Shown here: in pieces, positions 1-64,000 of the stretch | Position numbering within the stretch: the stretch's first letter is position 1 | How the letters are laid out: each line of letters starts with the position of its first letter | Assembly (NCBI RefSeq): GCF_000737325.1 | Contig: NZ_CP011125.1 | Location: 2,418,001-2,482,000, forward strand | DNA from: Sandaracinus amylolyticus | Lineage (GTDB): Bacteria; Myxococcota_A; Polyangia; Polyangiales; Sandaracinaceae | Length of the DNA stretch: 64,000 nucleotides | Direction of reading: 5' to 3' | The notes under the pieces: generated by a model | Told to the model about the DNA's origin: nothing | The model's input: the letters and a program-made list of their open reading frames with translations, nothing else | Databases searched by the model: none | Made by a program: the position numbers and the translations under genes

Positions 1-143
1 GCGCGGCGCTCGTCGAGCGCGAGGCGATGGCGGGCGACCGGAGCGCTCATGCGGGGATCGCCGAGCATGACCCAGCCCCGCGTCCAGCGCTATTGACCGA
101 AGTTCAACAGGTGCTAGATGCTCGCAACATCGCGGAGGAAGCC

Positions 144-1004
144 ATGAGCGCGACGGCGGGCGCGGAGAGCAGCACGAAGAGGCCGATCCCGGTGCGCGCG
201 ATGGGCTTCGCGTTTCGCGAGGCCGCCGTGCCGCGGTGGTGGTTCTTCGAGAACCCGATCCCGACCCACGTCTCGAACGCGCTGAACCTGCTCTTCCCCG
301 ACGGCGAGCGCTTCTTCATCCGCTCGGTGAAGCACTACATGCACGTCATCGAGGACGACCCCGAGCTCCTCGCGCGCGTGCGCGGCTTCTTCGGTCAGGA
401 GGGCCGGCACGGTCACGAGCACGAGCGCTACAACAAGCTGCTGCAGGAGCAGGGCTACGACCTCGAGCCGTTCCTCGCGCTCTACCGGCGGCTCGCGTTC
501 GACGTGCTCGAGAAGCACGTGCCTCCGGTGCTGCGCCTGTCGGCCACCGCCGCGCTCGAGCACTACACCGCGACGATGGCGGAGAACGCGCTGAAGAGCG
601 ACATGCTCGAGCACGCGCACCCGCTGATGCGCGACCTGCTGCGCTGGCACGCCGCGGAGGAGATCGAGCACAAGTCGGTCGCGTACGACGTGCTGCAGCG
701 CGTCGATCCGCGCTGGAGCGTGCGCGCCGCGGGGCTCGCGATCGGGACGGCGAGCATCCTCGCGTTCTGGATCCTCGGGGCGCGCGAGCTGCTGCGCCAG
801 GAGGCCGCGATGGGCACCGAGCTCGACGTGCATCGTCGCGCTGCGGCGGCGGATCCGGTGCTCGAGCGCGAGCGCAGGCATCGCGCAGTCATGTTCCGCG
901 CGGCGATCGCCGACTACCTGCGCGCCGACTTCCATCCGGATCAGAAGAACGACTACGAGCTCGCCCGGGCATACCTCGACGGCATCGGCCGGCTCGCTGG
1001 CTGA
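144..1004 (+). CDS. Metal-dependent hydrolase family protein (PF10118-like)
   Basis: Predicted 286-residue protein of the bacterial metal-dependent hydrolase family, whose substrate is unknown. His/Glu clusters suited to a metal site are visible: HYMHVIED near residue 62, EGRHGHEHE near 86, EHYTA near 139 and EEIEH near 172. One hydrophobic helix (about 195-214, AGLAIGTASILAFWILGA) could anchor it to the membrane. The ATG at 144 was chosen over an in-frame ATG at 27 because GGAGGA at 134-139 is a well-placed ribosome binding site and the family match begins just after it. It stands alone on the plus strand, ahead of a lipoprotein gene. The family is reasonably clear; the reaction is not. Confidence 0.75.
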   Translation: MSATAGAESSTKRPIPVRAMGFAFREAAVPRWWFFENPIPTHVSNALNLLFPDGERFFIRSVKHYMHVIEDDPELLARVRGFFGQEGRHGHEHERYNKLLQEQGYDLEPFLALYRRLAFDVLEKHVPPVLRLSATAALEHYTATMAENALKSDMLEHAHPLMRDLLRWHAAEEIEHKSVAYDVLQRVDPRWSVRAAGLAIGTASILAFWILGARELLRQEAAMGTELDVHRRAAAADPVLERERRHRAVMFRAAIADYLRADFHPDQKNDYELARAYLDGIGRLAG

Positions 1005-1085
1005 TTCGAGCAAGTCTTCGGCAGATCATCGACGGTCCGCCACACGCTCTCGCGCCAGGATCGCACCGTGTCGGGAGGCGGTGTG

Positions 1086-1985
1086 ATGGCTGTTCGGATG
1101 ATCTCGGTCGCGTGTCTGCTCGTGGCGTGTGGCAGTGCGCCCGTCGCGCCGCGCGCTGTGGACCTCGATCGCGCGGATGGAGTCGGCACGTTCGTGTCGG
1201 TGCCCCGCGGGTTCCACACGCGCTCGTACTGGATCGAAGGGCCGGAGGGCGTCGTGGTGATCGACACCCAGTTCATGCCCTCCGAAGCGGAGCGCATGCT
1301 CGACACCGTCGAGCGCGAGACCGGCAAGCGCGTCGTGCTCGCGATCGTGCTGCACGCGAACCCCGACAAATTCAACGGCGCCGAGGTGATGCGCCGGCGC
1401 GGCGTGCGCGTCGTGACCTCGGAGCAGGTGCGCGCGCGAGTCCCCGAGGTCGACGCGCTGCGACGGCGATGGTTCTACGAGCGCTACGCGCCGGACTATC
1501 CGAGCGCGATGCCCGAGCTCGACGCCTTCGGCGACGCGACCACCGAGATCCACGCGGCGGGGCTCACGCTGCGCGCCCACGTGCTCGGCGCGGGATGCAG
1601 CGACGCGCACGTCGTGATCGACTGGAACGGGCACGTGTTCACCGGCGACCTCATCGCGCATCGCGCGCACGCGTGGCTGGAGCTCGGGCACGTCGATGCG
1701 TGGCTGGCGCGGCTCGACGAGATCGAGGCGCTGCGCCCGCGGCGCGTGCATCCGGGGCGCGGCGAGAGCGGTGGGGTGGAGCGCATCGACGCGCAGCGCG
1801 CGTACCTCGAGCACGTGCGCGCGCTGACGCGCGAGGCATCGCCCGTCGTGCCGGCGCCGGAAGGCGCGATCGACGCGCTGCGCGCGCGCATCGAGGCGTC
1901 GTATCCCGGCTACGCGTATCCGGTCTTCCTGCGCGTCGGGCTCCCCGCGGTGTGGACGGCGGTCGCGCTCGAGCGCGCGGAGTAG
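1086..1985 (+). CDS. Metallo-beta-lactamase-fold lipoprotein with variant metal motif
   Basis: A 299-residue exported hydrolase of the MBL fold. The N-terminus has a short hydrophobic stretch ending in a lipobox (LVAC-G), so a lipoprotein is likely. The usual HxHxDH zinc motif is replaced by HANPDKFNG (near residue 90); later MBL elements remain recognisable, namely SDAHVV, FTGDLI (near 186) and VHPGRG (near 222). Related NPDKFNG-type MBL proteins exist, so this is probably a distinct subfamily rather than decay. The ATG at 1086 has GGAGG at 1074-1078; an upstream GTG at 1068 lacks one. The 3' end overlaps the convergent AraC gene by 76 bp. Substrate unknown. Confidence 0.75.
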   Translation: MAVRMISVACLLVACGSAPVAPRAVDLDRADGVGTFVSVPRGFHTRSYWIEGPEGVVVIDTQFMPSEAERMLDTVERETGKRVVLAIVLHANPDKFNGAEVMRRRGVRVVTSEQVRARVPEVDALRRRWFYERYAPDYPSAMPELDAFGDATTEIHAAGLTLRAHVLGAGCSDAHVVIDWNGHVFTGDLIAHRAHAWLELGHVDAWLARLDEIEALRPRRVHPGRGESGGVERIDAQRAYLEHVRALTREASPVVPAPEGAIDALRARIEASYPGYAYPVFLRVGLPAVWTAVALERAE

Positions 1986-2743
1986 TCGCGCGGGGTCTCG
2001 CCCGCGAAGCGCGCGAACGCGTGGGTGAACGCCGACGGCGTCGCGAAGCCGAGCTCGGTCGCGACCTCCGCGACGCGCGTGCCGGGCACCGCGAGGCGCT
2101 CCATCGCGCGCAGCATGCGCGCCGCGTGGAGGTAGTCGCGAAAGCTGAGCGAGAGCTCGACTTCCATCCGCCGCGCCATCGTGCGCTCCGACATGCCCGC
2201 GGAGCGCGCCACGTCGGCCGCGCGCAGCGGATCGCCGAGCCGTGCGTGCACGATCGAGAGGGCACGGCGCAGCTCGTCGCTGCGCGGCGGCGGCAGGTGC
2301 ATCGGGAGCGGGTCCGCCGCGCGTCGCTGCGCGATCTCGATCAGCACGCGCAGGAAGCGACGACCGCTCGCGTCGCGCGCAGCCTCGCGCGGACGCCAGC
2401 GCATCGCGTGCAGGATCATCTCGCGCGTGAGCGCGTCGACCGCGAGCACCACGCAGGGCGCTCGGGGCGCCGGCGCGAACCGCGGGGCCCAGTAGATCGT
2501 GCGGAGGCTCGCGGCGTGATCGACGTCGACGCGATGCGCGACGCGCGCGCGGATCAGCGCGGCGCGCCGAGGAGGCAGGAGCCACACGCCCTCCTCGAGC
2601 TCGAGCCGCAGCGCGCCCTCGGCCGCGAAGAGCAGCTGGTGACGGCGATGCGCGTGCCACGCGCCCGCGCCGGGCGTGAGCTCGTCCGCGAGCGCGAACG
2701 CCGGTGCGGTGACGCGATCGACGTCGACGTGATGGGCACGCAC
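1910..2743 (-). CDS. AraC-family transcriptional regulator
   Basis: A 277-residue regulator with an N-terminal cupin-like sensor region (WHAHRRHQLLFAAEGALRL, then the LLPPRRAALI segment typical of AraC ligand-binding barrels) and a C-terminal double helix-turn-helix. The second HTH carries the family signature VAEVATELGFATPSAFTHAF, followed by FAGETPRDYS. The start is placed at a GTG at 2743 (protein MRAHHVDVD...), because residues further upstream are a low-complexity Arg-rich extension. It is convergent with, and overlaps, the MBL gene. Neither the ligand nor the target genes can be told from the sequence. Confidence 0.85.
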   Translation of the reverse strand: MRAHHVDVDRVTAPAFALADELTPGAGAWHAHRRHQLLFAAEGALRLELEEGVWLLPPRRAALIRARVAHRVDVDHAASLRTIYWAPRFAPAPRAPCVVLAVDALTREMILHAMRWRPREAARDASGRRFLRVLIEIAQRRAADPLPMHLPPPRSDELRRALSIVHARLGDPLRAADVARSAGMSERTMARRMEVELSLSFRDYLHAARMLRAMERLAVPGTRVAEVATELGFATPSAFTHAFARFAGETPRDYSARSSATAVHTAGSPTRRKTGYA

Positions 2744-2829
2744 CGGACGAGGGTAACGTCCTCGTCGTGTGGGATGGCGACGGGCGTGCGCGGGTGACAA
2801 GTTTCCTCTCACGCGCGGAGGGACGGGGC

Positions 2830-3900
2830 ATGCGTGGTCTCGCGGTGCTGTCGTGCGTGATCGGGGTACTCGTCGCGGCACCGCGCGCGAACGCGCAGGC
2901 GCACGGCGTCGAGCTGCAGTGCAACCTGTCGATCCGTCCGTACTTCGCGGACCCATACACCGGCGAGCACGTGCGTGCGACGCCGCAGGACTACGAGCTG
3001 CGCACCGTCGGGGATCGCTCGCACGTCGACGCGCAGAGCGACGGCTGGACCGTGCGCTCCGCGTCGATGCGCATCGAGTACGAGATCGTCGAGCGCGCGA
3101 CGGGGCGCGCGGTGCTGCGCGACACCGCGGAGCTCGCGTGTGGGCGCACGCTGCCGCACGGCACGCCCGAGGGGGTCATCGAGCTCGTGCCGGGGCGCGT
3201 GTTCTTCGGCGCGACGATCACCCACGGGCCCGACGACGCCGCGAGCTGCGGCGGCGATGGCGGCCCGCAGCAGTGGTACGTGGTGCAGCTCGCATCGCCG
3301 GCGCGGCTCTCGCTGCGCCTCGTGTCGGAGTTCGACGCGACGATCTACGTGCGCGAGGGCGCGATCGACGGGCCCGAGGTCGCGTGCCGCGATCGCGCGG
3401 CGCGGCTCGAGACGTTCGACATGCACCTGCCTGCGGGCACGTACTTCGTCGCGGTCGACGGCACGCACGCGTTCGGTCGGTATCGCCTCGTCGCGTTCGA
3501 AGATCCGGTCGATCCGCGCGCGATCGAGAGCGCACCGCACGGCGAGCTCCACGCGCGCGACGCGATCGAGAGCGAGCTCGTGCCCGCCGCGTCGCGCTAC
3601 CACGGGAGCTGCGGCGGAACCCAAGCGCCCGAGCATCTCTACGCGCTGCGCGTCGATCACGCGGCGCGCTTCTCGTTCCGGCTCGCGAGCCGCTTCGACT
3701 CCGCGCTCTATCTGCTCGCGGAGAACGGTGACGAGCTCGGATGTCGCAGCACCGTCGGGTTGCCGGGCGGTTGGCGACAGTCGCGCGTCGCGCTCGATCT
3801 CGCGCCCGGCGTGTACTGGGTCGTGGTGGACGGCGAGAGCGCGGTGGGTGGCGCGGGCACGTATCGCCTCGTCTCGCAGGAGCTGCCCGCGCCCGAGTGA
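2830..3900 (+). CDS. Secreted protein with two PPC-like beta-sandwich domains
   Basis: A 356-residue exported protein. Residues 1-24 form a signal peptide with a probable ANA-QA cleavage site. After a lead region of about 105 residues come two repeats of a roughly 90-residue module (about 130-225 and 250-350). Each has SCGG near its start, a central LRLVSEFDATIYV / FRLASRFDSALYL strand pair, and a LPAGTYFVAVDG / LAPGVYWVVVDG strand. That pattern fits bacterial pre-peptidase C-terminal (PPC) domains, which often follow secreted enzymes, yet no catalytic domain is present here. A binding or structural role in the envelope is an inference. Confidence 0.65.
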   Translation: MRGLAVLSCVIGVLVAAPRANAQAHGVELQCNLSIRPYFADPYTGEHVRATPQDYELRTVGDRSHVDAQSDGWTVRSASMRIEYEIVERATGRAVLRDTAELACGRTLPHGTPEGVIELVPGRVFFGATITHGPDDAASCGGDGGPQQWYVVQLASPARLSLRLVSEFDATIYVREGAIDGPEVACRDRAARLETFDMHLPAGTYFVAVDGTHAFGRYRLVAFEDPVDPRAIESAPHGELHARDAIESELVPAASRYHGSCGGTQAPEHLYALRVDHAARFSFRLASRFDSALYLLAENGDELGCRSTVGLPGGWRQSRVALDLAPGVYWVVVDGESAVGGAGTYRLVSQELPAPE

Positions 3901-3987
3901 CCTCGACTCGCGCGTGCGGCGATCGCTCGGCATACTCGCGTGCCCGCTGCGGCCCTTCTTCCTGATCCGCAGCGCGACGTGAACGAG

Positions 3988-5199
3988 ATGCCCTCTCGCG
4001 TGCCTCCTCCGCCGCTCGTCCCGCTCTCCACGCTGCTGCCCGCGGAGCCGCTGCTCCTGATGGGCGCGGGCCCCGTGCCGATCCCGCACGCGGTGGCGCG
4101 CGCGAACGGCGTGGTGATCAACCACCTCGGCGAGACGATGGACAAGGTCATCGCCGCGGTGAAGGCGATGAGCCGCTACGCGTTCCAGACGAACGCGGAG
4201 AAGGTGCTCGGCGTCGGTGGGCCGGCGTCGGGCGCGATGGAGATGGCGATGGCCAGCTTCGTCTGGCCGGGTCGCAAGGTGCTCTGCCTGAAGAGCGGCA
4301 CGTTCAGCGGTCGCCTCGGCGAGATGGCGCTGGGCCTCGGCGGCACCGTGAAGTTCCTCGAGCCCGAGGTCGCGACGCCGGTGAGCGCGCAGGCAGTCGC
4401 GGACGCGTTCGCGCGCGAGCGGTTCGACGTCGTGACGATCGCGCAGGGCGAGACGTCGTGCGGCCTGCTCAACGTGGAGCTGCCGCAGATCGCGGCCATC
4501 GCGCGCGAGCACGGCGCGATCGTGGTCGTCGATGCGGTGGTGACGCTGTCGACGATGCCGATGCGCATGGACGAGTGGGGCATCGACGCCGCGGTCACCG
4601 GTGGACAGAAGGGCCTGTCGTCGATCCCCGGCGTGTCGCTGATCGCGTTCAGCGATCGTGCGTGGAAGGTCGTCGGCGAGCGTCCTTCGCCGCGCTCGCA
4701 CTGGTGCTTCGACGCCGAGCGTGCGTGGCGCTTCTGGGGCTACCAGCAGTACCACTACACCGCGCCGGTGCCGGGCATCCTCGCGCTGCACGAGGCGCTG
4801 CGGCTCATCTGCGACGAGACGCTCGAGCGTCGGTTCGAGCGGCACCGCGTGAGCAGCGAGGCGCTGCAGCGCGGGATCGAGGCGATGGGCCTCTCGCTGT
4901 TCGTGCCGAGGTCGCATCGACTGAACTCGGTGGTCGCGATCACGATCCCGAAGGGCGTCGACGGCGCGCGGGTGCGCAAGACGATGAGCACCCAGTACAA
5001 CGTCGAGATCTCCGGCGCGTTCGGGCTCGACGTCGTGCGCATCGGCCAGATGGGCGAGCAGTGCCGCTCGCACAACCTGTTCAAGGTGCTCTACGCGATG
5101 GGCATGGCCTTCCGGAAGGAGGGCGTGAAGCTCGACGTCGCAGCAGGCATGGCCGCGCTGGAAGAAGCGCTGTCGGGCGAGAGCGAGTCGGTCGGCTGA
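3988..5199 (+). CDS. Class V aminotransferase, alanine-glyoxylate aminotransferase-like
   Basis: A PLP-dependent enzyme of aminotransferase class V, 403 residues, resembling alanine/serine-glyoxylate transaminases. The fold starts with MGAGPVPIPHAV; VVVDAVVTLS (near 180) supplies the cofactor-binding Asp, and TGGQKGLSSIPG (near 205) holds the Schiff-base Lys. The DAVVTLS segment replaces the more usual D-x-V-S-S. The start is uncertain: the ATG at 3988 is used here, but GTG codons at 3979 and 3940 are in frame and no strong ribosome site decides. It is followed by a convergent gene on the minus strand. Substrate pair not deducible. Confidence 0.82.
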   Translation: MPSRVPPPPLVPLSTLLPAEPLLLMGAGPVPIPHAVARANGVVINHLGETMDKVIAAVKAMSRYAFQTNAEKVLGVGGPASGAMEMAMASFVWPGRKVLCLKSGTFSGRLGEMALGLGGTVKFLEPEVATPVSAQAVADAFARERFDVVTIAQGETSCGLLNVELPQIAAIAREHGAIVVVDAVVTLSTMPMRMDEWGIDAAVTGGQKGLSSIPGVSLIAFSDRAWKVVGERPSPRSHWCFDAERAWRFWGYQQYHYTAPVPGILALHEALRLICDETLERRFERHRVSSEALQRGIEAMGLSLFVPRSHRLNSVVAITIPKGVDGARVRKTMSTQYNVEISGAFGLDVVRIGQMGEQCRSHNLFKVLYAMGMAFRKEGVKLDVAAGMAALEEALSGESESVG

Positions 5200-5260
5200 T
5201 CTCAGGAGCTCCTGCTCTCCGATTGGTTCCTGCGGTCCTCGTCGATTCGGATTCTTGCTC

Positions 5261-7462
5261 TCAGAGCGAGAGGTCGAATCGATAGGTCATCTTCAGCGTG
5301 ACCTCGTGCTCGACGACGACGTTCGTCGCGTCCCAGTCGACCTCCTCCCGCCATACGACGAACAGATCGCTGCCCGGCGCGTAGCGCCATCGCACCCGCA
5401 GGAGCCCGGTCGCGCGCTCGTTCTCGCCGTCGACTCGCCCGATCAGATCGATCTGCAGCGCGGTCGTGGGCGTCACTCGCAAGAGCCCGTTGATTGCGTA
5501 CGTCCAGAACGGATCGTGCTCGCGCAACATCACGTGATAGACGTCGGCGCGCAGGTCGATGCGCACGAACGGCCCGAGGCTCGCGGCGAAGCGCGCATAC
5601 GGGTTGTGCAGCACGCCGCCGAAGTAGGCGTTGCTCACCGAGTAGAAGAGCTCGACGTACGGGTTCCGCGCCGACGGCGACGCGACGTACGCCTCGACGT
5701 ACACGCCGCGCCACGTGCCCGCGCGCGCCGTGACACCGGGCACGATCTCGAAGTCCTCGTCGACGACGTCCTCGCGGTACTCCGCGATGAAGCTCGCCAT
5801 CCATCCCGCGTCGCCTTCGACCTCCGCCCACACGGCGCCGCTGCCGTAGAGCACGCGCCCGAAGTCGTCGCTCGCCTGCAGCTGCATCAGCGGGCCGATC
5901 TGCATGCGCCGGAAGAAGCCCGAGGGACGCGCGATCACCGGCGCCTCGAGCGAGAGCTGCGCCGCGCCCGGACGGCGCGCGAACCCGAGCTCCGGGGCGT
6001 AGCCGCGATCGACGAAGAGCCCCGAGAGCACGGGCTGCCAGATGTCACCGCGCCATCGGATCGAGGCTGCGCTCGCGAAGCCCTCGCCGTCGCGATCGGC
6101 GTCGAGCCGTCCGTCGACCGCGGTGCCCGACGCGAAGCCGTAGAGCTCGAGGCGATCCTCCGCGGTGCGCACCAGCGCGTCGCCGCCGTACGTGATGGAG
6201 GGACCGCGATCGAGCGGACCGCCGTCCCAGCGAAACGGTTGTCGCGACACGACGAACGCGCCGACGTACGACGCGCCGTCGCTGCTCGACGGCAGATCGA
6301 GCGCGAGGCGGCCTCGCGCCGCGGTGTGGTTCGCGGCGGGCACGTCGCCCTGGTCGTCGGTGAGCACGTCGATCACACCGAAGCTCACCGGGCCCGAGCG
6401 ACCGTAGAGCTTGAGCCCGCCGAGCACCGGGATCGGATCGCCCGTGGGGTCGAGCCCGATGCGTCGCGAGTAGAAGGGCACGAGCGTCTCGGGCACGCCC
6501 GCGTCGAACACGTCGAGCCCGTTGAGGAAGAAGGGGCGGCGCTCCGGGAGGAAGAGCGGGAATCGATCGAGGTTGACGAGCGCGTCGTCGAGATCGACCT
6601 GCGCGAAGTCAGTGAGCGCCGTCAGCTCGGCCCACACGTCTCCGTCGATGCGCATCAGCGCGTCGGCACCGACCGCGCCGCGGAACGCATCCGCGGGATC
6701 GCCGCTCTCCGGGGACTCGTACGCGCCGAGCGAGTAGAGCGTGACGGCGAGCGGCGCGCCGACGCCGCCGATCTCCACGCCCTCGACCACGCCGTAGTGC
6801 AGCGCGGAGAACGCGCCGAATTCGGGGGGCATCGCGGCCCAGTCGTAGGTCGCGGCGCGCGCGTTGTGATCGCGGCTCACGTTGATGCCGATCGCGCGCG
6901 GGCCCTGGGCGTCGGCGAGCCCGAGCGAGATCGCGGGGATGCGCAGCTCGGCGACCCAGCGGCCCTCGTGCACGCGCACCGCGCTCTCCCAGACCATGTC
7001 GACCTCGCGCCGGAACGCGCGTCCGTTGTCGAGCACGAGGTAGTCGAGCTGCGCGCCCGACGCGCTCACGACGAAGCCGAGCGTGGTGCGGTGATCGCGG
7101 CGCGCGTCGATCTTCACGCTCACCGCGTCGTCGTTCCAGATGTCCTCGGAGTCGCGCGTCATCGAGAGCGCGCGTGGCGACTCGCCGGGCGCGAGATCGA
7201 GCTCGATGCCGACGTAGAGCGCGCTCGCGTCGTAGAGCACGCGGAAGCGGGTGCCGACGGCGGCCCGCACGCCAGGGTGCGGCGTGCGCTCGGTGAAGCC
7301 CGACGCGAGCTCGGCGCGCGACCACGCGTCCTCGTCGAGCGCGCCGTCGACGTCGATCGGGGTGGCGCCGCGCGACGCGGCGCGGACGCGTGGTGGCTCG
7401 TCGGCGCGCGCCAGCGCAGGCAGCGCGAACAGGATCGCGAAGACGAGCGAGGCGGCGCGCAT
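5261..7462 (-). CDS. DUF5916-type outer-membrane protein with N-terminal CBM9-like domain
   Basis: A 733-residue exported protein. Residues 1-20 are a signal peptide (ALPALARA). Residues about 25-225 read as a carbohydrate-binding-family-9-like DOMON beta-sandwich (IDVDGALDEDAWSRAE, YVGIEL, IWNDDAVSVKID, WVAELRIPAISL). The rest contains LFLPERRPFFLNGLDVFD and PFYSRRIGLDP, hallmarks of the DUF5916 family, followed by alternating strands that probably form a beta-barrel and end in an aromatic YRFDLSL terminus. It lies 26 bp downstream of the dihaem lipoprotein gene and is probably co-transcribed with it. Role unknown; surface glycan handling is only a guess. Confidence 0.8.
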   Translation of the reverse strand: MRAASLVFAILFALPALARADEPPRVRAASRGATPIDVDGALDEDAWSRAELASGFTERTPHPGVRAAVGTRFRVLYDASALYVGIELDLAPGESPRALSMTRDSEDIWNDDAVSVKIDARRDHRTTLGFVVSASGAQLDYLVLDNGRAFRREVDMVWESAVRVHEGRWVAELRIPAISLGLADAQGPRAIGINVSRDHNARAATYDWAAMPPEFGAFSALHYGVVEGVEIGGVGAPLAVTLYSLGAYESPESGDPADAFRGAVGADALMRIDGDVWAELTALTDFAQVDLDDALVNLDRFPLFLPERRPFFLNGLDVFDAGVPETLVPFYSRRIGLDPTGDPIPVLGGLKLYGRSGPVSFGVIDVLTDDQGDVPAANHTAARGRLALDLPSSSDGASYVGAFVVSRQPFRWDGGPLDRGPSITYGGDALVRTAEDRLELYGFASGTAVDGRLDADRDGEGFASAASIRWRGDIWQPVLSGLFVDRGYAPELGFARRPGAAQLSLEAPVIARPSGFFRRMQIGPLMQLQASDDFGRVLYGSGAVWAEVEGDAGWMASFIAEYREDVVDEDFEIVPGVTARAGTWRGVYVEAYVASPSARNPYVELFYSVSNAYFGGVLHNPYARFAASLGPFVRIDLRADVYHVMLREHDPFWTYAINGLLRVTPTTALQIDLIGRVDGENERATGLLRVRWRYAPGSDLFVVWREEVDWDATNVVVEHEVTLKMTYRFDLSL

Positions 7463-7488
7463 GGGCGACGGACGCGCGCGGTATGCCG

Positions 7489-9705
7489 CTAGTCGCGCCG
7501 GCCGTCGAGGCAGCGCAGGTACGCGACGAGATCGTCGATGTCCGCGTCGCCGAGCGCAGCCGTGCGGCCGTGCGCGTCGCCCGGGTTGCGATCGCGGAGC
7601 ACTTCGCGGAGCGTCGCGGCCGAGCCGTCGTGGAGATAGGGCGCGGTCGACCACACGCCGTGCAGCGTCGGTGTGTCGAGGCCGGGCAGCGCCGCGCCGA
7701 GCCGCTGGCCCGAGCCGGCGCCGAGCGTGCCGACGTCGTGGAGCCGCGGACTGCCATCCTCGTCGAAGCCGCTGTCGGTCATGCGATCGCCGGCGTGGCA
7801 GTCGGCGCATCCCGTGGCGCTCGACTCGAAGAGCACGCGCCCGCGCTCGGCGGCCTCCGGGAGCGAGCCGTCGGGCGCGCGGAACGGGCTCGGCGCGAAC
7901 GTGGCGAGCGACGCCACGTACGCCGCGAGCGCGTCGAGATCCGCGCTGATCCCCGACTTGCGGTCGCCGAGCGTCGTGTCGCGCGTGCCGGTGTGGAACG
8001 ACGCGTCGTCCATCAGCCCGGCGCCGCGGAACGGACCGCGGATGTCGTGCTCGAAGTCCTGCACTTCGTCGAAATTCGCGGTCCAGTGGATCGCGCCCGT
8101 GGTGGGGAATCCGAGCAGGGAGGTCGTGTTCCGCAGTCCCTCGCCGCGATCGGTGAAGTCCCACACGCGACGATCGTCGAGCCCGTCGAGGTGGCAGTGC
8201 GCGCACGCGATGTATCCGTCGCTCGAGAGGCGGGGATCGCGGCTGTCGTTGAAGAGGATCTTGCCGCGCAGGAGGACGTCGGAGAGCGGCTCGCTCGTCG
8301 GGATGCGGACGCGCGCGAGCGCGCTGGGCTCGACGTCGAAGTCGCGCACGTCGTAGATCACGATCTCGCGCGAGAGGTACGCGTCGACGAACAGGAATCG
8401 ATCGTCGGGCGAGAGCGCGAGCCCGTTCGGTGCGAGCCCGACGTCCTGGATCGATCCGGCGAGCCGCGTCTCGAGCACGTCGATGCGCTCGACGGTGCGC
8501 GTGCCGCGGGTGAGCGCGAAGAGGTAGTCGCCGCGCGACGAGAGCACGCCTGCGTGGGTGAACCCGCGGTTGTCGAGCTGTCGGCGGCGCTCGACGTCCT
8601 CGACGCCGCTCGCGGGATCGAGGAACGAGATCACCGCGCGCATGGTCGTCTCGAACGTGAGCGGGCGTGCGCCTCCGGTGACGAACAGCCCTTCGCCGAT
8701 CGCGGCCTGGAGCGAGGGCACCATCGCGGTGGTCGCGTCGGGAGAGACGAGGAGCTGCTCCAGATAGCTCGGCACGCCGCCGACCTCGGTGTCGCTCGAC
8801 GGCTGCGGATCGTACGCGAGCGTCCAGGTCTCGACGTCGGCGCTCGTCACGTCGACCGCGGCGATCTCGCCGTGCTCGTCGGGCGAGCGCCAGCGCGTGA
8901 CGGCGATGCGCCCGTCGGGCAGCACCGAGACGCCGCGCGCATCGTCGATCGCACGAATCGAGCGTGCCAGTCGCAGACTGGCATCCTCGAGCGTGATCTC
9001 CGCGAGCATGCCAGTCGCCTGGAGCGAGACCCACGCCGAGCCGTCGGTGCCGACGACGCCGAACGGGCGCGACCCGCGCGGGAGCGCGACCTGCTGCACG
9101 GCGTCGCGCTCGAGCTCCACCAGCGCGACCGCGTCTCCGGTGCACGCGACGATCACACGACCGCGCCACGGCGCGAGCGTCCGCGGCTCGTCGCACACAC
9201 GCGCGCGACGCACGACCTCGAGCGTCGCGTCGTCGCTCCACCGCGCGAGCACGACTTCGTCGGAGTCCGGGCTCACCGCCGCGACGAGGTGATCGCCCAC
9301 GAGCGCGATCGAGCTCGACTGTCGCGGCACGTGGGTCGGCGGACGCGTGACGCTGATCACGACCCCCGCGCTGCGCCGTCGTCCGCTGGCGTCCCACACC
9401 GTCAGCACGGCCTGCTCGCGGCCCGGCGCGGCGTAGCGCACGCGCAGCACGGGATCCTCGGAGATCGGCCCAGGCGCGAGGCCACCGCCGGGCGCCCATT
9501 GATATCGCGTCGCGCCGGTCGAGGCCGAGCCGTCGAGCACGACCTCGTCACCGACGAGCGCGTAGCGCGACGCTCCCGCGAGCGCGCGCAGCTCGACCGG
9601 CGCGTCGATCGGCGTCGATGCGTCCTGCACGACGGCGGCGTCGGGCTCGACGCGCGGCGCGCCGCACGCGGCCAGCACGAGCACGATCGCGAGCGCGCGC
9701 CTCAC
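7489..9705 (-). CDS. Lipoprotein: beta-propeller fused to a dihaem cytochrome c peroxidase/MauG-like domain
   Basis: A 738-residue lipoprotein (LVLAAC-G lipobox at residues 10-15). After a PKD-like segment (about 45-115; DGSASTGATRYQW) comes a WD/YVTN-type beta-propeller (about 120-470; LSPDDRFLFVDAY). A cytochrome domain follows with two CxxCH haem motifs: CAHCH near residue 500 and CADCH near 631. It ends with a DLVAYLRCLD helix as in cytochrome c peroxidase-like proteins. The GTG start overlaps the stop of the LVIVD lipoprotein gene by 4 bp (GTGA), indicating translational coupling. Probably an envelope redox protein; electron partner unknown. Confidence 0.8.
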   Translation of the reverse strand: MRRALAIVLVLAACGAPRVEPDAAVVQDASTPIDAPVELRALAGASRYALVGDEVVLDGSASTGATRYQWAPGGGLAPGPISEDPVLRVRYAAPGREQAVLTVWDASGRRRSAGVVISVTRPPTHVPRQSSSIALVGDHLVAAVSPDSDEVVLARWSDDATLEVVRRARVCDEPRTLAPWRGRVIVACTGDAVALVELERDAVQQVALPRGSRPFGVVGTDGSAWVSLQATGMLAEITLEDASLRLARSIRAIDDARGVSVLPDGRIAVTRWRSPDEHGEIAAVDVTSADVETWTLAYDPQPSSDTEVGGVPSYLEQLLVSPDATTAMVPSLQAAIGEGLFVTGGARPLTFETTMRAVISFLDPASGVEDVERRRQLDNRGFTHAGVLSSRGDYLFALTRGTRTVERIDVLETRLAGSIQDVGLAPNGLALSPDDRFLFVDAYLSREIVIYDVRDFDVEPSALARVRIPTSEPLSDVLLRGKILFNDSRDPRLSSDGYIACAHCHLDGLDDRRVWDFTDRGEGLRNTTSLLGFPTTGAIHWTANFDEVQDFEHDIRGPFRGAGLMDDASFHTGTRDTTLGDRKSGISADLDALAAYVASLATFAPSPFRAPDGSLPEAAERGRVLFESSATGCADCHAGDRMTDSGFDEDGSPRLHDVGTLGAGSGQRLGAALPGLDTPTLHGVWSTAPYLHDGSAATLREVLRDRNPGDAHGRTAALGDADIDDLVAYLRCLDGRRD

Positions 9706-11315
9706 GGGACGCCCACGCGGAACGTCGCGGTGAACGCCTCGCTCACGGCGTTGCCCGACACGTCGCGCACGCCGCCCGCGGGGATCTCGAGCACGTACTC
9801 GCCCCGCTCGAGCGGGCAGAACGGCGAGAACGTGACGATCGTCTCCTGCGCGCTCACCACGCCCGCGACGCGGCCTTCGTCGGGCGTCGCGCCCGCGCGA
9901 TGCAGGCGCACCGAGCCTTCCCACGCGCTCTGCACGTCGATCATCTCGTCGAACGTGACCGCGAAGCGCGACGTGGGCGGCAGTCCCTCGGCGCCGTCTT
10001 GCGGCCACGCCCAGGTCACGCGCGGAGCGTTCGAGTCGGGCTCGGCGCGCCACGGTGCGATGGCGCTGCCCTGATCGTTCGGATCGACTCCGTCGGGCAG
10101 CGCGTCGACGCTGAGCAGCGCGAGGTTCCCGAGCGGCACGATGGTGTCGAGATCACCGGGCAGGCTCAGCTCGCGCACGACTCGGATGTTCGAGAGATCC
10201 GACACGTCGTAGATGCGCGCGACGCTCGACTCGCCGACGAACGCGTAGTGCTCGTGGAGGAACACGTATCCGCCGTTCCCGCCGCTGCGATACGAGCCTG
10301 CATATCGCGGCTGCGTCGGATCGTGGATGTCCATCACCATCAATCCGCCGCCGTCTTCCTTCTTCGCGTACCAGACGTATCCGCCGGTCGCGGTCGTGAA
10401 GTACGCCTCTCGCGCTCTGCCGTTCTCGTCGAGCGCGTCGAAGTCGCCGCCCGGGATCGGCTGTGGATCTTCGGGATCCGAGATGTCGAGGAGCACGGTG
10501 CGCGGGCCCTCGGCCGCGGTGACGATCAGCAGGTTCCCGATCGCCTGCACGTGTCCGGCGCGCAGCGTCGGCTCGAACGACACCTGTCGCACCAGCACCG
10601 GATTGCGCGGATTCGTCGCGTCGACGACGTACACGCCGTTGTCCGCGCCGGCGACGTACACGTACGGCACCTGCCAGAACACGCTCAGTGTCACGCGTGC
10701 ATACGCGTCGGGATAGAGGAATCCCGGCAGATCGAGGCTCGACACCGCCTCGGGCGCGGTGGGATCCGACACGTCCCAGAACTGCACGCCTCCGGCGTCG
10801 CGCATGAGCGCGCGCCGCAATCCGTCGACCACCGCCCAGCGACCGCCGTGCGACGAGAACCCGATCGAGTGCGACTCGCGCATCTGGCGCGAGCTGCCCG
10901 AGCCGATGCGCGTCGGGGCGCAGGGATCGCTGAGATCGAAGAAGGCCAGTCCGCCGCCGCCGAACTCCGGCGCGATCGGCATGAGCAGATATCCGTCGTA
11001 GATGACGCCGAGGTTGTGGTGATCGGTGACGTCCCACTCGCCGCCGTCGAGGAAGGCGCAGCCGGCTCCGAGCGCGCTCTCCTCGAAGGTCACCGCGGGC
11101 ACTCCCGGACCGCGCGGCGCGGGGAACGCGTCGGGCGCGGGGTAGGGCCCGGGCGCGCCGGCGCTCGGATCGCAGAACGGAGTGCGCATCGGCGGCCCCG
11201 CGTCGCTCCCCGCGTCCTGCGCCTGTGCGCCGGCGTCGGTGCTCGCGGCGTCGTCGTCGCCGCACGCGAGGATCGAGAGCGCACAGAGCGCCACCGCCGC
11301 TGCGTGGTTCCGCAT
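9702..11315 (-). CDS. LVIVD-repeat lipoprotein with C-terminal Ig-like domain
   Basis: A 537-residue lipoprotein (SILAC-G lipobox near residue 18) with a DAGAQAQDAGSDAG linker, as is common in myxobacterial lipoproteins. The body consists of LVIVD-type propeller repeats (GVQFWDVSDPTAPE, NGVYVVDATNPRNPV, LLDISDPEDP, LMVMDIHDPTQPRY, ARIYDVSDLSN). Residues about 435-535 form a Big-5-like Ig domain (SRFAVTFDEMIDVQSA, then VSGNAVSEAFTATF). It is the first gene of a tight minus-strand set with the dihaem and DUF5916 genes. Such propellers are usually surface binding proteins; no enzyme motif is present. Confidence 0.8.
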   Translation of the reverse strand: MRNHAAAVALCALSILACGDDDAASTDAGAQAQDAGSDAGPPMRTPFCDPSAGAPGPYPAPDAFPAPRGPGVPAVTFEESALGAGCAFLDGGEWDVTDHHNLGVIYDGYLLMPIAPEFGGGGLAFFDLSDPCAPTRIGSGSSRQMRESHSIGFSSHGGRWAVVDGLRRALMRDAGGVQFWDVSDPTAPEAVSSLDLPGFLYPDAYARVTLSVFWQVPYVYVAGADNGVYVVDATNPRNPVLVRQVSFEPTLRAGHVQAIGNLLIVTAAEGPRTVLLDISDPEDPQPIPGGDFDALDENGRAREAYFTTATGGYVWYAKKEDGGGLMVMDIHDPTQPRYAGSYRSGGNGGYVFLHEHYAFVGESSVARIYDVSDLSNIRVVRELSLPGDLDTIVPLGNLALLSVDALPDGVDPNDQGSAIAPWRAEPDSNAPRVTWAWPQDGAEGLPPTSRFAVTFDEMIDVQSAWEGSVRLHRAGATPDEGRVAGVVSAQETIVTFSPFCPLERGEYVLEIPAGGVRDVSGNAVSEAFTATFRVGVP

Positions 11316-11423
11316 GTCGCAGCGATGGTATCGGAGCTCGCGCCGCGCCGATCGTGAGCCCGCTCTTGTCCCGTGCGGCCGATCCGTGGCCGGAGCGCGC
11401 GACTGCACGCGCGTGCGCGCGCG

Positions 11424-12590
11424 TCAGAACGGGAATCGGTAGGTCGCCTCGACCGCGATGTCGAGCGAGACCGCCACGTCGTCGGGGAGGATCCAGAACG
11501 TCGGAGCGACGATGTCGGCGCCGATCTCCCAGTCCTCCGAGATCGCGTAATTCACGCCCGCCGCGAGGCGGATCACCGGCCCGTTGAAGGGCAGGTATCC
11601 CGCGGCGACGCGCAGCGGGATCGTGAGGCCGAGCGCGGGGCTCACGCGGATGCGCTGCTCGCCCTGGATCATCAGGAGGATGTTGTTCGCGCGCTCGTTG
11701 CGACCCTGGAGGTTCGCGTATCCGACGTACGCGCCGAACATCAGGTCGCGCGTGATGCGCACGTCGACGCGCGCGCCGACGAGGTGGTTGTAGAAGCCGC
11801 CCTGCGTGGTGCCGATCACCGCCTCGGTCTGCACGCTGAGCTGCAGTCGGCGGAGCGGCGGCTCGGGCAGTCGCACGCCGATGCCACCCGGGTGCGCGAG
11901 CTCCTCGCGCGGGCGCTCGCGCCATCGACGCGGCACCGCCGCGGGCGCGCTCGGCGTCGCACCGACCGCCGACGTCGACTGCTGCTGCCACTGCGCGGGA
12001 GGAGGCAGCGTCGCGCGCACCATGCGATCGATCACCTCGCGCAGATCACCCGAGCCCGCGGTCTCGCGCGCGAAGAACGGCCCGGTGCCGTCGAGGCTCG
12101 CGACCGTCATCTCGATCACGTAGCGACCTTCCGAGGCCCAGATGCGCGCGAACGCGCCGCGATGCGCCTGCGCGACCCAGGTCACGCGCCAGAGGTCCGC
12201 GGGCGCCGGCGGATACGGCATGCGCAGCCGCTGCGCCGCCGCGATGGTCGCGCCGCCATCGAGCACCTCGTAGCCCATCTCGACGGCGGTGCGCCGGAGT
12301 CGCTCGGTCGCGACACGACCGACGACGGGATCGATCCCGTACGTCGCCGCGTCGATCACGATCAAGCGCCGCGAGGGCTGCGGGAGCGTCGTCGCCGTCG
12401 TCGTCTCGCCCGGCGCCGCCGGTGGGCTCTCGGGCTGTGCCGTCTCGGGCTGCGGCGTCTCGGGCTGCGCCGTCTCGGGCTGTGCCGTCTCGGGTGTGTC
12501 CTGTGCGCCGGCGCGTGGGGGCTCGAGCGCGACGAAGGTCAGGAGCGCGGAGAGCGCGGCGACGATGACGAGTCGGCGTTCGTAGCGCAT
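11424..12590 (-). CDS. Exported protein with PET/Q repeats and a beta-barrel-like C-terminal half
   Basis: A 388-residue protein with a signal peptide (cleavage near RAGA-QD), then a Pro-Glu-Thr-Gln low-complexity stretch of five-residue repeats (PETAQ-type, about 33-55). A middle domain (75-215; LIVIDAATYGIDPVVGRVA, AAAQRLRMPYPPAPADLW) resembles periplasmic domains of myxobacterial proteins that assemble a surface barrel. The C-terminal 160 residues have alternating strands and end YRFPF, typical of outer-membrane barrels. It is divergent from the plus-strand lipoprotein gene starting at 12649, with a 58-bp gap. No named family recognised. Confidence 0.6.
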   Translation of the reverse strand: MRYERRLVIVAALSALLTFVALEPPRAGAQDTPETAQPETAQPETPQPETAQPESPPAAPGETTTATTLPQPSRRLIVIDAATYGIDPVVGRVATERLRRTAVEMGYEVLDGGATIAAAQRLRMPYPPAPADLWRVTWVAQAHRGAFARIWASEGRYVIEMTVASLDGTGPFFARETAGSGDLREVIDRMVRATLPPPAQWQQQSTSAVGATPSAPAAVPRRWRERPREELAHPGGIGVRLPEPPLRRLQLSVQTEAVIGTTQGGFYNHLVGARVDVRITRDLMFGAYVGYANLQGRNERANNILLMIQGEQRIRVSPALGLTIPLRVAAGYLPFNGPVIRLAAGVNYAISEDWEIGADIVAPTFWILPDDVAVSLDIAVEATYRFPF

Positions 12591-12648
12591 CAGTGGGCCT
12601 TTGTACCAGGGCGAGGCCGGGTGGGCGAGGTGCGCGTATGCTCGCGCC

Positions 12649-13788
12649 GTGCGTCGTTCGTGGCCGTTCCTCGGCGTCCTGATCGCCTGCGCAGCGTGCA
12701 GCGATCCCGCGCCTGCGCCGGCGCCCGAGCCGATCGCGCCCGCGCCGTCCGCGCCGAGCGGCGCGGACGAGACGACCGCGCCGATGCCTGCTTCGTGGCC
12801 CACCGATGTGGAGGACCTGAGCACCACGATCGAGCACTTCGAGTCCGTGGCCGCGTGCCTCGCCCAACTTCGTGCGCACACCCCCACGCTCGCGGCCGAG
12901 GCGCTCGGCGACCTCGGCTACGACGCGTTCTTCGACGACGCGTGCCGCGCGCTCGACGCGGTGCATCGTCGCGACGTCGAGGCGTGCGACGCGCTCTCGG
13001 TGTCCACCGCGCGCCGGGGCTGTCGGCGACGCCTCGCGATGATCGCCGGTGACCCCGGCGTGTGCCCCGAGGACCTCGCGATCGAGGGGCGCGAGCCACG
13101 CTGCGTCGCGTGGGCCGCGCGCGATCCCGCGCTCTGCGACGCGGAGACGATCGCCGATCGCCCCACGTGCGTGGCCGTGCTCGCGGGCGAGACGTCGCGC
13201 TGTCCGCCGCGCGATCGCGCGCGCTGCGAGGCGTGGGTCCGGCGCTATGCGAGCGCGCTCGGAGCCGATCGCGTGTCGCGCGCGGCGCGCGAGCCCGCCG
13301 AGCTCCACCTCGACGTGACGCGCGTGCTCCCGCCTCCCGCTTCGGGCGGCGCGCCCGTGGACCAGGCGCCGATCACGATCGATCTCCCGCAGCTCGCGCG
13401 CGGCGTGCGACTGCGCGCCGAGGGCTGCGCCCACCGCGTGATCCTCGACGAGCGCGGCGCGCCCGACGTGCTCTCCACCACGCGGCCCGGGCTCCGCGCG
13501 GAGCTCGATCTGCCGTCCGACGCGGCGGTTCCGTTCGAGCGCGCGATCGCTCCGCTCGGCGCGTCGATCGAGATCACCGTCCCGCGAATCGGTCGCGCGA
13601 GCGGAGGCGCGGGCACGTTCACGATCACCGCGCTCGAGCGCGCGCTCGGCGGTGCGCTCGAGGGGACGTTCGTCGCCGAGCTCCCGCTCGCGCCGGGCGC
13701 GCTGCGCGTCGAGGGTCGCTTCCGTACGTTCGTGCGCGACCTGGACGCACTGCCGAGCCACTGCCCGGGTGGTACGATGCGCGACTGA
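12649..13788 (+). CDS. Hypothetical lipoprotein with Cys-rich central region
   Basis: A 379-residue lipoprotein of unknown function: the lipobox (CAAC-S near residue 17) is followed by an Ala/Pro linker. Residues about 55-190 hold some ten cysteines in short helical repeats (CRALDAVHRRDVEACDAL, RGCRRRLAMIAGDPGVCPED, CVAWAARDPALCDAE), possibly a disulfide-braced helical solenoid. The C-terminal 150 residues look all-beta. The GTG at 12649 places the hydrophobic segment directly at the N-terminus. The stop overlaps the next start (TGATG), so the GDDNW-repeat protein is translationally coupled to it. Confidence 0.6.
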   Translation: MRRSWPFLGVLIACAACSDPAPAPAPEPIAPAPSAPSGADETTAPMPASWPTDVEDLSTTIEHFESVAACLAQLRAHTPTLAAEALGDLGYDAFFDDACRALDAVHRRDVEACDALSVSTARRGCRRRLAMIAGDPGVCPEDLAIEGREPRCVAWAARDPALCDAETIADRPTCVAVLAGETSRCPPRDRARCEAWVRRYASALGADRVSRAAREPAELHLDVTRVLPPPASGGAPVDQAPITIDLPQLARGVRLRAEGCAHRVILDERGAPDVLSTTRPGLRAELDLPSDAAVPFERAIAPLGASIEITVPRIGRASGGAGTFTITALERALGGALEGTFVAELPLAPGALRVEGRFRTFVRDLDALPSHCPGGTMRD

Positions 13789-14831
13789 TGATCGCTCGCT
13801 CCGCCCTGTTCACGCTCGCGCTGGTGGTGTCGGCGCTCGCGATGGTTCCACTCGCGTCGGCCCAGTCGACGGAAGGACGTCCGCCCCAGGAGTGCGGGAT
13901 GACCGAGGAGGCCGCGCGCTACGGCGCGCTCGAGCCCGGCACGGTCGTGACCCTGCAGCGCCATCGCTTCGTGTCCGGCGACGACAACTGGGACGATCAG
14001 ATGGCGCGCTGGCTCGGCCGCGCCGCGCGCGTGACGCGCCTGAGCGGCGTCGACGCCGCGGGATGCCCCGGCATCCGCGTCGACGTCGATGGTGGCCAGT
14101 GGTTCTGGCGCGTGCGCGATCTCGGCATCGGCACCGGTCCGCAGCCCCGCGCCGAAGCGCGCGCGCCGAGCGCGACGGGGATCCCGCAGCAGTGCCGACA
14201 GGACGAGATGCGCCCGAATTACGGGCCGATCTCGACGGGCACCGAGGTGGTGCTCGGCCGCCATCGCATGGTCGACGGCGACGACAACTGGGCCGACGAG
14301 ATGCAGCAGTTCGTCGGTCGTCGCGCGCGCGTCGTGGAGCTCTCGGGGATCGACGGAGTCGGCTGCCCGGGCGTGCGGGTCGACATCGACAGCCGGCAGT
14401 GGTTCTGGCGCGTGCGTGATCTGCGCCTCGGGAGCGGTGGTGACGCCGGCGCGGGCGGTGGTGGGCTCGTCGCGAGCACCGGCGTGAGCAGCGATCACGG
14501 TCGTCCGGCGAGCGTCGTCGCGTGGGGCTCGGGCGGCGGTGGGGGCGGAGGTCTCTTCGGCACCGGCGGCAGCGCGACGCCGCAGGAGTGCGGGCTCACC
14601 GACGCGACGGTGCAGTGGGGGCCGATCGCGGTCGGCGCGAGCGTGACGATCGGTCGTCATCGCCCGGTGAACGGCGACGACAACTGGTCGGCGGAGATGG
14701 ATCCGTTCGTCGGTCGTCAGGCGCGCGTGCAGCAGCTGATCGGCGTCGACGATCAGGGCTGTCCGGTGGTGCACATCGATCTCGATCAGGGCCAGTGGTT
14801 CTGGCGCGTCCGCGACCTGACCGTGCCGTGA
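13788..14831 (+). CDS. Secreted protein with three GDDNW...QWFWRVRDL repeats
   Basis: A 347-residue exported protein (signal peptide to about residue 27, ASAQ). It has three copies of a module of about 80 residues (32-114, 132-212, 264-346). Each reads PQxC..., G(T/A)xVxxxRHRxVxGDDNW, EM...VGRxARVxxLxGxDxxGCPxxxxDxDxxQWFWRVRDL. A Gly-rich linker (215-263) separates modules 2 and 3. Each module has two Cys, probably one disulfide, and an invariant Trp-Phe-Trp core suggesting a small beta-barrel ligand domain. I know of no named family; resemblance to SH3/MIB-like barrels is speculative. It is coupled to the upstream lipoprotein gene by a 1-bp stop/start overlap. Confidence 0.7.
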   Translation: MIARSALFTLALVVSALAMVPLASAQSTEGRPPQECGMTEEAARYGALEPGTVVTLQRHRFVSGDDNWDDQMARWLGRAARVTRLSGVDAAGCPGIRVDVDGGQWFWRVRDLGIGTGPQPRAEARAPSATGIPQQCRQDEMRPNYGPISTGTEVVLGRHRMVDGDDNWADEMQQFVGRRARVVELSGIDGVGCPGVRVDIDSRQWFWRVRDLRLGSGGDAGAGGGGLVASTGVSSDHGRPASVVAWGSGGGGGGGLFGTGGSATPQECGLTDATVQWGPIAVGASVTIGRHRPVNGDDNWSAEMDPFVGRQARVQQLIGVDDQGCPVVHIDLDQGQWFWRVRDLTVP

Positions 14832-14889
14832 ACGAGGAAGCGCACAGCGCCCACGATCGCCGCGCAGCACGCGCCGGTATCGTGGGCGC

Positions 14890-16092
14890 ATGCGCATCCT
14901 CGTCGCCGACAAGCTCGCTTCGTTCGTCCCCGGTCGCCTCCAGGACCTCGGTGCTCGCCTCGACGTCGATCCGAAGCTCGAGGGCGAGACCCTCGGCGCG
15001 GCGATGCGCGAGCTCGACCCCGAGGTGCTGATCGTCCGCAGCACCAAGGTCACCGCGCAGCACGTCGAGAGCGGCAAGAGCCTCTCGCTGATCATCCGCG
15101 CGGGCGCCGGCGTGAACACGATCGACATGAGCGCGGCCTCGGCGCGCGGTGTCTACGTCGCGAACTGCCCCGGCAAGAACGCGGCGGCGGTCGCGGAGCT
15201 GACGATCGGGCACTTGATCAACCTCGATCGCCGCATCGCCGACAACGTGGCGAGCCTGCGCGCGCATCGCTGGGACAAGAAGACGCTCGGCGAGGCGCGC
15301 GGCCTGCGCGGTCGCACGCTCGCGGTGCTCGGCGTCGGTGCGATCGCGCGCGAGGTGATCGTGCGCGCGCAGGCGCTCGGCATGCGCGTCGTCGGGTGGT
15401 CGCGTCGCTTGACCGAGGCGCAGGCGGAGGAGCTCGGCATCGTGCGCGCGACGACGCCCGAGGCCGCCGTGACGAACGCGGACGCGGTGAGCGTGCACCT
15501 CGCGCTCACGCCCGAGACCGACAAGCGCATCGGCGCGAGCGTGTTCGCTGCGATGAAGCCCGGCGCGTACTTCGTGAACACGTCGCGCGGCGAGGTGGTC
15601 GATCAGGACGCGCTGCTCGCGGCGTGCTCGTCGCGCGGCATCCGCGCCGGCCTCGACGTGTTCGCGAAGGAGCCCAGCGCCGGGCAGGCGCCCTTCGAGG
15701 AGCCGATCGCCGATCACCCGAACGTGTACGGGACCTGTCACGTCGGCGCGAGCACCGACGAGGCCGAAGAAGCAGTCGGCGAAGAGGTCGTGCGCATCGT
15801 CGGTGCGTACCAGCGCGCCGAGCCGATCCCGAACTGCGTGAACCTCGCGGTGCGGAGCGCGGCGACGCACGTCGTGGTCGTGCGCCACGCCGATCGTGTC
15901 GGCGTGCTCGCGCACGTGCTGCGCATCCTGAGCGAGGCGCGACACAACGTGCAGGGCATGGAGAACGTCGTGTTCTCGGGCGGTCGTGCGGCGCTCGCGC
16001 GCGTCGAGGTCGTCGGTGAGCCGAGCGCCGAGGTGCTCGCGGCGATCGGCGCGAGCGCGGACGTGTTCCACGTCGGCGCGTCGACGATCTGA
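14890..16092 (+). CDS. serA: D-3-phosphoglycerate dehydrogenase-like, ACT domain at C-terminus
   Basis: A D-isomer-specific 2-hydroxyacid dehydrogenase, 400 residues, most like 3-phosphoglycerate dehydrogenase (first step of serine synthesis, NAD-dependent, cytosolic). The Rossmann motif VLGVGAIA lies near residue 150, with active-site Arg in NTSRGEVVD (near 230), Glu in DVFAKEP (near 258) and His in CHVGAST (near 284). Residues about 325-400 form an ACT-like regulatory domain (VVVRHADRVGVLAHVLRIL). The length fits the short SerA class. It stands between unrelated genes, so pathway context gives no help; another 2-hydroxyacid could be the substrate. Confidence 0.85.
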   Translation: MRILVADKLASFVPGRLQDLGARLDVDPKLEGETLGAAMRELDPEVLIVRSTKVTAQHVESGKSLSLIIRAGAGVNTIDMSAASARGVYVANCPGKNAAAVAELTIGHLINLDRRIADNVASLRAHRWDKKTLGEARGLRGRTLAVLGVGAIAREVIVRAQALGMRVVGWSRRLTEAQAEELGIVRATTPEAAVTNADAVSVHLALTPETDKRIGASVFAAMKPGAYFVNTSRGEVVDQDALLAACSSRGIRAGLDVFAKEPSAGQAPFEEPIADHPNVYGTCHVGASTDEAEEAVGEEVVRIVGAYQRAEPIPNCVNLAVRSAATHVVVVRHADRVGVLAHVLRILSEARHNVQGMENVVFSGGRAALARVEVVGEPSAEVLAAIGASADVFHVGASTI

Positions 16093-16156
16093 TCGCGCGA
16101 CGATCTGATCGCGTGGTCGCGCGCCACGCCGTGCGGTCGCGCGACGGGCAAGATTC

Positions 16157-16179
16157 CGTCGTGATCACGAATCACGACG
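16157..16179. terminator. Hairpin downstream of serA
   Basis: A perfect 9-bp stem (CGTCGTGAT / ATCACGACG) with a 5-nt loop lies 65 bp after the serA stop and 60 bp before the next start. No T-run follows, so it could be a weak terminator, an operator or an RNA structure in the leader of the dehydrogenase gene. Confidence 0.4.
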
Positions 16180-16238
16180 CGCGCTTGTGACCCCTCGGTC
16201 GAGTCCCCACGTCACCTTTCGAGGAGCGTGGAACTCGA

Positions 16239-17396
16239 ATGCGAGCACTCAGCTATCAGGGCCCCTATCGCGTCTCCGTCGTGAACAAGCCGGACCCGCG
16301 GATCGAGCACCCGCAGGACGCGATCCTCAGGGTCACGCGCAGTGCGATCTGCGGATCGGATCTGCACCTGCTGCACGGTCTGATTCCGGACACGCGCGTC
16401 GGGCACACCTTCGGTCACGAGTTCACCGGCATCGTCGAAGAGGTCGGCCCGGGCGTGGGCAACCTGGCGGTCGGTGATCGCGTCGTCGTCCCGTTCCCGA
16501 TCTCGTGCGGGACCTGTTTCTTCTGCCAGCGCGGGCTCTTCGCGAACTGCGAGAACTCGAATCCGACGAGCGACGTCGCGTGTGGCGTGTTCGGGTACTC
16601 GCACACGACCGGCGGATACGAGGGCGGACAGGCGGAGTACGTGCGCGTTCCGTACGCGAACGTCGGCCCGATGAAGATCCCGGAGGACATGGACGAAGAG
16701 GACGTCCTTTTCCTCAGCGACATCCTCCCGACCGGCTATCAGGGCGCGGAGATGGCGGACATCAAGCCCGGCGACACCGTCGTCGTGTTCGGCTGTGGGC
16801 CCGTCGGTCTCTTCGCGATGAAGTGCGCGTGGCTGATGGGCGCGGGCCGTGTGATCGGCGTCGATTACGTCGATTATCGACTCGAGTTCGCGGAGAAATA
16901 TGCGCAAGTCGAGACTCTGAACTTCAAGGAAGTCGACATCATCGCCGCGATCAAGGAGATGACGGAGGGTCGCGGCGCGGACTCCACCATCGACGCCGTC
17001 GGGTGCGAGGCCTCGGGCTCGGTGATGCAGAAGATCGTCGGGCTCGGGCTGAAGCTCGAGGGCGGCAGCGCGACGGCGATCAACTGGTGCATGCACGCGA
17101 CCCGCAAGGGCGGGAACGTGTCGATCGTCGGTGTCTACGGCCCGCCGTGGAACCTCGTCGACATCGGCACTGCGATGAACAAGGGCCTCACGCTGCGCAT
17201 GAACCAGTGCAACGTGAAGCGCTACATGGAGCACCTGCTCGAGCACATCCGCGCGGGGCGCATCGATGCGAAGGGCATCATCACGCACCGCTTCTCGCTC
17301 GAGGACGCACCGACGGCCTATCACCTCTTCGCGCAGAAGAAGGACGGCTGCGTGAAGTGCGTGCTCACCCCCGGGACCAGCACCGTCAGCGCGTGA
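16239..17396 (+). CDS. Zinc-dependent alcohol/formaldehyde dehydrogenase
   Basis: A medium-chain zinc dehydrogenase of 385 residues, closest in style to glutathione-independent formaldehyde dehydrogenase-like enzymes. Catalytic zinc ligands are in AICGSD (near 37) and GHEFTG (near 60); the structural-zinc loop has four Cys (SCGTCFFCQRGLFANC, near 89-104). The NAD-binding motif VVFGCGPVGL is near 184. A GAGGAG ribosome site precedes the ATG. A 14-bp gap leads to a small membrane protein, so the two form an operon. The exact substrate, and whether NAD stays tightly bound as in nucleotide-retaining members, cannot be told. Confidence 0.88.
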   Translation: MRALSYQGPYRVSVVNKPDPRIEHPQDAILRVTRSAICGSDLHLLHGLIPDTRVGHTFGHEFTGIVEEVGPGVGNLAVGDRVVVPFPISCGTCFFCQRGLFANCENSNPTSDVACGVFGYSHTTGGYEGGQAEYVRVPYANVGPMKIPEDMDEEDVLFLSDILPTGYQGAEMADIKPGDTVVVFGCGPVGLFAMKCAWLMGAGRVIGVDYVDYRLEFAEKYAQVETLNFKEVDIIAAIKEMTEGRGADSTIDAVGCEASGSVMQKIVGLGLKLEGGSATAINWCMHATRKGGNVSIVGVYGPPWNLVDIGTAMNKGLTLRMNQCNVKRYMEHLLEHIRAGRIDAKGIITHRFSLEDAPTAYHLFAQKKDGCVKCVLTPGTSTVSA

Positions 17397-17410
17397 GGAG
17401 GAGGACGATC

Positions 17411-17803
17411 ATGATCGATCCGAGCCAGATCGTCGGATACGGAGTCGACGCGGATCCTTCGCGGCGGCCCGGCTATCCGAAGGAGCGCGAGCCGCGGCCC
17501 GTGGAGAGCGCGAAGATCCCGGCGCAGCAGTCGTCGGACGTGACGGTGTTCAAGAACGAGCGGCCGTACAAGGAGATCCCGCCGGTGTACGGCACCGCGC
17601 AGCCGCCGAAGGGCCTGTCGGGCCGCGTTCGGAAGCTGGCGTACTCGTACCCGGATCACTGGACGCGCCACTGGATGCTGCTGCTGCTCGCGGATCGCGT
17701 CGATGTGTGGGAGCACCGGCTGAGTGGCGCGCGCGGGGTCGCTGCGCTCGGCGCGGTCGCGCTGTTCGGTGTGCTCGCGACGCGGATGATCGCGCGCGGT
17801 TGA
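17411..17803 (+). CDS. Small membrane-anchored protein paired with the zinc dehydrogenase
   Basis: A 130-residue protein with no recognised domain. The first 75 residues are polar and Pro-rich (VTVFKNERPYKEIPPVYG), followed by a Trp/Arg segment (YPDHWTRHWMLLLLADRVDVWEHR) and one C-terminal transmembrane helix (GVAALGAVALFGVLATRMIA). A GAGGAGGAGG tract spanning the dehydrogenase stop serves as a strong ribosome site. Its position suggests it helps anchor or serve the upstream dehydrogenase, which is inference only. Confidence 0.6.
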   Translation: MIDPSQIVGYGVDADPSRRPGYPKEREPRPVESAKIPAQQSSDVTVFKNERPYKEIPPVYGTAQPPKGLSGRVRKLAYSYPDHWTRHWMLLLLADRVDVWEHRLSGARGVAALGAVALFGVLATRMIARG

Positions 17804-17813
17804 GGGCCATCGT

Positions 17814-17843
17814 GGCCAGCGCGGATGTTCATCCGCGCTGGCC
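17814..17843. terminator. Strong hairpin between convergent genes
   Basis: A perfect 13-bp stem (GGCCAGCGCGGAT / ATCCGCGCTGGCC) closed by a GTTC loop sits in the 56-bp gap between convergent genes. Its symmetry would let it act on both strands. No clear T-run follows on either side. Confidence 0.7.
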
Positions 17844-17859
17844 GCGACGAGCATCGGAG

Positions 17860-19671
17860 TCAGCGCTGGAGTCGCCGGCGCCGAGCACGGATCACGATCA
17901 TGGCGCCGAGGACGAGCAGGAGCGCATTGCCGCGGATACGCGCACCACCTCCGACCGCGCAGCCCGAGCTGCGCTCGGTCGGCGGCGGCGCGCTCGCGTC
18001 GGCGGGAGCCCCCGCGTCGCGGGGCGCGCTCACGCGGAACGACGCGGTGGCCCAGTCGCTCGTGAACGCGCCGTCGGTCACGCGCACGCGCCAGACGTAG
18101 CTGCCCGGCGCGAGCGCCTCGGGAACGGGCCATGACGTCACGGCGGTGCCGCTCGGGAGATCCGCGACGCGCATGGGCGCGTCGAAGTCCGGCGACGTGT
18201 CGATCTCCAGCTCGTATCGCAGCGTGTCGCCGTCGTCGTCGATCGCGTTCGAGACGACGAGGTCCGGAGTCCGATCCTCGATGCTCGAGCCCGGCACCGG
18301 CGCGATCGGGATCGGCACCGAGGGCGCGCGGTTCGGTCGCACCGCGAGCGCGATCGATGCGTCGGTCGCGCCGCCGTCGTCGTCGATCACGCGCACCGCG
18401 ATGATCAGCTCGCGACCGCCGCGCGTGATCTGCGCCTCGGTCGGGCGCATGCGGACGCGATCGCGCTCGAGGGTCACGCCTTCGGGCGCCGAGACCAGCT
18501 CGAACGAGGTGCGATCGAGCGGCGAGGGATCCTGCGCGCGAAGCACGAGCTCGTGCGCCTCGCCGACGCGGAGCTCGAGGCGCTCGGGCAGATCGACGAA
18601 GGACGGCGCGACGTTCTCGACGCGGATCATCCAGTAGCGCCGGGTGCTCCGTCCGTCCGCGGTCGCTTCCGCACCGACGCGGATCAGGTCGGGACCATCC
18701 AGCGCGTCGGCGGGCACGCTGACCTCGCGCGTCGTGCCCATCGGGACGAGCTCGCCCGTGCCCGTCACGTCCCAGCTCCACGTCACGTCCGCGGGCAGCG
18801 CGGTGGCGCGCACGGGGATCGCCGCGCCCTCCGGCACGATCGTCGCGGCCTCGATCTGCACGCGAGGCGCGCCGGGCACGACCCAGTCGAAGTTGATGAC
18901 GTCGGGGATCAGCTCGTCCATGCCGACCATCACCTCGGGAGGCGGGCCCGACAGGACCTGCAGCGCGAGATCGCGCGCGCCCTCGAGCGTGCGCGACTTC
19001 GTCGCGAAGCGAACGAGCACGACGCGCTCGCCGGGGCCGATGCGCACGGTGCGCGAGATCATTCGCAGGAAGCCCTCGCGCGTGATCACACCGGGCACCG
19101 GCGGCGATGCCGAGCCCCACACGAGCCCGGTCATCTCCTCGATCCACGAGAAGCCGGACACCGACCACGCGTCGTCCGTGTCGACCATCGTGTCGCCGCT
19201 CGACGTCGCGAGCTGGTTCGCGGGAACGACCTCGTCGAGCGTGATCGCGAGGGGCTCGTCGCTGGTGTTCGTGATCACGTCGACGATGCGTGCGATCGAG
19301 GGCCCTTCCTCGGGCACGAACACGCTCCTGCGGATCTGCACGACACCGCTCCGCACGTCGGGCAGATCGATCTGGCGATCGCCGAGCGAGAACGTCGTCG
19401 CGGTGCCGTCCTGCCGGTACCAGAAGCGCGAGCCGTCGGAGCGCACGCCGAGCTCGAGGGTGCGCGTGTCCGAGCCGAACACGGAGAGCAGCGCGCCCGT
19501 GCCCTGGTTCGGATCGTCGCCGTACTCGCCGGGCACGTGATCGACGAAGAAGTAGAAGCCCTCTTCGGTCTGCATCCGATGGCCGGGCTGCGCGGCGGCG
19601 GGCGCGGCCACGCACGTCGCGAGCGTCGCGAGCGCGAGGGCTCGAGCGTGGGATCGAGTCGGCAGTCCCAT
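17860..19671 (-). CDS. MYXO-CTERM surface protein with Ig/cadherin-like domains
   Basis: A 603-residue exported protein, last gene of the six-gene minus-strand operon. It has a signal peptide (APAAAQ), an N-terminal half of unknown fold (about 30-255), and then Ig/cadherin-like beta-sandwich modules (IVPEGAAIPVRATAL; NVAPSFVDLPERLELRVGEAHELVLRA-type; RPNRAPSVPIPIAPVPGSS; DGDTLRYELEIDTS). The end is a MYXO-CTERM tail: SSGCAVGGG, a hydrophobic helix, then RARRRRLQR. That tail is known from myxobacteria as a sorting signal giving surface anchoring after cleavage by a myxosortase and lipid attachment at the Cys. It starts 14 bp after the upstream stop. Confidence 0.85.
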   Translation of the reverse strand: MGLPTRSHARALALATLATCVAAPAAAQPGHRMQTEEGFYFFVDHVPGEYGDDPNQGTGALLSVFGSDTRTLELGVRSDGSRFWYRQDGTATTFSLGDRQIDLPDVRSGVVQIRRSVFVPEEGPSIARIVDVITNTSDEPLAITLDEVVPANQLATSSGDTMVDTDDAWSVSGFSWIEEMTGLVWGSASPPVPGVITREGFLRMISRTVRIGPGERVVLVRFATKSRTLEGARDLALQVLSGPPPEVMVGMDELIPDVINFDWVVPGAPRVQIEAATIVPEGAAIPVRATALPADVTWSWDVTGTGELVPMGTTREVSVPADALDGPDLIRVGAEATADGRSTRRYWMIRVENVAPSFVDLPERLELRVGEAHELVLRAQDPSPLDRTSFELVSAPEGVTLERDRVRMRPTEAQITRGGRELIIAVRVIDDDGGATDASIALAVRPNRAPSVPIPIAPVPGSSIEDRTPDLVVSNAIDDDGDTLRYELEIDTSPDFDAPMRVADLPSGTAVTSWPVPEALAPGSYVWRVRVTDGAFTSDWATASFRVSAPRDAGAPADASAPPPTERSSGCAVGGGARIRGNALLLVLGAMIVIRARRRRLQR

Positions 19672-19685
19672 CGTGGCTCTCTCCG

Positions 19686-21884
19686 TCAGATCGGATCGAC
19701 GAACACGTCGAGCCGGAAGTCGGTCTCTTGATAGCCCTGCACCGCGAGGAAGTACGTGCCCGGCGGGAGCACGCGATCGAGCGCGCGCGGCACGCAGTCG
19801 GTGATCGCCGTGGCGCAGTCGCTCTCGAGCAGCCCCATCGTCACGGGGTTGAACGGGTCGAGCGACTCGACCAGCGCGGTCACCGCGCTCTCGCGATCGA
19901 GCGTGAGCCGGTAGAGCGCGTCCCTGCCGGCCCAGCACGCCTCGACGTCGTCGGCGAAGCCGTAGAGCGTGTCCATGCGCGATGCGCCGTCGCCGATCTC
20001 GAGCGCGTCCTGGCACCGATCGTTCTCGGGCCGCGGGGTCGGCGGCAGGAGCGTCGCGCGCGCGTGGATCGGCTGGTGGTACCCGCCGGCGCGGGCGATC
20101 ACGAAGTAGTCGCCGGGCGGGACGCTGCGGAGGAGCGGCGGCCCGTAGGCGCGCGGCGTCTCGAGGCAGAGGAGCTCGGAAGCGACGCTCCCGCAGTCGG
20201 CCTGCACGAAGAGGTGCGCGTTGTCGCCGATCCAGTCGACGTCGAGCATCACGTCCGACGTGGTCTCGACCTCGAAGCGGAAGACCGCGTCGGGGTAGAA
20301 GAGGGTGCCGACGCCACCGCAATTCGAGAGGTAATCCGGCTCGAACCGCGTGCCGTGCGAGCCCGAGCCGACGAGGCGTCGCGGCTCCAGCGTGGCCGTG
20401 CGATTCGTGATGTCGACGGCGGTGCCGCACGCGTCGCCCTCGAGCCGCGGGACCGGCTCGGTGATCGTCGCGCGCAGCTCGTACGTCGGGTAGCTCTGCC
20501 GCCGCTCGATGACGACGAAGTAGTCGCCCGCGGCGAGCGGCGCGTAGCGGAGCCGCGAGACGCCCTGGTCCTCGAAGAGCGGATCCTGCTGCGCGTCGGG
20601 CATCGCGCAGCCGAGCGACGTGCTCGCGTCGTCGCAGGTGCGTCGCACCTCGAGCGTCACGCCGCGGTACACGATCGGCGTCATCCCGAGGCTCGCCTCG
20701 AGCACCACGTCCATCGGTCGATCGAGGTGGAGTCGATGCACGACCTCGGGGAGCGCGCCCGCCTCGCCGCACGTGGTCGTGAGGTCGTCGTCGTAGAGCG
20801 CGAAGTCACCGGCGATCACGGTGGAGGCCGTGATGTCGACGAGCTCGGCGTCGCAACGATCCCCGCGGACCGGCGTGCCGGGCGCGGTGATCGAGAGCTC
20901 CACGCCGAACGCGACGGGCACCCCGGTGGCGACGCGGATGACGTACTCGCCCGCGGCGAGCGCGGGCTCGTCGACGACGATCGCACCGGCTCCGCCGTTG
21001 TTCGCGCAGCGGACGTCGCGCGCGGGATCGGGGTCGGCGCAGTCGGTGCGGAGGCGCAGGGAGACGGTCGCGTCGACCGGCGTCCAGACCGCGACGCGGA
21101 CGCGTCGCGGCGCGTCGATGCGGAACGCGTAGAACGCGTCGGTGCCCAGCTCCGAGCAGCTCGACGTGCCGTCCGCGGCGAGGCCGGCCGTGGTCCCGGA
21201 GTACGAGCCGGAGCCCGGCAGGGCGCGCGCGGTCGCGCAGGTGTCGTTCGTCGCGACGCAGCTCGCCTGCGCGTAGTCGCGCAGACCGTCGCAGTCGTCG
21301 TCGATGAAGTTGTCGCAGATCTCCTCGCGCGCGGGGCCGATCGAGTCGAGCGCGTCGTTGCAGTCGTCGCCGCCGCAGCGCGCGTCGACCGCGCCGTCCG
21401 CGTCGGCGTCGCGCAGCACGGTGGTCGAGCCGCAGCCCGTCGCGGGATCGCACGTGTCGACCGTGCACGGATCTCCGTCGCTGCAGTCGAGCAGCGCGGG
21501 CGCCGGGAGACAGCCGAGATCGGCGGAGCAGACCTCGCGGCCGTTGCAGGCGTCGTCGTCCTGGCAGCGCTCGGCGTCGGGCCCGAACACGCAGCTGCGC
21601 GCGGCCTCGACGCACACGTCGTCGGTGCACTCGTGCGCGTCGACGCACGGCGCGGTGCCCGCCTCGCAGCGACCCTCGACGCACGCCTCCTCGCCGTTGC
21701 AGAAGCAGCCGTCGCTGCACTCCGCGGCGATCGTGCACGCGGCGCCGACCGTCGCGCCGGGCGCGTCGCACGTCGCGGGCGGAGGCGCGTCGGGCAGCGC
21801 GCCCGCGTCGGCGAGCGGAGCGGGACCGGGCTCGCCGCACGCGGCGAGGATCAGAGCGATCGAGATCGACCAGCGCTTCGTCAT
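19686..21884 (-). CDS. Cys-rich MopE-like lipoprotein with PPC-like repeats (copy 1)
   Basis: A 732-residue lipoprotein (ILAAC-G lipobox). Residues about 38-165 form a Cys-rich region with CFCNGEEACVEGRCEAG and CSDGDPCTVDTCDPATG motifs, then a MopE-like putative metal-binding motif (GGDDCNDALDSIG... EICDNFIDDDCDG). The remaining 520 residues are about five repeats of a PPC-like beta-sandwich module, each ending in LAAGEYVIRVA / VPPGDYFVIARA-type strands. It is clearly a paralogue of the next gene upstream and overlaps its stop by 4 bp (ATGA). The Asp-rich motif suggests calcium or copper binding; function unknown. Confidence 0.8.
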   Translation of the reverse strand: MTKRWSISIALILAACGEPGPAPLADAGALPDAPPPATCDAPGATVGAACTIAAECSDGCFCNGEEACVEGRCEAGTAPCVDAHECTDDVCVEAARSCVFGPDAERCQDDDACNGREVCSADLGCLPAPALLDCSDGDPCTVDTCDPATGCGSTTVLRDADADGAVDARCGGDDCNDALDSIGPAREEICDNFIDDDCDGLRDYAQASCVATNDTCATARALPGSGSYSGTTAGLAADGTSSCSELGTDAFYAFRIDAPRRVRVAVWTPVDATVSLRLRTDCADPDPARDVRCANNGGAGAIVVDEPALAAGEYVIRVATGVPVAFGVELSITAPGTPVRGDRCDAELVDITASTVIAGDFALYDDDLTTTCGEAGALPEVVHRLHLDRPMDVVLEASLGMTPIVYRGVTLEVRRTCDDASTSLGCAMPDAQQDPLFEDQGVSRLRYAPLAAGDYFVVIERRQSYPTYELRATITEPVPRLEGDACGTAVDITNRTATLEPRRLVGSGSHGTRFEPDYLSNCGGVGTLFYPDAVFRFEVETTSDVMLDVDWIGDNAHLFVQADCGSVASELLCLETPRAYGPPLLRSVPPGDYFVIARAGGYHQPIHARATLLPPTPRPENDRCQDALEIGDGASRMDTLYGFADDVEACWAGRDALYRLTLDRESAVTALVESLDPFNPVTMGLLESDCATAITDCVPRALDRVLPPGTYFLAVQGYQETDFRLDVFVDPI

Positions 21885-24037
21885 CGCGGCTCCGTCGTCT
21901 GCACGCGCAGTCGCGCGGCCGGGATCGCAGCGGGGTCGCCCTCGAGCATCACGAGGTGCTCGCCCGCCTCGAGCGTCTCCTCGAACACGATCGTGCCGTC
22001 CGCCTGCGCCTCGGCCGTGCGGCAGGTGGGCGTGATGTCGTCGCAACGATCGAGGACGCCGAGGGTGATCGGGCCCGCGCCCTCTTCGGGCGTCACGAAG
22101 AAGAGCACGCGGCGGCGCGCGCTCAGCGCGAGCCGATAGAACGCGTCGGCGTCGGGGCGCTCGTGGCCGCAGCGTCGGTCGTCGCGATATGCGGTGAGCT
22201 CGACGCGCGCGGCCCTGCCCGGCTCGAGCGCTACGGCGCCGGCGCAGACGTCGTTCGCGCGCGCGCTCGCGGGCGCTTCGGTGTCGAGCCTGACCTCGAC
22301 GGGCCCGGTGTTCTCCATGCACGAGATCGCCGCGAAGTGCTCGCCCGCGGGCACCGACGGCACGCGCAGCACGCCCGTCCTGCGGCATGCGAGCGCGCCG
22401 CGCGTGCTGCAGTCGTCGGTGATCGTCACGGCGCAGGGCGGACCCCAGCTGCTGCTCGCGCCGACGATCACGTCGCGCGCCTCCGCGAGCGTGAAGCGGA
22501 CGAAGAGATCGTCGGCGGGACGGATCGTCGGGTCCTCGCACGCCGCGCCGAGCTCGTAGCCGAAGGGGAGCGGATCGATCGTCGTGGGCACGCCCTCCGC
22601 GAGCTCGACCGCGCGGGCGCAGACGTCGCCGTCGTGCGCCTCGCCGGAGACGGGCTCGATCGTGACGTCGACGTCCAGCGAGACCGCCGTGGGATCGGTG
22701 CGCGCGTCCTCGACGACGATCCAGTGCTCGCCCGCCGGCAGCGCGCGCAGCGTGAGCGCGCCCGCGCCGCACCCGCGCACGTCGTCGTCGCGACCTTCGT
22801 CGCCGCACACCGAGGTCACCGCGACGCGCGCGTTCTCGCCCTCGATGTGCACGTCGCGCGGCGCATCGAGCACCAGCCGGTACACGGCATCCACGCCGCC
22901 GCGATCGCCGAAGCGGCAGTGGTCGGCGATGTCGGCGCGCAGATCGAGCAGCGGCAACGAGTACGTGCCCGACGCGGTGATCGTGCGCGGGGCCTCGCAG
23001 CCGTCGCCCTCGATCGCATCGACGGGCGCCTCGATCTCGACCGAGAGCTCGAACGGGCCGCGTCCCGCGACCGACGTGACCACGAGCGCGTAGTCACCCG
23101 CCGCGAGGCGCCGCGCCCGGAGCACGGTCGGCGCGTCCGGCGCGCGACACGCGAGCGGCGCGCCCTCGGGCATCGCGCACTGGTCCCAGGGACGCAGCGC
23201 GAGCGCGACCGCCGTCGTCAGCGGGTCGTCGGGCGTGACGCTCGCGGCGCTCACGGACAGATCGCGCTCGGCCGGGAGGCGCACGCGGTAGACCACGTCG
23301 CCGGGCTCGTTCCCGCCGACGACGCACGGCGAGGGCACGTCGAGCGCCGCGCCGAGCGTCGTGCCGAGCAGCGTCGTCGACGCGCTGATCACGCGCGCGT
23401 CGTCGCAGCCGTCGTTCGTCGCGGGGCACGACTCGAGCGCGTCGGAGCTGCCGTTGCAGTCGTCGTCGAGCTCGTTGCCGCACACCTCGGGCGCGCCGGG
23501 ATGGCGGCTCGCTCCGGTGCTCGGCGCGTCGTCGCAGTCGGTGCCGCCGCACAGCTGGTCGACGAAGCCGTCGTCGTCGCGATCGGCGAGCTCGTGCTCG
23601 CACTCGCCCTCACCGGTGCACGAGTCGACGGTGCAGTCGTCGCCGTCGTCGCAGGGATCGGGGCCGGGCACGCAGCCGCGCGTCAGCTCGCAGATCTCGA
23701 TGCCGTTACAGGGATCGCCGTCGTCGCACTCGATGTCGGCGGCGGTCGCGGCGCACGCGTCGGTCGCCGGGTCGCAGGCGTCCAGCGTGCACGCGACACC
23801 GTCGTCGCACGCCGCGCGCTCGCCCGCGCTGCACACGCCCTCGACGCAGCGCTCGACGCCGTTGCAGAAGCAGCCGTCGTCGCAGGGCGCGTCCTCGGAG
23901 CAGAGCTGGCCGAGGGTGAGCCCGGGCGCGACGCACGCGCGCTGACCGCCGTCGTCCATCGTCGCCGGAGGATCGCCGTCGCCGCACGCGAGGCTGCACG
24001 CGATCGCGAGCGCGCCGATCAGCTTCGTCGTCCTCAT
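21881..24037 (-). CDS. Cys-rich MopE-like lipoprotein with PPC-like repeats (copy 2)
   Basis: A 718-residue paralogue of the downstream gene with the same order of parts: lipobox (CSLAC-G), Cys-rich repeats (GCFCNGVERCVEGVCSAG, CDDGVACTLDACDPATDAC, CDDGDDCTVDSC), MopE motif (CGGTDCDDAPSTG... VCGNELDDDCNG), then PPC-like modules with LPAGEHWIVVED / VPAGEHFAAISC strands. The ATG at 24037 was chosen because AGGAG sits 8 bp upstream; it shares one base with the preceding TGA. Tandem duplication inside one operon suggests two related binding subunits. Confidence 0.8.
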   Translation of the reverse strand: MRTTKLIGALAIACSLACGDGDPPATMDDGGQRACVAPGLTLGQLCSEDAPCDDGCFCNGVERCVEGVCSAGERAACDDGVACTLDACDPATDACAATAADIECDDGDPCNGIEICELTRGCVPGPDPCDDGDDCTVDSCTGEGECEHELADRDDDGFVDQLCGGTDCDDAPSTGASRHPGAPEVCGNELDDDCNGSSDALESCPATNDGCDDARVISASTTLLGTTLGAALDVPSPCVVGGNEPGDVVYRVRLPAERDLSVSAASVTPDDPLTTAVALALRPWDQCAMPEGAPLACRAPDAPTVLRARRLAAGDYALVVTSVAGRGPFELSVEIEAPVDAIEGDGCEAPRTITASGTYSLPLLDLRADIADHCRFGDRGGVDAVYRLVLDAPRDVHIEGENARVAVTSVCGDEGRDDDVRGCGAGALTLRALPAGEHWIVVEDARTDPTAVSLDVDVTIEPVSGEAHDGDVCARAVELAEGVPTTIDPLPFGYELGAACEDPTIRPADDLFVRFTLAEARDVIVGASSSWGPPCAVTITDDCSTRGALACRRTGVLRVPSVPAGEHFAAISCMENTGPVEVRLDTEAPASARANDVCAGAVALEPGRAARVELTAYRDDRRCGHERPDADAFYRLALSARRRVLFFVTPEEGAGPITLGVLDRCDDITPTCRTAEAQADGTIVFEETLEAGEHLVMLEGDPAAIPAARLRVQTTEPR

Positions 24038-25122
24038 CACCACCGCTCCTGCGCGCATCCGAACGAGCCGATCAGCGCCGCTTCACCGCGCCGCACGCGC
24101 TCGCAGCGCGTGGCGTCCGTGAGCACCACGTGCGCTCCGTCGTCACCCAGCCGCGCGTGGCCGCCGGGACGGCCCGGCGTGACGATGCGGAGGCGCTCGA
24201 TCGAGCCGTCGTCGCGGCGCAGCCCGAGGTTGATCAGCTCGAGATCGCGCGCGCTCGGTGGGCTCGTCCACGGGAGATCGAACGAGCACGACTCGCCGAG
24301 CAAGCGCTCGGCCTCGTCGAGCCCCGCGCGCACGAACAGGAACTGGCAGCAGGCTTCGATCGGCGTGTCCCAGCGGCAGGTCGCTGCGCATCCTTCGAAG
24401 CTCGGCGCGCCGCCGTTCGCCGCGAGCACCGAGAGGTCGCCGCGATCGCCGCCGAGCGAGATCGTCACCGTCGGTTGCTGCTGTTGCGTCGCGCGCTCGC
24501 GCACCAGGCGCACCAGGCGATCGGGCACGCCGGGCCCGTCGGGATGGCACGTGTCGAGGCCGTCGGTGAGGAGCACGATGCCGCGCGGCTCCGCGGACGG
24601 CAGTCGATCGAGCAGCGCGAAGCCCGACTCCACCGCGGCGGTGAGCGGCGTCTCGCTGCTGAACGGCAGCTCACCCAGCGCGCCGACGAGCTGCGCGCGC
24701 TGCTCGGCGGAGAGCGGCGCGATCGCGACCGTCGGCTCGAGCGGTGTCGCGCATCCGGTCGTGTGCTCCGGGAAGCGAACGAGCCCGACCTCGAGCTCGG
24801 CGGGCGCGTCCTCGATCCACGACGCGATGCCTTCCTGCAGCTCCTCCCAGCGCGTCGCCTCGCGACCGTCGAGCTGCATGCTCACCGACTGATCGACGAG
24901 CAGCAGCAGCGAGCCCACGGTGCTCTCCAGCGGCGAGACCCACGCGGCGCACGACGAGCTCGGATCGAACGGATCTTCGGGACCGGCGTCGCGCGCGTCG
25001 CCCGCATCCGGTCGCGCGGGCACGTCGGGCGGAGGCCCGCCGTCGGTCTCGGGAGGCGTGCGTCCGGTGCACGCGATCATCGCCGCGAGCGCGGCGATCG
25101 GGATGGCGAGTCGGGCGCTCAT
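24037..25122 (-). CDS. VWA-domain lipoprotein
   Basis: A 361-residue lipoprotein (MIAC-T lipobox) with a Pro/Asp linker and a von Willebrand factor A domain at about 70-240. The metal-ion-dependent adhesion site is visible: DQSVS in LLLLVDQSVSMQLDG, the Thr in SSETPLTAAVE, and the Asp in VLLTDGLDTC. A C-terminal region of about 100 residues has several Cys (CAATCRWDTPIEACCQFLF). VWA domains bind protein ligands through a divalent metal, fitting a surface adhesion or assembly role. Overlaps on both sides (ATGA and TGATG) tie it to its neighbours. Confidence 0.85.
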   Translation of the reverse strand: MSARLAIPIAALAAMIACTGRTPPETDGGPPPDVPARPDAGDARDAGPEDPFDPSSSCAAWVSPLESTVGSLLLLVDQSVSMQLDGREATRWEELQEGIASWIEDAPAELEVGLVRFPEHTTGCATPLEPTVAIAPLSAEQRAQLVGALGELPFSSETPLTAAVESGFALLDRLPSAEPRGIVLLTDGLDTCHPDGPGVPDRLVRLVRERATQQQQPTVTISLGGDRGDLSVLAANGGAPSFEGCAATCRWDTPIEACCQFLFVRAGLDEAERLLGESCSFDLPWTSPPSARDLELINLGLRRDDGSIERLRIVTPGRPGGHARLGDDGAHVVLTDATRCERVRRGEAALIGSFGCAQERW

Positions 25123-26939
25123 TCGAGATCCACCGTCTCCAGGTCGAGGCCAGCCGGGTACGCGTACGACGTGTAGCGAGCGAGCCCGAACACGAGCGCG
25201 CCGATGCGCGCTTCGGGATCGGCCGCGACGAGCGTGTGGATGCCGCCGGAGATCGGGAACGTCGCGACCTGCTCGTCGCCGATGCTGCGGAACGGCACCT
25301 CGAGCGGCGCGCCGTCGAGCAGGATGCCGACGTCGCGTGCGCGCACGACGGTGAGATAGCTCTGCCCGTCGAGCGTCGAGCGGTACGTCTCGGGCGCGAC
25401 GAACGTGTAGTCGGCGCGGTACTGCTCGCGCGGCACCAGCATCGTGAGCGCGGGATCGCCGACCGGCGTCTCGGGCTCGGCGTAGCCCGCGCCGAGCGTG
25501 AGCACCGAGACCTGCACCGGATGCGTCGCCTCGATCGAGAAGGGACCTCGCACGACGAGATCGCGGTGCTCGCGGCTCGGCAGCGCGAACGTCGCGCCGT
25601 CGACCGGCGGAGGGTCGAACGTGATCTCGGTGTCGTGCGCGCTCGCGACGATGCGCACGAGGTTCGCGGTGTCGACGCCCGGCTGCACGAGCGCGCTCGC
25701 GCGGAACGAGCGACCCCACGCGCGCACGGGAGCGAGCTGCTCCTCGACGTGATCGCAGGCAGGCGCGTAGAACGGCGCGTACAGGCAGGGGTGCGTGGCG
25801 AAGACGGCGAGGGGGCCGTCGGCCTCGATGCTCGAGCCGGTGAGGTCGTGCGCGGGGTCGTCGCACGCGATCGCGTTCGAGCCGAGCACCGAGCGCGCGC
25901 CGTCGCGCCCCGCGCCGCACGGAGGCGGCCGCTTCGCGAACACCTGCACGACCTCGCCGCGCGCGAGCTCGAGCTCGAGCACGTCGCCGACGGTCAGCGC
26001 GGGCCAGCGCCCCGAGCGCTCGGCCTCGATCGGCGCGCGCAGGTGCATGCGCACCCGCACCGGGTCCGGGCTCACGCCCACGAGCGCGATCGCGCCCGTC
26101 CACTGCACCACGCCCGCGAGCGGATCGAGCACGTTGAACGGCGCGAACGAGAGCCCGACGTAGCGGCCCGCGAGCGCGTGCACCGGCAGGAGCAGCGACG
26201 CGTCGTTCGAGTGGCTGAACGTCGTGCCCGCCGAGGTCGCGTACTCGTAGGGATTGAACTGCGTCACCACGACCGGCCGATCCGCGATGACGCGGTACGC
26301 CGCGTCCGGGCTCGCGATGCTCTCGGCCTGCTCGCCGACCCACGCCGACTCGGTCCACGGAAGCGTGACGACCTCGAGGTCTCCCGCCGCCACGTCGAGC
26401 GAGCGCACGTCGTCGCCGCCGCGCTGGATGCGCACGTGGGCGGGCGCCGCGCCGGGGTTCGCGATCGAGATACGGAAGGTGAACGTCGACAGATCGAGGA
26501 GGTGGTTGCCGAGCGGGGCCGCGAAGTACTCGCAGCCGATGTACCCGTTGCGACGCTCGGCGATCGCGCACTCGTCGCCGCAGTCGCCGTTGCCGCTGCA
26601 GACCGAGCCCCAGTCGGCGCAGTCGCGCACGTGCGTGTAGCCGCTCCCGTCGGGCAGACACACCTCGGAGCGATTGCCGTCGCAGCGCCGCTGGCCCGGC
26701 ACGCACGCGACGCAGCCGAGCGACGCGCTGCACGCTTCGTCGCAGTGCGTCTCGTCCTCGCGCGTCCGACCGTCCGCGCCGCAGCGGTAGTGGACGAGGC
26801 CCTCGCATCGCAGCGTGTCGGGCTCGCCGCAGATGGACTCGGGCGCGTCGCCGGCGCCGGCATCGCGCCCCGGCGGGCGCGGCTCGTCGCTGCACCCGAC
26901 GAGCGCGATCGCGAGCGCGAGCACGCACACGCGGATCAT
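25119..26939 (-). CDS. IgGFc-binding-like N-terminal domain lipoprotein
   Basis: A 606-residue lipoprotein (LVGC-S lipobox). Residues 35-125 are Cys-rich (LRCEGLVHYRCGADGRT, GQRRCDGNRSEVCLPDGSGY). The main body (130-606) resembles the IgGFc-binding protein N-terminal family seen in many myxobacterial and Bacteroidota surface proteins: NPGAAPAHVRI, RPVVVTQFNPYEYATSAG, FSHSNDASLLLPVHAL, VFATHPCLYAPFYAPACDHVEEQL. The domain is associated with protein or mucin binding in animals; in bacteria its role is unknown. The start overlaps the previous stop (ATGA). Confidence 0.8.
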   Translation of the reverse strand: MIRVCVLALAIALVGCSDEPRPPGRDAGAGDAPESICGEPDTLRCEGLVHYRCGADGRTREDETHCDEACSASLGCVACVPGQRRCDGNRSEVCLPDGSGYTHVRDCADWGSVCSGNGDCGDECAIAERRNGYIGCEYFAAPLGNHLLDLSTFTFRISIANPGAAPAHVRIQRGGDDVRSLDVAAGDLEVVTLPWTESAWVGEQAESIASPDAAYRVIADRPVVVTQFNPYEYATSAGTTFSHSNDASLLLPVHALAGRYVGLSFAPFNVLDPLAGVVQWTGAIALVGVSPDPVRVRMHLRAPIEAERSGRWPALTVGDVLELELARGEVVQVFAKRPPPCGAGRDGARSVLGSNAIACDDPAHDLTGSSIEADGPLAVFATHPCLYAPFYAPACDHVEEQLAPVRAWGRSFRASALVQPGVDTANLVRIVASAHDTEITFDPPPVDGATFALPSREHRDLVVRGPFSIEATHPVQVSVLTLGAGYAEPETPVGDPALTMLVPREQYRADYTFVAPETYRSTLDGQSYLTVVRARDVGILLDGAPLEVPFRSIGDEQVATFPISGGIHTLVAADPEARIGALVFGLARYTSYAYPAGLDLETVDLE

Positions 26940-28837
26940 CGCGGCACCTCGCAGCCCGCGCGGTACGCGAGGCGCACCGAGAGCACGCGCGGGAGCGCGC
27001 GCGCCGTGCCGTCGAGCGCGAGCTCGAGCTCCACGATCTGCGCCGGGTCCTCGCCGCGGAACGCGAGCACGTCCCCGACGTCGATCGGCGGCGCGTCGGG
27101 CGCGATCGTCGCGACGGTCAGCCATCGCGCCGCGGCGAGCGCGCTCTGCGACGCGGCGGTGCGCACGCGCACCGTCATCGACGCGTCCACCGGGATGCCC
27201 GCCTCCCACGTCAGGCGGCCGAGCTCCGGCGTGATCGTCGCGACGCCTCCGTCGCACGTGTCGAGCCGGTAGCGATAGAGACCGCGCGCGCGCGGCGCCG
27301 CGCCGAGCCGCGTCGTCATGTCGGTCCACGCGTCGGGCCGGCGCAGGATCGGCACCACGCCCGACCACACGGTGTTGTCGTCGAGCGCCTCGCCGGGCGC
27401 GATCACCGTCGCGTCGCCGGTCGCGGCGTTGATCACCCACACCTTCCCCTCGTCGTCGACCGAGAGGCCCTGCGGCTCCGCTCCGCCTGCGTAGGGCCAC
27501 GGCGTGACGCCGACCGTCTCACCGGTCGCGGGGTCGACGCGCACGACGCCGACGCCGTTGATCGCCGCGTCCGCGACGAACACGTTGCCGCGCGCGTCCG
27601 CGACCAGGTTGCGCACGTAGGACGACTCGCCGTTCGGCTCGCCGAGCCGTCGGCCGAGCGGTGCGCGCGGATCCCAGATCGTGTGATACGGACAGCCGAG
27701 GTGCAGCAGGCCGTCGGGCCCGAGCGCGATCGCGCTGCACGCCGGGATGTCGAGGACCTGCCGCACGCAGTCGTCGCCCGATGGCCCACAGGCCGCGGCG
27801 GCGCAGCTCGGCTCGTCCACGCAGCGCGTGGTGTCGATCCGCGCGTAGAACCCGCGCGCGATGCCCGTGTGGTGCGGCGCGGAGAAGAGCTGTCCGCGCG
27901 CGTCGATCGCGAAGACCGTCGCGGGCTGGTGCTCCGGGGTCGAGAAGCGGAAGAGCTCTTCGCCGGTGTCGCCGTCGAGCTGGTAGACGAGCTCGGTGTC
28001 GACGCCCCCGACCCACACGCGCGGCGCGTACCCGCCGAGGATCGCCTCGTCGCGCACCGCGATCGCCGTCGGCCGCGCATCCGGCATCGGGTGGTTCCAG
28101 AGCACGCACTCGTCCTCGCCCCACGGGAGCACGTCGTCGGGGCCGCTCGACGTCCGCACCGTTCCGTCACCGTCGCGATCCGGGCAGAGCGCAGGACGCG
28201 CCGCGATGCGCGTGACGCTCTCGCCGTGGACGTTCGTCACGTAGACGTCGCCGCGCACGTCGACCGCGGTGCGCGAGGGCTCGTCGAGCAGCGCGTTCGG
28301 GCCCGTGCGATAGCGCGCGAGCGGCTCGAACGTCTGCACGTCGACCTTCACGATCGTCCCGTCGCCGGTGCTCGGGATCCAGATGAGGTGCTCGGCCGCG
28401 GGCTCGGGCGCCTCCATCGAGAGCACGCCGTCTTCACCGACCGAGACGCCGTCGAGCTGCGCGGCGGGCGCGTCGAACGGCGAGCCGCCCGCGCCGAGGC
28501 GCAGCTCGGTGCAGCCCGGCATGCACGAGCCGCAGGCCGTGATGATCAAGCCGTCGTCGGCGTCGCCGTCGCAGTCGTTGTCGCGTCCGTCGCACACCTC
28601 CAGGCCGGTCTGCATCGGATCGCCGTCGTCGCAGTCGGGCCCCATCGAGCAGCCCTCGCCTCGACCGTCGGCGTCGTCGTCGACGCACGGGATCGGCGAG
28701 CAGAGCCCGGCGCGACAGCTCCCACCGGGACAGTCGCGATCCACGCGGCACGGCACGAGCTCTTCGCGATCGTCCTCGACCGTGCACGCGATGCTCGCGA
28801 GGAGCAGCGCCGCCACGAACGTGCTTCGTCGTCGCAT
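26936..28837 (-). CDS. NHL/SMP-30-like propeller lipoprotein with MopE motif
   Basis: A 633-residue lipoprotein (ASIAC-T lipobox). Residues 30-95 contain Cys-rich and MopE-like putative metal-binding sequence (DDDADGRGEGCSMGPDCDD, then GLEVCDGRDNDCDGDADDG). The body is an NHL/virginiamycin-B-lyase-like beta-propeller (WIPSTGDGTIVKVDVQT, PSRTAVDVRGDVYVTNVHG, GEPNGESSYVRNLVADARG, GLSVDDEGKVWVINAATG). It is the first long gene of the operon; GGAG lies 6 bp before the ATG. A small ORF ends on its start codon. Probably a surface binding protein rather than a lyase, as no catalytic His pair is apparent. Confidence 0.8.
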   Translation of the reverse strand: MRRRSTFVAALLLASIACTVEDDREELVPCRVDRDCPGGSCRAGLCSPIPCVDDDADGRGEGCSMGPDCDDGDPMQTGLEVCDGRDNDCDGDADDGLIITACGSCMPGCTELRLGAGGSPFDAPAAQLDGVSVGEDGVLSMEAPEPAAEHLIWIPSTGDGTIVKVDVQTFEPLARYRTGPNALLDEPSRTAVDVRGDVYVTNVHGESVTRIAARPALCPDRDGDGTVRTSSGPDDVLPWGEDECVLWNHPMPDARPTAIAVRDEAILGGYAPRVWVGGVDTELVYQLDGDTGEELFRFSTPEHQPATVFAIDARGQLFSAPHHTGIARGFYARIDTTRCVDEPSCAAAACGPSGDDCVRQVLDIPACSAIALGPDGLLHLGCPYHTIWDPRAPLGRRLGEPNGESSYVRNLVADARGNVFVADAAINGVGVVRVDPATGETVGVTPWPYAGGAEPQGLSVDDEGKVWVINAATGDATVIAPGEALDDNTVWSGVVPILRRPDAWTDMTTRLGAAPRARGLYRYRLDTCDGGVATITPELGRLTWEAGIPVDASMTVRVRTAASQSALAAARWLTVATIAPDAPPIDVGDVLAFRGEDPAQIVELELALDGTARALPRVLSVRLAYRAGCEVPR

Positions 28838-29019
28838 CAACCGCTCCACTCCGCCCCCGCGCAGCACGCCTGACCCGGCACGAGCGACACGCAGGTGCCG
28901 CCCCGACAGCGCTCGCTCGCGCGCTGGTCCGGCGGCGCGCCGCTCGCGCGTGCCCGCGTCCAGGCGCCCGACGCGCCGAGCGCACGTGTCGTCGCGCTCG
29001 CGGCGTGTTCGAATCGCAT
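28837..29019 (-). CDS. Possible small Cys-containing leader protein
   Basis: A 60-residue frame whose TGA shares one base with the ATG of the propeller lipoprotein gene, the same coupling used elsewhere in this operon. Its C-terminus has CRGGTCVSLVPGQACC. There is no signal peptide. It occupies the otherwise geneless 275-bp leader between the regulator gene and the operon. In such GC-rich DNA open frames arise easily, so this may be chance. An upstream GTG at 29046 would add 9 residues. Confidence 0.35.
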   Translation of the reverse strand: MRFEHAASATTRALGASGAWTRARASGAPPDQRASERCRGGTCVSLVPGQACCAGAEWSG

Positions 29020-29112
29020 CACGAGAGCGTCGCGGCGCTGCGACACGGTCGCAATCCACGCGACACGCGCGGCGTCGCGCGCGATCGATCCTGGCAGGTG
29101 GGATCTGCCGGA

Positions 29113-30090
29113 TCAGGGCGCGTCGCCGAACAGCGCGTGCAGCTCGACCGAGACGAGCACCAGTCGATCGGCGGTCGGCAGCGGCGTCGAGAGCTCCATC
29201 AGCATCTGCTGGATCGCGCGTCGGTGCTCCTGCAGCCGCTCGTAGCGCTCGCGATCGACCTGCAGCACGACGATCGGTCCTTCGAAGCCCGGACGCAGCG
29301 CGCGCGACCGCGCCATCTCGCGGAACGCGACGCCGAATCGTTTCGTGCGTCGCGCCGACACGACGCGCGGCCCGTCGTCGGGGATCAGCGCCCAGCCCTG
29401 ACGCGTCTTGCGCGCGATCCCGAGCGTCGCGCACAGCTCGAGCGCCGCGAGCACGCGCGCTTCGGGCACGTCGAGCCCTCGCGCGAGCTCCGCGACCGGA
29501 TCCTTCGCGCGCTGCACCGAGCGCACCGAGAGCGCGGGGATCAGCACCGCGAGGAGCGGCTCGGACTCGAACGCGTCCTCGATGCTGCGGCGCTTCCGCG
29601 GTCCTTCGGGGAGCGGCAGCGTCGACGCGTCGATCCCGAGCGCGTCGATGACGAGATCGGGCAGCGCGCCGCACGCGTCGACCAGCGCGAGGAACTCGTG
29701 GAAGCGCGGCTCCGAGAGCCCGCGCAGCCAGCGCCCGAGCGTCGCCCGCGTGACGCCGATCGCGCTCGCGAGGCGCGTGACCGCGTGGCCCGACGTGATC
29801 GCGCGGAGGTACGACGCGACTCCGTCGACGTCGGCGAGCGTGCGCACGTCGGCGAACGCGACCGGCAGCCGCACGGGCTCCTTCTCCCATCGCGGCGCGG
29901 CCCGCAGCGCGGCGAGGCGCACGACCTCCGTCGTGACCGGGCTGCGCCGTCCGCGCTCCCAGTCGTACAGCACGTTCGTCTCGTACCCGAGCTTCTCGCT
30001 CGCGACGCGCTGCGAGCGTTTGCCTCGGAGCGCTCGGACGGTCGCGCGCGTGACTCGCTTCCACGCCGTCTCGGCGGAACTGCTCGCCAT
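29113..30090 (-). CDS. TIGR02147/DUF4423-like transcriptional regulator
   Basis: A 325-residue DNA-binding protein. The N-terminal 60 residues form an XRE-like HTH (SQRVASEKLGYETNVLYDWE), and a second HTH-like segment lies near 105-130 (TRLASAIGVTRATLGRWLRG). The C-terminal half (PVAELARGLDVPEARVLAALELCATLGI, then FREMARSRAL and YERLQEHRRAIQQMLMELS) resembles the TIGR02147/DUF4423 family found mainly in myxobacteria, bdellovibrios and fibrobacters. It lies directly upstream of the surface-protein operon on the same strand and may control it or be co-transcribed with it. Confidence 0.7.
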   Translation of the reverse strand: MASSSAETAWKRVTRATVRALRGKRSQRVASEKLGYETNVLYDWERGRRSPVTTEVVRLAALRAAPRWEKEPVRLPVAFADVRTLADVDGVASYLRAITSGHAVTRLASAIGVTRATLGRWLRGLSEPRFHEFLALVDACGALPDLVIDALGIDASTLPLPEGPRKRRSIEDAFESEPLLAVLIPALSVRSVQRAKDPVAELARGLDVPEARVLAALELCATLGIARKTRQGWALIPDDGPRVVSARRTKRFGVAFREMARSRALRPGFEGPIVVLQVDRERYERLQEHRRAIQQMLMELSTPLPTADRLVLVSVELHALFGDAP

Positions 30091-30155
30091 GTGGACCGAG
30101 AGCGTACGTCGCCTGCGCGCGCGCGGGGAGCCGCACGTGTGTCACGGCCGCGTGA

Positions 30156-31577
<1,422 letters not shown>

Positions 31578-31578
31578 G

Positions 31579-33018
31579 TCACTCGAAGCACGTGCCGCCA
31601 TCGGGCGCGAGCGAGTCGGGACACGCGACGCGGTAGTCGGCTCCTGGCGGCGACACGATCTCGAGCTCGATCGCGCTCGCTTCCGGCGGACAGAACGCGT
31701 CGACGAGCGCCCACCCCGGCGCTCCCGAGCCGTACGAAACCCGCGCGAGCTGGCAGACCTGCCGCCCATCTTCGATGGTGCGTCGGGTCCGCCCCGGCAG
31801 CGCATCGCACGTCATGCCCTCGGGGAGCACTTCCTCGACGACGCAACCCGCGATGATGGCACGGCTGCACCTCGCGCCGAGGATGCGGTCACCCAGCGCG
31901 TCACCCAAGGCGTCGAACGAGGGCTCGAGATCGGGCGCGCAGATCGATCGCAGGAACGTCGGCACGCGCGCGTCGTCGAGCGCGTCGAGCGCTTCCACGA
32001 TCCGCCGCGGAGGCAACGCGGTGATGCCGGAGCCACTGCACGACGGCAGGACGCGCGAGGGCTGCGTCGGATCCGCGACGAGCTGCATGCGCTCGTGCGC
32101 GAGGACGGCGTCGTAGCCTCCGCCGCCGTCGGGCTCCAGCGCGTCGAGCGGTGCGCCCACCAGCGCGGCGACGAAGACGTCGTCGGGGCTCCAGCGCAGT
32201 CCGAGGAGGCCGGTCTCGCCGTGCTCGCCTTCGACGTAGCGCGCGATCGAGTAGAGCGCGTCGCGATGATCGCGGCAGCGCGTCTCGAGCGGCTCACCGT
32301 CGTACGCCGCAGGGTCGAACAGCGAGACGTCTTCGACCGAGCAGTCGTCCTCGTCGGTGACGATCACCACCGCGAGGACCGGGGGATACGTGAACGGCTC
32401 GTACTCGGCGAAGCCGTGGCCGGTGCCTTCGCGGAACAGCGGCGGAACGCGCGGATGGACGAGGTCGGCCGCGTCGGGCGTCGGCGCGAGCGCCTTGAGC
32501 GCGGCCTCGAGCGGCTGCTCCCAGCCGCAGCCAGACGTGCCCACGCGCGCTGCACATCGGACGGCGTCGACGAACGCATCGGCGTCGTCGCCCGGCTCGA
32601 ACGTGATCACGGGCGAGCTCCCGCCGCACGAAGGATCGCCCGGTCGCGGCGCACCGTCGTCGCCCGAGGCTCCGAAGCGCCCGTCGGTGCACGAGGGCAC
32701 GTCGTGCCCCGCGGCGCCGAGATGGCTCGTCACGACCGCGACGCGCAGCGGGAGGGCGGGCACGTCTCTGCGCTCGTCGCCGTCGCGATCGCCCGTAGCG
32801 AGCGAGCGTGTCAGGCGCGCGATCGCGCCGTTCACCTCGTCGATGCGGCCGAGGCTCGAGTCGTCGAGCACGACCAGCAGGTCGACGCTCTCGGGACGTC
32901 CTTCGAGCGTCATGCGGAGCGGTCGATCCGTGTGCAGACAAGGAGTCGGTGGCGTGGCGTCGACTGGAGTGCACGCGAGGGCGAGCGAGGACGCGATCGC
33001 GGGGAGGATTCGGCGCAT
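31579..33018 (-). CDS. Cys-rich lipoprotein with VWA-like fold
   Basis: A 479-residue lipoprotein (LALAC-T lipobox). The N-terminal half looks like a degenerate VWA domain: VDLLVVLDDSSLGRIDEVNGA with a DDSS in place of DxSxS, and VLAVVIVTDEDDCS. This layout recurs in myxobacterial lipoproteins with HGFAEYEPFTYPPVLAVV-type sequence. Scattered Cys pairs suggest disulfides. The ATG at 33018 has GGAG 8 bp upstream; a TTG at 33036 is less likely. It is divergent from the ECF41 cluster. Function unknown. Confidence 0.65.
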   Translation of the reverse strand: MRRILPAIASSLALACTPVDATPPTPCLHTDRPLRMTLEGRPESVDLLVVLDDSSLGRIDEVNGAIARLTRSLATGDRDGDERRDVPALPLRVAVVTSHLGAAGHDVPSCTDGRFGASGDDGAPRPGDPSCGGSSPVITFEPGDDADAFVDAVRCAARVGTSGCGWEQPLEAALKALAPTPDAADLVHPRVPPLFREGTGHGFAEYEPFTYPPVLAVVIVTDEDDCSVEDVSLFDPAAYDGEPLETRCRDHRDALYSIARYVEGEHGETGLLGLRWSPDDVFVAALVGAPLDALEPDGGGGYDAVLAHERMQLVADPTQPSRVLPSCSGSGITALPPRRIVEALDALDDARVPTFLRSICAPDLEPSFDALGDALGDRILGARCSRAIIAGCVVEEVLPEGMTCDALPGRTRRTIEDGRQVCQLARVSYGSGAPGWALVDAFCPPEASAIELEIVSPPGADYRVACPDSLAPDGGTCFE

Positions 33019-33113
33019 TCGTGCGACTCCGAGCAAGCGACGCGCCGCGTGCGGATCTCACGGACGTCTCGCGACTCGTCGGCTCTTCGCGCCAACCGTG
33101 TTGGCGACTCGCC

Positions 33114-33139
33114 TGTCACAGCGCGCCGGCTGGCCCGTC
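33114..33139 (+). promoter_or_regulatory. ECF41-type promoter
   Basis: TGTCACA (33114-33120), a 15-nt spacer, then CGTC (33136-33139) reproduces the promoter motif described for ECF41 sigma factors. It lies 24 bp ahead of the ATG of the AhpD-like gene whose operon encodes an ECF41 sigma factor, so autoregulation is expected. Confidence 0.85.
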
Positions 33140-33163
33140 TTCGTTGCGAAGGAGCCAATCCAC

Positions 33164-33610
33164 ATGGACCAGCGTCTCGCCTATCCCCGCATCGTTCCCG
33201 ACGTGTATCGCGCGCTCGGCACCGTCTCGCGCACCCTGTCCGAAGGCGCGATCGAGCCCTCGCTGCGCCACCTCGTCGACCTGCGCATCTCGCACATCAA
33301 CGGGTGCTCGTACTGCGTCGATCTCCACTTCCGCGAGGCGCTGGCGGCCGGCGTCGCGGCGCGGAAGATCAATGCCGTGGCCGCGTGGCGCGAGACTCCG
33401 TTCTTCTCTCCGCGCGAGCGTGCGGCGCTCGCGTGGGCGGAGTCGCTCACGCGCGTCGATCGCGACGGCGCGCCCGACCCGCTCTACGACGAGGTCGCGC
33501 GCCACTTCGACGAGCGCGAGCGCGCCGAGCTCACCTTCGTGATCGCGACGATGAACGCGTGGAACCGCGTCGCGATCGCGTTCCGACAAGGAGCCTCGGA
33601 GACGCCGTGA
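33164..33610 (+). CDS. Carboxymuconolactone decarboxylase/AhpD-like protein
   Basis: A 148-residue member of the CMD/AhpD family. The redox CxxC followed by His is present as GCSYCVDLHFREAL (near residues 46-59), and the helix bundle continues with ERAALAWAESLTRV. Members are peroxidase-like or decarboxylase-like alpha-helical proteins. AAGGAG precedes the ATG by about 9 bp. The gene overlaps the following ECF41 sigma factor gene by 4 bp (GTGA). Association of CMD proteins with ECF41 sigma factors is well established and supports both calls. Probable oxidative or electrophile stress function. Confidence 0.9.
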   Translation: MDQRLAYPRIVPDVYRALGTVSRTLSEGAIEPSLRHLVDLRISHINGCSYCVDLHFREALAAGVAARKINAVAAWRETPFFSPRERAALAWAESLTRVDRDGAPDPLYDEVARHFDERERAELTFVIATMNAWNRVAIAFRQGASETP

Positions 33611-34473
33611 CCGACGTGCTCGAGCCGCACCGCCGGCGTCTGTGGGGCATCGCGTATCGCATGCTCGGCTCGATCGCCGACGCCGACGACATGGTGCAGG
33701 AGACGTTCTTGCGCTGGCATCGTCGCGACGACGACGAGCTCGTGCGGACGCCCGAGGCGTGGCTCGTCACGACCATCACGCGCCTCTGCATCGATCGCCT
33801 GCGTGCCCGCCGAACCGAGCGCAGCACCGAGATCGACCCGTGGCTTCCGACGCCGATCGTGACCGACTCCCCCGAGCGCGCCGTCGAGCTCGCCTCGGAC
33901 CTCTCGGTCGCGTTCCTGCTGCTGCTCGAGCGGCTCGCGCCCGAGGAGCGCGCCGCGTTCTTGCTGCGCGACGTGTTCGACGTGGACTACCCGGCGATCG
34001 CGCGTGCCCTCGGACGCAGCGAGGCCGCGTGCCGACAGGTGGTCCATCGCGCGCGGGAGCGTGTGCGCACCGAGCGCTCGCGCTCCGTTGCTTCGCCCGA
34101 GGCTCGCGCCGAGATCGCGCACCGCTTCGCAGCGGCGCTGCGCGCGAAGGACGATCGCGCGCTCGTCGAGCTGCTCACCGAGGACGCACGGCTCGCGACC
34201 GATGGCCGCGGGGTGCGCGGCGCTGCGCGGCGATGGATCGTCGGGCGCGATCGCGTCGCGCGAGCGCTCGCGGGCATCGCGCGCAAGCGGGAGCGAGCAG
34301 GCGCCGTCGAGGAGCGCGTCGTGTTCGTCGGCGGCGAGCCGGGCGTCGTCACCTACGTCGACGGCGTGGTCGTCTCGATCTCCGCGCTCGAGCTCGAAGG
34401 CACGCGTGTGCGCGCCGTGCACCGCGTGCTCGATCCCGACAAGCTGCGCGCCGCGATGGGAGCACGCGAATGA
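33607..34473 (+). CDS. ECF41-family RNA polymerase sigma factor with SnoaL-like C-terminal domain
   Basis: A 288-residue extracytoplasmic-function sigma factor. Sigma region 2 (RLWGIAYRMLGSIADADDMV) and region 4 (FLLRDVFDVDYPAIARALGR, ACRQVVHRARERV) are clear. A C-terminal SnoaL-like domain replaces an anti-sigma factor. ECF41 signatures are present in variant form: WLPTPI near 79 (WLPEP), TDGRGVRG near 198, and LDPDKL near 276 (NPDKL). In this group the extension controls the sigma factor directly. The GTG start is coupled to the CMD gene, and a matching promoter lies upstream. Confidence 0.92.
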   Translation: MTDVLEPHRRRLWGIAYRMLGSIADADDMVQETFLRWHRRDDDELVRTPEAWLVTTITRLCIDRLRARRTERSTEIDPWLPTPIVTDSPERAVELASDLSVAFLLLLERLAPEERAAFLLRDVFDVDYPAIARALGRSEAACRQVVHRARERVRTERSRSVASPEARAEIAHRFAAALRAKDDRALVELLTEDARLATDGRGVRGAARRWIVGRDRVARALAGIARKRERAGAVEERVVFVGGEPGVVTYVDGVVVSISALELEGTRVRAVHRVLDPDKLRAAMGARE

Positions 34474-34991
34474 CGTACGTGATGGTCGACGTCGAGGCCG
34501 ATGGGCCGATCCCCGGGGACTACTCGATGATCGCGCTCGGCGCGGTCATCGTGGAGCCCGGGCTCGAGCGCACGTTCTACGCGCGGATCCGGCCGATCTC
34601 GGAGCGCTGGATCCCCGATGCGCTGAAGGTCTCCGGCTTCTCTCGCGAAGAGACTCTGACGTTCGACGATCCGACGGAGTCGATGTCGCGATTCGCCGAC
34701 TGGCTCGCTCGCGAGGGTGCCAATCGAATCGTGTTCGTCTCTGACAACAATGGATTCGATTGGCAATTCGTGAATTGGTACTTCCATCACTTCCTCGGAA
34801 AGAACCCGTTCGGCCACAGCTCGCAGAACCTCGGCTCGCTCTACAAGGGCCTGGTGAAGGACGCGTTCCAGACGTTCAAGCACCTGCGCCGCACCGAGCA
34901 CACGCACCATCCGGTCGACGACGCGCGCGGCAATGCGGAGGCCCTGCTGCGCATGAAGGACGAGCTCGGCCTGAAGATCCGCCTGCGCTGA
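34470..34991 (+). CDS. DEDDh-type 3'-5' exonuclease
   Basis: A 173-residue RNase H-fold exonuclease. The four acidic ligands and the His are visible: DVEADGP (7-13), DNNGFDW (near 92), and HHPVDDARGNAEAL (near 146-159, with H and D of ExoIII). The short length fits a stand-alone exoribonuclease/exonuclease domain. Its ATG overlaps the sigma factor stop by 4 bp (ATGA), placing it in the ECF41 operon. The stretch 34735-34790 is markedly less GC-rich than its surroundings. Substrate (RNA or DNA) is not decided by the sequence. Confidence 0.85.
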   Translation: MTYVMVDVEADGPIPGDYSMIALGAVIVEPGLERTFYARIRPISERWIPDALKVSGFSREETLTFDDPTESMSRFADWLAREGANRIVFVSDNNGFDWQFVNWYFHHFLGKNPFGHSSQNLGSLYKGLVKDAFQTFKHLRRTEHTHHPVDDARGNAEALLRMKDELGLKIRLR

Positions 34992-34995
34992 TCGA

Positions 34996-35853
34996 TCAGA
35001 GACCGAGGCAGTCGGCGAGCGCCGCGGGCAGCCGCTCACGCTCGTAGTCCGCCGCGGGCGCGACCCCGAACGCGAAGCGCGTCGGCGACTCGTCGAGCAT
35101 CGCGACCGTGGTGAACGCCGCGCCGTCGCGATCCTCCGCGCGCTCGATGCGGTCGGGCCATCCGCCGCGCAGCCGCACGCCGTGGCCGCGATCGTAGCCG
35201 GGCCGCGCGACGAAGCGCGCTCCGTCGAACACGACCTCGGTGCCACCGCTCGCGTCGAGCTGCGTCCATCCACGCCCGTCGGCGCTCGACCACCAGCCGA
35301 CTCCGTCGCGTGCGGTCACGAACGTCCCCGCACCGAACGCGAGCGTGCGCGACGCCTCGTTGCCCGGGAGCTCCGCCGAGACGTCCTCCCACGTCGTGAG
35401 ATCTCGAGAGCGCATCGCCATCCCGAAGCCGCCGGTCGCGACCCACCAGCCGTTGCCGAACTCGATCTGCGCGATCCACTGACCGGAGCGCGTCGTCTCG
35501 CTCCACTCGTATCCGTTCTCCGACGCGAAGATCGCGTTCGCGGAGCCGGTCACGAACCGACCGTTCGTGTACGTGATGTTCCGGAGCAAGTTCGGATTGT
35601 CGTAGTCCGTCGTGCCCGGCGCCTCGTCGCGCACCGAGCACCACGTGCCGCCGCCGTCGATGCTCACCCAGCGCGCGTGGTTCGAGCCCGCCGCGACGAT
35701 CACCGGGATCGTCTCGCCGCTCGCGCCTGCGTCGCTCGCGCTCGCATCGACGCGCGAGCTCGGTGCGTCCTGGGTCGCGCCTCCGTCCGCCGGTGTCCCG
35801 GACGAGCCACAAGCCACGAGCACCACCGCGACGAGAGCGACCTGAGCGCGCAT
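34996..35853 (-). CDS. Lipoprotein with BNR/sialidase-type repeats
   Basis: A 285-residue lipoprotein (VLVAC-G lipobox) with an Asp/Ala/Ser linker. The body has BNR/Asp-box-like propeller repeats: SIDGGGTWCSV, SENGYEWSETT, SRDLTTWEDV, SSADGRGWTQLD. No sialidase catalytic residues (Arg triad, Tyr) are evident, so this is probably a Ycf48-like or binding propeller. It is convergent with the exonuclease gene, 4 bp apart. Function unknown. Confidence 0.65.
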   Translation of the reverse strand: MRAQVALVAVVLVACGSSGTPADGGATQDAPSSRVDASASDAGASGETIPVIVAAGSNHARWVSIDGGGTWCSVRDEAPGTTDYDNPNLLRNITYTNGRFVTGSANAIFASENGYEWSETTRSGQWIAQIEFGNGWWVATGGFGMAMRSRDLTTWEDVSAELPGNEASRTLAFGAGTFVTARDGVGWWSSADGRGWTQLDASGGTEVVFDGARFVARPGYDRGHGVRLRGGWPDRIERAEDRDGAAFTTVAMLDESPTRFAFGVAPAADYERERLPAALADCLGL

Positions 35854-35904
35854 GGCTGCCTGAGTACCTCGAAACGCGCGCGTCGCGGTAGCATCCGCGC
35901 GCAC

Positions 35905-36351
35905 ATGGCAAGGACGCTCGTCGACACCTCGCACCCGCCCGTCGTGGTCGTCGTGTTCCCGCGCGAGGCGACGATCGACGAGGTGCGCGCGTACTACGAC
36001 GAGCTGCGCGCGCTGCTCGAGCGTCCCGGGCCACCGCTCTGGTTCCTCGTCGACCTGAGCACCATGGACGTCGTGCGCGCTTCGCCGCTGCACCGGAAGA
36101 CCGCGGCCGACGAGTTCCGGAAGATCGCGGCGCTCTTCGAGAAGCGCGTCGTCGGCGAGGCGTTCGTGTTCTCGAACCCGCTGATCGAAGGCGTCTACGT
36201 CGCGTTCACGTGGATGACCGGCGGTCCCGCCAAGGTCGTGCGCGAGACCTTCTCCTCGGAAGAGAAGGCCCGCGCATGGATCGCGGACCGCGCGGGCGTG
36301 TCGCTCGCGAATCTGCCGCGCTTCGCGAGCGTCGCGCGCCGCGCGAGCTGA
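35905..36351 (+). CDS. Hypothetical STAS/SpoIIAA-like protein
   Basis: A 148-residue soluble protein without signal peptide. Alternating beta/alpha elements (PVVVVVFPREATIDEVRAYYDEL, LWFLVDLSTMD, GEAFVFSNPLIEGVYVAF) and a terminal FSSEEKARAWIADRAG helix resemble SpoIIAA/STAS-like alpha/beta proteins of myxobacteria, but the match is by general pattern only. Its stop is directly adjacent to the stop of the convergent SDR gene. Function unknown. Confidence 0.6.
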   Translation: MARTLVDTSHPPVVVVVFPREATIDEVRAYYDELRALLERPGPPLWFLVDLSTMDVVRASPLHRKTAADEFRKIAALFEKRVVGEAFVFSNPLIEGVYVAFTWMTGGPAKVVRETFSSEEKARAWIADRAGVSLANLPRFASVARRAS

Positions 36352-37293
36352 TCAGAGCCCGCCGAAGTCGACCTTCGTCAGCTCCACGCTGCGCTCCCAC
36401 AGCTGCTTCGCGACCTCGGGATCGCGCGCCGCCGGCGTGCAGCCGACCTTCACCGGCGGGCCCGCCATCTCGCCGAGCCCCGCGGGACCGTAGTAGTCGC
36501 CGCTCTTCGTGTCGGGATCGGTCGCCGCGCGCAGCGTCGGCAGCGCGCCCATCGCCGCGGTCTGCGCGAACATGCCGTTGCCGAGCTTCATGATCATCGC
36601 GCCGAAGCGGCTCTTCTCGAGCTCGGGCCCCTTGCCCTGCAGCTCGGTCGCCGCGTACCCGGGGTGGCACGCGACCGCCGCGACGGGCGCCTTCCCGGGC
36701 CACTTCTTCTCGGTGCGGCGCTGCAGCTCGAACGTGAAGAGCAGGTTCGCGAGCTTGCTCTGCCCGTACGCGCTCCACTTCTCGTAGCGCTTCTCGCCCA
36801 TCAGATCCTCGAAGCGCATCTTCCCCATGCGGTGCGCCTGGCTCGCGACGTTCACCACGCGCGCCGGCGCGGTCTCGATCAGCCGCCCGAAGAGCAGGCC
36901 CGTCAGCGCGAAGTGCCCGAGGTGGTTCGTGCCGAGCTGCATCTCGAACCCGTCCTCGGTCGTCGCGCGCGGGATCGCCATGAGCCCCGCGTTGTTGATC
37001 AGCGCGTCGATCCGGCCGTGCTCGCTCTTCACCTGATCCGCGAACGCACGCACGCTCGCGAGGCTCGCGAGATCGAGCTTCATCAGCTTCACCTTCGCGC
37101 CCGGCGCCGCCGCGCGCAGCTGCTCGAGCGCGGTCCGCCCCTTCTCCTGACTGCGGCACGCGAGGATCACCTCGCCTCCGCGCTGCGCGAGGATCACCGC
37201 GGCCTCGTAGCCGATCCCGCTGTTCGATCCGGTGATCACGAAGGTCTTGCCCGTCTGCTCGGGCACGTTGCTCGCCGTCCAGGTCGTCGCCAT
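36352..37293 (-). CDS. Short-chain dehydrogenase/reductase (retinol dehydrogenase/WWOX-like)
   Basis: A 313-residue SDR. The cofactor motif TGSNSGIG is near 20-27, the structural NNAG in LINNAGLM near 97, and the catalytic set is Ser in NVASQAH with YGQSK. The NHLGHFALTGLL and CHPGYAATEL segments are typical of the protochlorophyllide/retinol dehydrogenase-like branch, which usually uses NADP(H). The start ATG gives the usual short lead before the Rossmann fold. Substrate cannot be inferred. Confidence 0.88.
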   Translation of the reverse strand: MATTWTASNVPEQTGKTFVITGSNSGIGYEAAVILAQRGGEVILACRSQEKGRTALEQLRAAAPGAKVKLMKLDLASLASVRAFADQVKSEHGRIDALINNAGLMAIPRATTEDGFEMQLGTNHLGHFALTGLLFGRLIETAPARVVNVASQAHRMGKMRFEDLMGEKRYEKWSAYGQSKLANLLFTFELQRRTEKKWPGKAPVAAVACHPGYAATELQGKGPELEKSRFGAMIMKLGNGMFAQTAAMGALPTLRAATDPDTKSGDYYGPAGLGEMAGPPVKVGCTPAARDPEVAKQLWERSVELTKVDFGGL

Positions 37294-37406
37294 GGGGCGC
37301 GAGCGTAGCAGCAGCGGGCACACGCAGTGCACACGCGCTCCTCCACGCACGACGCGCTCGCGTTTCGAACCAAGGCGTGAACGTCGTGCGTCGCTTCGGA
37401 GGAACA

Positions 37407-38309
37407 ATGGTGATCGCTCGTTCACAGGCTCTCGCGCCCGCGCTCCTCTTCGCTTCGGTCCTCGCTTCGAGCACGCTCGCGCACGCCCAGGCGAGCACCG
37501 GCGAGCTGCGCGATCACGAGTCGACGTCGCGCATCGCGGTGGAGCTCGGCTACTACCACTGGAGCGTCGGCATGTCGGAGGTCGAGCTCTTCCAGCCGAG
37601 CTTCTACGGGTCGTTCCGGCTCGCCGCGCCGACCGAGACGACCTTCGTCGACCTCGACGTCGCGTGGCGCGCGGCGGGATCGGCGGGCGACGGCTCCGCG
37701 TTCCGCGCGGGCAACCCGTACGTCGGCGTGCGCGCCGGCATGCACGATCGCGAGAACGGCTTCCGCGTGCGCGGCGGGCTCGGTCTCACCGCGCCGCTGA
37801 CGAACCTCTACGACGACTATCGCGGCGGGCTCCTCGGCGACGGCTTCGTCGGGATCTTCACGCTCGCGCTCGGCGGCGCGATGCAGGGCGCGTGGGACGC
37901 GTGGCTCACCGTGCCGCTCAACATGGCGGTGGTCGCGCGCGGCGACGTCGAGTGGCGTCAGGAGTACTTCGACCTCGGCGCCGAGGTCGGCTTCGGCGCG
38001 CTGCTGCCCGTCGAGTACGAGGGGCAGACCGGCGACACGACGCTCGCGCTCCAGGGCGCGGCGTGGGCCGCGGGACGCCCGATCCCCGAGCTCGCGATCG
38101 GCGCGCGCTTCCAGGCCGTGATGATCGCGCCGACCGGCGAGGACATGGACTCCGAGGGCTACCTCGCGCTCGTGCCCTTCGTGCGCGGCGAGATCGGCGC
38201 GGGCTTCGTCGAGGGTCGCCTCGTGATGAACCTCGACGACCCGTATGGCTTCGCCTTCGACGACGAGGGCATCTGGGCCGTGTACGTGTCGGGCGGCGCG
38301 GACTTCTGA
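37407..38309 (+). CDS. Outer-membrane beta-barrel-like protein
   Basis: A 300-residue exported protein with a signal peptide (LAHAQA). The mature part is rich in Gly and aromatic residues in alternating strands (RIAVELGYYHWSVGM, NPYVGVRAGMHD, GFRVRGGLGLTAPL), ending YVSGGADF, consistent with an outer-membrane barrel of 10-12 strands. GGAGGAAC precedes the ATG. No named family recognised. It is convergent with the GH5 gene, whose stop is immediately adjacent. Confidence 0.65.
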   Translation: MVIARSQALAPALLFASVLASSTLAHAQASTGELRDHESTSRIAVELGYYHWSVGMSEVELFQPSFYGSFRLAAPTETTFVDLDVAWRAAGSAGDGSAFRAGNPYVGVRAGMHDRENGFRVRGGLGLTAPLTNLYDDYRGGLLGDGFVGIFTLALGGAMQGAWDAWLTVPLNMAVVARGDVEWRQEYFDLGAEVGFGALLPVEYEGQTGDTTLALQGAAWAAGRPIPELAIGARFQAVMIAPTGEDMDSEGYLALVPFVRGEIGAGFVEGRLVMNLDDPYGFAFDDEGIWAVYVSGGADF

Positions 38310-40154
38310 TCAGCGCTCGTACGTCAGCTCGATCGCGCCCGGGAGCTCCGCGAGGACCTCGGGCGCGAGCGCCTCGCGACCGGTCGCCGCGCCGTAGAGA
38401 CACAGTCCTTCCGCGCCCACGCCGGGCACGACCTCGAAGCGCAGCGAGTGCCTCGACCGCGGTCGCGCGAAGACGCGCGCGAGCAGCTCCGCGTCGTCGA
38501 CCACGAGCTCGACGACGCGTCCGATCCCGTCGTCGGGCGGAAGATCGATCGTGCCGAGCGCGACCTCGTCGATCGACACCGACACCCGTGATCCGTCCTC
38601 GGCGGTCGCGCCGATCCCGAGGCCCGGCAGCTCCGAGGACGCGCGCACGCGCAGCACGAGCCGCGACGGAGCCGATCCGCGATCGCTACGGAATTCGTAG
38701 CGCACCCACCCGCGCCCGCTGCCCCAGAGGTGCACGACGGCGCCGCCGTCCCAGCGCCCCACGCCCTCGAACGCCGCGCGGCGGAAGCCCTCGATCGGCA
38801 TGCGCAGCACGCCGTCGGACCACGCGTCGTGCACCTGCGACGTGCCCCGCGCTTCTCGCGACGCGGGGTGGATCGGCGTCTCCCCGATCGACTCGCCGAG
38901 CCGCGGATTGCGCTCCTCGGGCGGCGTGATCGCCCAGCGCCGCGCGTGCCTCGCGAGCACCGCACGCACGTCGCGCGTGCGTCGCTCGCCCTCGCCTTCG
39001 GGGTGGATGCCGTGCTCGGTCGGACGATCCTCGTAGGGCAGGTACGTCCACACGAGCGCGCCCGCGATGCCGTCGCGATGACCGGCGCGCAGGAACGCGT
39101 CGTACCAGCGCGCGCGCGGCACGCCGAGCACGCGGAGGTGCCGCGTGCTGAACCCGAATTCGCCGAACACGAACGGCTTGCGCGCGACGTGGTGCGCGAG
39201 CTGGACGCGATCGTCGATCCAGCGCGTCAGCTCGCGCACGTCGCGCACGCGCTGGTACGCCGCGGGGTACGCGTGCGCGTCCGCGTAGTCGATCTCGGGC
39301 AGGCGCTGGATCGCGAGCCACGTGTCGCGATCGGCGCCGCGCTCGTAGCCGATGTGGCCCGCCGCGATCAGGTGGTTCGGATCGAGCGAGCGGATGAACC
39401 GCGCGCTCTCCTGGGTCCATCGCACCAGCGCGGGCGCCGATCGCGCGGGCACGCTCGACTCGTTCATCAGCTCCCACGCGAGGATCGTCGGCTCGTCGCG
39501 GTACGCGATCCCGCTCGTCGAGCTCACGCGCTCCACGACGCGGCGCACGTGCGCGCGATAGAGCGCGTCGCAGCGCGTGCAGTCGAAGAACTGCGCGAGC
39601 CCCGGGCCGCCCGGCGCGTCGGCGCTCGCTTCGTCGAAGGGCACGCCCGCCCATCGCAGGTACTGCGGCACGCCGCCGTAGTCGCGCCATCGGTTCGCGA
39701 GCACGACGATCACGCGCAGGTCGCGCGCGCGCGCCGCGTCGATCACGCGATCGAGGTGCTCGAACGACGTCGCGATCCAGCCCTCCTCGCCGGTGCGGAA
39801 CGCGAAGTCGCGCGCCCACGCCGGCGCGTCCTCCGCGCGCTCGCCGAGCGCCCACACGCGGATGACGCGCAGCCCGTCGGCGCGCACCGCGTCGAGCGTG
39901 CGCTCCATCGCCGCGCGGTGCGGCAGGCCGTGCACCACGCCGACGTTCGCGCCGACGAAGTGGAACGGCGCGCCGCCCACGACGAAGCGCGTGCCCGACA
40001 CGCGCACGAAGCGATCGTCGACGACAGGCTCCGCGCGCTGCTCGAGCGCGACCTCGGTCGGCGGAGGCGCGACCTCGAGCTCGCCCTCCTCGGCGCGCAC
40101 CACGCTCGCGACGATCACGCACGCGATCGCCGCGACGACGCCCGCGCGCTTCAC
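38310..40154 (-). CDS. Secreted glycoside hydrolase family 5-like (endo-beta-mannanase type)
   Basis: A 614-residue exported enzyme with a signal peptide to about residue 21. The (beta/alpha)8 domain (45-405) shows features of GH5 mannanase-like enzymes: acid/base Glu in LAWELMNES (near 231) and nucleophile Glu in FVFGEFGF (near 334), plus VIRVWALGE and HLDRVIDAARARDLRVI. The remaining C-terminal 200 residues look like a carbohydrate-binding beta-sandwich. The GTG start overlaps the transglutaminase stop by 4 bp, so the two are translationally coupled. The substrate is probably a beta-mannan or a related polysaccharide. Confidence 0.82.
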   Translation of the reverse strand: MKRAGVVAAIACVIVASVVRAEEGELEVAPPPTEVALEQRAEPVVDDRFVRVSGTRFVVGGAPFHFVGANVGVVHGLPHRAAMERTLDAVRADGLRVIRVWALGERAEDAPAWARDFAFRTGEEGWIATSFEHLDRVIDAARARDLRVIVVLANRWRDYGGVPQYLRWAGVPFDEASADAPGGPGLAQFFDCTRCDALYRAHVRRVVERVSSTSGIAYRDEPTILAWELMNESSVPARSAPALVRWTQESARFIRSLDPNHLIAAGHIGYERGADRDTWLAIQRLPEIDYADAHAYPAAYQRVRDVRELTRWIDDRVQLAHHVARKPFVFGEFGFSTRHLRVLGVPRARWYDAFLRAGHRDGIAGALVWTYLPYEDRPTEHGIHPEGEGERRTRDVRAVLARHARRWAITPPEERNPRLGESIGETPIHPASREARGTSQVHDAWSDGVLRMPIEGFRRAAFEGVGRWDGGAVVHLWGSGRGWVRYEFRSDRGSAPSRLVLRVRASSELPGLGIGATAEDGSRVSVSIDEVALGTIDLPPDDGIGRVVELVVDDAELLARVFARPRSRHSLRFEVVPGVGAEGLCLYGAATGREALAPEVLAELPGAIELTYER

Positions 40155-41839
40155 CGCGCCACCGCGGGCCCCACCTGTGCGTTGCCCGGGCTGCGCACGA
40201 CGAGGCGATAGTCGCCGACCGCGAGATCCGGCGGCACGCCGAAGCTGCCGCGGAACGCGCCGTGCTCGTTCGTGACCGTGACTCCGAGCATGCGCTCGAC
40301 CGCGCTGCTCTCCGACGCGAGCAGCACCTCGATGCGCAGGCCCGCGACGCCGAGATCCGCGGTGCGCGCCGTGCCCGTCACCTCGAGCGTGCGGCCGCGC
40401 AGCACCTCGATCGTCGACGGCAGATCGAGCCGCAGATCGAGCGCGGCGCGCGACTCGCGGCCGGCGGTGCCCTCCTCGACCTGCGCGCGCACCGGCCCGC
40501 CCTGGGGCGCGCCGTGGCCTTGAGTGGTCGAGGTAGCGCCCTCGTTGCCGCCGGTCCCCGTCGCCGACGACGATCCACCGCTCCCGCTCGACGAGGACGA
40601 CGACGCGTCCTCGCTCAGCCGCGCGGCCTCCTGGTACGCGCGCACGTACGCGTCGGGGCGCGGCAGCGGATCGGGCACGTCAGGGCGATAACGCGGGCGC
40701 TCGTCGGTGTTGTGCGGCGACAGACCGCGCGGCGAGCCGCCGAGATCGATGCGCAGCCAGCCGCGGCTCTCGGGCAGATGCACCTCGACCCACGCGTGCG
40801 CCTCGTTCTGCACGAAGCGCGCGTGGATGCCGAGCGCCTGCGCGGTGATCACGAAGCCGTACGCGCGATGGCGACACACGCCGCGCTGACCGTTCGCGAG
40901 GTCCCAGTAGATGTCGCCGGTGTCGCGCGGGGGCTCGGCGCTCTCCTCGAAGTCGCGGAACCAGCGCACGAGCTCGCTGAGCGTGACGTCGAACGGCATG
41001 CCGCGATGCAGGTTGAGGCGCGCGGCGAACTCCTCGCCGCGACGCTGCACGCTCGCGGGCACCTGCGGCACCTCGTCGATCAGCGCGTCGGCGCGCGTGC
41101 GCGGCAGCTCGGTCCCGAAGTACGTGCGCGGCGCGTCGGTGAGGAACACGACGCGGACCTCGCTCACCGCGCCGCGCGGCTCGTCGACGACCGCGTAGAA
41201 GTTGTCGGCGCCGTCGCGCTCGAAGCGCAGCCGCGTCTCGGGCTCGGTGCGCACCGTGAGCAAGCGCGACTCCGGCGAGACCGAAGGGAAGGGCACCTCG
41301 CGTCCGCCCGAGAAGTCGAGCACCACGCTGCCCCAGAAGAGATCGCGCGGCCTCCAGTCGGGCGCCTGCGCGTGCACGCCCTCCACCGTCACCGCGCGAC
41401 GCGGCCCACGCTCGGCGATCGCGAGCACCGGCGTGCGATCGACGAGCGTGATCCCGTCGAGCGCGGTGACGCGCTTGAACGGCGAGATCGTCGGCGTGAA
41501 GACCTCGAAGTAGCCGACCTGACCGTTGAGCTCGGTCACGCGGTCGGGGCGGAACGAGGGCGACCGACGTCCGACCTCCTCGGTCGCGCGCTCGTCGCCC
41601 GGCGCCGCCTGCATCGCGCGCTCTTCGCCGGGGCGCATCGGCCCGCCCTCGGGCGCTGGGATCACCTCGCCGTCGTAGACGAGCGCCTCGGGCGCGGCGC
41701 CGCCGGACGAGACCAGCATCGTGCCCTCGTCGGCCTCGACGCCCGGCACGTACTCGTGCGCGATGGGATCGTCGGCGCGCGCGAGCGCCGCACCGAGCAT
41801 GAGCATCGCGGCGAACGCGAGAGGGCGCAGGCGCCGCAT
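40151..41839 (-). CDS. Exported transglutaminase-like protein
   Basis: A 562-residue protein with a signal peptide (GAALARA) and a transglutaminase-like cysteine protease domain at about 255-375. The catalytic triad is visible: Cys in QRGVCRHRAYGF (near 320), His in NEAHAWVEVHL (near 346), Asp in LRIDLGG (near 363). A Ser/Gly-rich low-complexity segment (about 415-440) separates it from a C-terminal Ig-like strand module. The ATG at 41839 gives the best signal peptide; a GTG at 41860 is possible. Probably a periplasmic or surface peptidase or cross-linking enzyme working alongside the GH5 enzyme. Confidence 0.78.
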   Translation of the reverse strand: MRRLRPLAFAAMLMLGAALARADDPIAHEYVPGVEADEGTMLVSSGGAAPEALVYDGEVIPAPEGGPMRPGEERAMQAAPGDERATEEVGRRSPSFRPDRVTELNGQVGYFEVFTPTISPFKRVTALDGITLVDRTPVLAIAERGPRRAVTVEGVHAQAPDWRPRDLFWGSVVLDFSGGREVPFPSVSPESRLLTVRTEPETRLRFERDGADNFYAVVDEPRGAVSEVRVVFLTDAPRTYFGTELPRTRADALIDEVPQVPASVQRRGEEFAARLNLHRGMPFDVTLSELVRWFRDFEESAEPPRDTGDIYWDLANGQRGVCRHRAYGFVITAQALGIHARFVQNEAHAWVEVHLPESRGWLRIDLGGSPRGLSPHNTDERPRYRPDVPDPLPRPDAYVRAYQEAARLSEDASSSSSSGSGGSSSATGTGGNEGATSTTQGHGAPQGGPVRAQVEEGTAGRESRAALDLRLDLPSTIEVLRGRTLEVTGTARTADLGVAGLRIEVLLASESSAVERMLGVTVTNEHGAFRGSFGVPPDLAVGDYRLVVRSPGNAQVGPAVAR

Positions 41840-41982
41840 CGCGCGGATGATGTCATGCACCGTGGCTTCGAGACACCGGCCCGTGTGTCTAGGTTCCCCC
41901 CGTGGCCGTCTGCGACGGCCGCGGCTAGAGTCAGTGCTGGCGTTCTCCTCTCCTGGAGGGCGCGGAGGAAGGGACACACCGG

Positions 41983-43020
41983 ATGAACATCGTGGTCGCG
42001 ATCCTCGGGATCTCTTTCCTGGTCGTCGTCCACGAAACCGGTCACTACCTCGCCGCGCGAGCCTTCGGGATGCGTGTGCTGCGGTACTCGATCGGGTTCG
42101 GACCGCCGATCTTCCGCTATCAGCCGAAGGGCAGCCCGACCGTCTTCCAGGTCTGCGCGATCCCCTTCCTCGCGTACGTGCAGATCGACGGGATGAACCC
42201 CGCCGAGGAGATCGATCCCAACGACCCTGCGCTCTTCCCCAACAAGGGCGTGCTCGCGCGCATGGTCACGATCTTCGCGGGCTCGTTCGCGAACTACCTC
42301 GCGGCGATGCTGATCATGTTCGGCTTCTATCTCGCGTTCGGCATGCCGCGCTCGGTGGAGAGCCAAGACGCGATGATCGTCGGCGAGGTCGGCCCGGGCA
42401 CGCCCGCGGAGCAGGCGGGGATGCAGCCCGGCGATCGCATCGTCGAGGCGAACGGACGGCCGATCACGACGATCCGCGAGCTCCAGGCGGTCACGCAGCC
42501 GCGCGCCGAGCAGCCGACGGTCTACGTCGTCGAGCGCGACGGGCAGCGCCTGCCGCCGATGACGATCACGCCCACGCGCAGCCCGGAGGATCAGGGCCAG
42601 ATCGGCGTGATGACGCCGCTCGTGTTCGAGCCGGTGTCGGTCGGCGACGCGGCGTACAGCGCGCTGCTGTGGCCGCTCGTGCAGACGCGCGTGCAGCTCG
42701 AGGGCATGGCCGCGCTGGTGCGCAATCGATCGACCGAGGGCATCCAGGGCCCGGTCGGGATGACGCGCATGGCCACCGAGAGCGCGGAGCGCGGGCCGCG
42801 CACGTTCATCCCGTTCATCGCGCTGATCTCGGTCGCGCTCGGCCTGTTCAACCTGCTGCCGTTCCCCGCGCTCGACGGCGGGCGCCTCGTGTTCCTCGGG
42901 TTCGAGCTGATCACGCGGCGTCGTCCGAACGAGAAGGTCGAGGCCGTCGTGCACATGGTCGGCCTCTTGTTCCTGCTCGGCGTGATCGTGCTGGTGACGT
43001 TCCGAGACGTGATGGGGTGA
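41983..43020 (+). CDS. rseP: Site-2 protease, RseP/RasP family
   Basis: An intramembrane zinc metalloprotease of 345 residues. HETGH (17-21) is the zinc motif in the first membrane helix; the third zinc ligand is in LLPFPALDGG (near 290), and a PDZ domain lies at about 125-195 (VGEVGPGTPAEQAGMQPGDRI). Only one PDZ is present, as in shorter RseP homologues. Family members cleave anti-sigma factors or signal-peptide remnants in the membrane. A GGAGGAAGG tract lies upstream of the ATG. It leads a three-gene operon with TGATG overlaps. Confidence 0.9.
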   Translation: MNIVVAILGISFLVVVHETGHYLAARAFGMRVLRYSIGFGPPIFRYQPKGSPTVFQVCAIPFLAYVQIDGMNPAEEIDPNDPALFPNKGVLARMVTIFAGSFANYLAAMLIMFGFYLAFGMPRSVESQDAMIVGEVGPGTPAEQAGMQPGDRIVEANGRPITTIRELQAVTQPRAEQPTVYVVERDGQRLPPMTITPTRSPEDQGQIGVMTPLVFEPVSVGDAAYSALLWPLVQTRVQLEGMAALVRNRSTEGIQGPVGMTRMATESAERGPRTFIPFIALISVALGLFNLLPFPALDGGRLVFLGFELITRRRPNEKVEAVVHMVGLLFLLGVIVLVTFRDVMG

Positions 43021-43700
43021 TGCGGCTCGCGCTCGTGGTGATCGCCGCGTCGCTCTTCGCGGCGGCGCCGGCGCGCGCGGACGACGACGTCTGCGCGATC
43101 GAAGGGACGGTGCCGGGCATCGAGGTCGCGGTGCGCGGGGAGCGCGGGCTCCGGCGCGTGCGAGTGCCCGCGGGCACGCGCGTGCAGATCACGCCGCTCC
43201 GCCGCGGCATCGCGCAGGTGCGCACGCTCGGCGGCGAGACGATCGAGGGCACGACGCGCGCGGCGCTGCGCTTCGTGCTGGCGCGCGCGATCGGGCTGCG
43301 GGAGCACGCGCTGGAGCTGCCCGAAGGGCTGCCGCTCGCCCGCGTCGAGCCGGCGCTGCGTGGGCCGTGGGCCGACGTGGACGCGTCGCTCGGGGACGGG
43401 CTGATGCTGCGGCGCGCGCCGCTCCCGTGCGACGCGCTGCGCGTGGTGAGCGAGGACGTGCCGATCGTCGCGCGCGACGCGTTCGAGGCGTTCGGGCCGC
43501 GCTGGCGCGCGCGCACCGAGCGGCTCTGGGTGTTCGCGCAGCCCGACGGGACCGACGCGCTGCGCATCGACGTGGTGCCCGACGCGATCGCGCGCTTCGC
43601 GGAGCTCTCGCGGCGCGGCGCGTGGGTGCGGCTCGCGCTGCGCACGACGCTCGGCGCGCGCGTGCACGCGTGGGCTCGCGACACCGATCTCGTCCGCTGA
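43020..43700 (+). CDS. Hypothetical exported protein in the rseP operon
   Basis: A 226-residue protein with a signal peptide (APARADD). The mature part has one Cys near its start and one near residue 137, is predominantly beta (VCAIEGTVPGIEVAVRG, RVPAGTRVQITPL), and resembles SH3-like periplasmic modules in its duplicated strands. No family recognised. It shares a base with the rseP stop and with the next start (TGATG both times), so it is translated together with rseP and the YkgJ-type gene. Confidence 0.65.
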   Translation: MRLALVVIAASLFAAAPARADDDVCAIEGTVPGIEVAVRGERGLRRVRVPAGTRVQITPLRRGIAQVRTLGGETIEGTTRAALRFVLARAIGLREHALELPEGLPLARVEPALRGPWADVDASLGDGLMLRRAPLPCDALRVVSEDVPIVARDAFEAFGPRWRARTERLWVFAQPDGTDALRIDVVPDAIARFAELSRRGAWVRLALRTTLGARVHAWARDTDLVR

Positions 43701-44707
43701 TGCCGGTGCGCGCCCGCCCGCTGATGGTCCGCCCCGGGGCGCGCTTCGCGTGCGCGGGGGACGGTCTGTGCTGCACCGACGCGCACCTGCTCGGCCCGGT
43801 GTCGCCCTCGGAAGGCCGCGCGATCCGCGCGGAGCACGAGAGCGCGATCCTGCGCGAGGGCGGCATGGTGCTGCTGCGCACGAAGCGCGACGGCGCGTGC
43901 TCGTTCCTCACGCGCGGCGGGCGCTGCGCGATCCACACGAGCCCGCTCAAGCCGCGCACGTGTCATCGCTATCCGTTCCTGCTCACCGCGACGCTCGACG
44001 GCGGGCGGATCGGCACCGATCACCGCTGTCCGTGCCGCACGATGGGCGCGCGCCCGCTGCTCCGCGCGAGCGATGCCGAGCCCGCGCTGCTCGGCGCGGG
44101 CGGACGTCTGTCTGTGGATCTCCGCGCGCCCGAGTCGATCTCGGTGAGCGCGGGGCGATCGGTGTCGTGGGCGACGTGGCGCGCGCGCGAGGCCGCGCTG
44201 ATGACGCGGCTCGACGCAGGAGAGCGTGTGGAGAGCGTGCTCGACACCGCGCCGTTCCCCGAGGTGCGCGACGGGTCGTGGCCGCAGATCGGCTTCGAGC
44301 TCGCCGACGACGATCGCCCCATGCGCTGGGCGCGCGCGCACCAGTGGGCGGGCGACGCGATTCTCGCCTTGCACGGCGAGCCGATCCGCACGAGCCGGCC
44401 GCGCCCGTGGTGCGACGCGTTCGATCGCGCGCAGCGCCGCACGCCCGAGCTGCTCTCGCCCGACGCGATGCTCGCGGACTGGATCGCCGACGCGATCTGG
44501 ACGCTCGAGTGGGCGACGCGCGGGAGCTTCGCGCTCGCGCGCGCCGAGCTCGCGACGCGCGTGTCGATGGCGCGATGGGTCGCGGCGCGCCTCGAGGCCG
44601 AGGGGACGCGCCTCGATCGCGCGATGGCCGAGGCGATCGCGATCGTCGAGATGGTCGGGCTCAGCGAGACGTGGACGGCCGTGCTCGCGCGGGTCTCGAT
44701 CGGATAG
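43700..44707 (+). CDS. YkgJ-type Cys-cluster protein (zinc/iron-chelating domain)
   Basis: A 335-residue cytoplasmic protein with an N-terminal CxxxxxxCC cluster domain: CAGDGLCC (near 18-25), CSFLTRGGRCAIH (near 67-79), PRTCHRYPF and CPC near 112. These match the YkgJ family of putative metal-chelating Cys clusters. The C-terminal 190 residues are helical and unique. It ends the rseP operon; its stop abuts the interrupted intergenic repeat described below. Confidence 0.75.
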   Translation: MPVRARPLMVRPGARFACAGDGLCCTDAHLLGPVSPSEGRAIRAEHESAILREGGMVLLRTKRDGACSFLTRGGRCAIHTSPLKPRTCHRYPFLLTATLDGGRIGTDHRCPCRTMGARPLLRASDAEPALLGAGGRLSVDLRAPESISVSAGRSVSWATWRAREAALMTRLDAGERVESVLDTAPFPEVRDGSWPQIGFELADDDRPMRWARAHQWAGDAILALHGEPIRTSRPRPWCDAFDRAQRRTPELLSPDAMLADWIADAIWTLEWATRGSFALARAELATRVSMARWVAARLEAEGTRLDRAMAEAIAIVEMVGLSETWTAVLARVSIG

Positions 44708-44750
44708 GTCTCGGCGTAGGCGGGGGGTGGTGCGTCCGGCGCCCGGGGTG
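44706..44750 (-). repeat. Intergenic repeat copy 1, distal fragment (cut by the IS element)
   Basis: This 45-bp stretch is the reverse complement, with few differences, of 51730-51774. It contains one 26-bp arm (44719-44744, starting GGCGGGGGG and ending GGCGCCC). The homology stops exactly at 44750, where the IS element begins, and resumes beyond its far end at 46501. Confidence 0.85.
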
Positions 44751-45111
44751 CTGTCGTAGTCAAGTGCGGACGCGTGTGATCGCCGGATCGGGCGCGTCTC
44801 GCACCCGCTGATCCGCACACCGGGCCCTTCTTGCGCGAGGTGGCTCGCCGCGAACGAGGGTTGGTGTGCGGTGGCTTCAGGCGGTCGGATCGGAGAGCGA
44901 CGGGACGGATAGGCCCGAACTGTCTTGTCGGACGTCCGCGTGAGCGGCGTCGGGTCGGCCTCGTTGGGCATTTCGCCCGCCGCGTCGATCTCGAGGGTGC
45001 GCTGGGACTCGCGGTGCAGCCTCGCGGGCTCGAGCACCCCAGGTGAGCGTCACCCGCTCGATCTTCGCGCCTTGGAGCGGAAGCGAAGAGAAGAGAGCGC
45101 GAAGCTCGCCG
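44751..45111 (-). ncRNA. Candidate IS1111 guide (seek/bridge) RNA region
   Basis: About 360 bp between the transposase stop and the element end encode no protein, the position of the guide RNA in IS1111-type elements. At 45021-45030, CTCGCGGGCT equals the right half of the insertion target including the CT core. At 45031-45040, CGAGCACCCC is the reverse complement of the left half including the core. In the minus-strand transcript the two segments would pair with opposite strands of the target. A possible donor-matching pair (CTGTC at 44920-44924, GTCGG at 44927-44931) lies downstream in the same transcript direction. RNA ends are not defined. Confidence 0.7.
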
Positions 45112-46431
45112 TCAGGAGCCGGCGAGCGAAGATTGTCCGGCGTCGCGCGAGGGCGACGCGGTCACAGCGGTCATCGAGCGCGTGTCGAAGAGCTTGGTCG
45201 CATCGAAGGGCGCTCCTCGCGCGACGTGCACCATCGCGCGCGCGAGCTTTCGCATCAGCGCGACGACGGCCTTGAGCTTGATGTCGGCGCGGTAGCCCTT
45301 TCGCGCTCGGTACCACTCACGCGCGACGGGGTCGCTCTGCACGAAGCGCAGCGCTGCGAGGAAGAGGTACCGACGCGCGCGTCCGGGACCTCGCTTCGTG
45401 ATGTGGATCGTGTGCTGCCCGGCGTTGTTGCCGCTGCTCTGGACCCTGAGGTTGAGGCCCATCGCCTTCTCGAAGGACGCGGACGATTCGTAGTCGGCGG
45501 GATTGCCGAGGTCGGCGACGAGCGCAGCGGTCGTGACGGCGCCGAACGCGGCGCGGATCGAGTGGAGCTCGCGATGATTGGCGAGCTCGGCCTCGATGCG
45601 CTTGTCGACATCGCGGATGTGCTCGCGCAACGCGAGCATGTGACGCGCGAGCGAGCGCAGGAACGAGCGCTCCTGATCGTGCATCGACTCGCCGAGCGAG
45701 CTGACGGCGCAGCCGACGATCTGCTCGATGCGCTCGAAGGAGAGCGCCGCGCGCGAGACGCGTCGGAGCAGCGCGACTGCATCGCCGCGTCTGGCGCGGA
45801 CCTCGGCAGGGCCGGGCATCTCGCAGAGCAAGTGCAGGTGCCACGCGGCGTCCATGTCGAGGTGCTGGGAGAGCTCGGGCCAGTGACGCGCGACGAGCGC
45901 TTCGAGCCGTCCGTACGCGGTCTCGAAAGGTCGAGCGTAGAGGTCGCGCTCGTCGATCAGACTGCGCATCGCCCTCTGGACTGCGCTCCGCTCTTTCCAG
46001 CGCTTCGAGATGCCTTGCGCGTGAAGATGCGCGAGCAGCGTGCACGCCTTGGCGTCGTGCAGGCTCGGCACTCCGTCGAGCAGCGCGGCCGCATCGTGGA
46101 CCTTCTTGGCGTCGACGCGGAACACGGGGATGTCGCGCAGAGTCAGCTGATAGCGGAGCGCGTCGCCGTAGACGCCCGTCGGCTCCATCGCGACCTCGAG
46201 CGCGACGCCGAGCTCACGAAGACGGCAGAGCAGCTCGAGGAACAGGCGCGTCTGCTTCGGGTGCTCGAAGCGGACGATCTCGATACAGCGACCCGCTGCG
46301 CTCGCGAAGCCGGCGAACATCTTCGTCTTCGCGAGGTCGATCGCGACGATGCAGCACGCTCCGAGCGCAGTGGCGAGCTTGCTCGCGTCGACGTGTTGGA
46401 TCTCGACGGTCCGATAGGTACGCTTGGCCAC
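45112..46431 (-). CDS. IS110-family transposase (DEDD recombinase)
   Basis: A 439-residue IS110/IS1111 transposase. The N-terminal RuvC-like DEDD domain shows Asp in VAIDLAKTKM (near 31), Glu in AMEPTGVYG (near 86) and Asp residues in VDAKKVHDA and SLHDAKA (107-127). The C-terminal Transposase_20 domain has GLNLRVQSSGNNAG (the SSG near 331 holds the expected catalytic Ser) and ITKRGPGRARRYL. The GTG at 46431 is preferred over one at 46449 because AGGAGG lies just upstream of it. The frame is intact with no obvious damage, so the element may be active. Confidence 0.93.
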   Translation of the reverse strand: MAKRTYRTVEIQHVDASKLATALGACCIVAIDLAKTKMFAGFASAAGRCIEIVRFEHPKQTRLFLELLCRLRELGVALEVAMEPTGVYGDALRYQLTLRDIPVFRVDAKKVHDAAALLDGVPSLHDAKACTLLAHLHAQGISKRWKERSAVQRAMRSLIDERDLYARPFETAYGRLEALVARHWPELSQHLDMDAAWHLHLLCEMPGPAEVRARRGDAVALLRRVSRAALSFERIEQIVGCAVSSLGESMHDQERSFLRSLARHMLALREHIRDVDKRIEAELANHRELHSIRAAFGAVTTAALVADLGNPADYESSASFEKAMGLNLRVQSSGNNAGQHTIHITKRGPGRARRYLFLAALRFVQSDPVAREWYRARKGYRADIKLKAVVALMRKLARAMVHVARGAPFDATKLFDTRSMTAVTASPSRDAGQSSLAGS

Positions 46432-46500
46432 GGGGACGACCTCCTGCACGGCAGTTTCGACTGTCTCTTCGAGGCGTCCCCAACTCTCCTACAGCCGACT

Positions 46501-46816
46501 CGCGGGCTGCTGTTCGATCGCGGTGAGAGCGTCGGGACGCGGTGGGCGCATCGCGGCGCGCGCGCTGCCGCGATGCTGTGGTCAGTCCGTGGTCGGCCTC
46601 TGCGAGCCCCCGTCGCACGAGGGCGTCGGACGCACCACCCCCCGCCCGGTACCGCGGTTCTGCCGCCTCGCGTGGGTGGGGTGAGATGGCTCGCGACGGG
46701 TCCGCGCTTCGCCGCGGCCCCGACGCTCGCGGTTCGGGCTCCGCTTCGCGTTCGCCCTGATAGAGAACGAGGAGCGGGCACGCGCGAAAAGCGCGGGACC
46801 GCGACGGGCGTGATGT
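46501..46816 (-). repeat. Intergenic repeat copy 1, main part
   Basis: This is the continuation of the repeat interrupted by the IS element and is homologous, inverted, to about 51410-51729. It holds the second 26-bp arm (46621-46646; one mismatch to the reverse complement of 44719-44744), an inner hairpin (46548-46557 with 46567-46576, perfect 10-bp arms), and a single unit of the motif that is tandemly triplicated in copy 2 (GAGGAGCGGGCACGCGCG at 46769-46786). No gene is apparent. Confidence 0.8.
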
Positions 46817-46828
46817 GCGGCAGGAGAG

Positions 46829-47521
46829 CTAGAGCTTCTTCAGCTGCGCTCTCGCGCGCTCCGCGACGTCCGCCGTGTCGACCGGCGGGCCGTGCGCCGG
46901 CACGACGATCGCCGGCGGGTGTGCGTCGAGCTCGCGCAGGAGCGCGTCGCGCACCGCCGCGCGGTCCTTCACGAGCGTCCACACCGCGAGCTTGAACAGC
47001 CGGAACCCGGGCGCGCTGTCGGTCAGCGAGAAGAGCCAGCGGATCGGCGGGCCCGGCATGCGCTGGATGTTCGCCAGCAGATCGCCGCTCCACCACACGG
47101 CGCCGCGCTTGGTGTCGACCTGCACGATCGTCTCGCCGGTCTTGAAGCCGGGCGGCTCGTGGAAGCGCGCGCCCGCGCCCGACGCGAGGTCCGACAGCGG
47201 GCGCCACGGCACGCCCGGCGCCTTCTTCGCGAGCGTGGTGATCGCGGCGCTCGGGCAGTGGCTCGTCGCGTCCGGGAAGCGCGCGCGCCAGTCCTTCTGG
47301 CCGAGGTGATGGAACGTGTTGTTCGCCACCAGCGCGCGCACCTCGCCGTGCTCGCGCAGCGCGTCGAACGCGCGCGCGTCGAGCCCCGCGCCCGGGCTGA
47401 CCACGATCAGCCCCTCGGGGCCGCGCACCACGAGCGTCGTCGCGTACGCGCCTTTCGTGAACGGGTACTCGCGCCACAGGATCCCGCGCTCCTCGTCGAC
47501 GACGTTCCAACCTTCGGTCAT
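46829..47521 (-). CDS. MBL-fold-like hydrolase, divergent from LysR
   Basis: A 230-residue soluble protein with metallo-beta-lactamase-like layout: LIVVSPGAGLDARAFD, FHHLGQKDW in place of HxHxDH, VWWSGDLLAN, and VVPAHGPPVD near the C-terminus. It resembles the DUF4336-like MBL relatives, with incomplete zinc ligands. A longer start at 47572 is possible; the ATG at 47521 follows GAAGGTG. It is divergently transcribed from a LysR regulator 76 bp away, the classic arrangement of a regulator and its target. Substrate unknown. Confidence 0.65.
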   Translation of the reverse strand: MTEGWNVVDEERGILWREYPFTKGAYATTLVVRGPEGLIVVSPGAGLDARAFDALREHGEVRALVANNTFHHLGQKDWRARFPDATSHCPSAAITTLAKKAPGVPWRPLSDLASGAGARFHEPPGFKTGETIVQVDTKRGAVWWSGDLLANIQRMPGPPIRWLFSLTDSAPGFRLFKLAVWTLVKDRAAVRDALLRELDAHPPAIVVPAHGPPVDTADVAERARAQLKKL

Positions 47522-47597
47522 GCGCGCACCTTCGCCGATCGCGCGGCTCGTGGGCAGTCGATCGTGCGGCATCGGTCTGTTAACCAATTCGGCAACG
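47522..47597. promoter_or_regulatory. Divergent promoter region, possible LysR operator
   Basis: The 76-bp gap between divergent start codons contains an AT-richer patch with the palindrome GTTAAC (47579-47584) and CCAATTCGG, unusual in this GC-rich DNA. LysR regulators typically bind such divergent gaps; no exact T-N11-A box is claimed. Confidence 0.35.
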
Positions 47598-48485
47598 ATG
47601 AACCTCAGCCACGTCGAGACGTTCGTGCGCGTCGCGGAGGCGCGGAGCTTCAGCGAGGTCGCGCGCTCGCTCGCGCTCCCGACCTCGTCGATCAGCCGCA
47701 TGATCGCGCAGCTCGAGCGCGATCTCGGCGCCAAGCTCCTCGAGCGCACGACGCGCCGCATCGCGCTCACCGCGGTCGGCCGCGCGTTCTACGAGCACGC
47801 GTCGCGCGCGCTGGGCGAGCTCTCCGAGGGCGAGCGCCGCGTCACCGAGCTCCAGCGCGATCCCCGCGGCGAGGTGCGCATCACCGCGCCCGGCGATCTC
47901 GACGACGGATTCTTCGCGCGTTGCCTCGCCGATCTCGCGATCGCGCACCCGCGCATCCGCGTCACCTGTGCCCTCAGCAATCGCTACGTCGACCTCGCGG
48001 GCGAGCGCTTCGACCTCGCGCTGCGCGTCAGCTACGGCCTGCCGGACTCGTCGCTGATCGCGCGACCGCTCGGGCGATATCGCGCGTGGCTCGTCGCGTC
48101 GGCGGACTACGTCGCGCGGCGCGGCGCGCCCGAGCGCCCGGAGGATCTCGCGCGCCACGAGATCGTGCTGATGGCGCCGCGCGACGGTGTCTCGCGCCTG
48201 TCGCTGAGCGGGCCGGGCGGCGAGCAGGAGATCGACGTGCGGGGCCGCGTCGCGTGCGACGACCTGCGCTTCGCGCGCGACCTCGTGATCGCGGGCGCGG
48301 GCATCGGCGTGCTGGCGATCGCACCGGGCGCGCGCGAGCCCGCCGACGCGCGCCTCGTGCGCGTGCTGCCCGAGCACGAGCTGCGCGCCCCGACGCTCTA
48401 CCTCGTCACCACGAGCGCCAAGCGCCTGCCCACCCGGGTCGCGGTGGTGCGCGACTTCCTGGCCAGCGCGTACGCGGCGGTGTGA
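47598..48485 (+). CDS. LysR-family transcriptional regulator
   Basis: A 295-residue LysR regulator. The winged HTH occupies residues 1-60 (FVRVAEARSFSEVARSLALP, SSISRMIAQLERDLGAKLLER, RIALTAVGRAFYEHA). The effector domain (about 90-295) includes VRITAPGDLDDGFFA and a GAGIGVLAI strand, as in the CrgA/DsdC-like branch. It probably controls the divergent MBL-like gene and itself. Inducer unknown. Confidence 0.9.
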   Translation: MNLSHVETFVRVAEARSFSEVARSLALPTSSISRMIAQLERDLGAKLLERTTRRIALTAVGRAFYEHASRALGELSEGERRVTELQRDPRGEVRITAPGDLDDGFFARCLADLAIAHPRIRVTCALSNRYVDLAGERFDLALRVSYGLPDSSLIARPLGRYRAWLVASADYVARRGAPERPEDLARHEIVLMAPRDGVSRLSLSGPGGEQEIDVRGRVACDDLRFARDLVIAGAGIGVLAIAPGAREPADARLVRVLPEHELRAPTLYLVTTSAKRLPTRVAVVRDFLASAYAAV

Positions 48486-48535
48486 CGCGTTCGAGGGCTC
48501 TTCTCAGCGCGCGAGACGTGTGCTCCTCTCGCCGC

Positions 48536-49240
48536 ATGAACCACCTCACGCTCCGTGATCTCCAGATGATCCTCGCGTTCCTCGTGCGCGATCGCCGCAC
48601 CGAGCTCGAGGCCGCGGTCGGTGCCGCGTACGCGCGCACGCTCGAAGAGACACTCGCGCAGATCGACGCCCTGCCGGCCGCGGTTGTCGACGCGCCGCTC
48701 TCCGAGGAGCTCTCCGCCGCCGACGCGCAGCACGACGCGTGGGGCGCCGCGATCCACTCGCTGTGCAACGCGCTGCTCGAGTGCCCGGGCTCGACGCCCG
48801 AAGAGCGCGCCGGTGCGCGCGCGGGGCTCGACTTCTTGCTGCCCGGCGGGCTGCGCGAGCTGCGCGACAGCTACGTGACCGAGGTGTCGCGGGCGCGCGA
48901 GCGGCGCGCGCAGCTCGACACCCATCGTGCCGAGCTCTCGGCGGTGCGGATCGGGGCGCGCACGCTCGTCGACTGGGCGACCGCGTTCTTCGACGCGGGT
49001 GACGCGCTCGGCCGGCTGCTCGTCGATCGCGCCGACTCGGGCGTCGATCGCACGCCGGCGATCAAGCTGCGGGGCGAGGCTTCCAAGCGCGTGACGCGGG
49101 CGCGCGGGCTCGTGGAGCCGAGCAGCGCGGCGGACCAGCGTCTCTTCGGCTACCTCGACACGATCGTCGGCATGCGGGCGCCCGGCTCGAAGGAGCGCGC
49201 GCCCGCGCCGCCCACGCCGAGCGAGCCGCGTCCGACCTGA
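48536..49240 (+). CDS. Hypothetical helical protein
   Basis: A 234-residue soluble protein, almost entirely helical by composition (LRDLQMILAFLVRDRRTELEAA, LEETLAQIDALPAAV, YVTEVSRARERRAQLDTHRAEL), ending in a Pro-rich tail. I recognise no domain. It follows the LysR gene by 50 bp on the same strand, and a 43-bp tandem repeat array begins 7 bp after its stop. Confidence 0.5.
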   Translation: MNHLTLRDLQMILAFLVRDRRTELEAAVGAAYARTLEETLAQIDALPAAVVDAPLSEELSAADAQHDAWGAAIHSLCNALLECPGSTPEERAGARAGLDFLLPGGLRELRDSYVTEVSRARERRAQLDTHRAELSAVRIGARTLVDWATAFFDAGDALGRLLVDRADSGVDRTPAIKLRGEASKRVTRARGLVEPSSAADQRLFGYLDTIVGMRAPGSKERAPAPPTPSEPRPT

Positions 49241-49246
49241 GCGCGC

Positions 49247-49610
49247 GATCGTGATCGCCGGCGGACACCGGGCGGCATCGGCGGGAGGCGATCGTGATCG
49301 CCGGCGGACGCCGGTCGGCGCGTCGGCCGGCGATCGTGATCGTCAGCGGGCGCTGGCCGGCATGGGCGTCGAGCGGTCGTGATCGCCGGCGGACGCGGGT
49401 AGGCGTCGGCGCGAGGCGATCGTGATCGCGAGCCGACGCTGGTCGGCATCGTCGGTCGGCGATCGGGATCGCCGGCGGACGCTGGTCGGCATCGTCGGTC
49501 GGCGATCGTGATCGCCGGCGGACGCTGGCCGGCATCGTCGGTCGGCGATCGTGATCGCCGGCGGACGCTGGCCGACGTCGCCGCGACGCGATCACGATCG
49601 CCGGCGGCCG
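49247..49610. repeat. 43-bp tandem repeat array, eight units plus a partial one
   Basis: Units start at 49247, 49290, 49332, 49375, 49418, 49461, 49504, 49547 and 49590; seven are 43 bp and one is 42 bp. Each begins with GATCGTGATCGCCGGCGG or a close variant, so the array carries repeated GCGATC-N2-GATCGC near-palindromes, followed by a more variable 20 bp. The middle units (49418-49589) are nearly identical. The period is not a multiple of three, so no repeat protein is encoded. It fills the gap between two hypothetical genes; 49611-49645 shows nothing else. Confidence 0.95.
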
Positions 49611-49645
49611 ATGGTGCTCATACCCAAGAACGGGGACGGATCGGC

Positions 49646-50596
49646 TCAGCGCGAGCGGCTCTTGCCCTTCTTCGCGGTGCCGCCGCCCGCGCTCTTGCCC
49701 TGCTTGCCGCGGCCGGTGCCCTCGCGGATGCGGCTCGGATCGCGCGGCGGCTTCGCGCTCGAGGCGAGCGCCGCGCGCAGCATGTCGATCGTCGCGCTCG
49801 ACTGCGCGCCCGCGCCGCGGCGCAGCTTCTCGATCGCCTGCTCGATCGCGGCGCGCACGTCGGGATGCGTCGCCTCGGTGCAGCGCACGCGCAGCCACTC
49901 GATGCCGTCGGGCTCGCCGCGCATCGCGATCGCCACGTGCGCGAGCGCGCCGGGCAGCGACGCGACGATGCGGCGGCGCGCGGGCGAGCGCTCGGCCGCG
50001 CGCGGTGCGTCGCGCACCTCTTCGATCGTGCGCTCGATCCACGCGAGCAGGGCAGGGCGATCCTCCGCGCCGTCGATCGCGCGCGTCTCCGCGATCACGT
50101 CGAGCACCAGCGCGGCCGACGCGTATCGGTGATCACGATCGTCGTGCGCGAGCCATCCGTCCGCCTCGGCGACGAGTCGATCGACGCGGCCCGGCGCGCG
50201 CGCCGCCCACGCGCCGAGCGCGGCGATGAGCCCGATGCGCACCGGCGCGCGGTCGTCCGCGGTCAGCTCGAACACGCCGTTCCACGCGTCGCGCGCGTCG
50301 GCGTCGAGTCGCGCCGCGTACCCGTACGACGCGGCGATCGCGAGGAACACCCGCGCGTCGTCGGCCTTCGCGGGATCGGCGGCGAACGTCGCGAGCACGC
50401 GTCGCGCGCCCTTGCCCTCGGTGCCGATCGCCTCGCCGAACGCGGCCGCGAGCGCGAGGTTCGGGGTCGGGCCCGGCAGTCCTCCGTGTCGCGCGAGCAG
50501 CTCGCCGAGCCGCTGCTCGCGTCCCGCGAGCGCGTCCGCGAGAGCGGCGCGGAGGTCCTCGCTCTTCAACCCGGAGATCGGTTCTTTCCCGGCCAT
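49646..50596 (-). CDS. Hypothetical HEAT-like helical protein with Lys-rich tail
   Basis: A 316-residue soluble protein made of Ala-rich helices in a repeat-like arrangement (LRAALADALAGREQRLGELL, VFLAIAASYGYAARL, VRIGLIAALGAWAARAPG), suggesting a HEAT/ARM-type solenoid. The C-terminal 40 residues are basic and Gly/Lys-rich (GTGRGKQGKSAGGGTAKKG), as in nucleic-acid-binding tails. No family recognised. Function unknown. Confidence 0.55.
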   Translation of the reverse strand: MAGKEPISGLKSEDLRAALADALAGREQRLGELLARHGGLPGPTPNLALAAAFGEAIGTEGKGARRVLATFAADPAKADDARVFLAIAASYGYAARLDADARDAWNGVFELTADDRAPVRIGLIAALGAWAARAPGRVDRLVAEADGWLAHDDRDHRYASAALVLDVIAETRAIDGAEDRPALLAWIERTIEEVRDAPRAAERSPARRRIVASLPGALAHVAIAMRGEPDGIEWLRVRCTEATHPDVRAAIEQAIEKLRRGAGAQSSATIDMLRAALASSAKPPRDPSRIREGTGRGKQGKSAGGGTAKKGKSRSR

Positions 50597-50691
50597 GCGG
50601 CGCGCATCCTAGCGTGTCGGCGACAGACCGCGCGTCCAACGGCAAACGTCCCGCGTGCGTCTTCCCGGTGCGAACGTCACGTCGGCGATGG

Positions 50692-51168
50692 TCAGTCGCA
50701 GGGGATCACGCTTGCGGTCTCCTCGGTCACGATGATCGGAATCCCCCAGTCCTCGGCGGCGGCGTCCATGAGGCGAGCGGCAGGGACGGTCACGGTCAGA
50801 CAGTCTCCTCGTTGCATGGGCGCCGGACAGCGGATCTGCAGACGCACGGGGCGCGCAGGGGAGACGAGCTCGTCTGCGTCAATCACCACGCGAGCAACGG
50901 TGTCGGCCCACACGAGCTCGAATCCGCACGCGAAGGGCTGCTCGAGTCCACGATAGCTCACCGGCTCAGCGTGAATGCGGATGCGCCGACCCAGAGCCGG
51001 GCACTCCAAGTCGCACAGCGACTCGGTCTCGCCCGTCCGAGCGGAGGTCGTCTGGCGCGCGTGAGCGGCGGTGCCGGCGTCGGACGGTGACGAGCACGAT
51101 CCAAACAACAGTGGAGCGGCCAACGCAATCATCCATCTCGCTCGTGGCCTGCGACTGAAGCGTTGCAT
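50692..51168 (-). CDS. Hypothetical lipoprotein
   Basis: A 158-residue protein with a basic N-terminus, a hydrophobic stretch and a lipobox (LLFGSC-S near residue 25). The mature part has five further Cys (CDLEC, CGFELV, IRCPAPMQRGDCLTV, terminal PCD) and a compact beta-rich character. Its stop is 96 bp from the start of the helical protein gene, which reads the same way. No family recognised. Confidence 0.5.
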   Translation of the reverse strand: MQRFSRRPRARWMIALAAPLLFGSCSSPSDAGTAAHARQTTSARTGETESLCDLECPALGRRIRIHAEPVSYRGLEQPFACGFELVWADTVARVVIDADELVSPARPVRLQIRCPAPMQRGDCLTVTVPAARLMDAAAEDWGIPIIVTEETASVIPCD

Positions 51169-51280
51169 GCGCTCCCTCGGCGCGAGCTAGCCAGCTCGCG
51201 AGATTGAACAAGCAAGAATCCTCTCTCGAGCCGTGCGACCGCAAGCCGTCGCGAGCTGTCGCACGCACGACGCGTCGCGG

Positions 51281-51425
51281 TCGCGTCCCCGCGCTTCGCG
51301 CGTGCCCGCTCCTCTTCGCGCGCATCACGCTCCGTCGCGCGCCCGCGCTTTGCGCGTGCCCGCTCCTCTTCGCGCGCATCACGCTCCGTCGCGCGCCCGC
51401 GCTTCGCGCGTGCCCGCTCCTCCTC
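51281..51425. repeat. 54-bp tandem repeat, about 2.7 units
   Basis: Units start at 51281, 51335 and 51389 and share CGCGTGCCCGCTCCTC followed by TTCGCGCGCATCACGCTCCG. The last unit diverges after CTCCTC. The homologous place in the interrupted copy at 46.8 kb has a single unit, so expansion or contraction happened here. Confidence 0.9.
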
Positions 51426-51780
51426 GATCCAGGCGAACGCGAAGCGGAGCCCGTCGCAGTCCGGGCGAGTGCGCAGCAGAGCCCGAACTGCGAGCGCCCG
51501 GGCCGCGGCGAAGCGCGGACCGGACGCGAGCCATCTCGTCCTTTCCGATCAAGACGGCAGAACCGCGGTACCGGGCGGGGGGTGGTGCCTCCGACGCCCT
51601 CGTGCGACGGGGGCTCGCCGACGTCGACCACAGACTGACGACAGCATCGCGGCAGCGCGGCAGCGCGCGCGCCGCGATGCGCCCACCGCTTCCCGACATC
51701 CCCACTGCGATCGTGAGGCAGCCCGCGAGCACCCCGGGCGTCGGAGGCACCACCCCCCGCCTCACGCCGAGACCTCTCCC
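51410..51780. repeat. Intergenic repeat copy 2 (uninterrupted, structured)
   Basis: This copy fills most of the 633-bp gap between the lipoprotein gene and serS. It has perfect 26-bp inverted arms (51574-51599 and 51736-51761) enclosing 136 bp, and within that an inner hairpin with perfect 10-bp arms (51644-51653 and 51671-51680). The IS element in copy 1 inserted at the position equal to 51728-51729 (AG, which is CT on the minus strand). Copy 1 arms read GACGCACC where both arms here read GAGGCACC, so differences between copies are matched within each copy. No gene is apparent. Confidence 0.85.
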
Positions 51781-51801
51781 TCGTGGTATAGCGCCGCCTC
51801 T

Positions 51802-53132
<1,331 letters not shown>

Positions 53133-53133
<1 letters not shown>

Positions 53134-54200
53134 TGCGCCGTGTGATCGACGAGCAGCTCGGCGTCGACTGGCTCGACGTGAACGCGGACCACGACGTCCC
53201 GCTCGCGCCGCACACGACGCTCGAGCTCGGTGGCCCCGCCGCGCGCTTCGCGAGCGTCACCGACGTCGACTCGCTGGTGCACCTGCTCGCGCTCGCGGAA
53301 GAGCGAGAGGTCCCCGTCGCGATCCTCGGCGGGGGCTCGAACCTCGTCGTCTCGGACGCGGGCTTCGACGGGCTCGTGATCGCGATGCGCATGCGCGGCG
53401 TGACCACGACGCGGCAGGACGACGTCGTGCTCGTCGAGGCCGCCGCGGGTGAGCCGTGGGACGAGCTCGTCGATCGCGCGACGAGCGCAGGCCTCGCGGG
53501 CCTCGAGTGCCTGAGCGGCATCCCGGGTCTCGTGGGCGCGACGCCGATCCAGAACGTCGGCGCGTACGGCCAGGAGGTCGCGGACACCATCGCATCCGTG
53601 CGCGTCTTCGACCGCGTCGAGAAGCGCGTCGTCGAGCTCACGCCCGCGCAGTGCGAGTTCGCGTACCGCGACTCGATGTTCAAGCGCGACCCCGATCGCT
53701 ACGTCGTGCTCTCGGTGGTGTTCGCGCTCGTCCCCGACGGCCCCGCGACGGTCTGCTATGCCGAGCTCGAGCGCGCGCTCGAGGGATCGCCTCGCGACGT
53801 GCGCACCGTGCGCGAGACCGTGATCGCGCTTCGTCGCGCGAAGTCGATGGTGGTCGATCCCGCCGATCCCAACCATCGCAGCGCCGGCTCGTTCTTCACG
53901 AACCCGATCGTCGATGCGTCGCTCGCGGATGCGCTCTCCGCGCAGCACGAGAGCATGCCGCGATGGCCGCAGCCCGACGGGCGCGTGAAGCTCGCGGCGG
54001 GCTGGCTCATCGAGCGCGCGGGGATCACGAAGGGCATGCGCCGCGGCAACGTCGGCATCTCGACGAAGCACGCGCTCGCGCTGGTGCACCACGGCGGCGG
54101 CACGACGGCCGAGCTGCTCGCGCTCGCGAGCGAGGTGCAGGACGCGGTCCGTGCGCGCTTCGGCGTCGAGCTCCACCGCGAGCCCGTGCTCTGGCGCTGA
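53133..54200 (+). CDS. murB: UDP-N-acetylenolpyruvoylglucosamine reductase
   Basis: An FAD enzyme that reduces enolpyruvyl-UDP-GlcNAc to UDP-MurNAc with NADPH in peptidoglycan synthesis. The 355 residues belong to the type I (E. coli-like) class with the extra loop: HTTLELGGPAARF, ILGGGSNLVVSD (FAD site), GLECLSGIPGLVGATPIQNVG-type segment, CEFAYRDSMFKR, NHRSAGSFFTNPIV with the catalytic Ser, and a C-terminal LHREPVLW with the catalytic Glu. The start shares a base with the serS stop, so the two are co-translated. Confidence 0.95.
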
Positions 54201-54203
54201 GCG

Positions 54204-55076
54204 TCAGAACGTCCCGCGCACGCCGAGCGCGCCCGGTCCGACCGTCACCTCGACGTTGCCCTGCGGCTCGCGCTCGTCGTCATGGCGCGTCGCGCCGGTC
54301 AGATCGACCACGCCCCACGCCACGCCGACACCGAGCAGCACGCCGCCCACGACGAGCCCGACGTTCGCACCGATCGCGAGCGACTGCGCCTCGTCGAAGA
54401 TCCCGACGGCCTCGACCTGCGTCTCCGCGGCGGCCGCGTCGGCGTGGCGCTCCATCGCGACGATGCCCACGGCGAGCGCCGCGCCGAGCCCCGCGACACC
54501 CACACCCCCCACGACCCACGGCCACGGGCTCGGCTCCGCCTCGCGCCGTCGCCGCTCCTGCTCCGCGGCGCGCCGGAGCGCTTGCTCCTGCTCGGCCGCG
54601 ATGCGCGCGCGCTCCGCTGCAGCCTCTCGCTCGCGCGCGGCGTCTTCCTGCTCGCGCCGCACGCGCACGCGCTCCGCCTCCGCGTCCGAGAGCTCGCGCT
54701 CGATCACCTCGACGCGCTCGCGCACGAGCGACGCGTTCTCCGCGTCCGGTGCCTGCTCGAGGTAGAGCCGATACGCGTCGAGCGCCCTCTCCGGCGCACG
54801 CGCGCCTTCGTGTGCGCGTCCGAGGTTGTAGAGCAGGATCGGCTCGTGGCTCAGCGCGTACGCCTCACCGAGGAGCGCCGCGGCCGCGTCGAAGCGACCC
54901 TCGGAGTACGCGAGCGCCGATCGCTCGAAGAGCACCGACGCGCGCTCGACCTCCTCGCGTGTCGGTGTCGGCGCGACCTCCTGCGCCACCGCGCGCGGCA
55001 CCACCCCCGTCGACGCGAAGGCGAGCGCCAACACGCCCGCGACCAGCAGCCCCCCGCTCGTTCGCACGTGCCGCAT
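54204..55076 (-). CDS. TPR protein with coiled coil and C-terminal membrane helices
   Basis: A 290-residue envelope protein with a hydrophobic N-terminal segment (ending PRAVAQ, signal peptide or anchor). TPR-like repeats occupy about 35-120 (ASVLFERSALAYSEGRFDAAAALL, PILLYNLGRAHEGARAPERALDAY), then comes a Glu/Arg-rich coiled coil (125-185) and two hydrophobic helices (190-215, 240-262). Such TPR/PEGA-style proteins are common in myxobacteria. It is divergent from a Ser/Thr kinase gene 49 bp away, so the pair may share regulation. Confidence 0.75.
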   Translation of the reverse strand: MRHVRTSGGLLVAGVLALAFASTGVVPRAVAQEVAPTPTREEVERASVLFERSALAYSEGRFDAAAALLGEAYALSHEPILLYNLGRAHEGARAPERALDAYRLYLEQAPDAENASLVRERVEVIERELSDAEAERVRVRREQEDAAREREAAAERARIAAEQEQALRRAAEQERRRREAEPSPWPWVVGGVGVAGLGAALAVGIVAMERHADAAAAETQVEAVGIFDEAQSLAIGANVGLVVGGVLLGVGVAWGVVDLTGATRHDDEREPQGNVEVTVGPGALGVRGTF

Positions 55077-55125
55077 GTAGACGCGGACCTTGGCGCTCCC
55101 AACGTCCTTCCTATCTACAACGGTC

Positions 55126-56745
55126 ATGGGGGTGGCAGCGCTCGACGAGTCGATTCCTGCGCGCATCGGGCCGTACCGCGTCCTCGCGAGGCTCGCGGCC
55201 GGCGGGATGGCGGAGATCTATCTCGCGAAGCGCGGCGGCGTCGCGGGCTTCGAGCGCGCGGTCGTCATCAAGCGCATGCTGCCGCACCTCGCGCACGAGC
55301 CCGAGCTGCGCACGACGTTGCTCGACGAAGCGCGCCTGATGTCGCGCCTGCGCCACCCGAACATCGTGAGCGTGCAGGAGTTCTCGCGCGACTCGCGCGA
55401 CTTCTATCTCGTGATGGAGTACCTGCGCGGCGAGAGCCTCTCGGGGATCCGTCGCGAGCTGCTCGGTCGCAACGAGCGCCTCGATCCCGCGCTCGCGACG
55501 CTGATCATCTCCGAGATGTGCGCCGGCCTGCACGCCGCGCACGAGGTCTGCGACGAGTCGGGCAAGCCACTGCACGTCGTCCACCGCGACGTCTCTCCGC
55601 AGAACCTCTTCATCACCTTCGACGGCGAGGTGAAGCTCCTCGACTTCGGCATCGCGTGCTTCGAGGACCGCTCGGCGCACACGAAGACCGGGATGACGAA
55701 GGGCAAGTTCGCGTACATGTCGCCCGAGCAGTTCGCGGGCGAGAAGCTCGATCGCCGCGCCGACGTGTTCGCCGCGGGCGCGATGCTCCACGAGCTGCTG
55801 ACCGGCAAGCGTCTCTTCGCGCGCGAGTCCGAGGCGCAGGTCCTCAAGGCGGTGCTCCACGATCCGATCCCGCTGCCGAGCCAGGTCGCGGACGACGACG
55901 TGCTCATCCCCGACGCGCTCGACGAGATCTGCATGAAGGCGCTCGCGCGTGATCGCGAGGAGCGCTTCCCGAGCGCGGAGGCCATGCGCGACGCGCTGCG
56001 CGAGCTGATGCCGCAGCTCGATCCGCGACAGCGCGCGCACGAGCGCCTGGTCGAGCTCACGCGCCGCGTGCTCCCGCACCGCTTCGCGGAGACCGAGGAG
56101 CTGATGCGCTGCGCCGCGCGCAACAGTCCGTCGGAAGAGCTCGACGCGATGACGATGACCGAGCTCTCCGGGCTCGTCTCGACCGATGGAGCGCCGCGCT
56201 CGGGCGACATCGACGTGCAGGTCGTGCTCGACGGCGACCGCGCGACGTCGCCGCAGCGTCCGGTGCGGCTCTACGAGCGCTCGCTGCGCGGCTGGGCGCT
56301 CGCGGGATCGCTCGTGGGGCTCGTGCTCCTCGGCGCGTTCGGCTTCGCGCTGCTGCCACGCGCGAACGCGGGCACCCCGACGACCGCGCCTCCGATCGCC
56401 GAGCGCGCGCCCGCCGAGCCCGTGCGTCCTTCGCCGCCGCAGGAGATCGCGCCTCCGCCGCCGCCCTCGGAGCCGGCGCCCGAGCCGCTGAGCGCGACCG
56501 TGTCGATCCACATCGAGAGCACGCCGTCCCGCGCGCAGGTCCGGATCGGCCGACGCGTCCGAGGCACGACGCCGCTGACGATCGAGCTGCCGCGCGGCGC
56601 CGAGCCGGTCGACGTCGTCGTCGAGCGCCTCGGCCACCAACCTAGCGAGCTCTCGATCGTGCCCGAGCTCGACCAGCGCGTCGTGGTGCGCCTGCGCGAG
56701 CGCGCCACCGCGCGCCCGCGACCGCGCTTCTACCAGTTCGACTGA
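55126..56745 (+). CDS. Ser/Thr protein kinase, transmembrane, with PEGA domain
   Basis: A 539-residue Hanks-type kinase. The Gly-rich loop is ARLAAGGMAEIYL (20-33), Lys in VVIKRM (near 47), catalytic HRDVSPQNL (near 152, with Ser where most kinases have Lys, as in many myxobacterial members), DFG (near 172) and SPEQ in place of APE (near 198). One membrane helix at about 391-410 leads to a Pro-rich linker and a C-terminal PEGA domain (VSIHIESTPSRAQVRIGRRV, TTPLTIELPRG). The kinase is cytoplasmic and the PEGA domain periplasmic. Substrates unknown. Confidence 0.92.
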   Translation: MGVAALDESIPARIGPYRVLARLAAGGMAEIYLAKRGGVAGFERAVVIKRMLPHLAHEPELRTTLLDEARLMSRLRHPNIVSVQEFSRDSRDFYLVMEYLRGESLSGIRRELLGRNERLDPALATLIISEMCAGLHAAHEVCDESGKPLHVVHRDVSPQNLFITFDGEVKLLDFGIACFEDRSAHTKTGMTKGKFAYMSPEQFAGEKLDRRADVFAAGAMLHELLTGKRLFARESEAQVLKAVLHDPIPLPSQVADDDVLIPDALDEICMKALARDREERFPSAEAMRDALRELMPQLDPRQRAHERLVELTRRVLPHRFAETEELMRCAARNSPSEELDAMTMTELSGLVSTDGAPRSGDIDVQVVLDGDRATSPQRPVRLYERSLRGWALAGSLVGLVLLGAFGFALLPRANAGTPTTAPPIAERAPAEPVRPSPPQEIAPPPPPSEPAPEPLSATVSIHIESTPSRAQVRIGRRVRGTTPLTIELPRGAEPVDVVVERLGHQPSELSIVPELDQRVVVRLRERATARPRPRFYQFD

Positions 56746-56749
56746 GCGC

Positions 56750-57652
56750 TCATCGCGCGAACAGCTCGTCGCGCGCGCGCTCCGTGATCGCCAGCACCGC
56801 CGGGTGTTTGATCCGGCGATCGACGGTGATCACGTAGAAGCGCTGGCGCACGTCCTCGAGCTCGCCGACGCGCTGCACGCCGTACTGCTCGCGGATCTCG
56901 TCCTCGATGACCGACGGCGCGGCGAACACGCCGACGCCGGCGCGGCCGAAGGCGCCGAGCAGCGCGTAGTCCTGGAACTCACCGCGGATGCGCGCGCGGA
57001 TGGAGCGCTCCTCGAGCCATCGCTCGATCGCGCGCCGCATGAACGTGCTCTCGATCGGCACGAGCAGCGGCTCGCCCTCGAGCGACTGCGGGAAGCGGCG
57101 ACGCAGCCGTCGTGCGGTCGCGGGCGCGGCGAAGAACGTGACGCCGCACTCACCGAGCAAGTGGCTGTACGCGCGGATCGGCGAGCCCGACTCGACCGGC
57201 GCCTCGGCGATCACCGCATCGATCGTGTGCACCGCGAGATCCGCGAGCAGCCGATCCTGGCGATCCTCGTAGCAGACGAGCCGCAGCTCGCTCGCGAGCT
57301 CCAGCGCGGGCTGCAGGAGCCGCTGCACGATCAGCTTCGGCACCTCGTCCGCCGCTCCGACGACGAGCCGCGGGTGGCGCCGCGTGGGCAGACCTTCGAG
57401 CGAGTCCTGCAGCTCGCTGCCGAGCGAGAAGATCTCGTCCGCGTAGCGCATGACGTGCGCGCCGGTGTCGGTCAGCACGAGCTTGCCGCCGCGGCGATGG
57501 AAGAGCTGCACCTCGAGCGCGTCCTCGAGCGCCTTGAGCTGTCCGCTGAGCGTCGGCTGCGCGAGCCGCAGCTTGCGGCTGGCCGCGGACACGCTCCCTT
57601 CGCGCGCGATGGTCCAGAAATAGAGCAGATGATGGTAATTCAGCCACTTCAT
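56750..57652 (-). CDS. nhaR: NhaR-like LysR-family regulator
   Basis: A 300-residue LysR regulator closely resembling NhaR, the sodium-responsive activator of the nhaA antiporter in enterobacteria. The N-terminus WLNYHHLLYFWTIAREGSVS and LRLAQPTLSGQLKALEDAL are diagnostic, as is the effector region with VIAEAPVESGSPIRAYSHLL. The ATG at 57652 is preferred over an overlapping GTG at 57655. No nhaA lies nearby; the TerC-type ion transporter gene 460 bp away in the divergent direction is a possible target. Confidence 0.85.
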   Translation of the reverse strand: MKWLNYHHLLYFWTIAREGSVSAASRKLRLAQPTLSGQLKALEDALEVQLFHRRGGKLVLTDTGAHVMRYADEIFSLGSELQDSLEGLPTRRHPRLVVGAADEVPKLIVQRLLQPALELASELRLVCYEDRQDRLLADLAVHTIDAVIAEAPVESGSPIRAYSHLLGECGVTFFAAPATARRLRRRFPQSLEGEPLLVPIESTFMRRAIERWLEERSIRARIRGEFQDYALLGAFGRAGVGVFAAPSVIEDEIREQYGVQRVGELEDVRQRFYVITVDRRIKHPAVLAITERARDELFAR

Positions 57653-57847
57653 CACGCGTCTCCGGTGCCATCGAGTTTCACGATGGACGGTGCTCTATTT
57701 ATCTCTTCGCCAATAGGAGCGCGAGCCGCTAGGAACAGCAGGTCTGCTCGTGGCGGAGGGCGTGATGGACGTCGTGGATGAAGCAATCCACGCACCGTCG
57801 CCGGACGGGTGCGTGCGCGGCACGGGTGGGAGCCCCGCGCGGTCGGG

Positions 57848-58138
57848 ATGACGCGAGCTCGTGAGCCCCGTCGTGCGCGGGGCTTCGACGGGCGCGCACC
57901 GCGCGTGAAGCGCGCGGCGGTCGGCGCTGCGCTCGGTCATTTCCTGGCGGTCGGCTCGGCGGCTGCGCTCACGACGATGTCGCGCGATCAGCCCGCGCGC
58001 GCCCTCGCGATCTTCGCGTTCCTCGTGGGCTGGGCGCTCGTCGCGAAGGCGGAGAGCCGCGTCGGCGTCCATCCGCGCGCGCCCCGTCGCGATCGCTCCA
58101 AGGAGGCCCTGCGTTGTCCGAACGGTCGCTACCACTGA
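57848..58138 (+). CDS. Possible small membrane protein overlapping the TerC gene start
   Basis: A 96-residue frame with two hydrophobic helices (AAVGAALGHFLAVGSAAALT and ALAIFAFLVGWALVAKAES). Its end overlaps the terC-type gene by 25 bp. The N-terminal 20 residues are Arg-rich, and a GTG at 57905 would begin nearer the helices. The membrane pattern argues for a real gene, but no ribosome site decides. The 195 bp before it (57653-57847) hold only an AT-richer patch (CTATTTATCTC near 57693) that may be promoter sequence. Confidence 0.4.
   Translation: MTRAREPRRARGFDGRAPRVKRAAVGAALGHFLAVGSAAALTTMSRDQPARALAIFAFLVGWALVAKAESRVGVHPRAPRRDRSKEALRCPNGRYH
58101..58106 (+). promoter_or_regulatory. Ribosome binding site fixing a TTG start
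   Basis: AGGAGG, 7 nt before TTG at 58114, is the best ribosome site in this stretch and identifies the rare TTG as the start of the TerC-family gene. Confidence 0.85.
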
Positions 58139-59046
58139 TCGCCTGGCTCGCGTTCTTCGCGTTCGTCGTCGCGATGCTCGCGCTCGATCTCGGCGTGCTC
58201 CACCGATCGACGCGCACCGTCTCGATGCGCGAGGCCGCGCGCTGGAGCGCCATCTGGGTCGGTCTCGCGATCGGCTTCGATCTCCTGGTGTGGGCCACGC
58301 TCGGCGCGGGCCCCGCGCTCGACTTCGCGACCGCGTACGTCATCGAGAAATCGCTCTCGGTCGACAACCTCTTCGTTTTCCTCGTGGTGTTCGGGGCGCT
58401 GCGGATCGGCCCCGAGCACCAACATCGCGTGCTCTTCTGGGGCATCCTCGGCGCGCTCGTGATGCGCGGCGCGATGATCGCGGCCGGGCTCGAGCTGCTC
58501 TCGCGCTTCCACTGGCTGATCTACGTGTTCGGCGGCGTGCTCGTCGTCACCGGGCTCAAGCTGCTGCGCGGCTGGTATCGCGGCGAGGACGACGAAGAAG
58601 CGGCGCTCGAGAACGGACGACTGTTCCGCTTCGTGCGTCGCTGGATCCCGTCGACGACGTCGCTGCACGGCGGGCGCTTCTTCGTGATCGAGAACGGTCG
58701 TCGCGTCGCGACGCCGCTGCTGGTCGCGCTCGTTCTGGTCGAGCTCACCGACGTGGTGTTCGCGCTCGACTCGATCCCCGCCGTGGTCGCGGTGAGCCGC
58801 GATCCCTTCATCGTCTTCACGTCGAACGTCTTCGCGATCCTCGGCCTGCGGAACCTCTACTTCCTGCTCGCGGGCGCGGTCGAGAAGCTGCACCACCTCA
58901 AGCTCGGCCTCTCCGCGGTGCTCGTGTTCGTCGGCGCGAAGATGGCGCTCGTCGACGTCGTGTCGATCCCGCCGCTCGTGTCGCTCGCGATCGTGACGAC
59001 GATGCTCGCGCTGCCTTTCGTGGTCGGCCGCGCTCGTCGCGCCTGA
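58114..59046 (+). CDS. TerC/Alx-family membrane protein
   Basis: A 310-residue integral membrane protein with about nine helices. Family signatures include AYVIEKSLSVDNLFVFLVVF (near 74-93) and VELTDVVFALDSIPAV (near 208-224), with the conserved acidic residues inside the helices. TerC/Alx proteins export manganese or are linked to tellurite and alkaline-pH responses. It begins at TTG after a perfect Shine-Dalgarno. I looked for a yybP-ykoY riboswitch upstream and did not see one. An intrinsic terminator follows. Confidence 0.93.
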   Translation: MSERSLPLIAWLAFFAFVVAMLALDLGVLHRSTRTVSMREAARWSAIWVGLAIGFDLLVWATLGAGPALDFATAYVIEKSLSVDNLFVFLVVFGALRIGPEHQHRVLFWGILGALVMRGAMIAAGLELLSRFHWLIYVFGGVLVVTGLKLLRGWYRGEDDEEAALENGRLFRFVRRWIPSTTSLHGGRFFVIENGRRVATPLLVALVLVELTDVVFALDSIPAVVAVSRDPFIVFTSNVFAILGLRNLYFLLAGAVEKLHHLKLGLSAVLVFVGAKMALVDVVSIPPLVSLAIVTTMLALPFVVGRARRA

Positions 59047-59064
59047 TTCCGCATCGACCCCTCG

Positions 59065-59101
59065 CGCGCGTCGCGCTCGTCGCGGCGCGCGTTTCTTTTT
59101 T
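59065..59101 (+). terminator. Intrinsic terminator after the TerC-family gene
   Basis: An 11-bp GC stem (59065-59075 with 59081-59091, one G-U pair) and a 5-nt loop are followed by TTTCTTTTTT (59092-59101). It is the only clear hairpin plus T-run in the window. Confidence 0.9.
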
Positions 59102-59118
59102 CGCGCCTGGAGAACCCC

Positions 59119-59556
59119 ATGATGAACAACGACCACCACGACGTCGCGGAGCTCGTCGTCCTCGTCGACGACGACAGCGCGAGCCTGCGCGAGATCCGCC
59201 GCGTGCTCGAGGAGATCGGCCTGCGAGTGCTCGGCTTCACCGCGGCGAGCGCCGCGCTCGCAGCCGCGCTCTCGCGCCGCCCCGACGCGATCGTCATCGC
59301 GCACGCCGGCGTCGACGTCGAAGGGCTCGCGCTCGCCGATCGCGTGCGCGCCGCGCACGGCGACGAGTCCCCGGCGTTCGTCGCGATCGCCCGATCCCCC
59401 GCCGCGCTCGGCCCGGTCGCGCGCCGCGCCTACGACGTGATCCTCCGCCGTCCCGTCGGGGTCGACGAGCTGGTCGGCGCGATCGACGATGCGCTCGTGC
59501 TGCGCGCGTCGCGCCTCACGCGGCGGTCCGCGCGCCGCGCACGCGCCGCCGAATGA
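59119..59556 (+). CDS. Degenerate receiver-domain protein
   Basis: A 145-residue stand-alone protein with the CheY-like fold: VVLVDDDSASLREIRRVLEE holds the acidic pocket, and PVGVDELVGAIDDAL is the last helix. The phosphorylation site is altered: in PDAIVIAHAGVDVEG the usual Asp position is Ala. The conserved Lys before Pro is Arg (LRRPVG) and the switch Thr/Ser is missing (FVAIARSP). It may act as a phosphorylation-independent receiver. GGAG precedes the tandem ATGATG start, and a terminator separates it from the TerC-family gene. A basic tail (RRSARRARAAE) ends the protein. Confidence 0.75.
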   Translation: MMNNDHHDVAELVVLVDDDSASLREIRRVLEEIGLRVLGFTAASAALAAALSRRPDAIVIAHAGVDVEGLALADRVRAAHGDESPAFVAIARSPAALGPVARRAYDVILRRPVGVDELVGAIDDALVLRASRLTRRSARRARAAE

Positions 59557-60600
59557 TCAGGGCAGCACGCCCGCTTCGCGCGATCGCCCGAGGTCGCGCG
59601 GGGGCGCGCTGCCCGGCGCGGCACCGAGGCGACGCACGCGCGTCCCCGTCGACGCGATGCGCGCGAGCGCACCGTCGTCACCGACCACGTCGCACGCAGG
59701 CAGCGCGACGAACGCGCGCCCTTGTCCGAGCTGCGCGGCGATCGTCGTCGCCCATGCCTCGATGCGCGCCGCGCGCTCCGCGCGCCGCGCTTCGGCGAGC
59801 GCACCTTCTCCGAGCGACGCCTCGCACGCGCTCGCGAGCGCGCGATCGTCGGCCGACGTGTACGCGCTCCGCAGCGCGCTCCACCGCGCACGCCACGCAT
59901 CGACGTTCGTCAGCGCATCGTGCAGCCCCTCGAGCGACACGTCGCGCGGGATCGCAGCGAGCCGCTCCGCCGCCTGCTCGTGCGTGTCGAGCGACACGAT
60001 CGGCGCGCCCTGCATGCGCGCCCACGCGAGCACGTCGCCGATCACGCTCGACGTCGAGATCGCATGCGGCACCGGGTTGCGCCCGTCGGCCTCCGCCTCG
60101 ACCTCCGCCATCCGCACCCGCACGAGGTGCTCGACGAGGATCATCGGCGGAATGCGCCGCAGCGACTCGTCGGGGATCGCCGGACCGAGCTGCGCGCGCA
60201 GCGCGGCCCACGCCTCCGCGCCGAGCATGCGATCGAGCCGATCACGACGTCCCATCAGCGCGCTCTCGGGCACGTGATCGAGCGCCACGGCCTCGCGCGG
60301 ATCGAACGTCGTCACGATCGCGCGCGAGAGATCGAGCGCGCCGTCGTGCGGCTCCGGCAGCGCGTGTCGCATCGTCGTCCCGAACGGCAACGCCGCGTGC
60401 ACGTAGCTCGCCTCGGCCTCGTCGCCGACCTCCCAGAGCAACACCGGCGGCGTCCACGCCTCGCGCTGGCGCTCCGCGAGCCGCGACTCCTCGAGCGTCT
60501 CCTGCCGCGACACGTCCGCGCTCTCGACGCGTCGTGGAGCGCTGCCTCCGCACGCCGCGCACAGCGCGACGACGATCCCGATCACGCACGCATGCCGCAA
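59557..60600 (-). CDS. GumN/TraB-like lipoprotein
   Basis: A 347-residue protein with a lipobox (LCAAC-G near residue 17). The mature part resembles the TraB/GumN (TIKI-like) family: LLWEVGDEAEASYVHAALPFG in place of the LW-V-GTIH-type start, IVTTFDPREAV, PMILVEHLVRVRMAE, and a C-terminal GQGRAFVALPACDVVGDDG strand. The usual GxxH metal motif is poorly kept. A TTG at 60600 is the only start giving the signal peptide. It begins 4 bp after the dnaK stop, so it is probably read through from the heat-shock cluster. Confidence 0.6.
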   Translation of the reverse strand: MRHACVIGIVVALCAACGGSAPRRVESADVSRQETLEESRLAERQREAWTPPVLLWEVGDEAEASYVHAALPFGTTMRHALPEPHDGALDLSRAIVTTFDPREAVALDHVPESALMGRRDRLDRMLGAEAWAALRAQLGPAIPDESLRRIPPMILVEHLVRVRMAEVEAEADGRNPVPHAISTSSVIGDVLAWARMQGAPIVSLDTHEQAAERLAAIPRDVSLEGLHDALTNVDAWRARWSALRSAYTSADDRALASACEASLGEGALAEARRAERAARIEAWATTIAAQLGQGRAFVALPACDVVGDDGALARIASTGTRVRRLGAAPGSAPPRDLGRSREAGVLP

Positions 60601-60604
60601 GGCC

Positions 60605-62410
60605 TCAGCCTCCGTACATCGACTCGGCGATCTTGTACGCGCTGAGCTCGAGCGACTGCAGCGCCTCGCGGATCGCGATCGCGTCGCCCTCTTCGAGCGT
60701 CGCCTTCAGCGTCGCGATGTCCTTCTTCACGACGTCGATCACGCTCGGCGGCACGAGCTCGGCGCACTCCACGACCGCCTTCTCGCTCGTGTAGAGCAGC
60801 GCGGCCGCGCTGTTCTTCAGCTCCGCGAGCTCCTTGCGCTTCGCGTCGCTCTGCTTGTGCTTCTCCGCGTCGCCGACGAGCCCTTCGATCTGTTCCTTCG
60901 TCAGACCGCTCGACGCGACGACGCGCACCTTCTGCTCGCGTCCGCTGCGGATGTCCTTCGCCCCGACGTGCACGATACCGTCCGCGTCGATCTCGAAGCG
61001 CACCTCGATCTCCGGCACGCCGCGCGGCGCGGGCGGGATCGGCGCGAGCTCGAACTTCGCGAGCGACTTGTTGTCGGCGGCCATCTGGCGCTCGCCCTGG
61101 AGCACGTGGATCGGCACGAACGGCTGGTTGTCGACGCTCGTCGTGAAGATCTCCGACGCGCTGCACGGGATCGTCGTGTTGCGCGAGATCAGCGTGTGGA
61201 AGATCCCGCCGCCGACCTCCACACCGAGCGAGAGCGGCGTGACGTCGAGGAGGAGCACCTCCTCCATCTGACCTTCCATCGACGCGGCCTGGATCGCCGC
61301 GCCCACGGCGACGACCTCGTCGGGGTTCACGCCCTTGTGCGGCGGGCGCCCGAAGAACTCGCTCACCTTGCGCTGCACGAGCGGCATGCGCGTCATGCCG
61401 CCGACGAGGATCACCTCGTCGATGTCCTTCGTCGTGATCCCCGCGTCCTTGAGCGCCTTCGCGCAGGGCCCGAGCGTGCCCTCGACGAGATCACCGATCA
61501 GGATCTCCAGCTCGCTCCGCCGCAGCGCGCTCACGAGGTGCTTGGGCCCCGTCGCGTCCGCCGCGATGAACGGCAGGTTGATCTCGGTCTCGAGCGCGGT
61601 GGAGAGCTCGTGCTTCGCCTTCTCCGCCTGCTCCTTGAGGCGCTGGAGCGCGACGCGATCCTTCCGCAGATCGATCCCGCGGTTCTCCTTCGCGAACGTG
61701 CCCGCGAGGTGATCGACGAGCACGCGATCGAAGTCCTCGCCACCGAGGTGCGTGTCGCCGTTGGTCGAGAGCACCTTGAACACGCCCTCGGCGATCTCGA
61801 GGATCGAGATGTCGAACGTGCCGCCGCCGAGGTCGTAGACCGCGATGCGCCCGTTCTTCTTCTTCTCGAGCCCGTACGCGAGCGCCGCCGCGGTCGGCTC
61901 GTTGATGATCCGCTTGATCTCGAGGCCCGCGATCTTGCCCGCGTCGCGCGTCGCCTGGCGCTGCGCGTCGTCGAAGTACGCGGGCACCGTGACCACCGCG
62001 CCGTCGACCTTCGTGCCGAGGTACGCCTCGGCGGTCTCCTTCATCTTCGCGAGCACCATCGCGGAGACTTCGGGCGGCGACATCTCGCGCTCGCCGATCG
62101 CGACCCACGCGTCGCCGTTCATCGCCTGCACGACGCGATAGGGCACCGACTGCGCGTGCCGCTTCGCCTCGGAGCTCTCGAAGCGGCGGCCCATCAGGCG
62201 CTTCACCGCGAACACGGTGTTCTCCGGGTTCGTGACCGCCTGACGCCGCGCGACGCTGCCCACCCGCCGCTCGCCGTCGCGCGTGAACGCGACGACGGAC
62301 GGCGTGGTGCGCGAGCCCTCGGCGTTCGGGATCACGATCGGCTCGCCGTTCTCGACGATCGCGACGCACGAGTTCGTCGTGCCGAGATCGATGCCGATGA
62401 CCTTGCTCAT
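60605..62410 (-). CDS. dnaK: Hsp70 chaperone DnaK
   Basis: An ATP-dependent chaperone of 601 residues. The nucleotide-binding domain is clear: [71 protein letters not shown]. The substrate-binding part begins at [13 protein letters not shown]. The C-terminal lid is shorter than in E. coli DnaK and lacks an acidic EEVD-like tail, as in HscA-like or secondary DnaK proteins. It lies downstream of hrcA and grpE on the same strand, so heat-shock control by HrcA is likely. dnaJ is not adjacent. Confidence 0.95.
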
Positions 62411-62465
62411 GACGCCGGAACGAGAGCCCAATCGTACACAAGTGACGCGCGCGAGCGCGTGCGAA

Positions 62466-63032
62466 TCAGGCGCTCGCGGTCGGCTTGCGCGCGACCACGA
62501 CCATCGCGGGACGCACCAAGCGCTCCCCGAGCTTGTACCCGGCGACCACCTCCGCGATGACCGTGCCCGGCGGATGCTCGTCGGTCTCGGTCTGCTGGAT
62601 GGCGTCGTGCACCGACGGGTCGAAGCGCTGACCCACCGTGGGCACGCGCGTGATGCCGATGCGCTGCGACTGATCCTCGAAGAGCTTGAGGACCATCTTG
62701 ATCCCGTCGACGATCGCCGCGACGTCGCTCGCCGCGCCCGCTGCCTGCACCGCGCGCTCGAGGTTGTCGAAGACCGGCAGCATCTCGCGCACCGCGTCCT
62801 CGCGCCCGCGGCGCTCCGCGTCCTCGAGCTCCTTCTTCGTGCGCTTGCGGAAGTTGTCGTAGTCCGCGGCGGTGCGGAGCAGCTGCTCCTTCAGGCGATC
62901 GCGCTCTTCGCGCAGCGCGTTCACGACGGCGCCCGAGCCGGAATCGGCGTCGGTCAGCGTCTCGGTCCCGCTCGGCGCGTCCTCGGCGTCGATCAGCGTG
63001 GCCGTGGTGTCGTCCCGTTCTTCTCCGCTCAC
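62466..63032 (-). CDS. grpE: GrpE nucleotide exchange factor
   Basis: A 188-residue cochaperone that releases ADP from DnaK. An acidic N-terminus is followed by the long paired helix ([36 protein letters not shown]) and the beta-wing domain ([40 protein letters not shown]), both diagnostic. The GTG at 63032 with AGGAG upstream gives a normal length; in-frame ATGs further up would add an Arg-rich extension. A 55-bp gap leads to dnaK. Confidence 0.93.
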
Positions 63033-63114
63033 GTCCTGGCGCTCCTTCGACTCGATCGCTCGAGATCGAGTGGCATGGGGCCCCCGACTGTAAGCAGCCA
63101 TCCTCCGCACCTCA

Positions 63115-63147
63115 AGCACCCTCATGTTCGAGAGCGCGGAGGGTGCT
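63115..63147. promoter_or_regulatory. Inverted repeat between hrcA and grpE
   Basis: AGCACCCTC (63115-63123) and GAGGGTGCT (63139-63147) form a perfect 9-bp inverted repeat with a 15-nt spacer. It recalls the CIRCE operator (TTAGCACTC-N9-GAGTGCTAA) in its AGCAC...GTGCT core, but the spacer is longer and the sequence differs. It could also be an mRNA processing or attenuation hairpin. Confidence 0.45.
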
Positions 63148-63154
63148 CACCGTT

Positions 63155-64000
63155 TCAGGCGCCGGATGCTTCGCCGAGCGGGGGCTCGTCGTCGTCGTCG
63201 CGCAGCGAGTCGCCGTTCAGCACGTCGGTCGTGATCTGCGCGGCGAAGCTCACGAGCGGCATCAGCTTCGCGTAGTCCATGCGCGTCGGGCCGATGATCC
63301 CGAGGCTCCCCGCGCGCACCCCGCCCGCGCGGTAGTTCGCGGAGATCACGCCGACGTCCGGCACGTCGACGATGTTCGCCTCGGACCCGAGCAGCACCTG
63401 CACGCCGCCCGCCGCGAGGGTGCGATCGAGCAGGTCGAGGAGCTTCTCCTTCTCCTCGAACGCGCGCAGGAAGCCGCGGATCTTCTCGGCGTCCGCGAAC
63501 TCCGGGCGGTCGAAGAGCACGCCTTGCCCTTCGATGATCACGTCCTCTTCGCGCGCCGGGCCCGCCGTCGCGGCGTCGAGCATCTGCTTGGCGCGCCGCC
63601 CGAGACGATCGTACGCGCCGCGCTCGTCGGCCATCGCGCGCGCGAGCTCCTCGCGCACCTCGCGCAGCGTGCGCTCGGTCAGCAGCGACGAGAGCAGGTT
63701 GTGGATCCGCTCCATGTCACCGGAGTCGGGCAGCTCCGGGACCTCGACGATGCGGTTCTGGATCGTGCCCGAGCGCGTCACGATCACCGCCAGCACCTGC
63801 TTCTCCGAGAGCGGCATGAAGCGGATCTGCGTGACCTGCTCGACCTCGGTGCGCGGCCGCGACACGAGCGCTGCGGCGCCCGTGAGCGACGCGAGCAGCC
63901 GTCCCGCCTCGCGCAGCACGTCGTCCACACCGGGGCGCAGCTGCCGCATGCGCGCGAGGATCGCCGCACGATCCTCGGCCGCGACCTCGCGCATCTGCGA
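63155..64000 (-). CDS. hrcA: Heat-inducible transcription repressor HrcA (N-terminus cut by window edge)
   Basis: The C-terminal 281 residues of HrcA are present; the frame is open to the window end, so the N-terminal winged HTH lies outside. Family motifs include VTQIRFMPLSEKQVLAVIVT, GTIQNRIVEVPE, and the C-terminal VSANYRAGGVRAGSLGIIGPTRMDY. HrcA represses heat-shock operons by binding CIRCE operators and is released when GroEL is occupied. It heads the hrcA-grpE-dnaK order. An Asp-rich tail (DSLRDDDDEPP) ends the protein. Confidence 0.93.
   Translation of the reverse strand, partial: SQMREVAAEDRAAILARMRQLRPGVDDVLREAGRLLASLTGAAALVSRPRTEVEQVTQIRFMPLSEKQVLAVIVTRSGTIQNRIVEVPELPDSGDMERIHNLLSSLLTERTLREVREELARAMADERGAYDRLGRRAKQMLDAATAGPAREEDVIIEGQGVLFDRPEFADAEKIRGFLRAFEEKEKLLDLLDRTLAAGGVQVLLGSEANIVDVPDVGVISANYRAGGVRAGSLGIIGPTRMDYAKLMPLVSFAAQITTDVLNGDSLRDDDDEPPLGEASGA

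Follow-up and report, generated by a model that had tools for sequence, protein, structure and literature searches.

The window, as we call here the whole stretch of 64,000 nucleotides of DNA from the soil bacterium Sandaracinus amylolyticus that was analysed, belongs to a genome assembled as a single contig of 10,327,335 bp; the published genome of the species is described as one contig of 10.33 Mb with 72% GC (PMC5010890). On the minus strand, between positions 28837 and 17860, six genes are packed head to tail, all of them with ATG starts on re-translation. The features considered in this work, in the order in which they would be transcribed, are the following:

29113-30090, minus strand: double-HTH regulator upstream of the operon (HTH_31 and HTH_3, E about 1e-11).
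29019-28837, minus strand: relic, 60 codons long, of a seventh gene heading the operon, recognised by its start and end, which match an intact gene of a congener (G002).
28837-26936, minus strand: PROP, 633-aa putative beta-propeller lipoprotein with a Cys/Asp-rich N-terminus (sub-threshold NHL and SGL matches).
26939-25119, minus strand: IGFC, 606-aa lipoprotein of the IgGFc-binding family (PF17517).
25122-24037, minus strand: VWA, 361-aa lipoprotein with a VWA domain (VWA_2 above cut-off) and a DxSxS motif.
24037-21881, minus strand: MOP2, 718-aa Cys-rich (44 Cys) lipoprotein of a MopE/PPC-like paralogue family, assigned by homology to MOP1 and other family members.
21884-19686, minus strand: MOP1, 732-aa Cys-rich (41 Cys) lipoprotein with a PPC domain and a sub-threshold MopE motif (Pfam).
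19671-17860, minus strand: CTERM, exported protein of 603 aa containing Ig-like repeats; its C-terminal tail is MYXO-CTERM-like (sub-threshold TIGR03901 match).

The initial annotation had described these genes as a six-gene coupled operon, and this description was borne out. In the gene order PROP-IGFC-VWA-MOP2-MOP1 the junctions are overlaps of 4, 4, 1 and 4 bp, MOP1 and CTERM are separated by a gap of 14 bp, and both order and junctions are kept in the congener. Overlaps of 1 or 4 bp were observed in 17/106 same-strand neighbour pairs (16%) from sampled loci of the same genome, with starts taken from a simple gene caller; given this background, the presence of such overlaps at four of the five junctions is unlikely to be due to chance (about 0.003 in a simple binomial calculation). 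No enzyme domain was found among the six operon proteins in the Pfam profile search, in agreement with the earlier statement that none of them is an enzyme. Judged from the sequence, the six genes are one true coupled operon, the products of which are predicted to be exported, probably surface-anchored and non-enzymatic.

The whole gene order was kept only in G002 among the 56 relatives that were searched gene by gene. In this congener the operon lies at G002:C1:5096400-5107378, with 85-93% identity to the genes of the window (93% for PROP and 89% for VWA). The dN/dS values between both species were 0.22-0.34 for all six operon genes, compared with about 0.07 for the flanking genes, and the GC3 of the six genes is 0.90-0.95. 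Taken together, the codon usage and the dN/dS values indicate that all six genes encode real, selected proteins. By this measure, the operon genes are constrained, yet faster evolving than their neighbours. The gene for the HTH regulator is syntenic and 96% identical in G002, and possibly controls the operon. We also considered this regulator as a general marker of such operons and discarded it, since its homologues and paralogues sit in mixed contexts.

The operon of G002 is headed by a gene for a 245-aa Cys-rich lipoprotein (L116:5663-6400), which overlaps PROP as TGATG. The segment 29019-28837 of the window matches this head gene in its start (MRFEHA) and in its end (CVxLxPGQxxCAGAEWSG); the TGATG overlap with the start of PROP is kept, and the signal peptide and about 185 codons are missing. 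The simplest reading of this comparison would be an in-frame internal deletion in the lineage of the window, the operon having once contained at least seven genes. The decay of the head gene in the window species implies that this species can do without the complete set. This relic had been overlooked in the initial annotation.

Just three domain assignments in the operon cleared the Pfam cut-offs: IgGFc_binding in IGFC (PF17517, 176.5 bits with a cut-off of 25.6, E 9.5e-52, residues 246-585), VWA_2 in VWA (30.9 bits with a cut-off of 27) and PPC in MOP1 (PF04151, 28.2 bits with a cut-off of 25.9). The MopE profile (PF11617, cut-off 27) scored below threshold in MOP1 (22.8) and in PROP (15.6), as did the propeller profiles in PROP (NHL, 18.8 with a cut-off of 20; SGL, 17.5 with a cut-off of 26.3), and in MOP2, where no Pfam domain exceeded its cut-off, neither PPC nor MopE was matched. 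The domain labels assigned before thus stand for IgGFc, VWA and the PPC of MOP1, whereas "MopE" and "NHL propeller" are, on these scores, sub-threshold labels. The lipoboxes attributed to five of the proteins could be recognised in all of them, clearly so in four (LVGC, MIAC, SLAC/AIAC and LAAC) and weakly in PROP (SIAC). At the C-terminus of CTERM, SSGC is followed by a TM helix and RARRRR, and this stretch (SSGCAVGG...ALLLVLGAMIVIRARRRR) presents the Cys motif, TM helix and Arg cluster pattern of MYXO-CTERM. CTERM is the same as MYXO-CTERM surface proteins such as TraA in these three elements and in the signal peptide, and differs from them in the score: the match to TIGR03901, although nearly full-length to the model, reached 17.4 bits with a cut-off of 20. 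The myxosortase tail proposed for the last gene is therefore present as a pattern, but falls below the threshold of the profile. Relatives of CTERM carry similar C-terminal tails. In VWA, the metal-site motif DxSxS is found as VDQSVSM (D77-S81) and is kept in G002; two of three more distant VWA homologues have DRSGS, and the third gave no clear answer to a simple motif search. On the basis of this motif, the VWA protein carries a credible ligand-binding module, with putative metal-dependent binding.

IGFC is a clear member of the bacterial IgGFc_binding family by sequence, and the Cys pattern of its N-terminus is common to 15 and to 55 aligned relatives. IGFC has a Cys-rich N-terminus, a putative ASRT-like sandwich at residues 132-256 and PF17517 at residues 246-585, and its fold was predicted with high confidence (pLDDT 91.4, from 55 aligned sequences). 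When residues 132-256 (window about 26546-26172, minus strand) were compared with known structures, the best matches were TM1070 (1nc7; Z 10.5, with an rmsd of 3.6 for 103 residues) and, second, the rhodopsin transducer of Anabaena (2ii8; Z 8.2); next came an N-terminal part of a GH32 enzyme (Z 7.8). The IgGFc part of the model gave weak structural matches only, a Foldseek search with the whole model gave no convincing full-length match, and the IGFC profile retrieved nothing useful from the PDB sequences, with no match to the TM1070/ASRT entries. From the model, IGFC appears to contain a sandwich domain similar to that of the ASRT/TM1070 superfamily. Sugar binding has been proposed for this superfamily (ASRAH), one of the cases being a lipoprotein of the cell surface (PMC2739507); sugar binding by the ASRT-like domain of IGFC is a lead given by the predicted fold, and not a proof. 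The initial annotation had considered all the domains to be binding modules, and for at least two members, VWA with its DxSxS and IGFC with its ASRT-like sandwich, this is credible. The model of CTERM, obtained from one sequence, had a pLDDT of 36 and was set aside. An ASRT/TM1070-like sandwich might also hold across the bacterial IgGFc_binding family.

The gene order, proposed before as something to be looked for in other Polyangiales, is not conserved in them: outside the near relative G002 the genes were found scattered, an outcome which the initial annotation had named as one that would refute its proposal. Close homologues of the operon VWA are present in 2/183 genomes of the order, the two that carry the operon; the other VWA homologues have at most 41% identity along some 240 residues, and the loci of those that were inspected have other surroundings. 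A third genome of the same genus (G001, a MAG, 96% complete) is without the VWA, the HTH regulator and the set. VWA-MOP-CTERM neighbours are absent from all 80 named IgGFc loci of GTDB genomes, and most of the IgGFc genes stand alone, unlike the operon-borne IGFC. The argG gene, which flanks the locus, occurs in relatives, but there the neighbourhoods differ and do not contain the operon. From these comparisons, the operon appears to be Sandaracinus-specific and young, apparently put together from gene families that as a rule are not neighbours. In the part of the literature covered by our search, we found no description of a system with this composition.

Other runs of lipoprotein genes, of different make-up, are present in the same genome (L105, L113 and L114). 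L105 contains propeller-type, PD40 and IgGFc genes in two rounds, while L113 and L114 contain Big_5, MopE/PPC-type and TSP3/VWA genes and have counterparts in G002, G043 and G053. Operons of the latter type, from the same genus and order, likewise encode several lipoproteins and have a MopE/PPC-type gene next to one for a VWA lipoprotein; they differ from the operon of the window in being without IgGFc, propeller and CTERM and in the family of their VWA. We observed that this type recurs at L113, L114, L118, L246 and L265-L267. An adjacent same-strand VWA-type gene was found for 8/58 MopE/PPC-type genes and for 4/211 control genes, a difference that is suggestive only, because the cases are not independent. 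Tandem MopE/PPC pairs, which occur in eight other genomes, were rejected as an orthologous unit: in the tree, each of the two genes of the window has a long branch of its own, and neither falls within the "first" clade or clusters with the "second" genes. According to this tree, the common tandem pair found elsewhere is a lineage separate from the window pair. The pairing of IgGFc and propeller genes (L104, L105, L109, L094 and L145) was likewise discarded as a general rule, since few of the 80 loci show it. Finally, both Sandaracinus genomes contain an ORF in which a CTERM-related MYXO-CTERM Ig protein is fused to a VWA lipoprotein:

L115:8467-11589 (G000:C1 about 6223466-6226588): fused ORF, conserved in both genomes.
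L244:7019-10135 (G002): its counterpart.

The MYXO-CTERM tail of this ORF (GCAVDxGATRG..TM..RRARR) runs directly into a second TM segment, at the end of which there is a lipobox (LAVGCTDG), and on into a TSP3/VWA lipoprotein. The ORF has the appearance of a natural fusion, which myxosortase and signal peptidase II could both cleave, and the joining of a CTERM-type protein to a VWA protein hints at a partnership between such proteins.

The explanation that we favour, with reserve, is that the operon co-produces binding proteins of the outer membrane, facing outwards, which would together help the cells to adhere to prey, polysaccharide, matrix or surfaces; here we infer surface exposure, the type of ligand and adhesion. 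The co-expressed set is probably glycan- or contact-binding. The proteins would be exported by Sec, lipidated and displayed on the outer membrane, five of them (once six) through the lipoprotein pathway, and myxosortase would cleave CTERM and give it a lipid anchor. The VWA protein may hold its ligand through a bound metal ion, IGFC would bind its own, most likely a glycan, with its two sandwich domains (ASRT-like and IgGFc), and PROP and the Cys/Asp-rich PPC-type proteins may be rigid spacers or stalks, stabilised by disulphides and Ca, or offer further binding faces. In Myxococcus, proteins are targeted to the cell surface by MYXO-CTERM, and the myxosortase route is known for TraA (PMC11980579). 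Furthermore, a lipobox MIDAS protein acts in the contact between predator and prey in Bdellovibrio (PMC11003981), and by analogy adhesion would be a reasonable guess here. The overlaps, the order kept in G002, the selection on all six genes, the lipoboxes, the MYXO-CTERM-like tail, the DxSxS of VWA and the fold of IGFC support this explanation, as do the VWA/MYXO-CTERM Ig fusion and the MopE/PPC-type genes adjoining VWA lipoproteins in other loci. It is weakened by the presence of the operon in two genomes only, by the decayed head gene and by the fact that the families are mostly alone elsewhere.

It should be noted that co-transcription does not prove shared function. One multi-subunit complex formed by the six proteins is possible; its more specific version, a hetero-oligomeric adhesion apparatus in which the metal-site VWA, the ASRT-like/IgGFc lectin-type lipoprotein, the propeller and the two Cys-rich stalks are arranged on the outer membrane around the myxosortase-anchored Ig protein, seems to us unlikely. 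A simpler alternative, less probable than the explanation favoured above and still a serious competitor, is a co-regulated bundle of independent surface lipoproteins, the genes of which share a promoter because the same conditions call for them, with each protein working alone and no complex. That relatives have stand-alone homologues of each family, that differently composed runs of lipoprotein genes exist in the genome and that the head gene was lost while the rest was retained all speak for such a bundle; the tight overlaps, however, suggest coupled translation, and some pairings recur, as that of MopE/PPC-type genes beside VWA lipoproteins. The narrow distribution, the relic and the higher dN/dS compared with the flanking genes could also point to a drifting, recently assembled array with little collective function and on its way to decay, but all six frames are intact, purifying selection acts between the two species and the junctions are preserved, so that we regard this as improbable. 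Very doubtful is a set that captures polysaccharides or nutrients in a SUS-like role, as opposed to an adhesion device; the sugar binding suggested by the ASRT-like domain and the degradation of starch by S. amylolyticus (PMC5010890) would favour it, but no transporter, TonB-dependent receptor or glycoside hydrolase was found in the operon (Pfam) or seen in the flanking ORFs.

If the proteins of the operon work together, they would represent a compact kit for surface binding in a myxobacterium other than the model Myxococcus, and a role would be suggested for the bacterial IgGFc_binding family, with glycan binding by the ASRT-like domain. Mainly, the operon illustrates how lineage-specific lipoprotein operons are assembled from a shared pool of binding modules. 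CglB, the VWA lipoprotein of Myxococcus gliding, is likewise a VWA lipoprotein in a gliding myxobacterium; the window VWA is a weak match to its profile (NF033757, 16.9 bits with a cut-off of 200) and was rejected as CglB, and other loci of the Sandaracinus genomes give higher CglB-like scores, which are also sub-threshold. The lipobox MIDAS adhesins Bd0875 and Bd1483 of Bdellovibrio are likewise VWA lipoproteins with DxSxS, to which the window VWA may be compared by analogy, a predatory lifestyle being a further common point; they were studied as single proteins (PMC11003981), unlike the operon-borne VWA of the window.

Other ORFs of the window are worth recording. At 31579-33036 (minus strand), adjoining argG also in G002, there is a gene for a 485-aa lipoprotein with no Pfam family above cut-off, which has a VWA-like start (VLDDSSLGR) with an incomplete metal motif. 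The lipoprotein-like ORF at 7489-10053 (minus strand) contains two CxxCH haem motifs (CAHCH and CADCH) and is cytochrome-peroxidase-like by eye, and the ORF at about 13800-14831 (plus strand) contains three similar repeats of about 60 aa (RH..DGDDNW...GR.ARV..L.G.D..GCP...D...WFWRVRDL).
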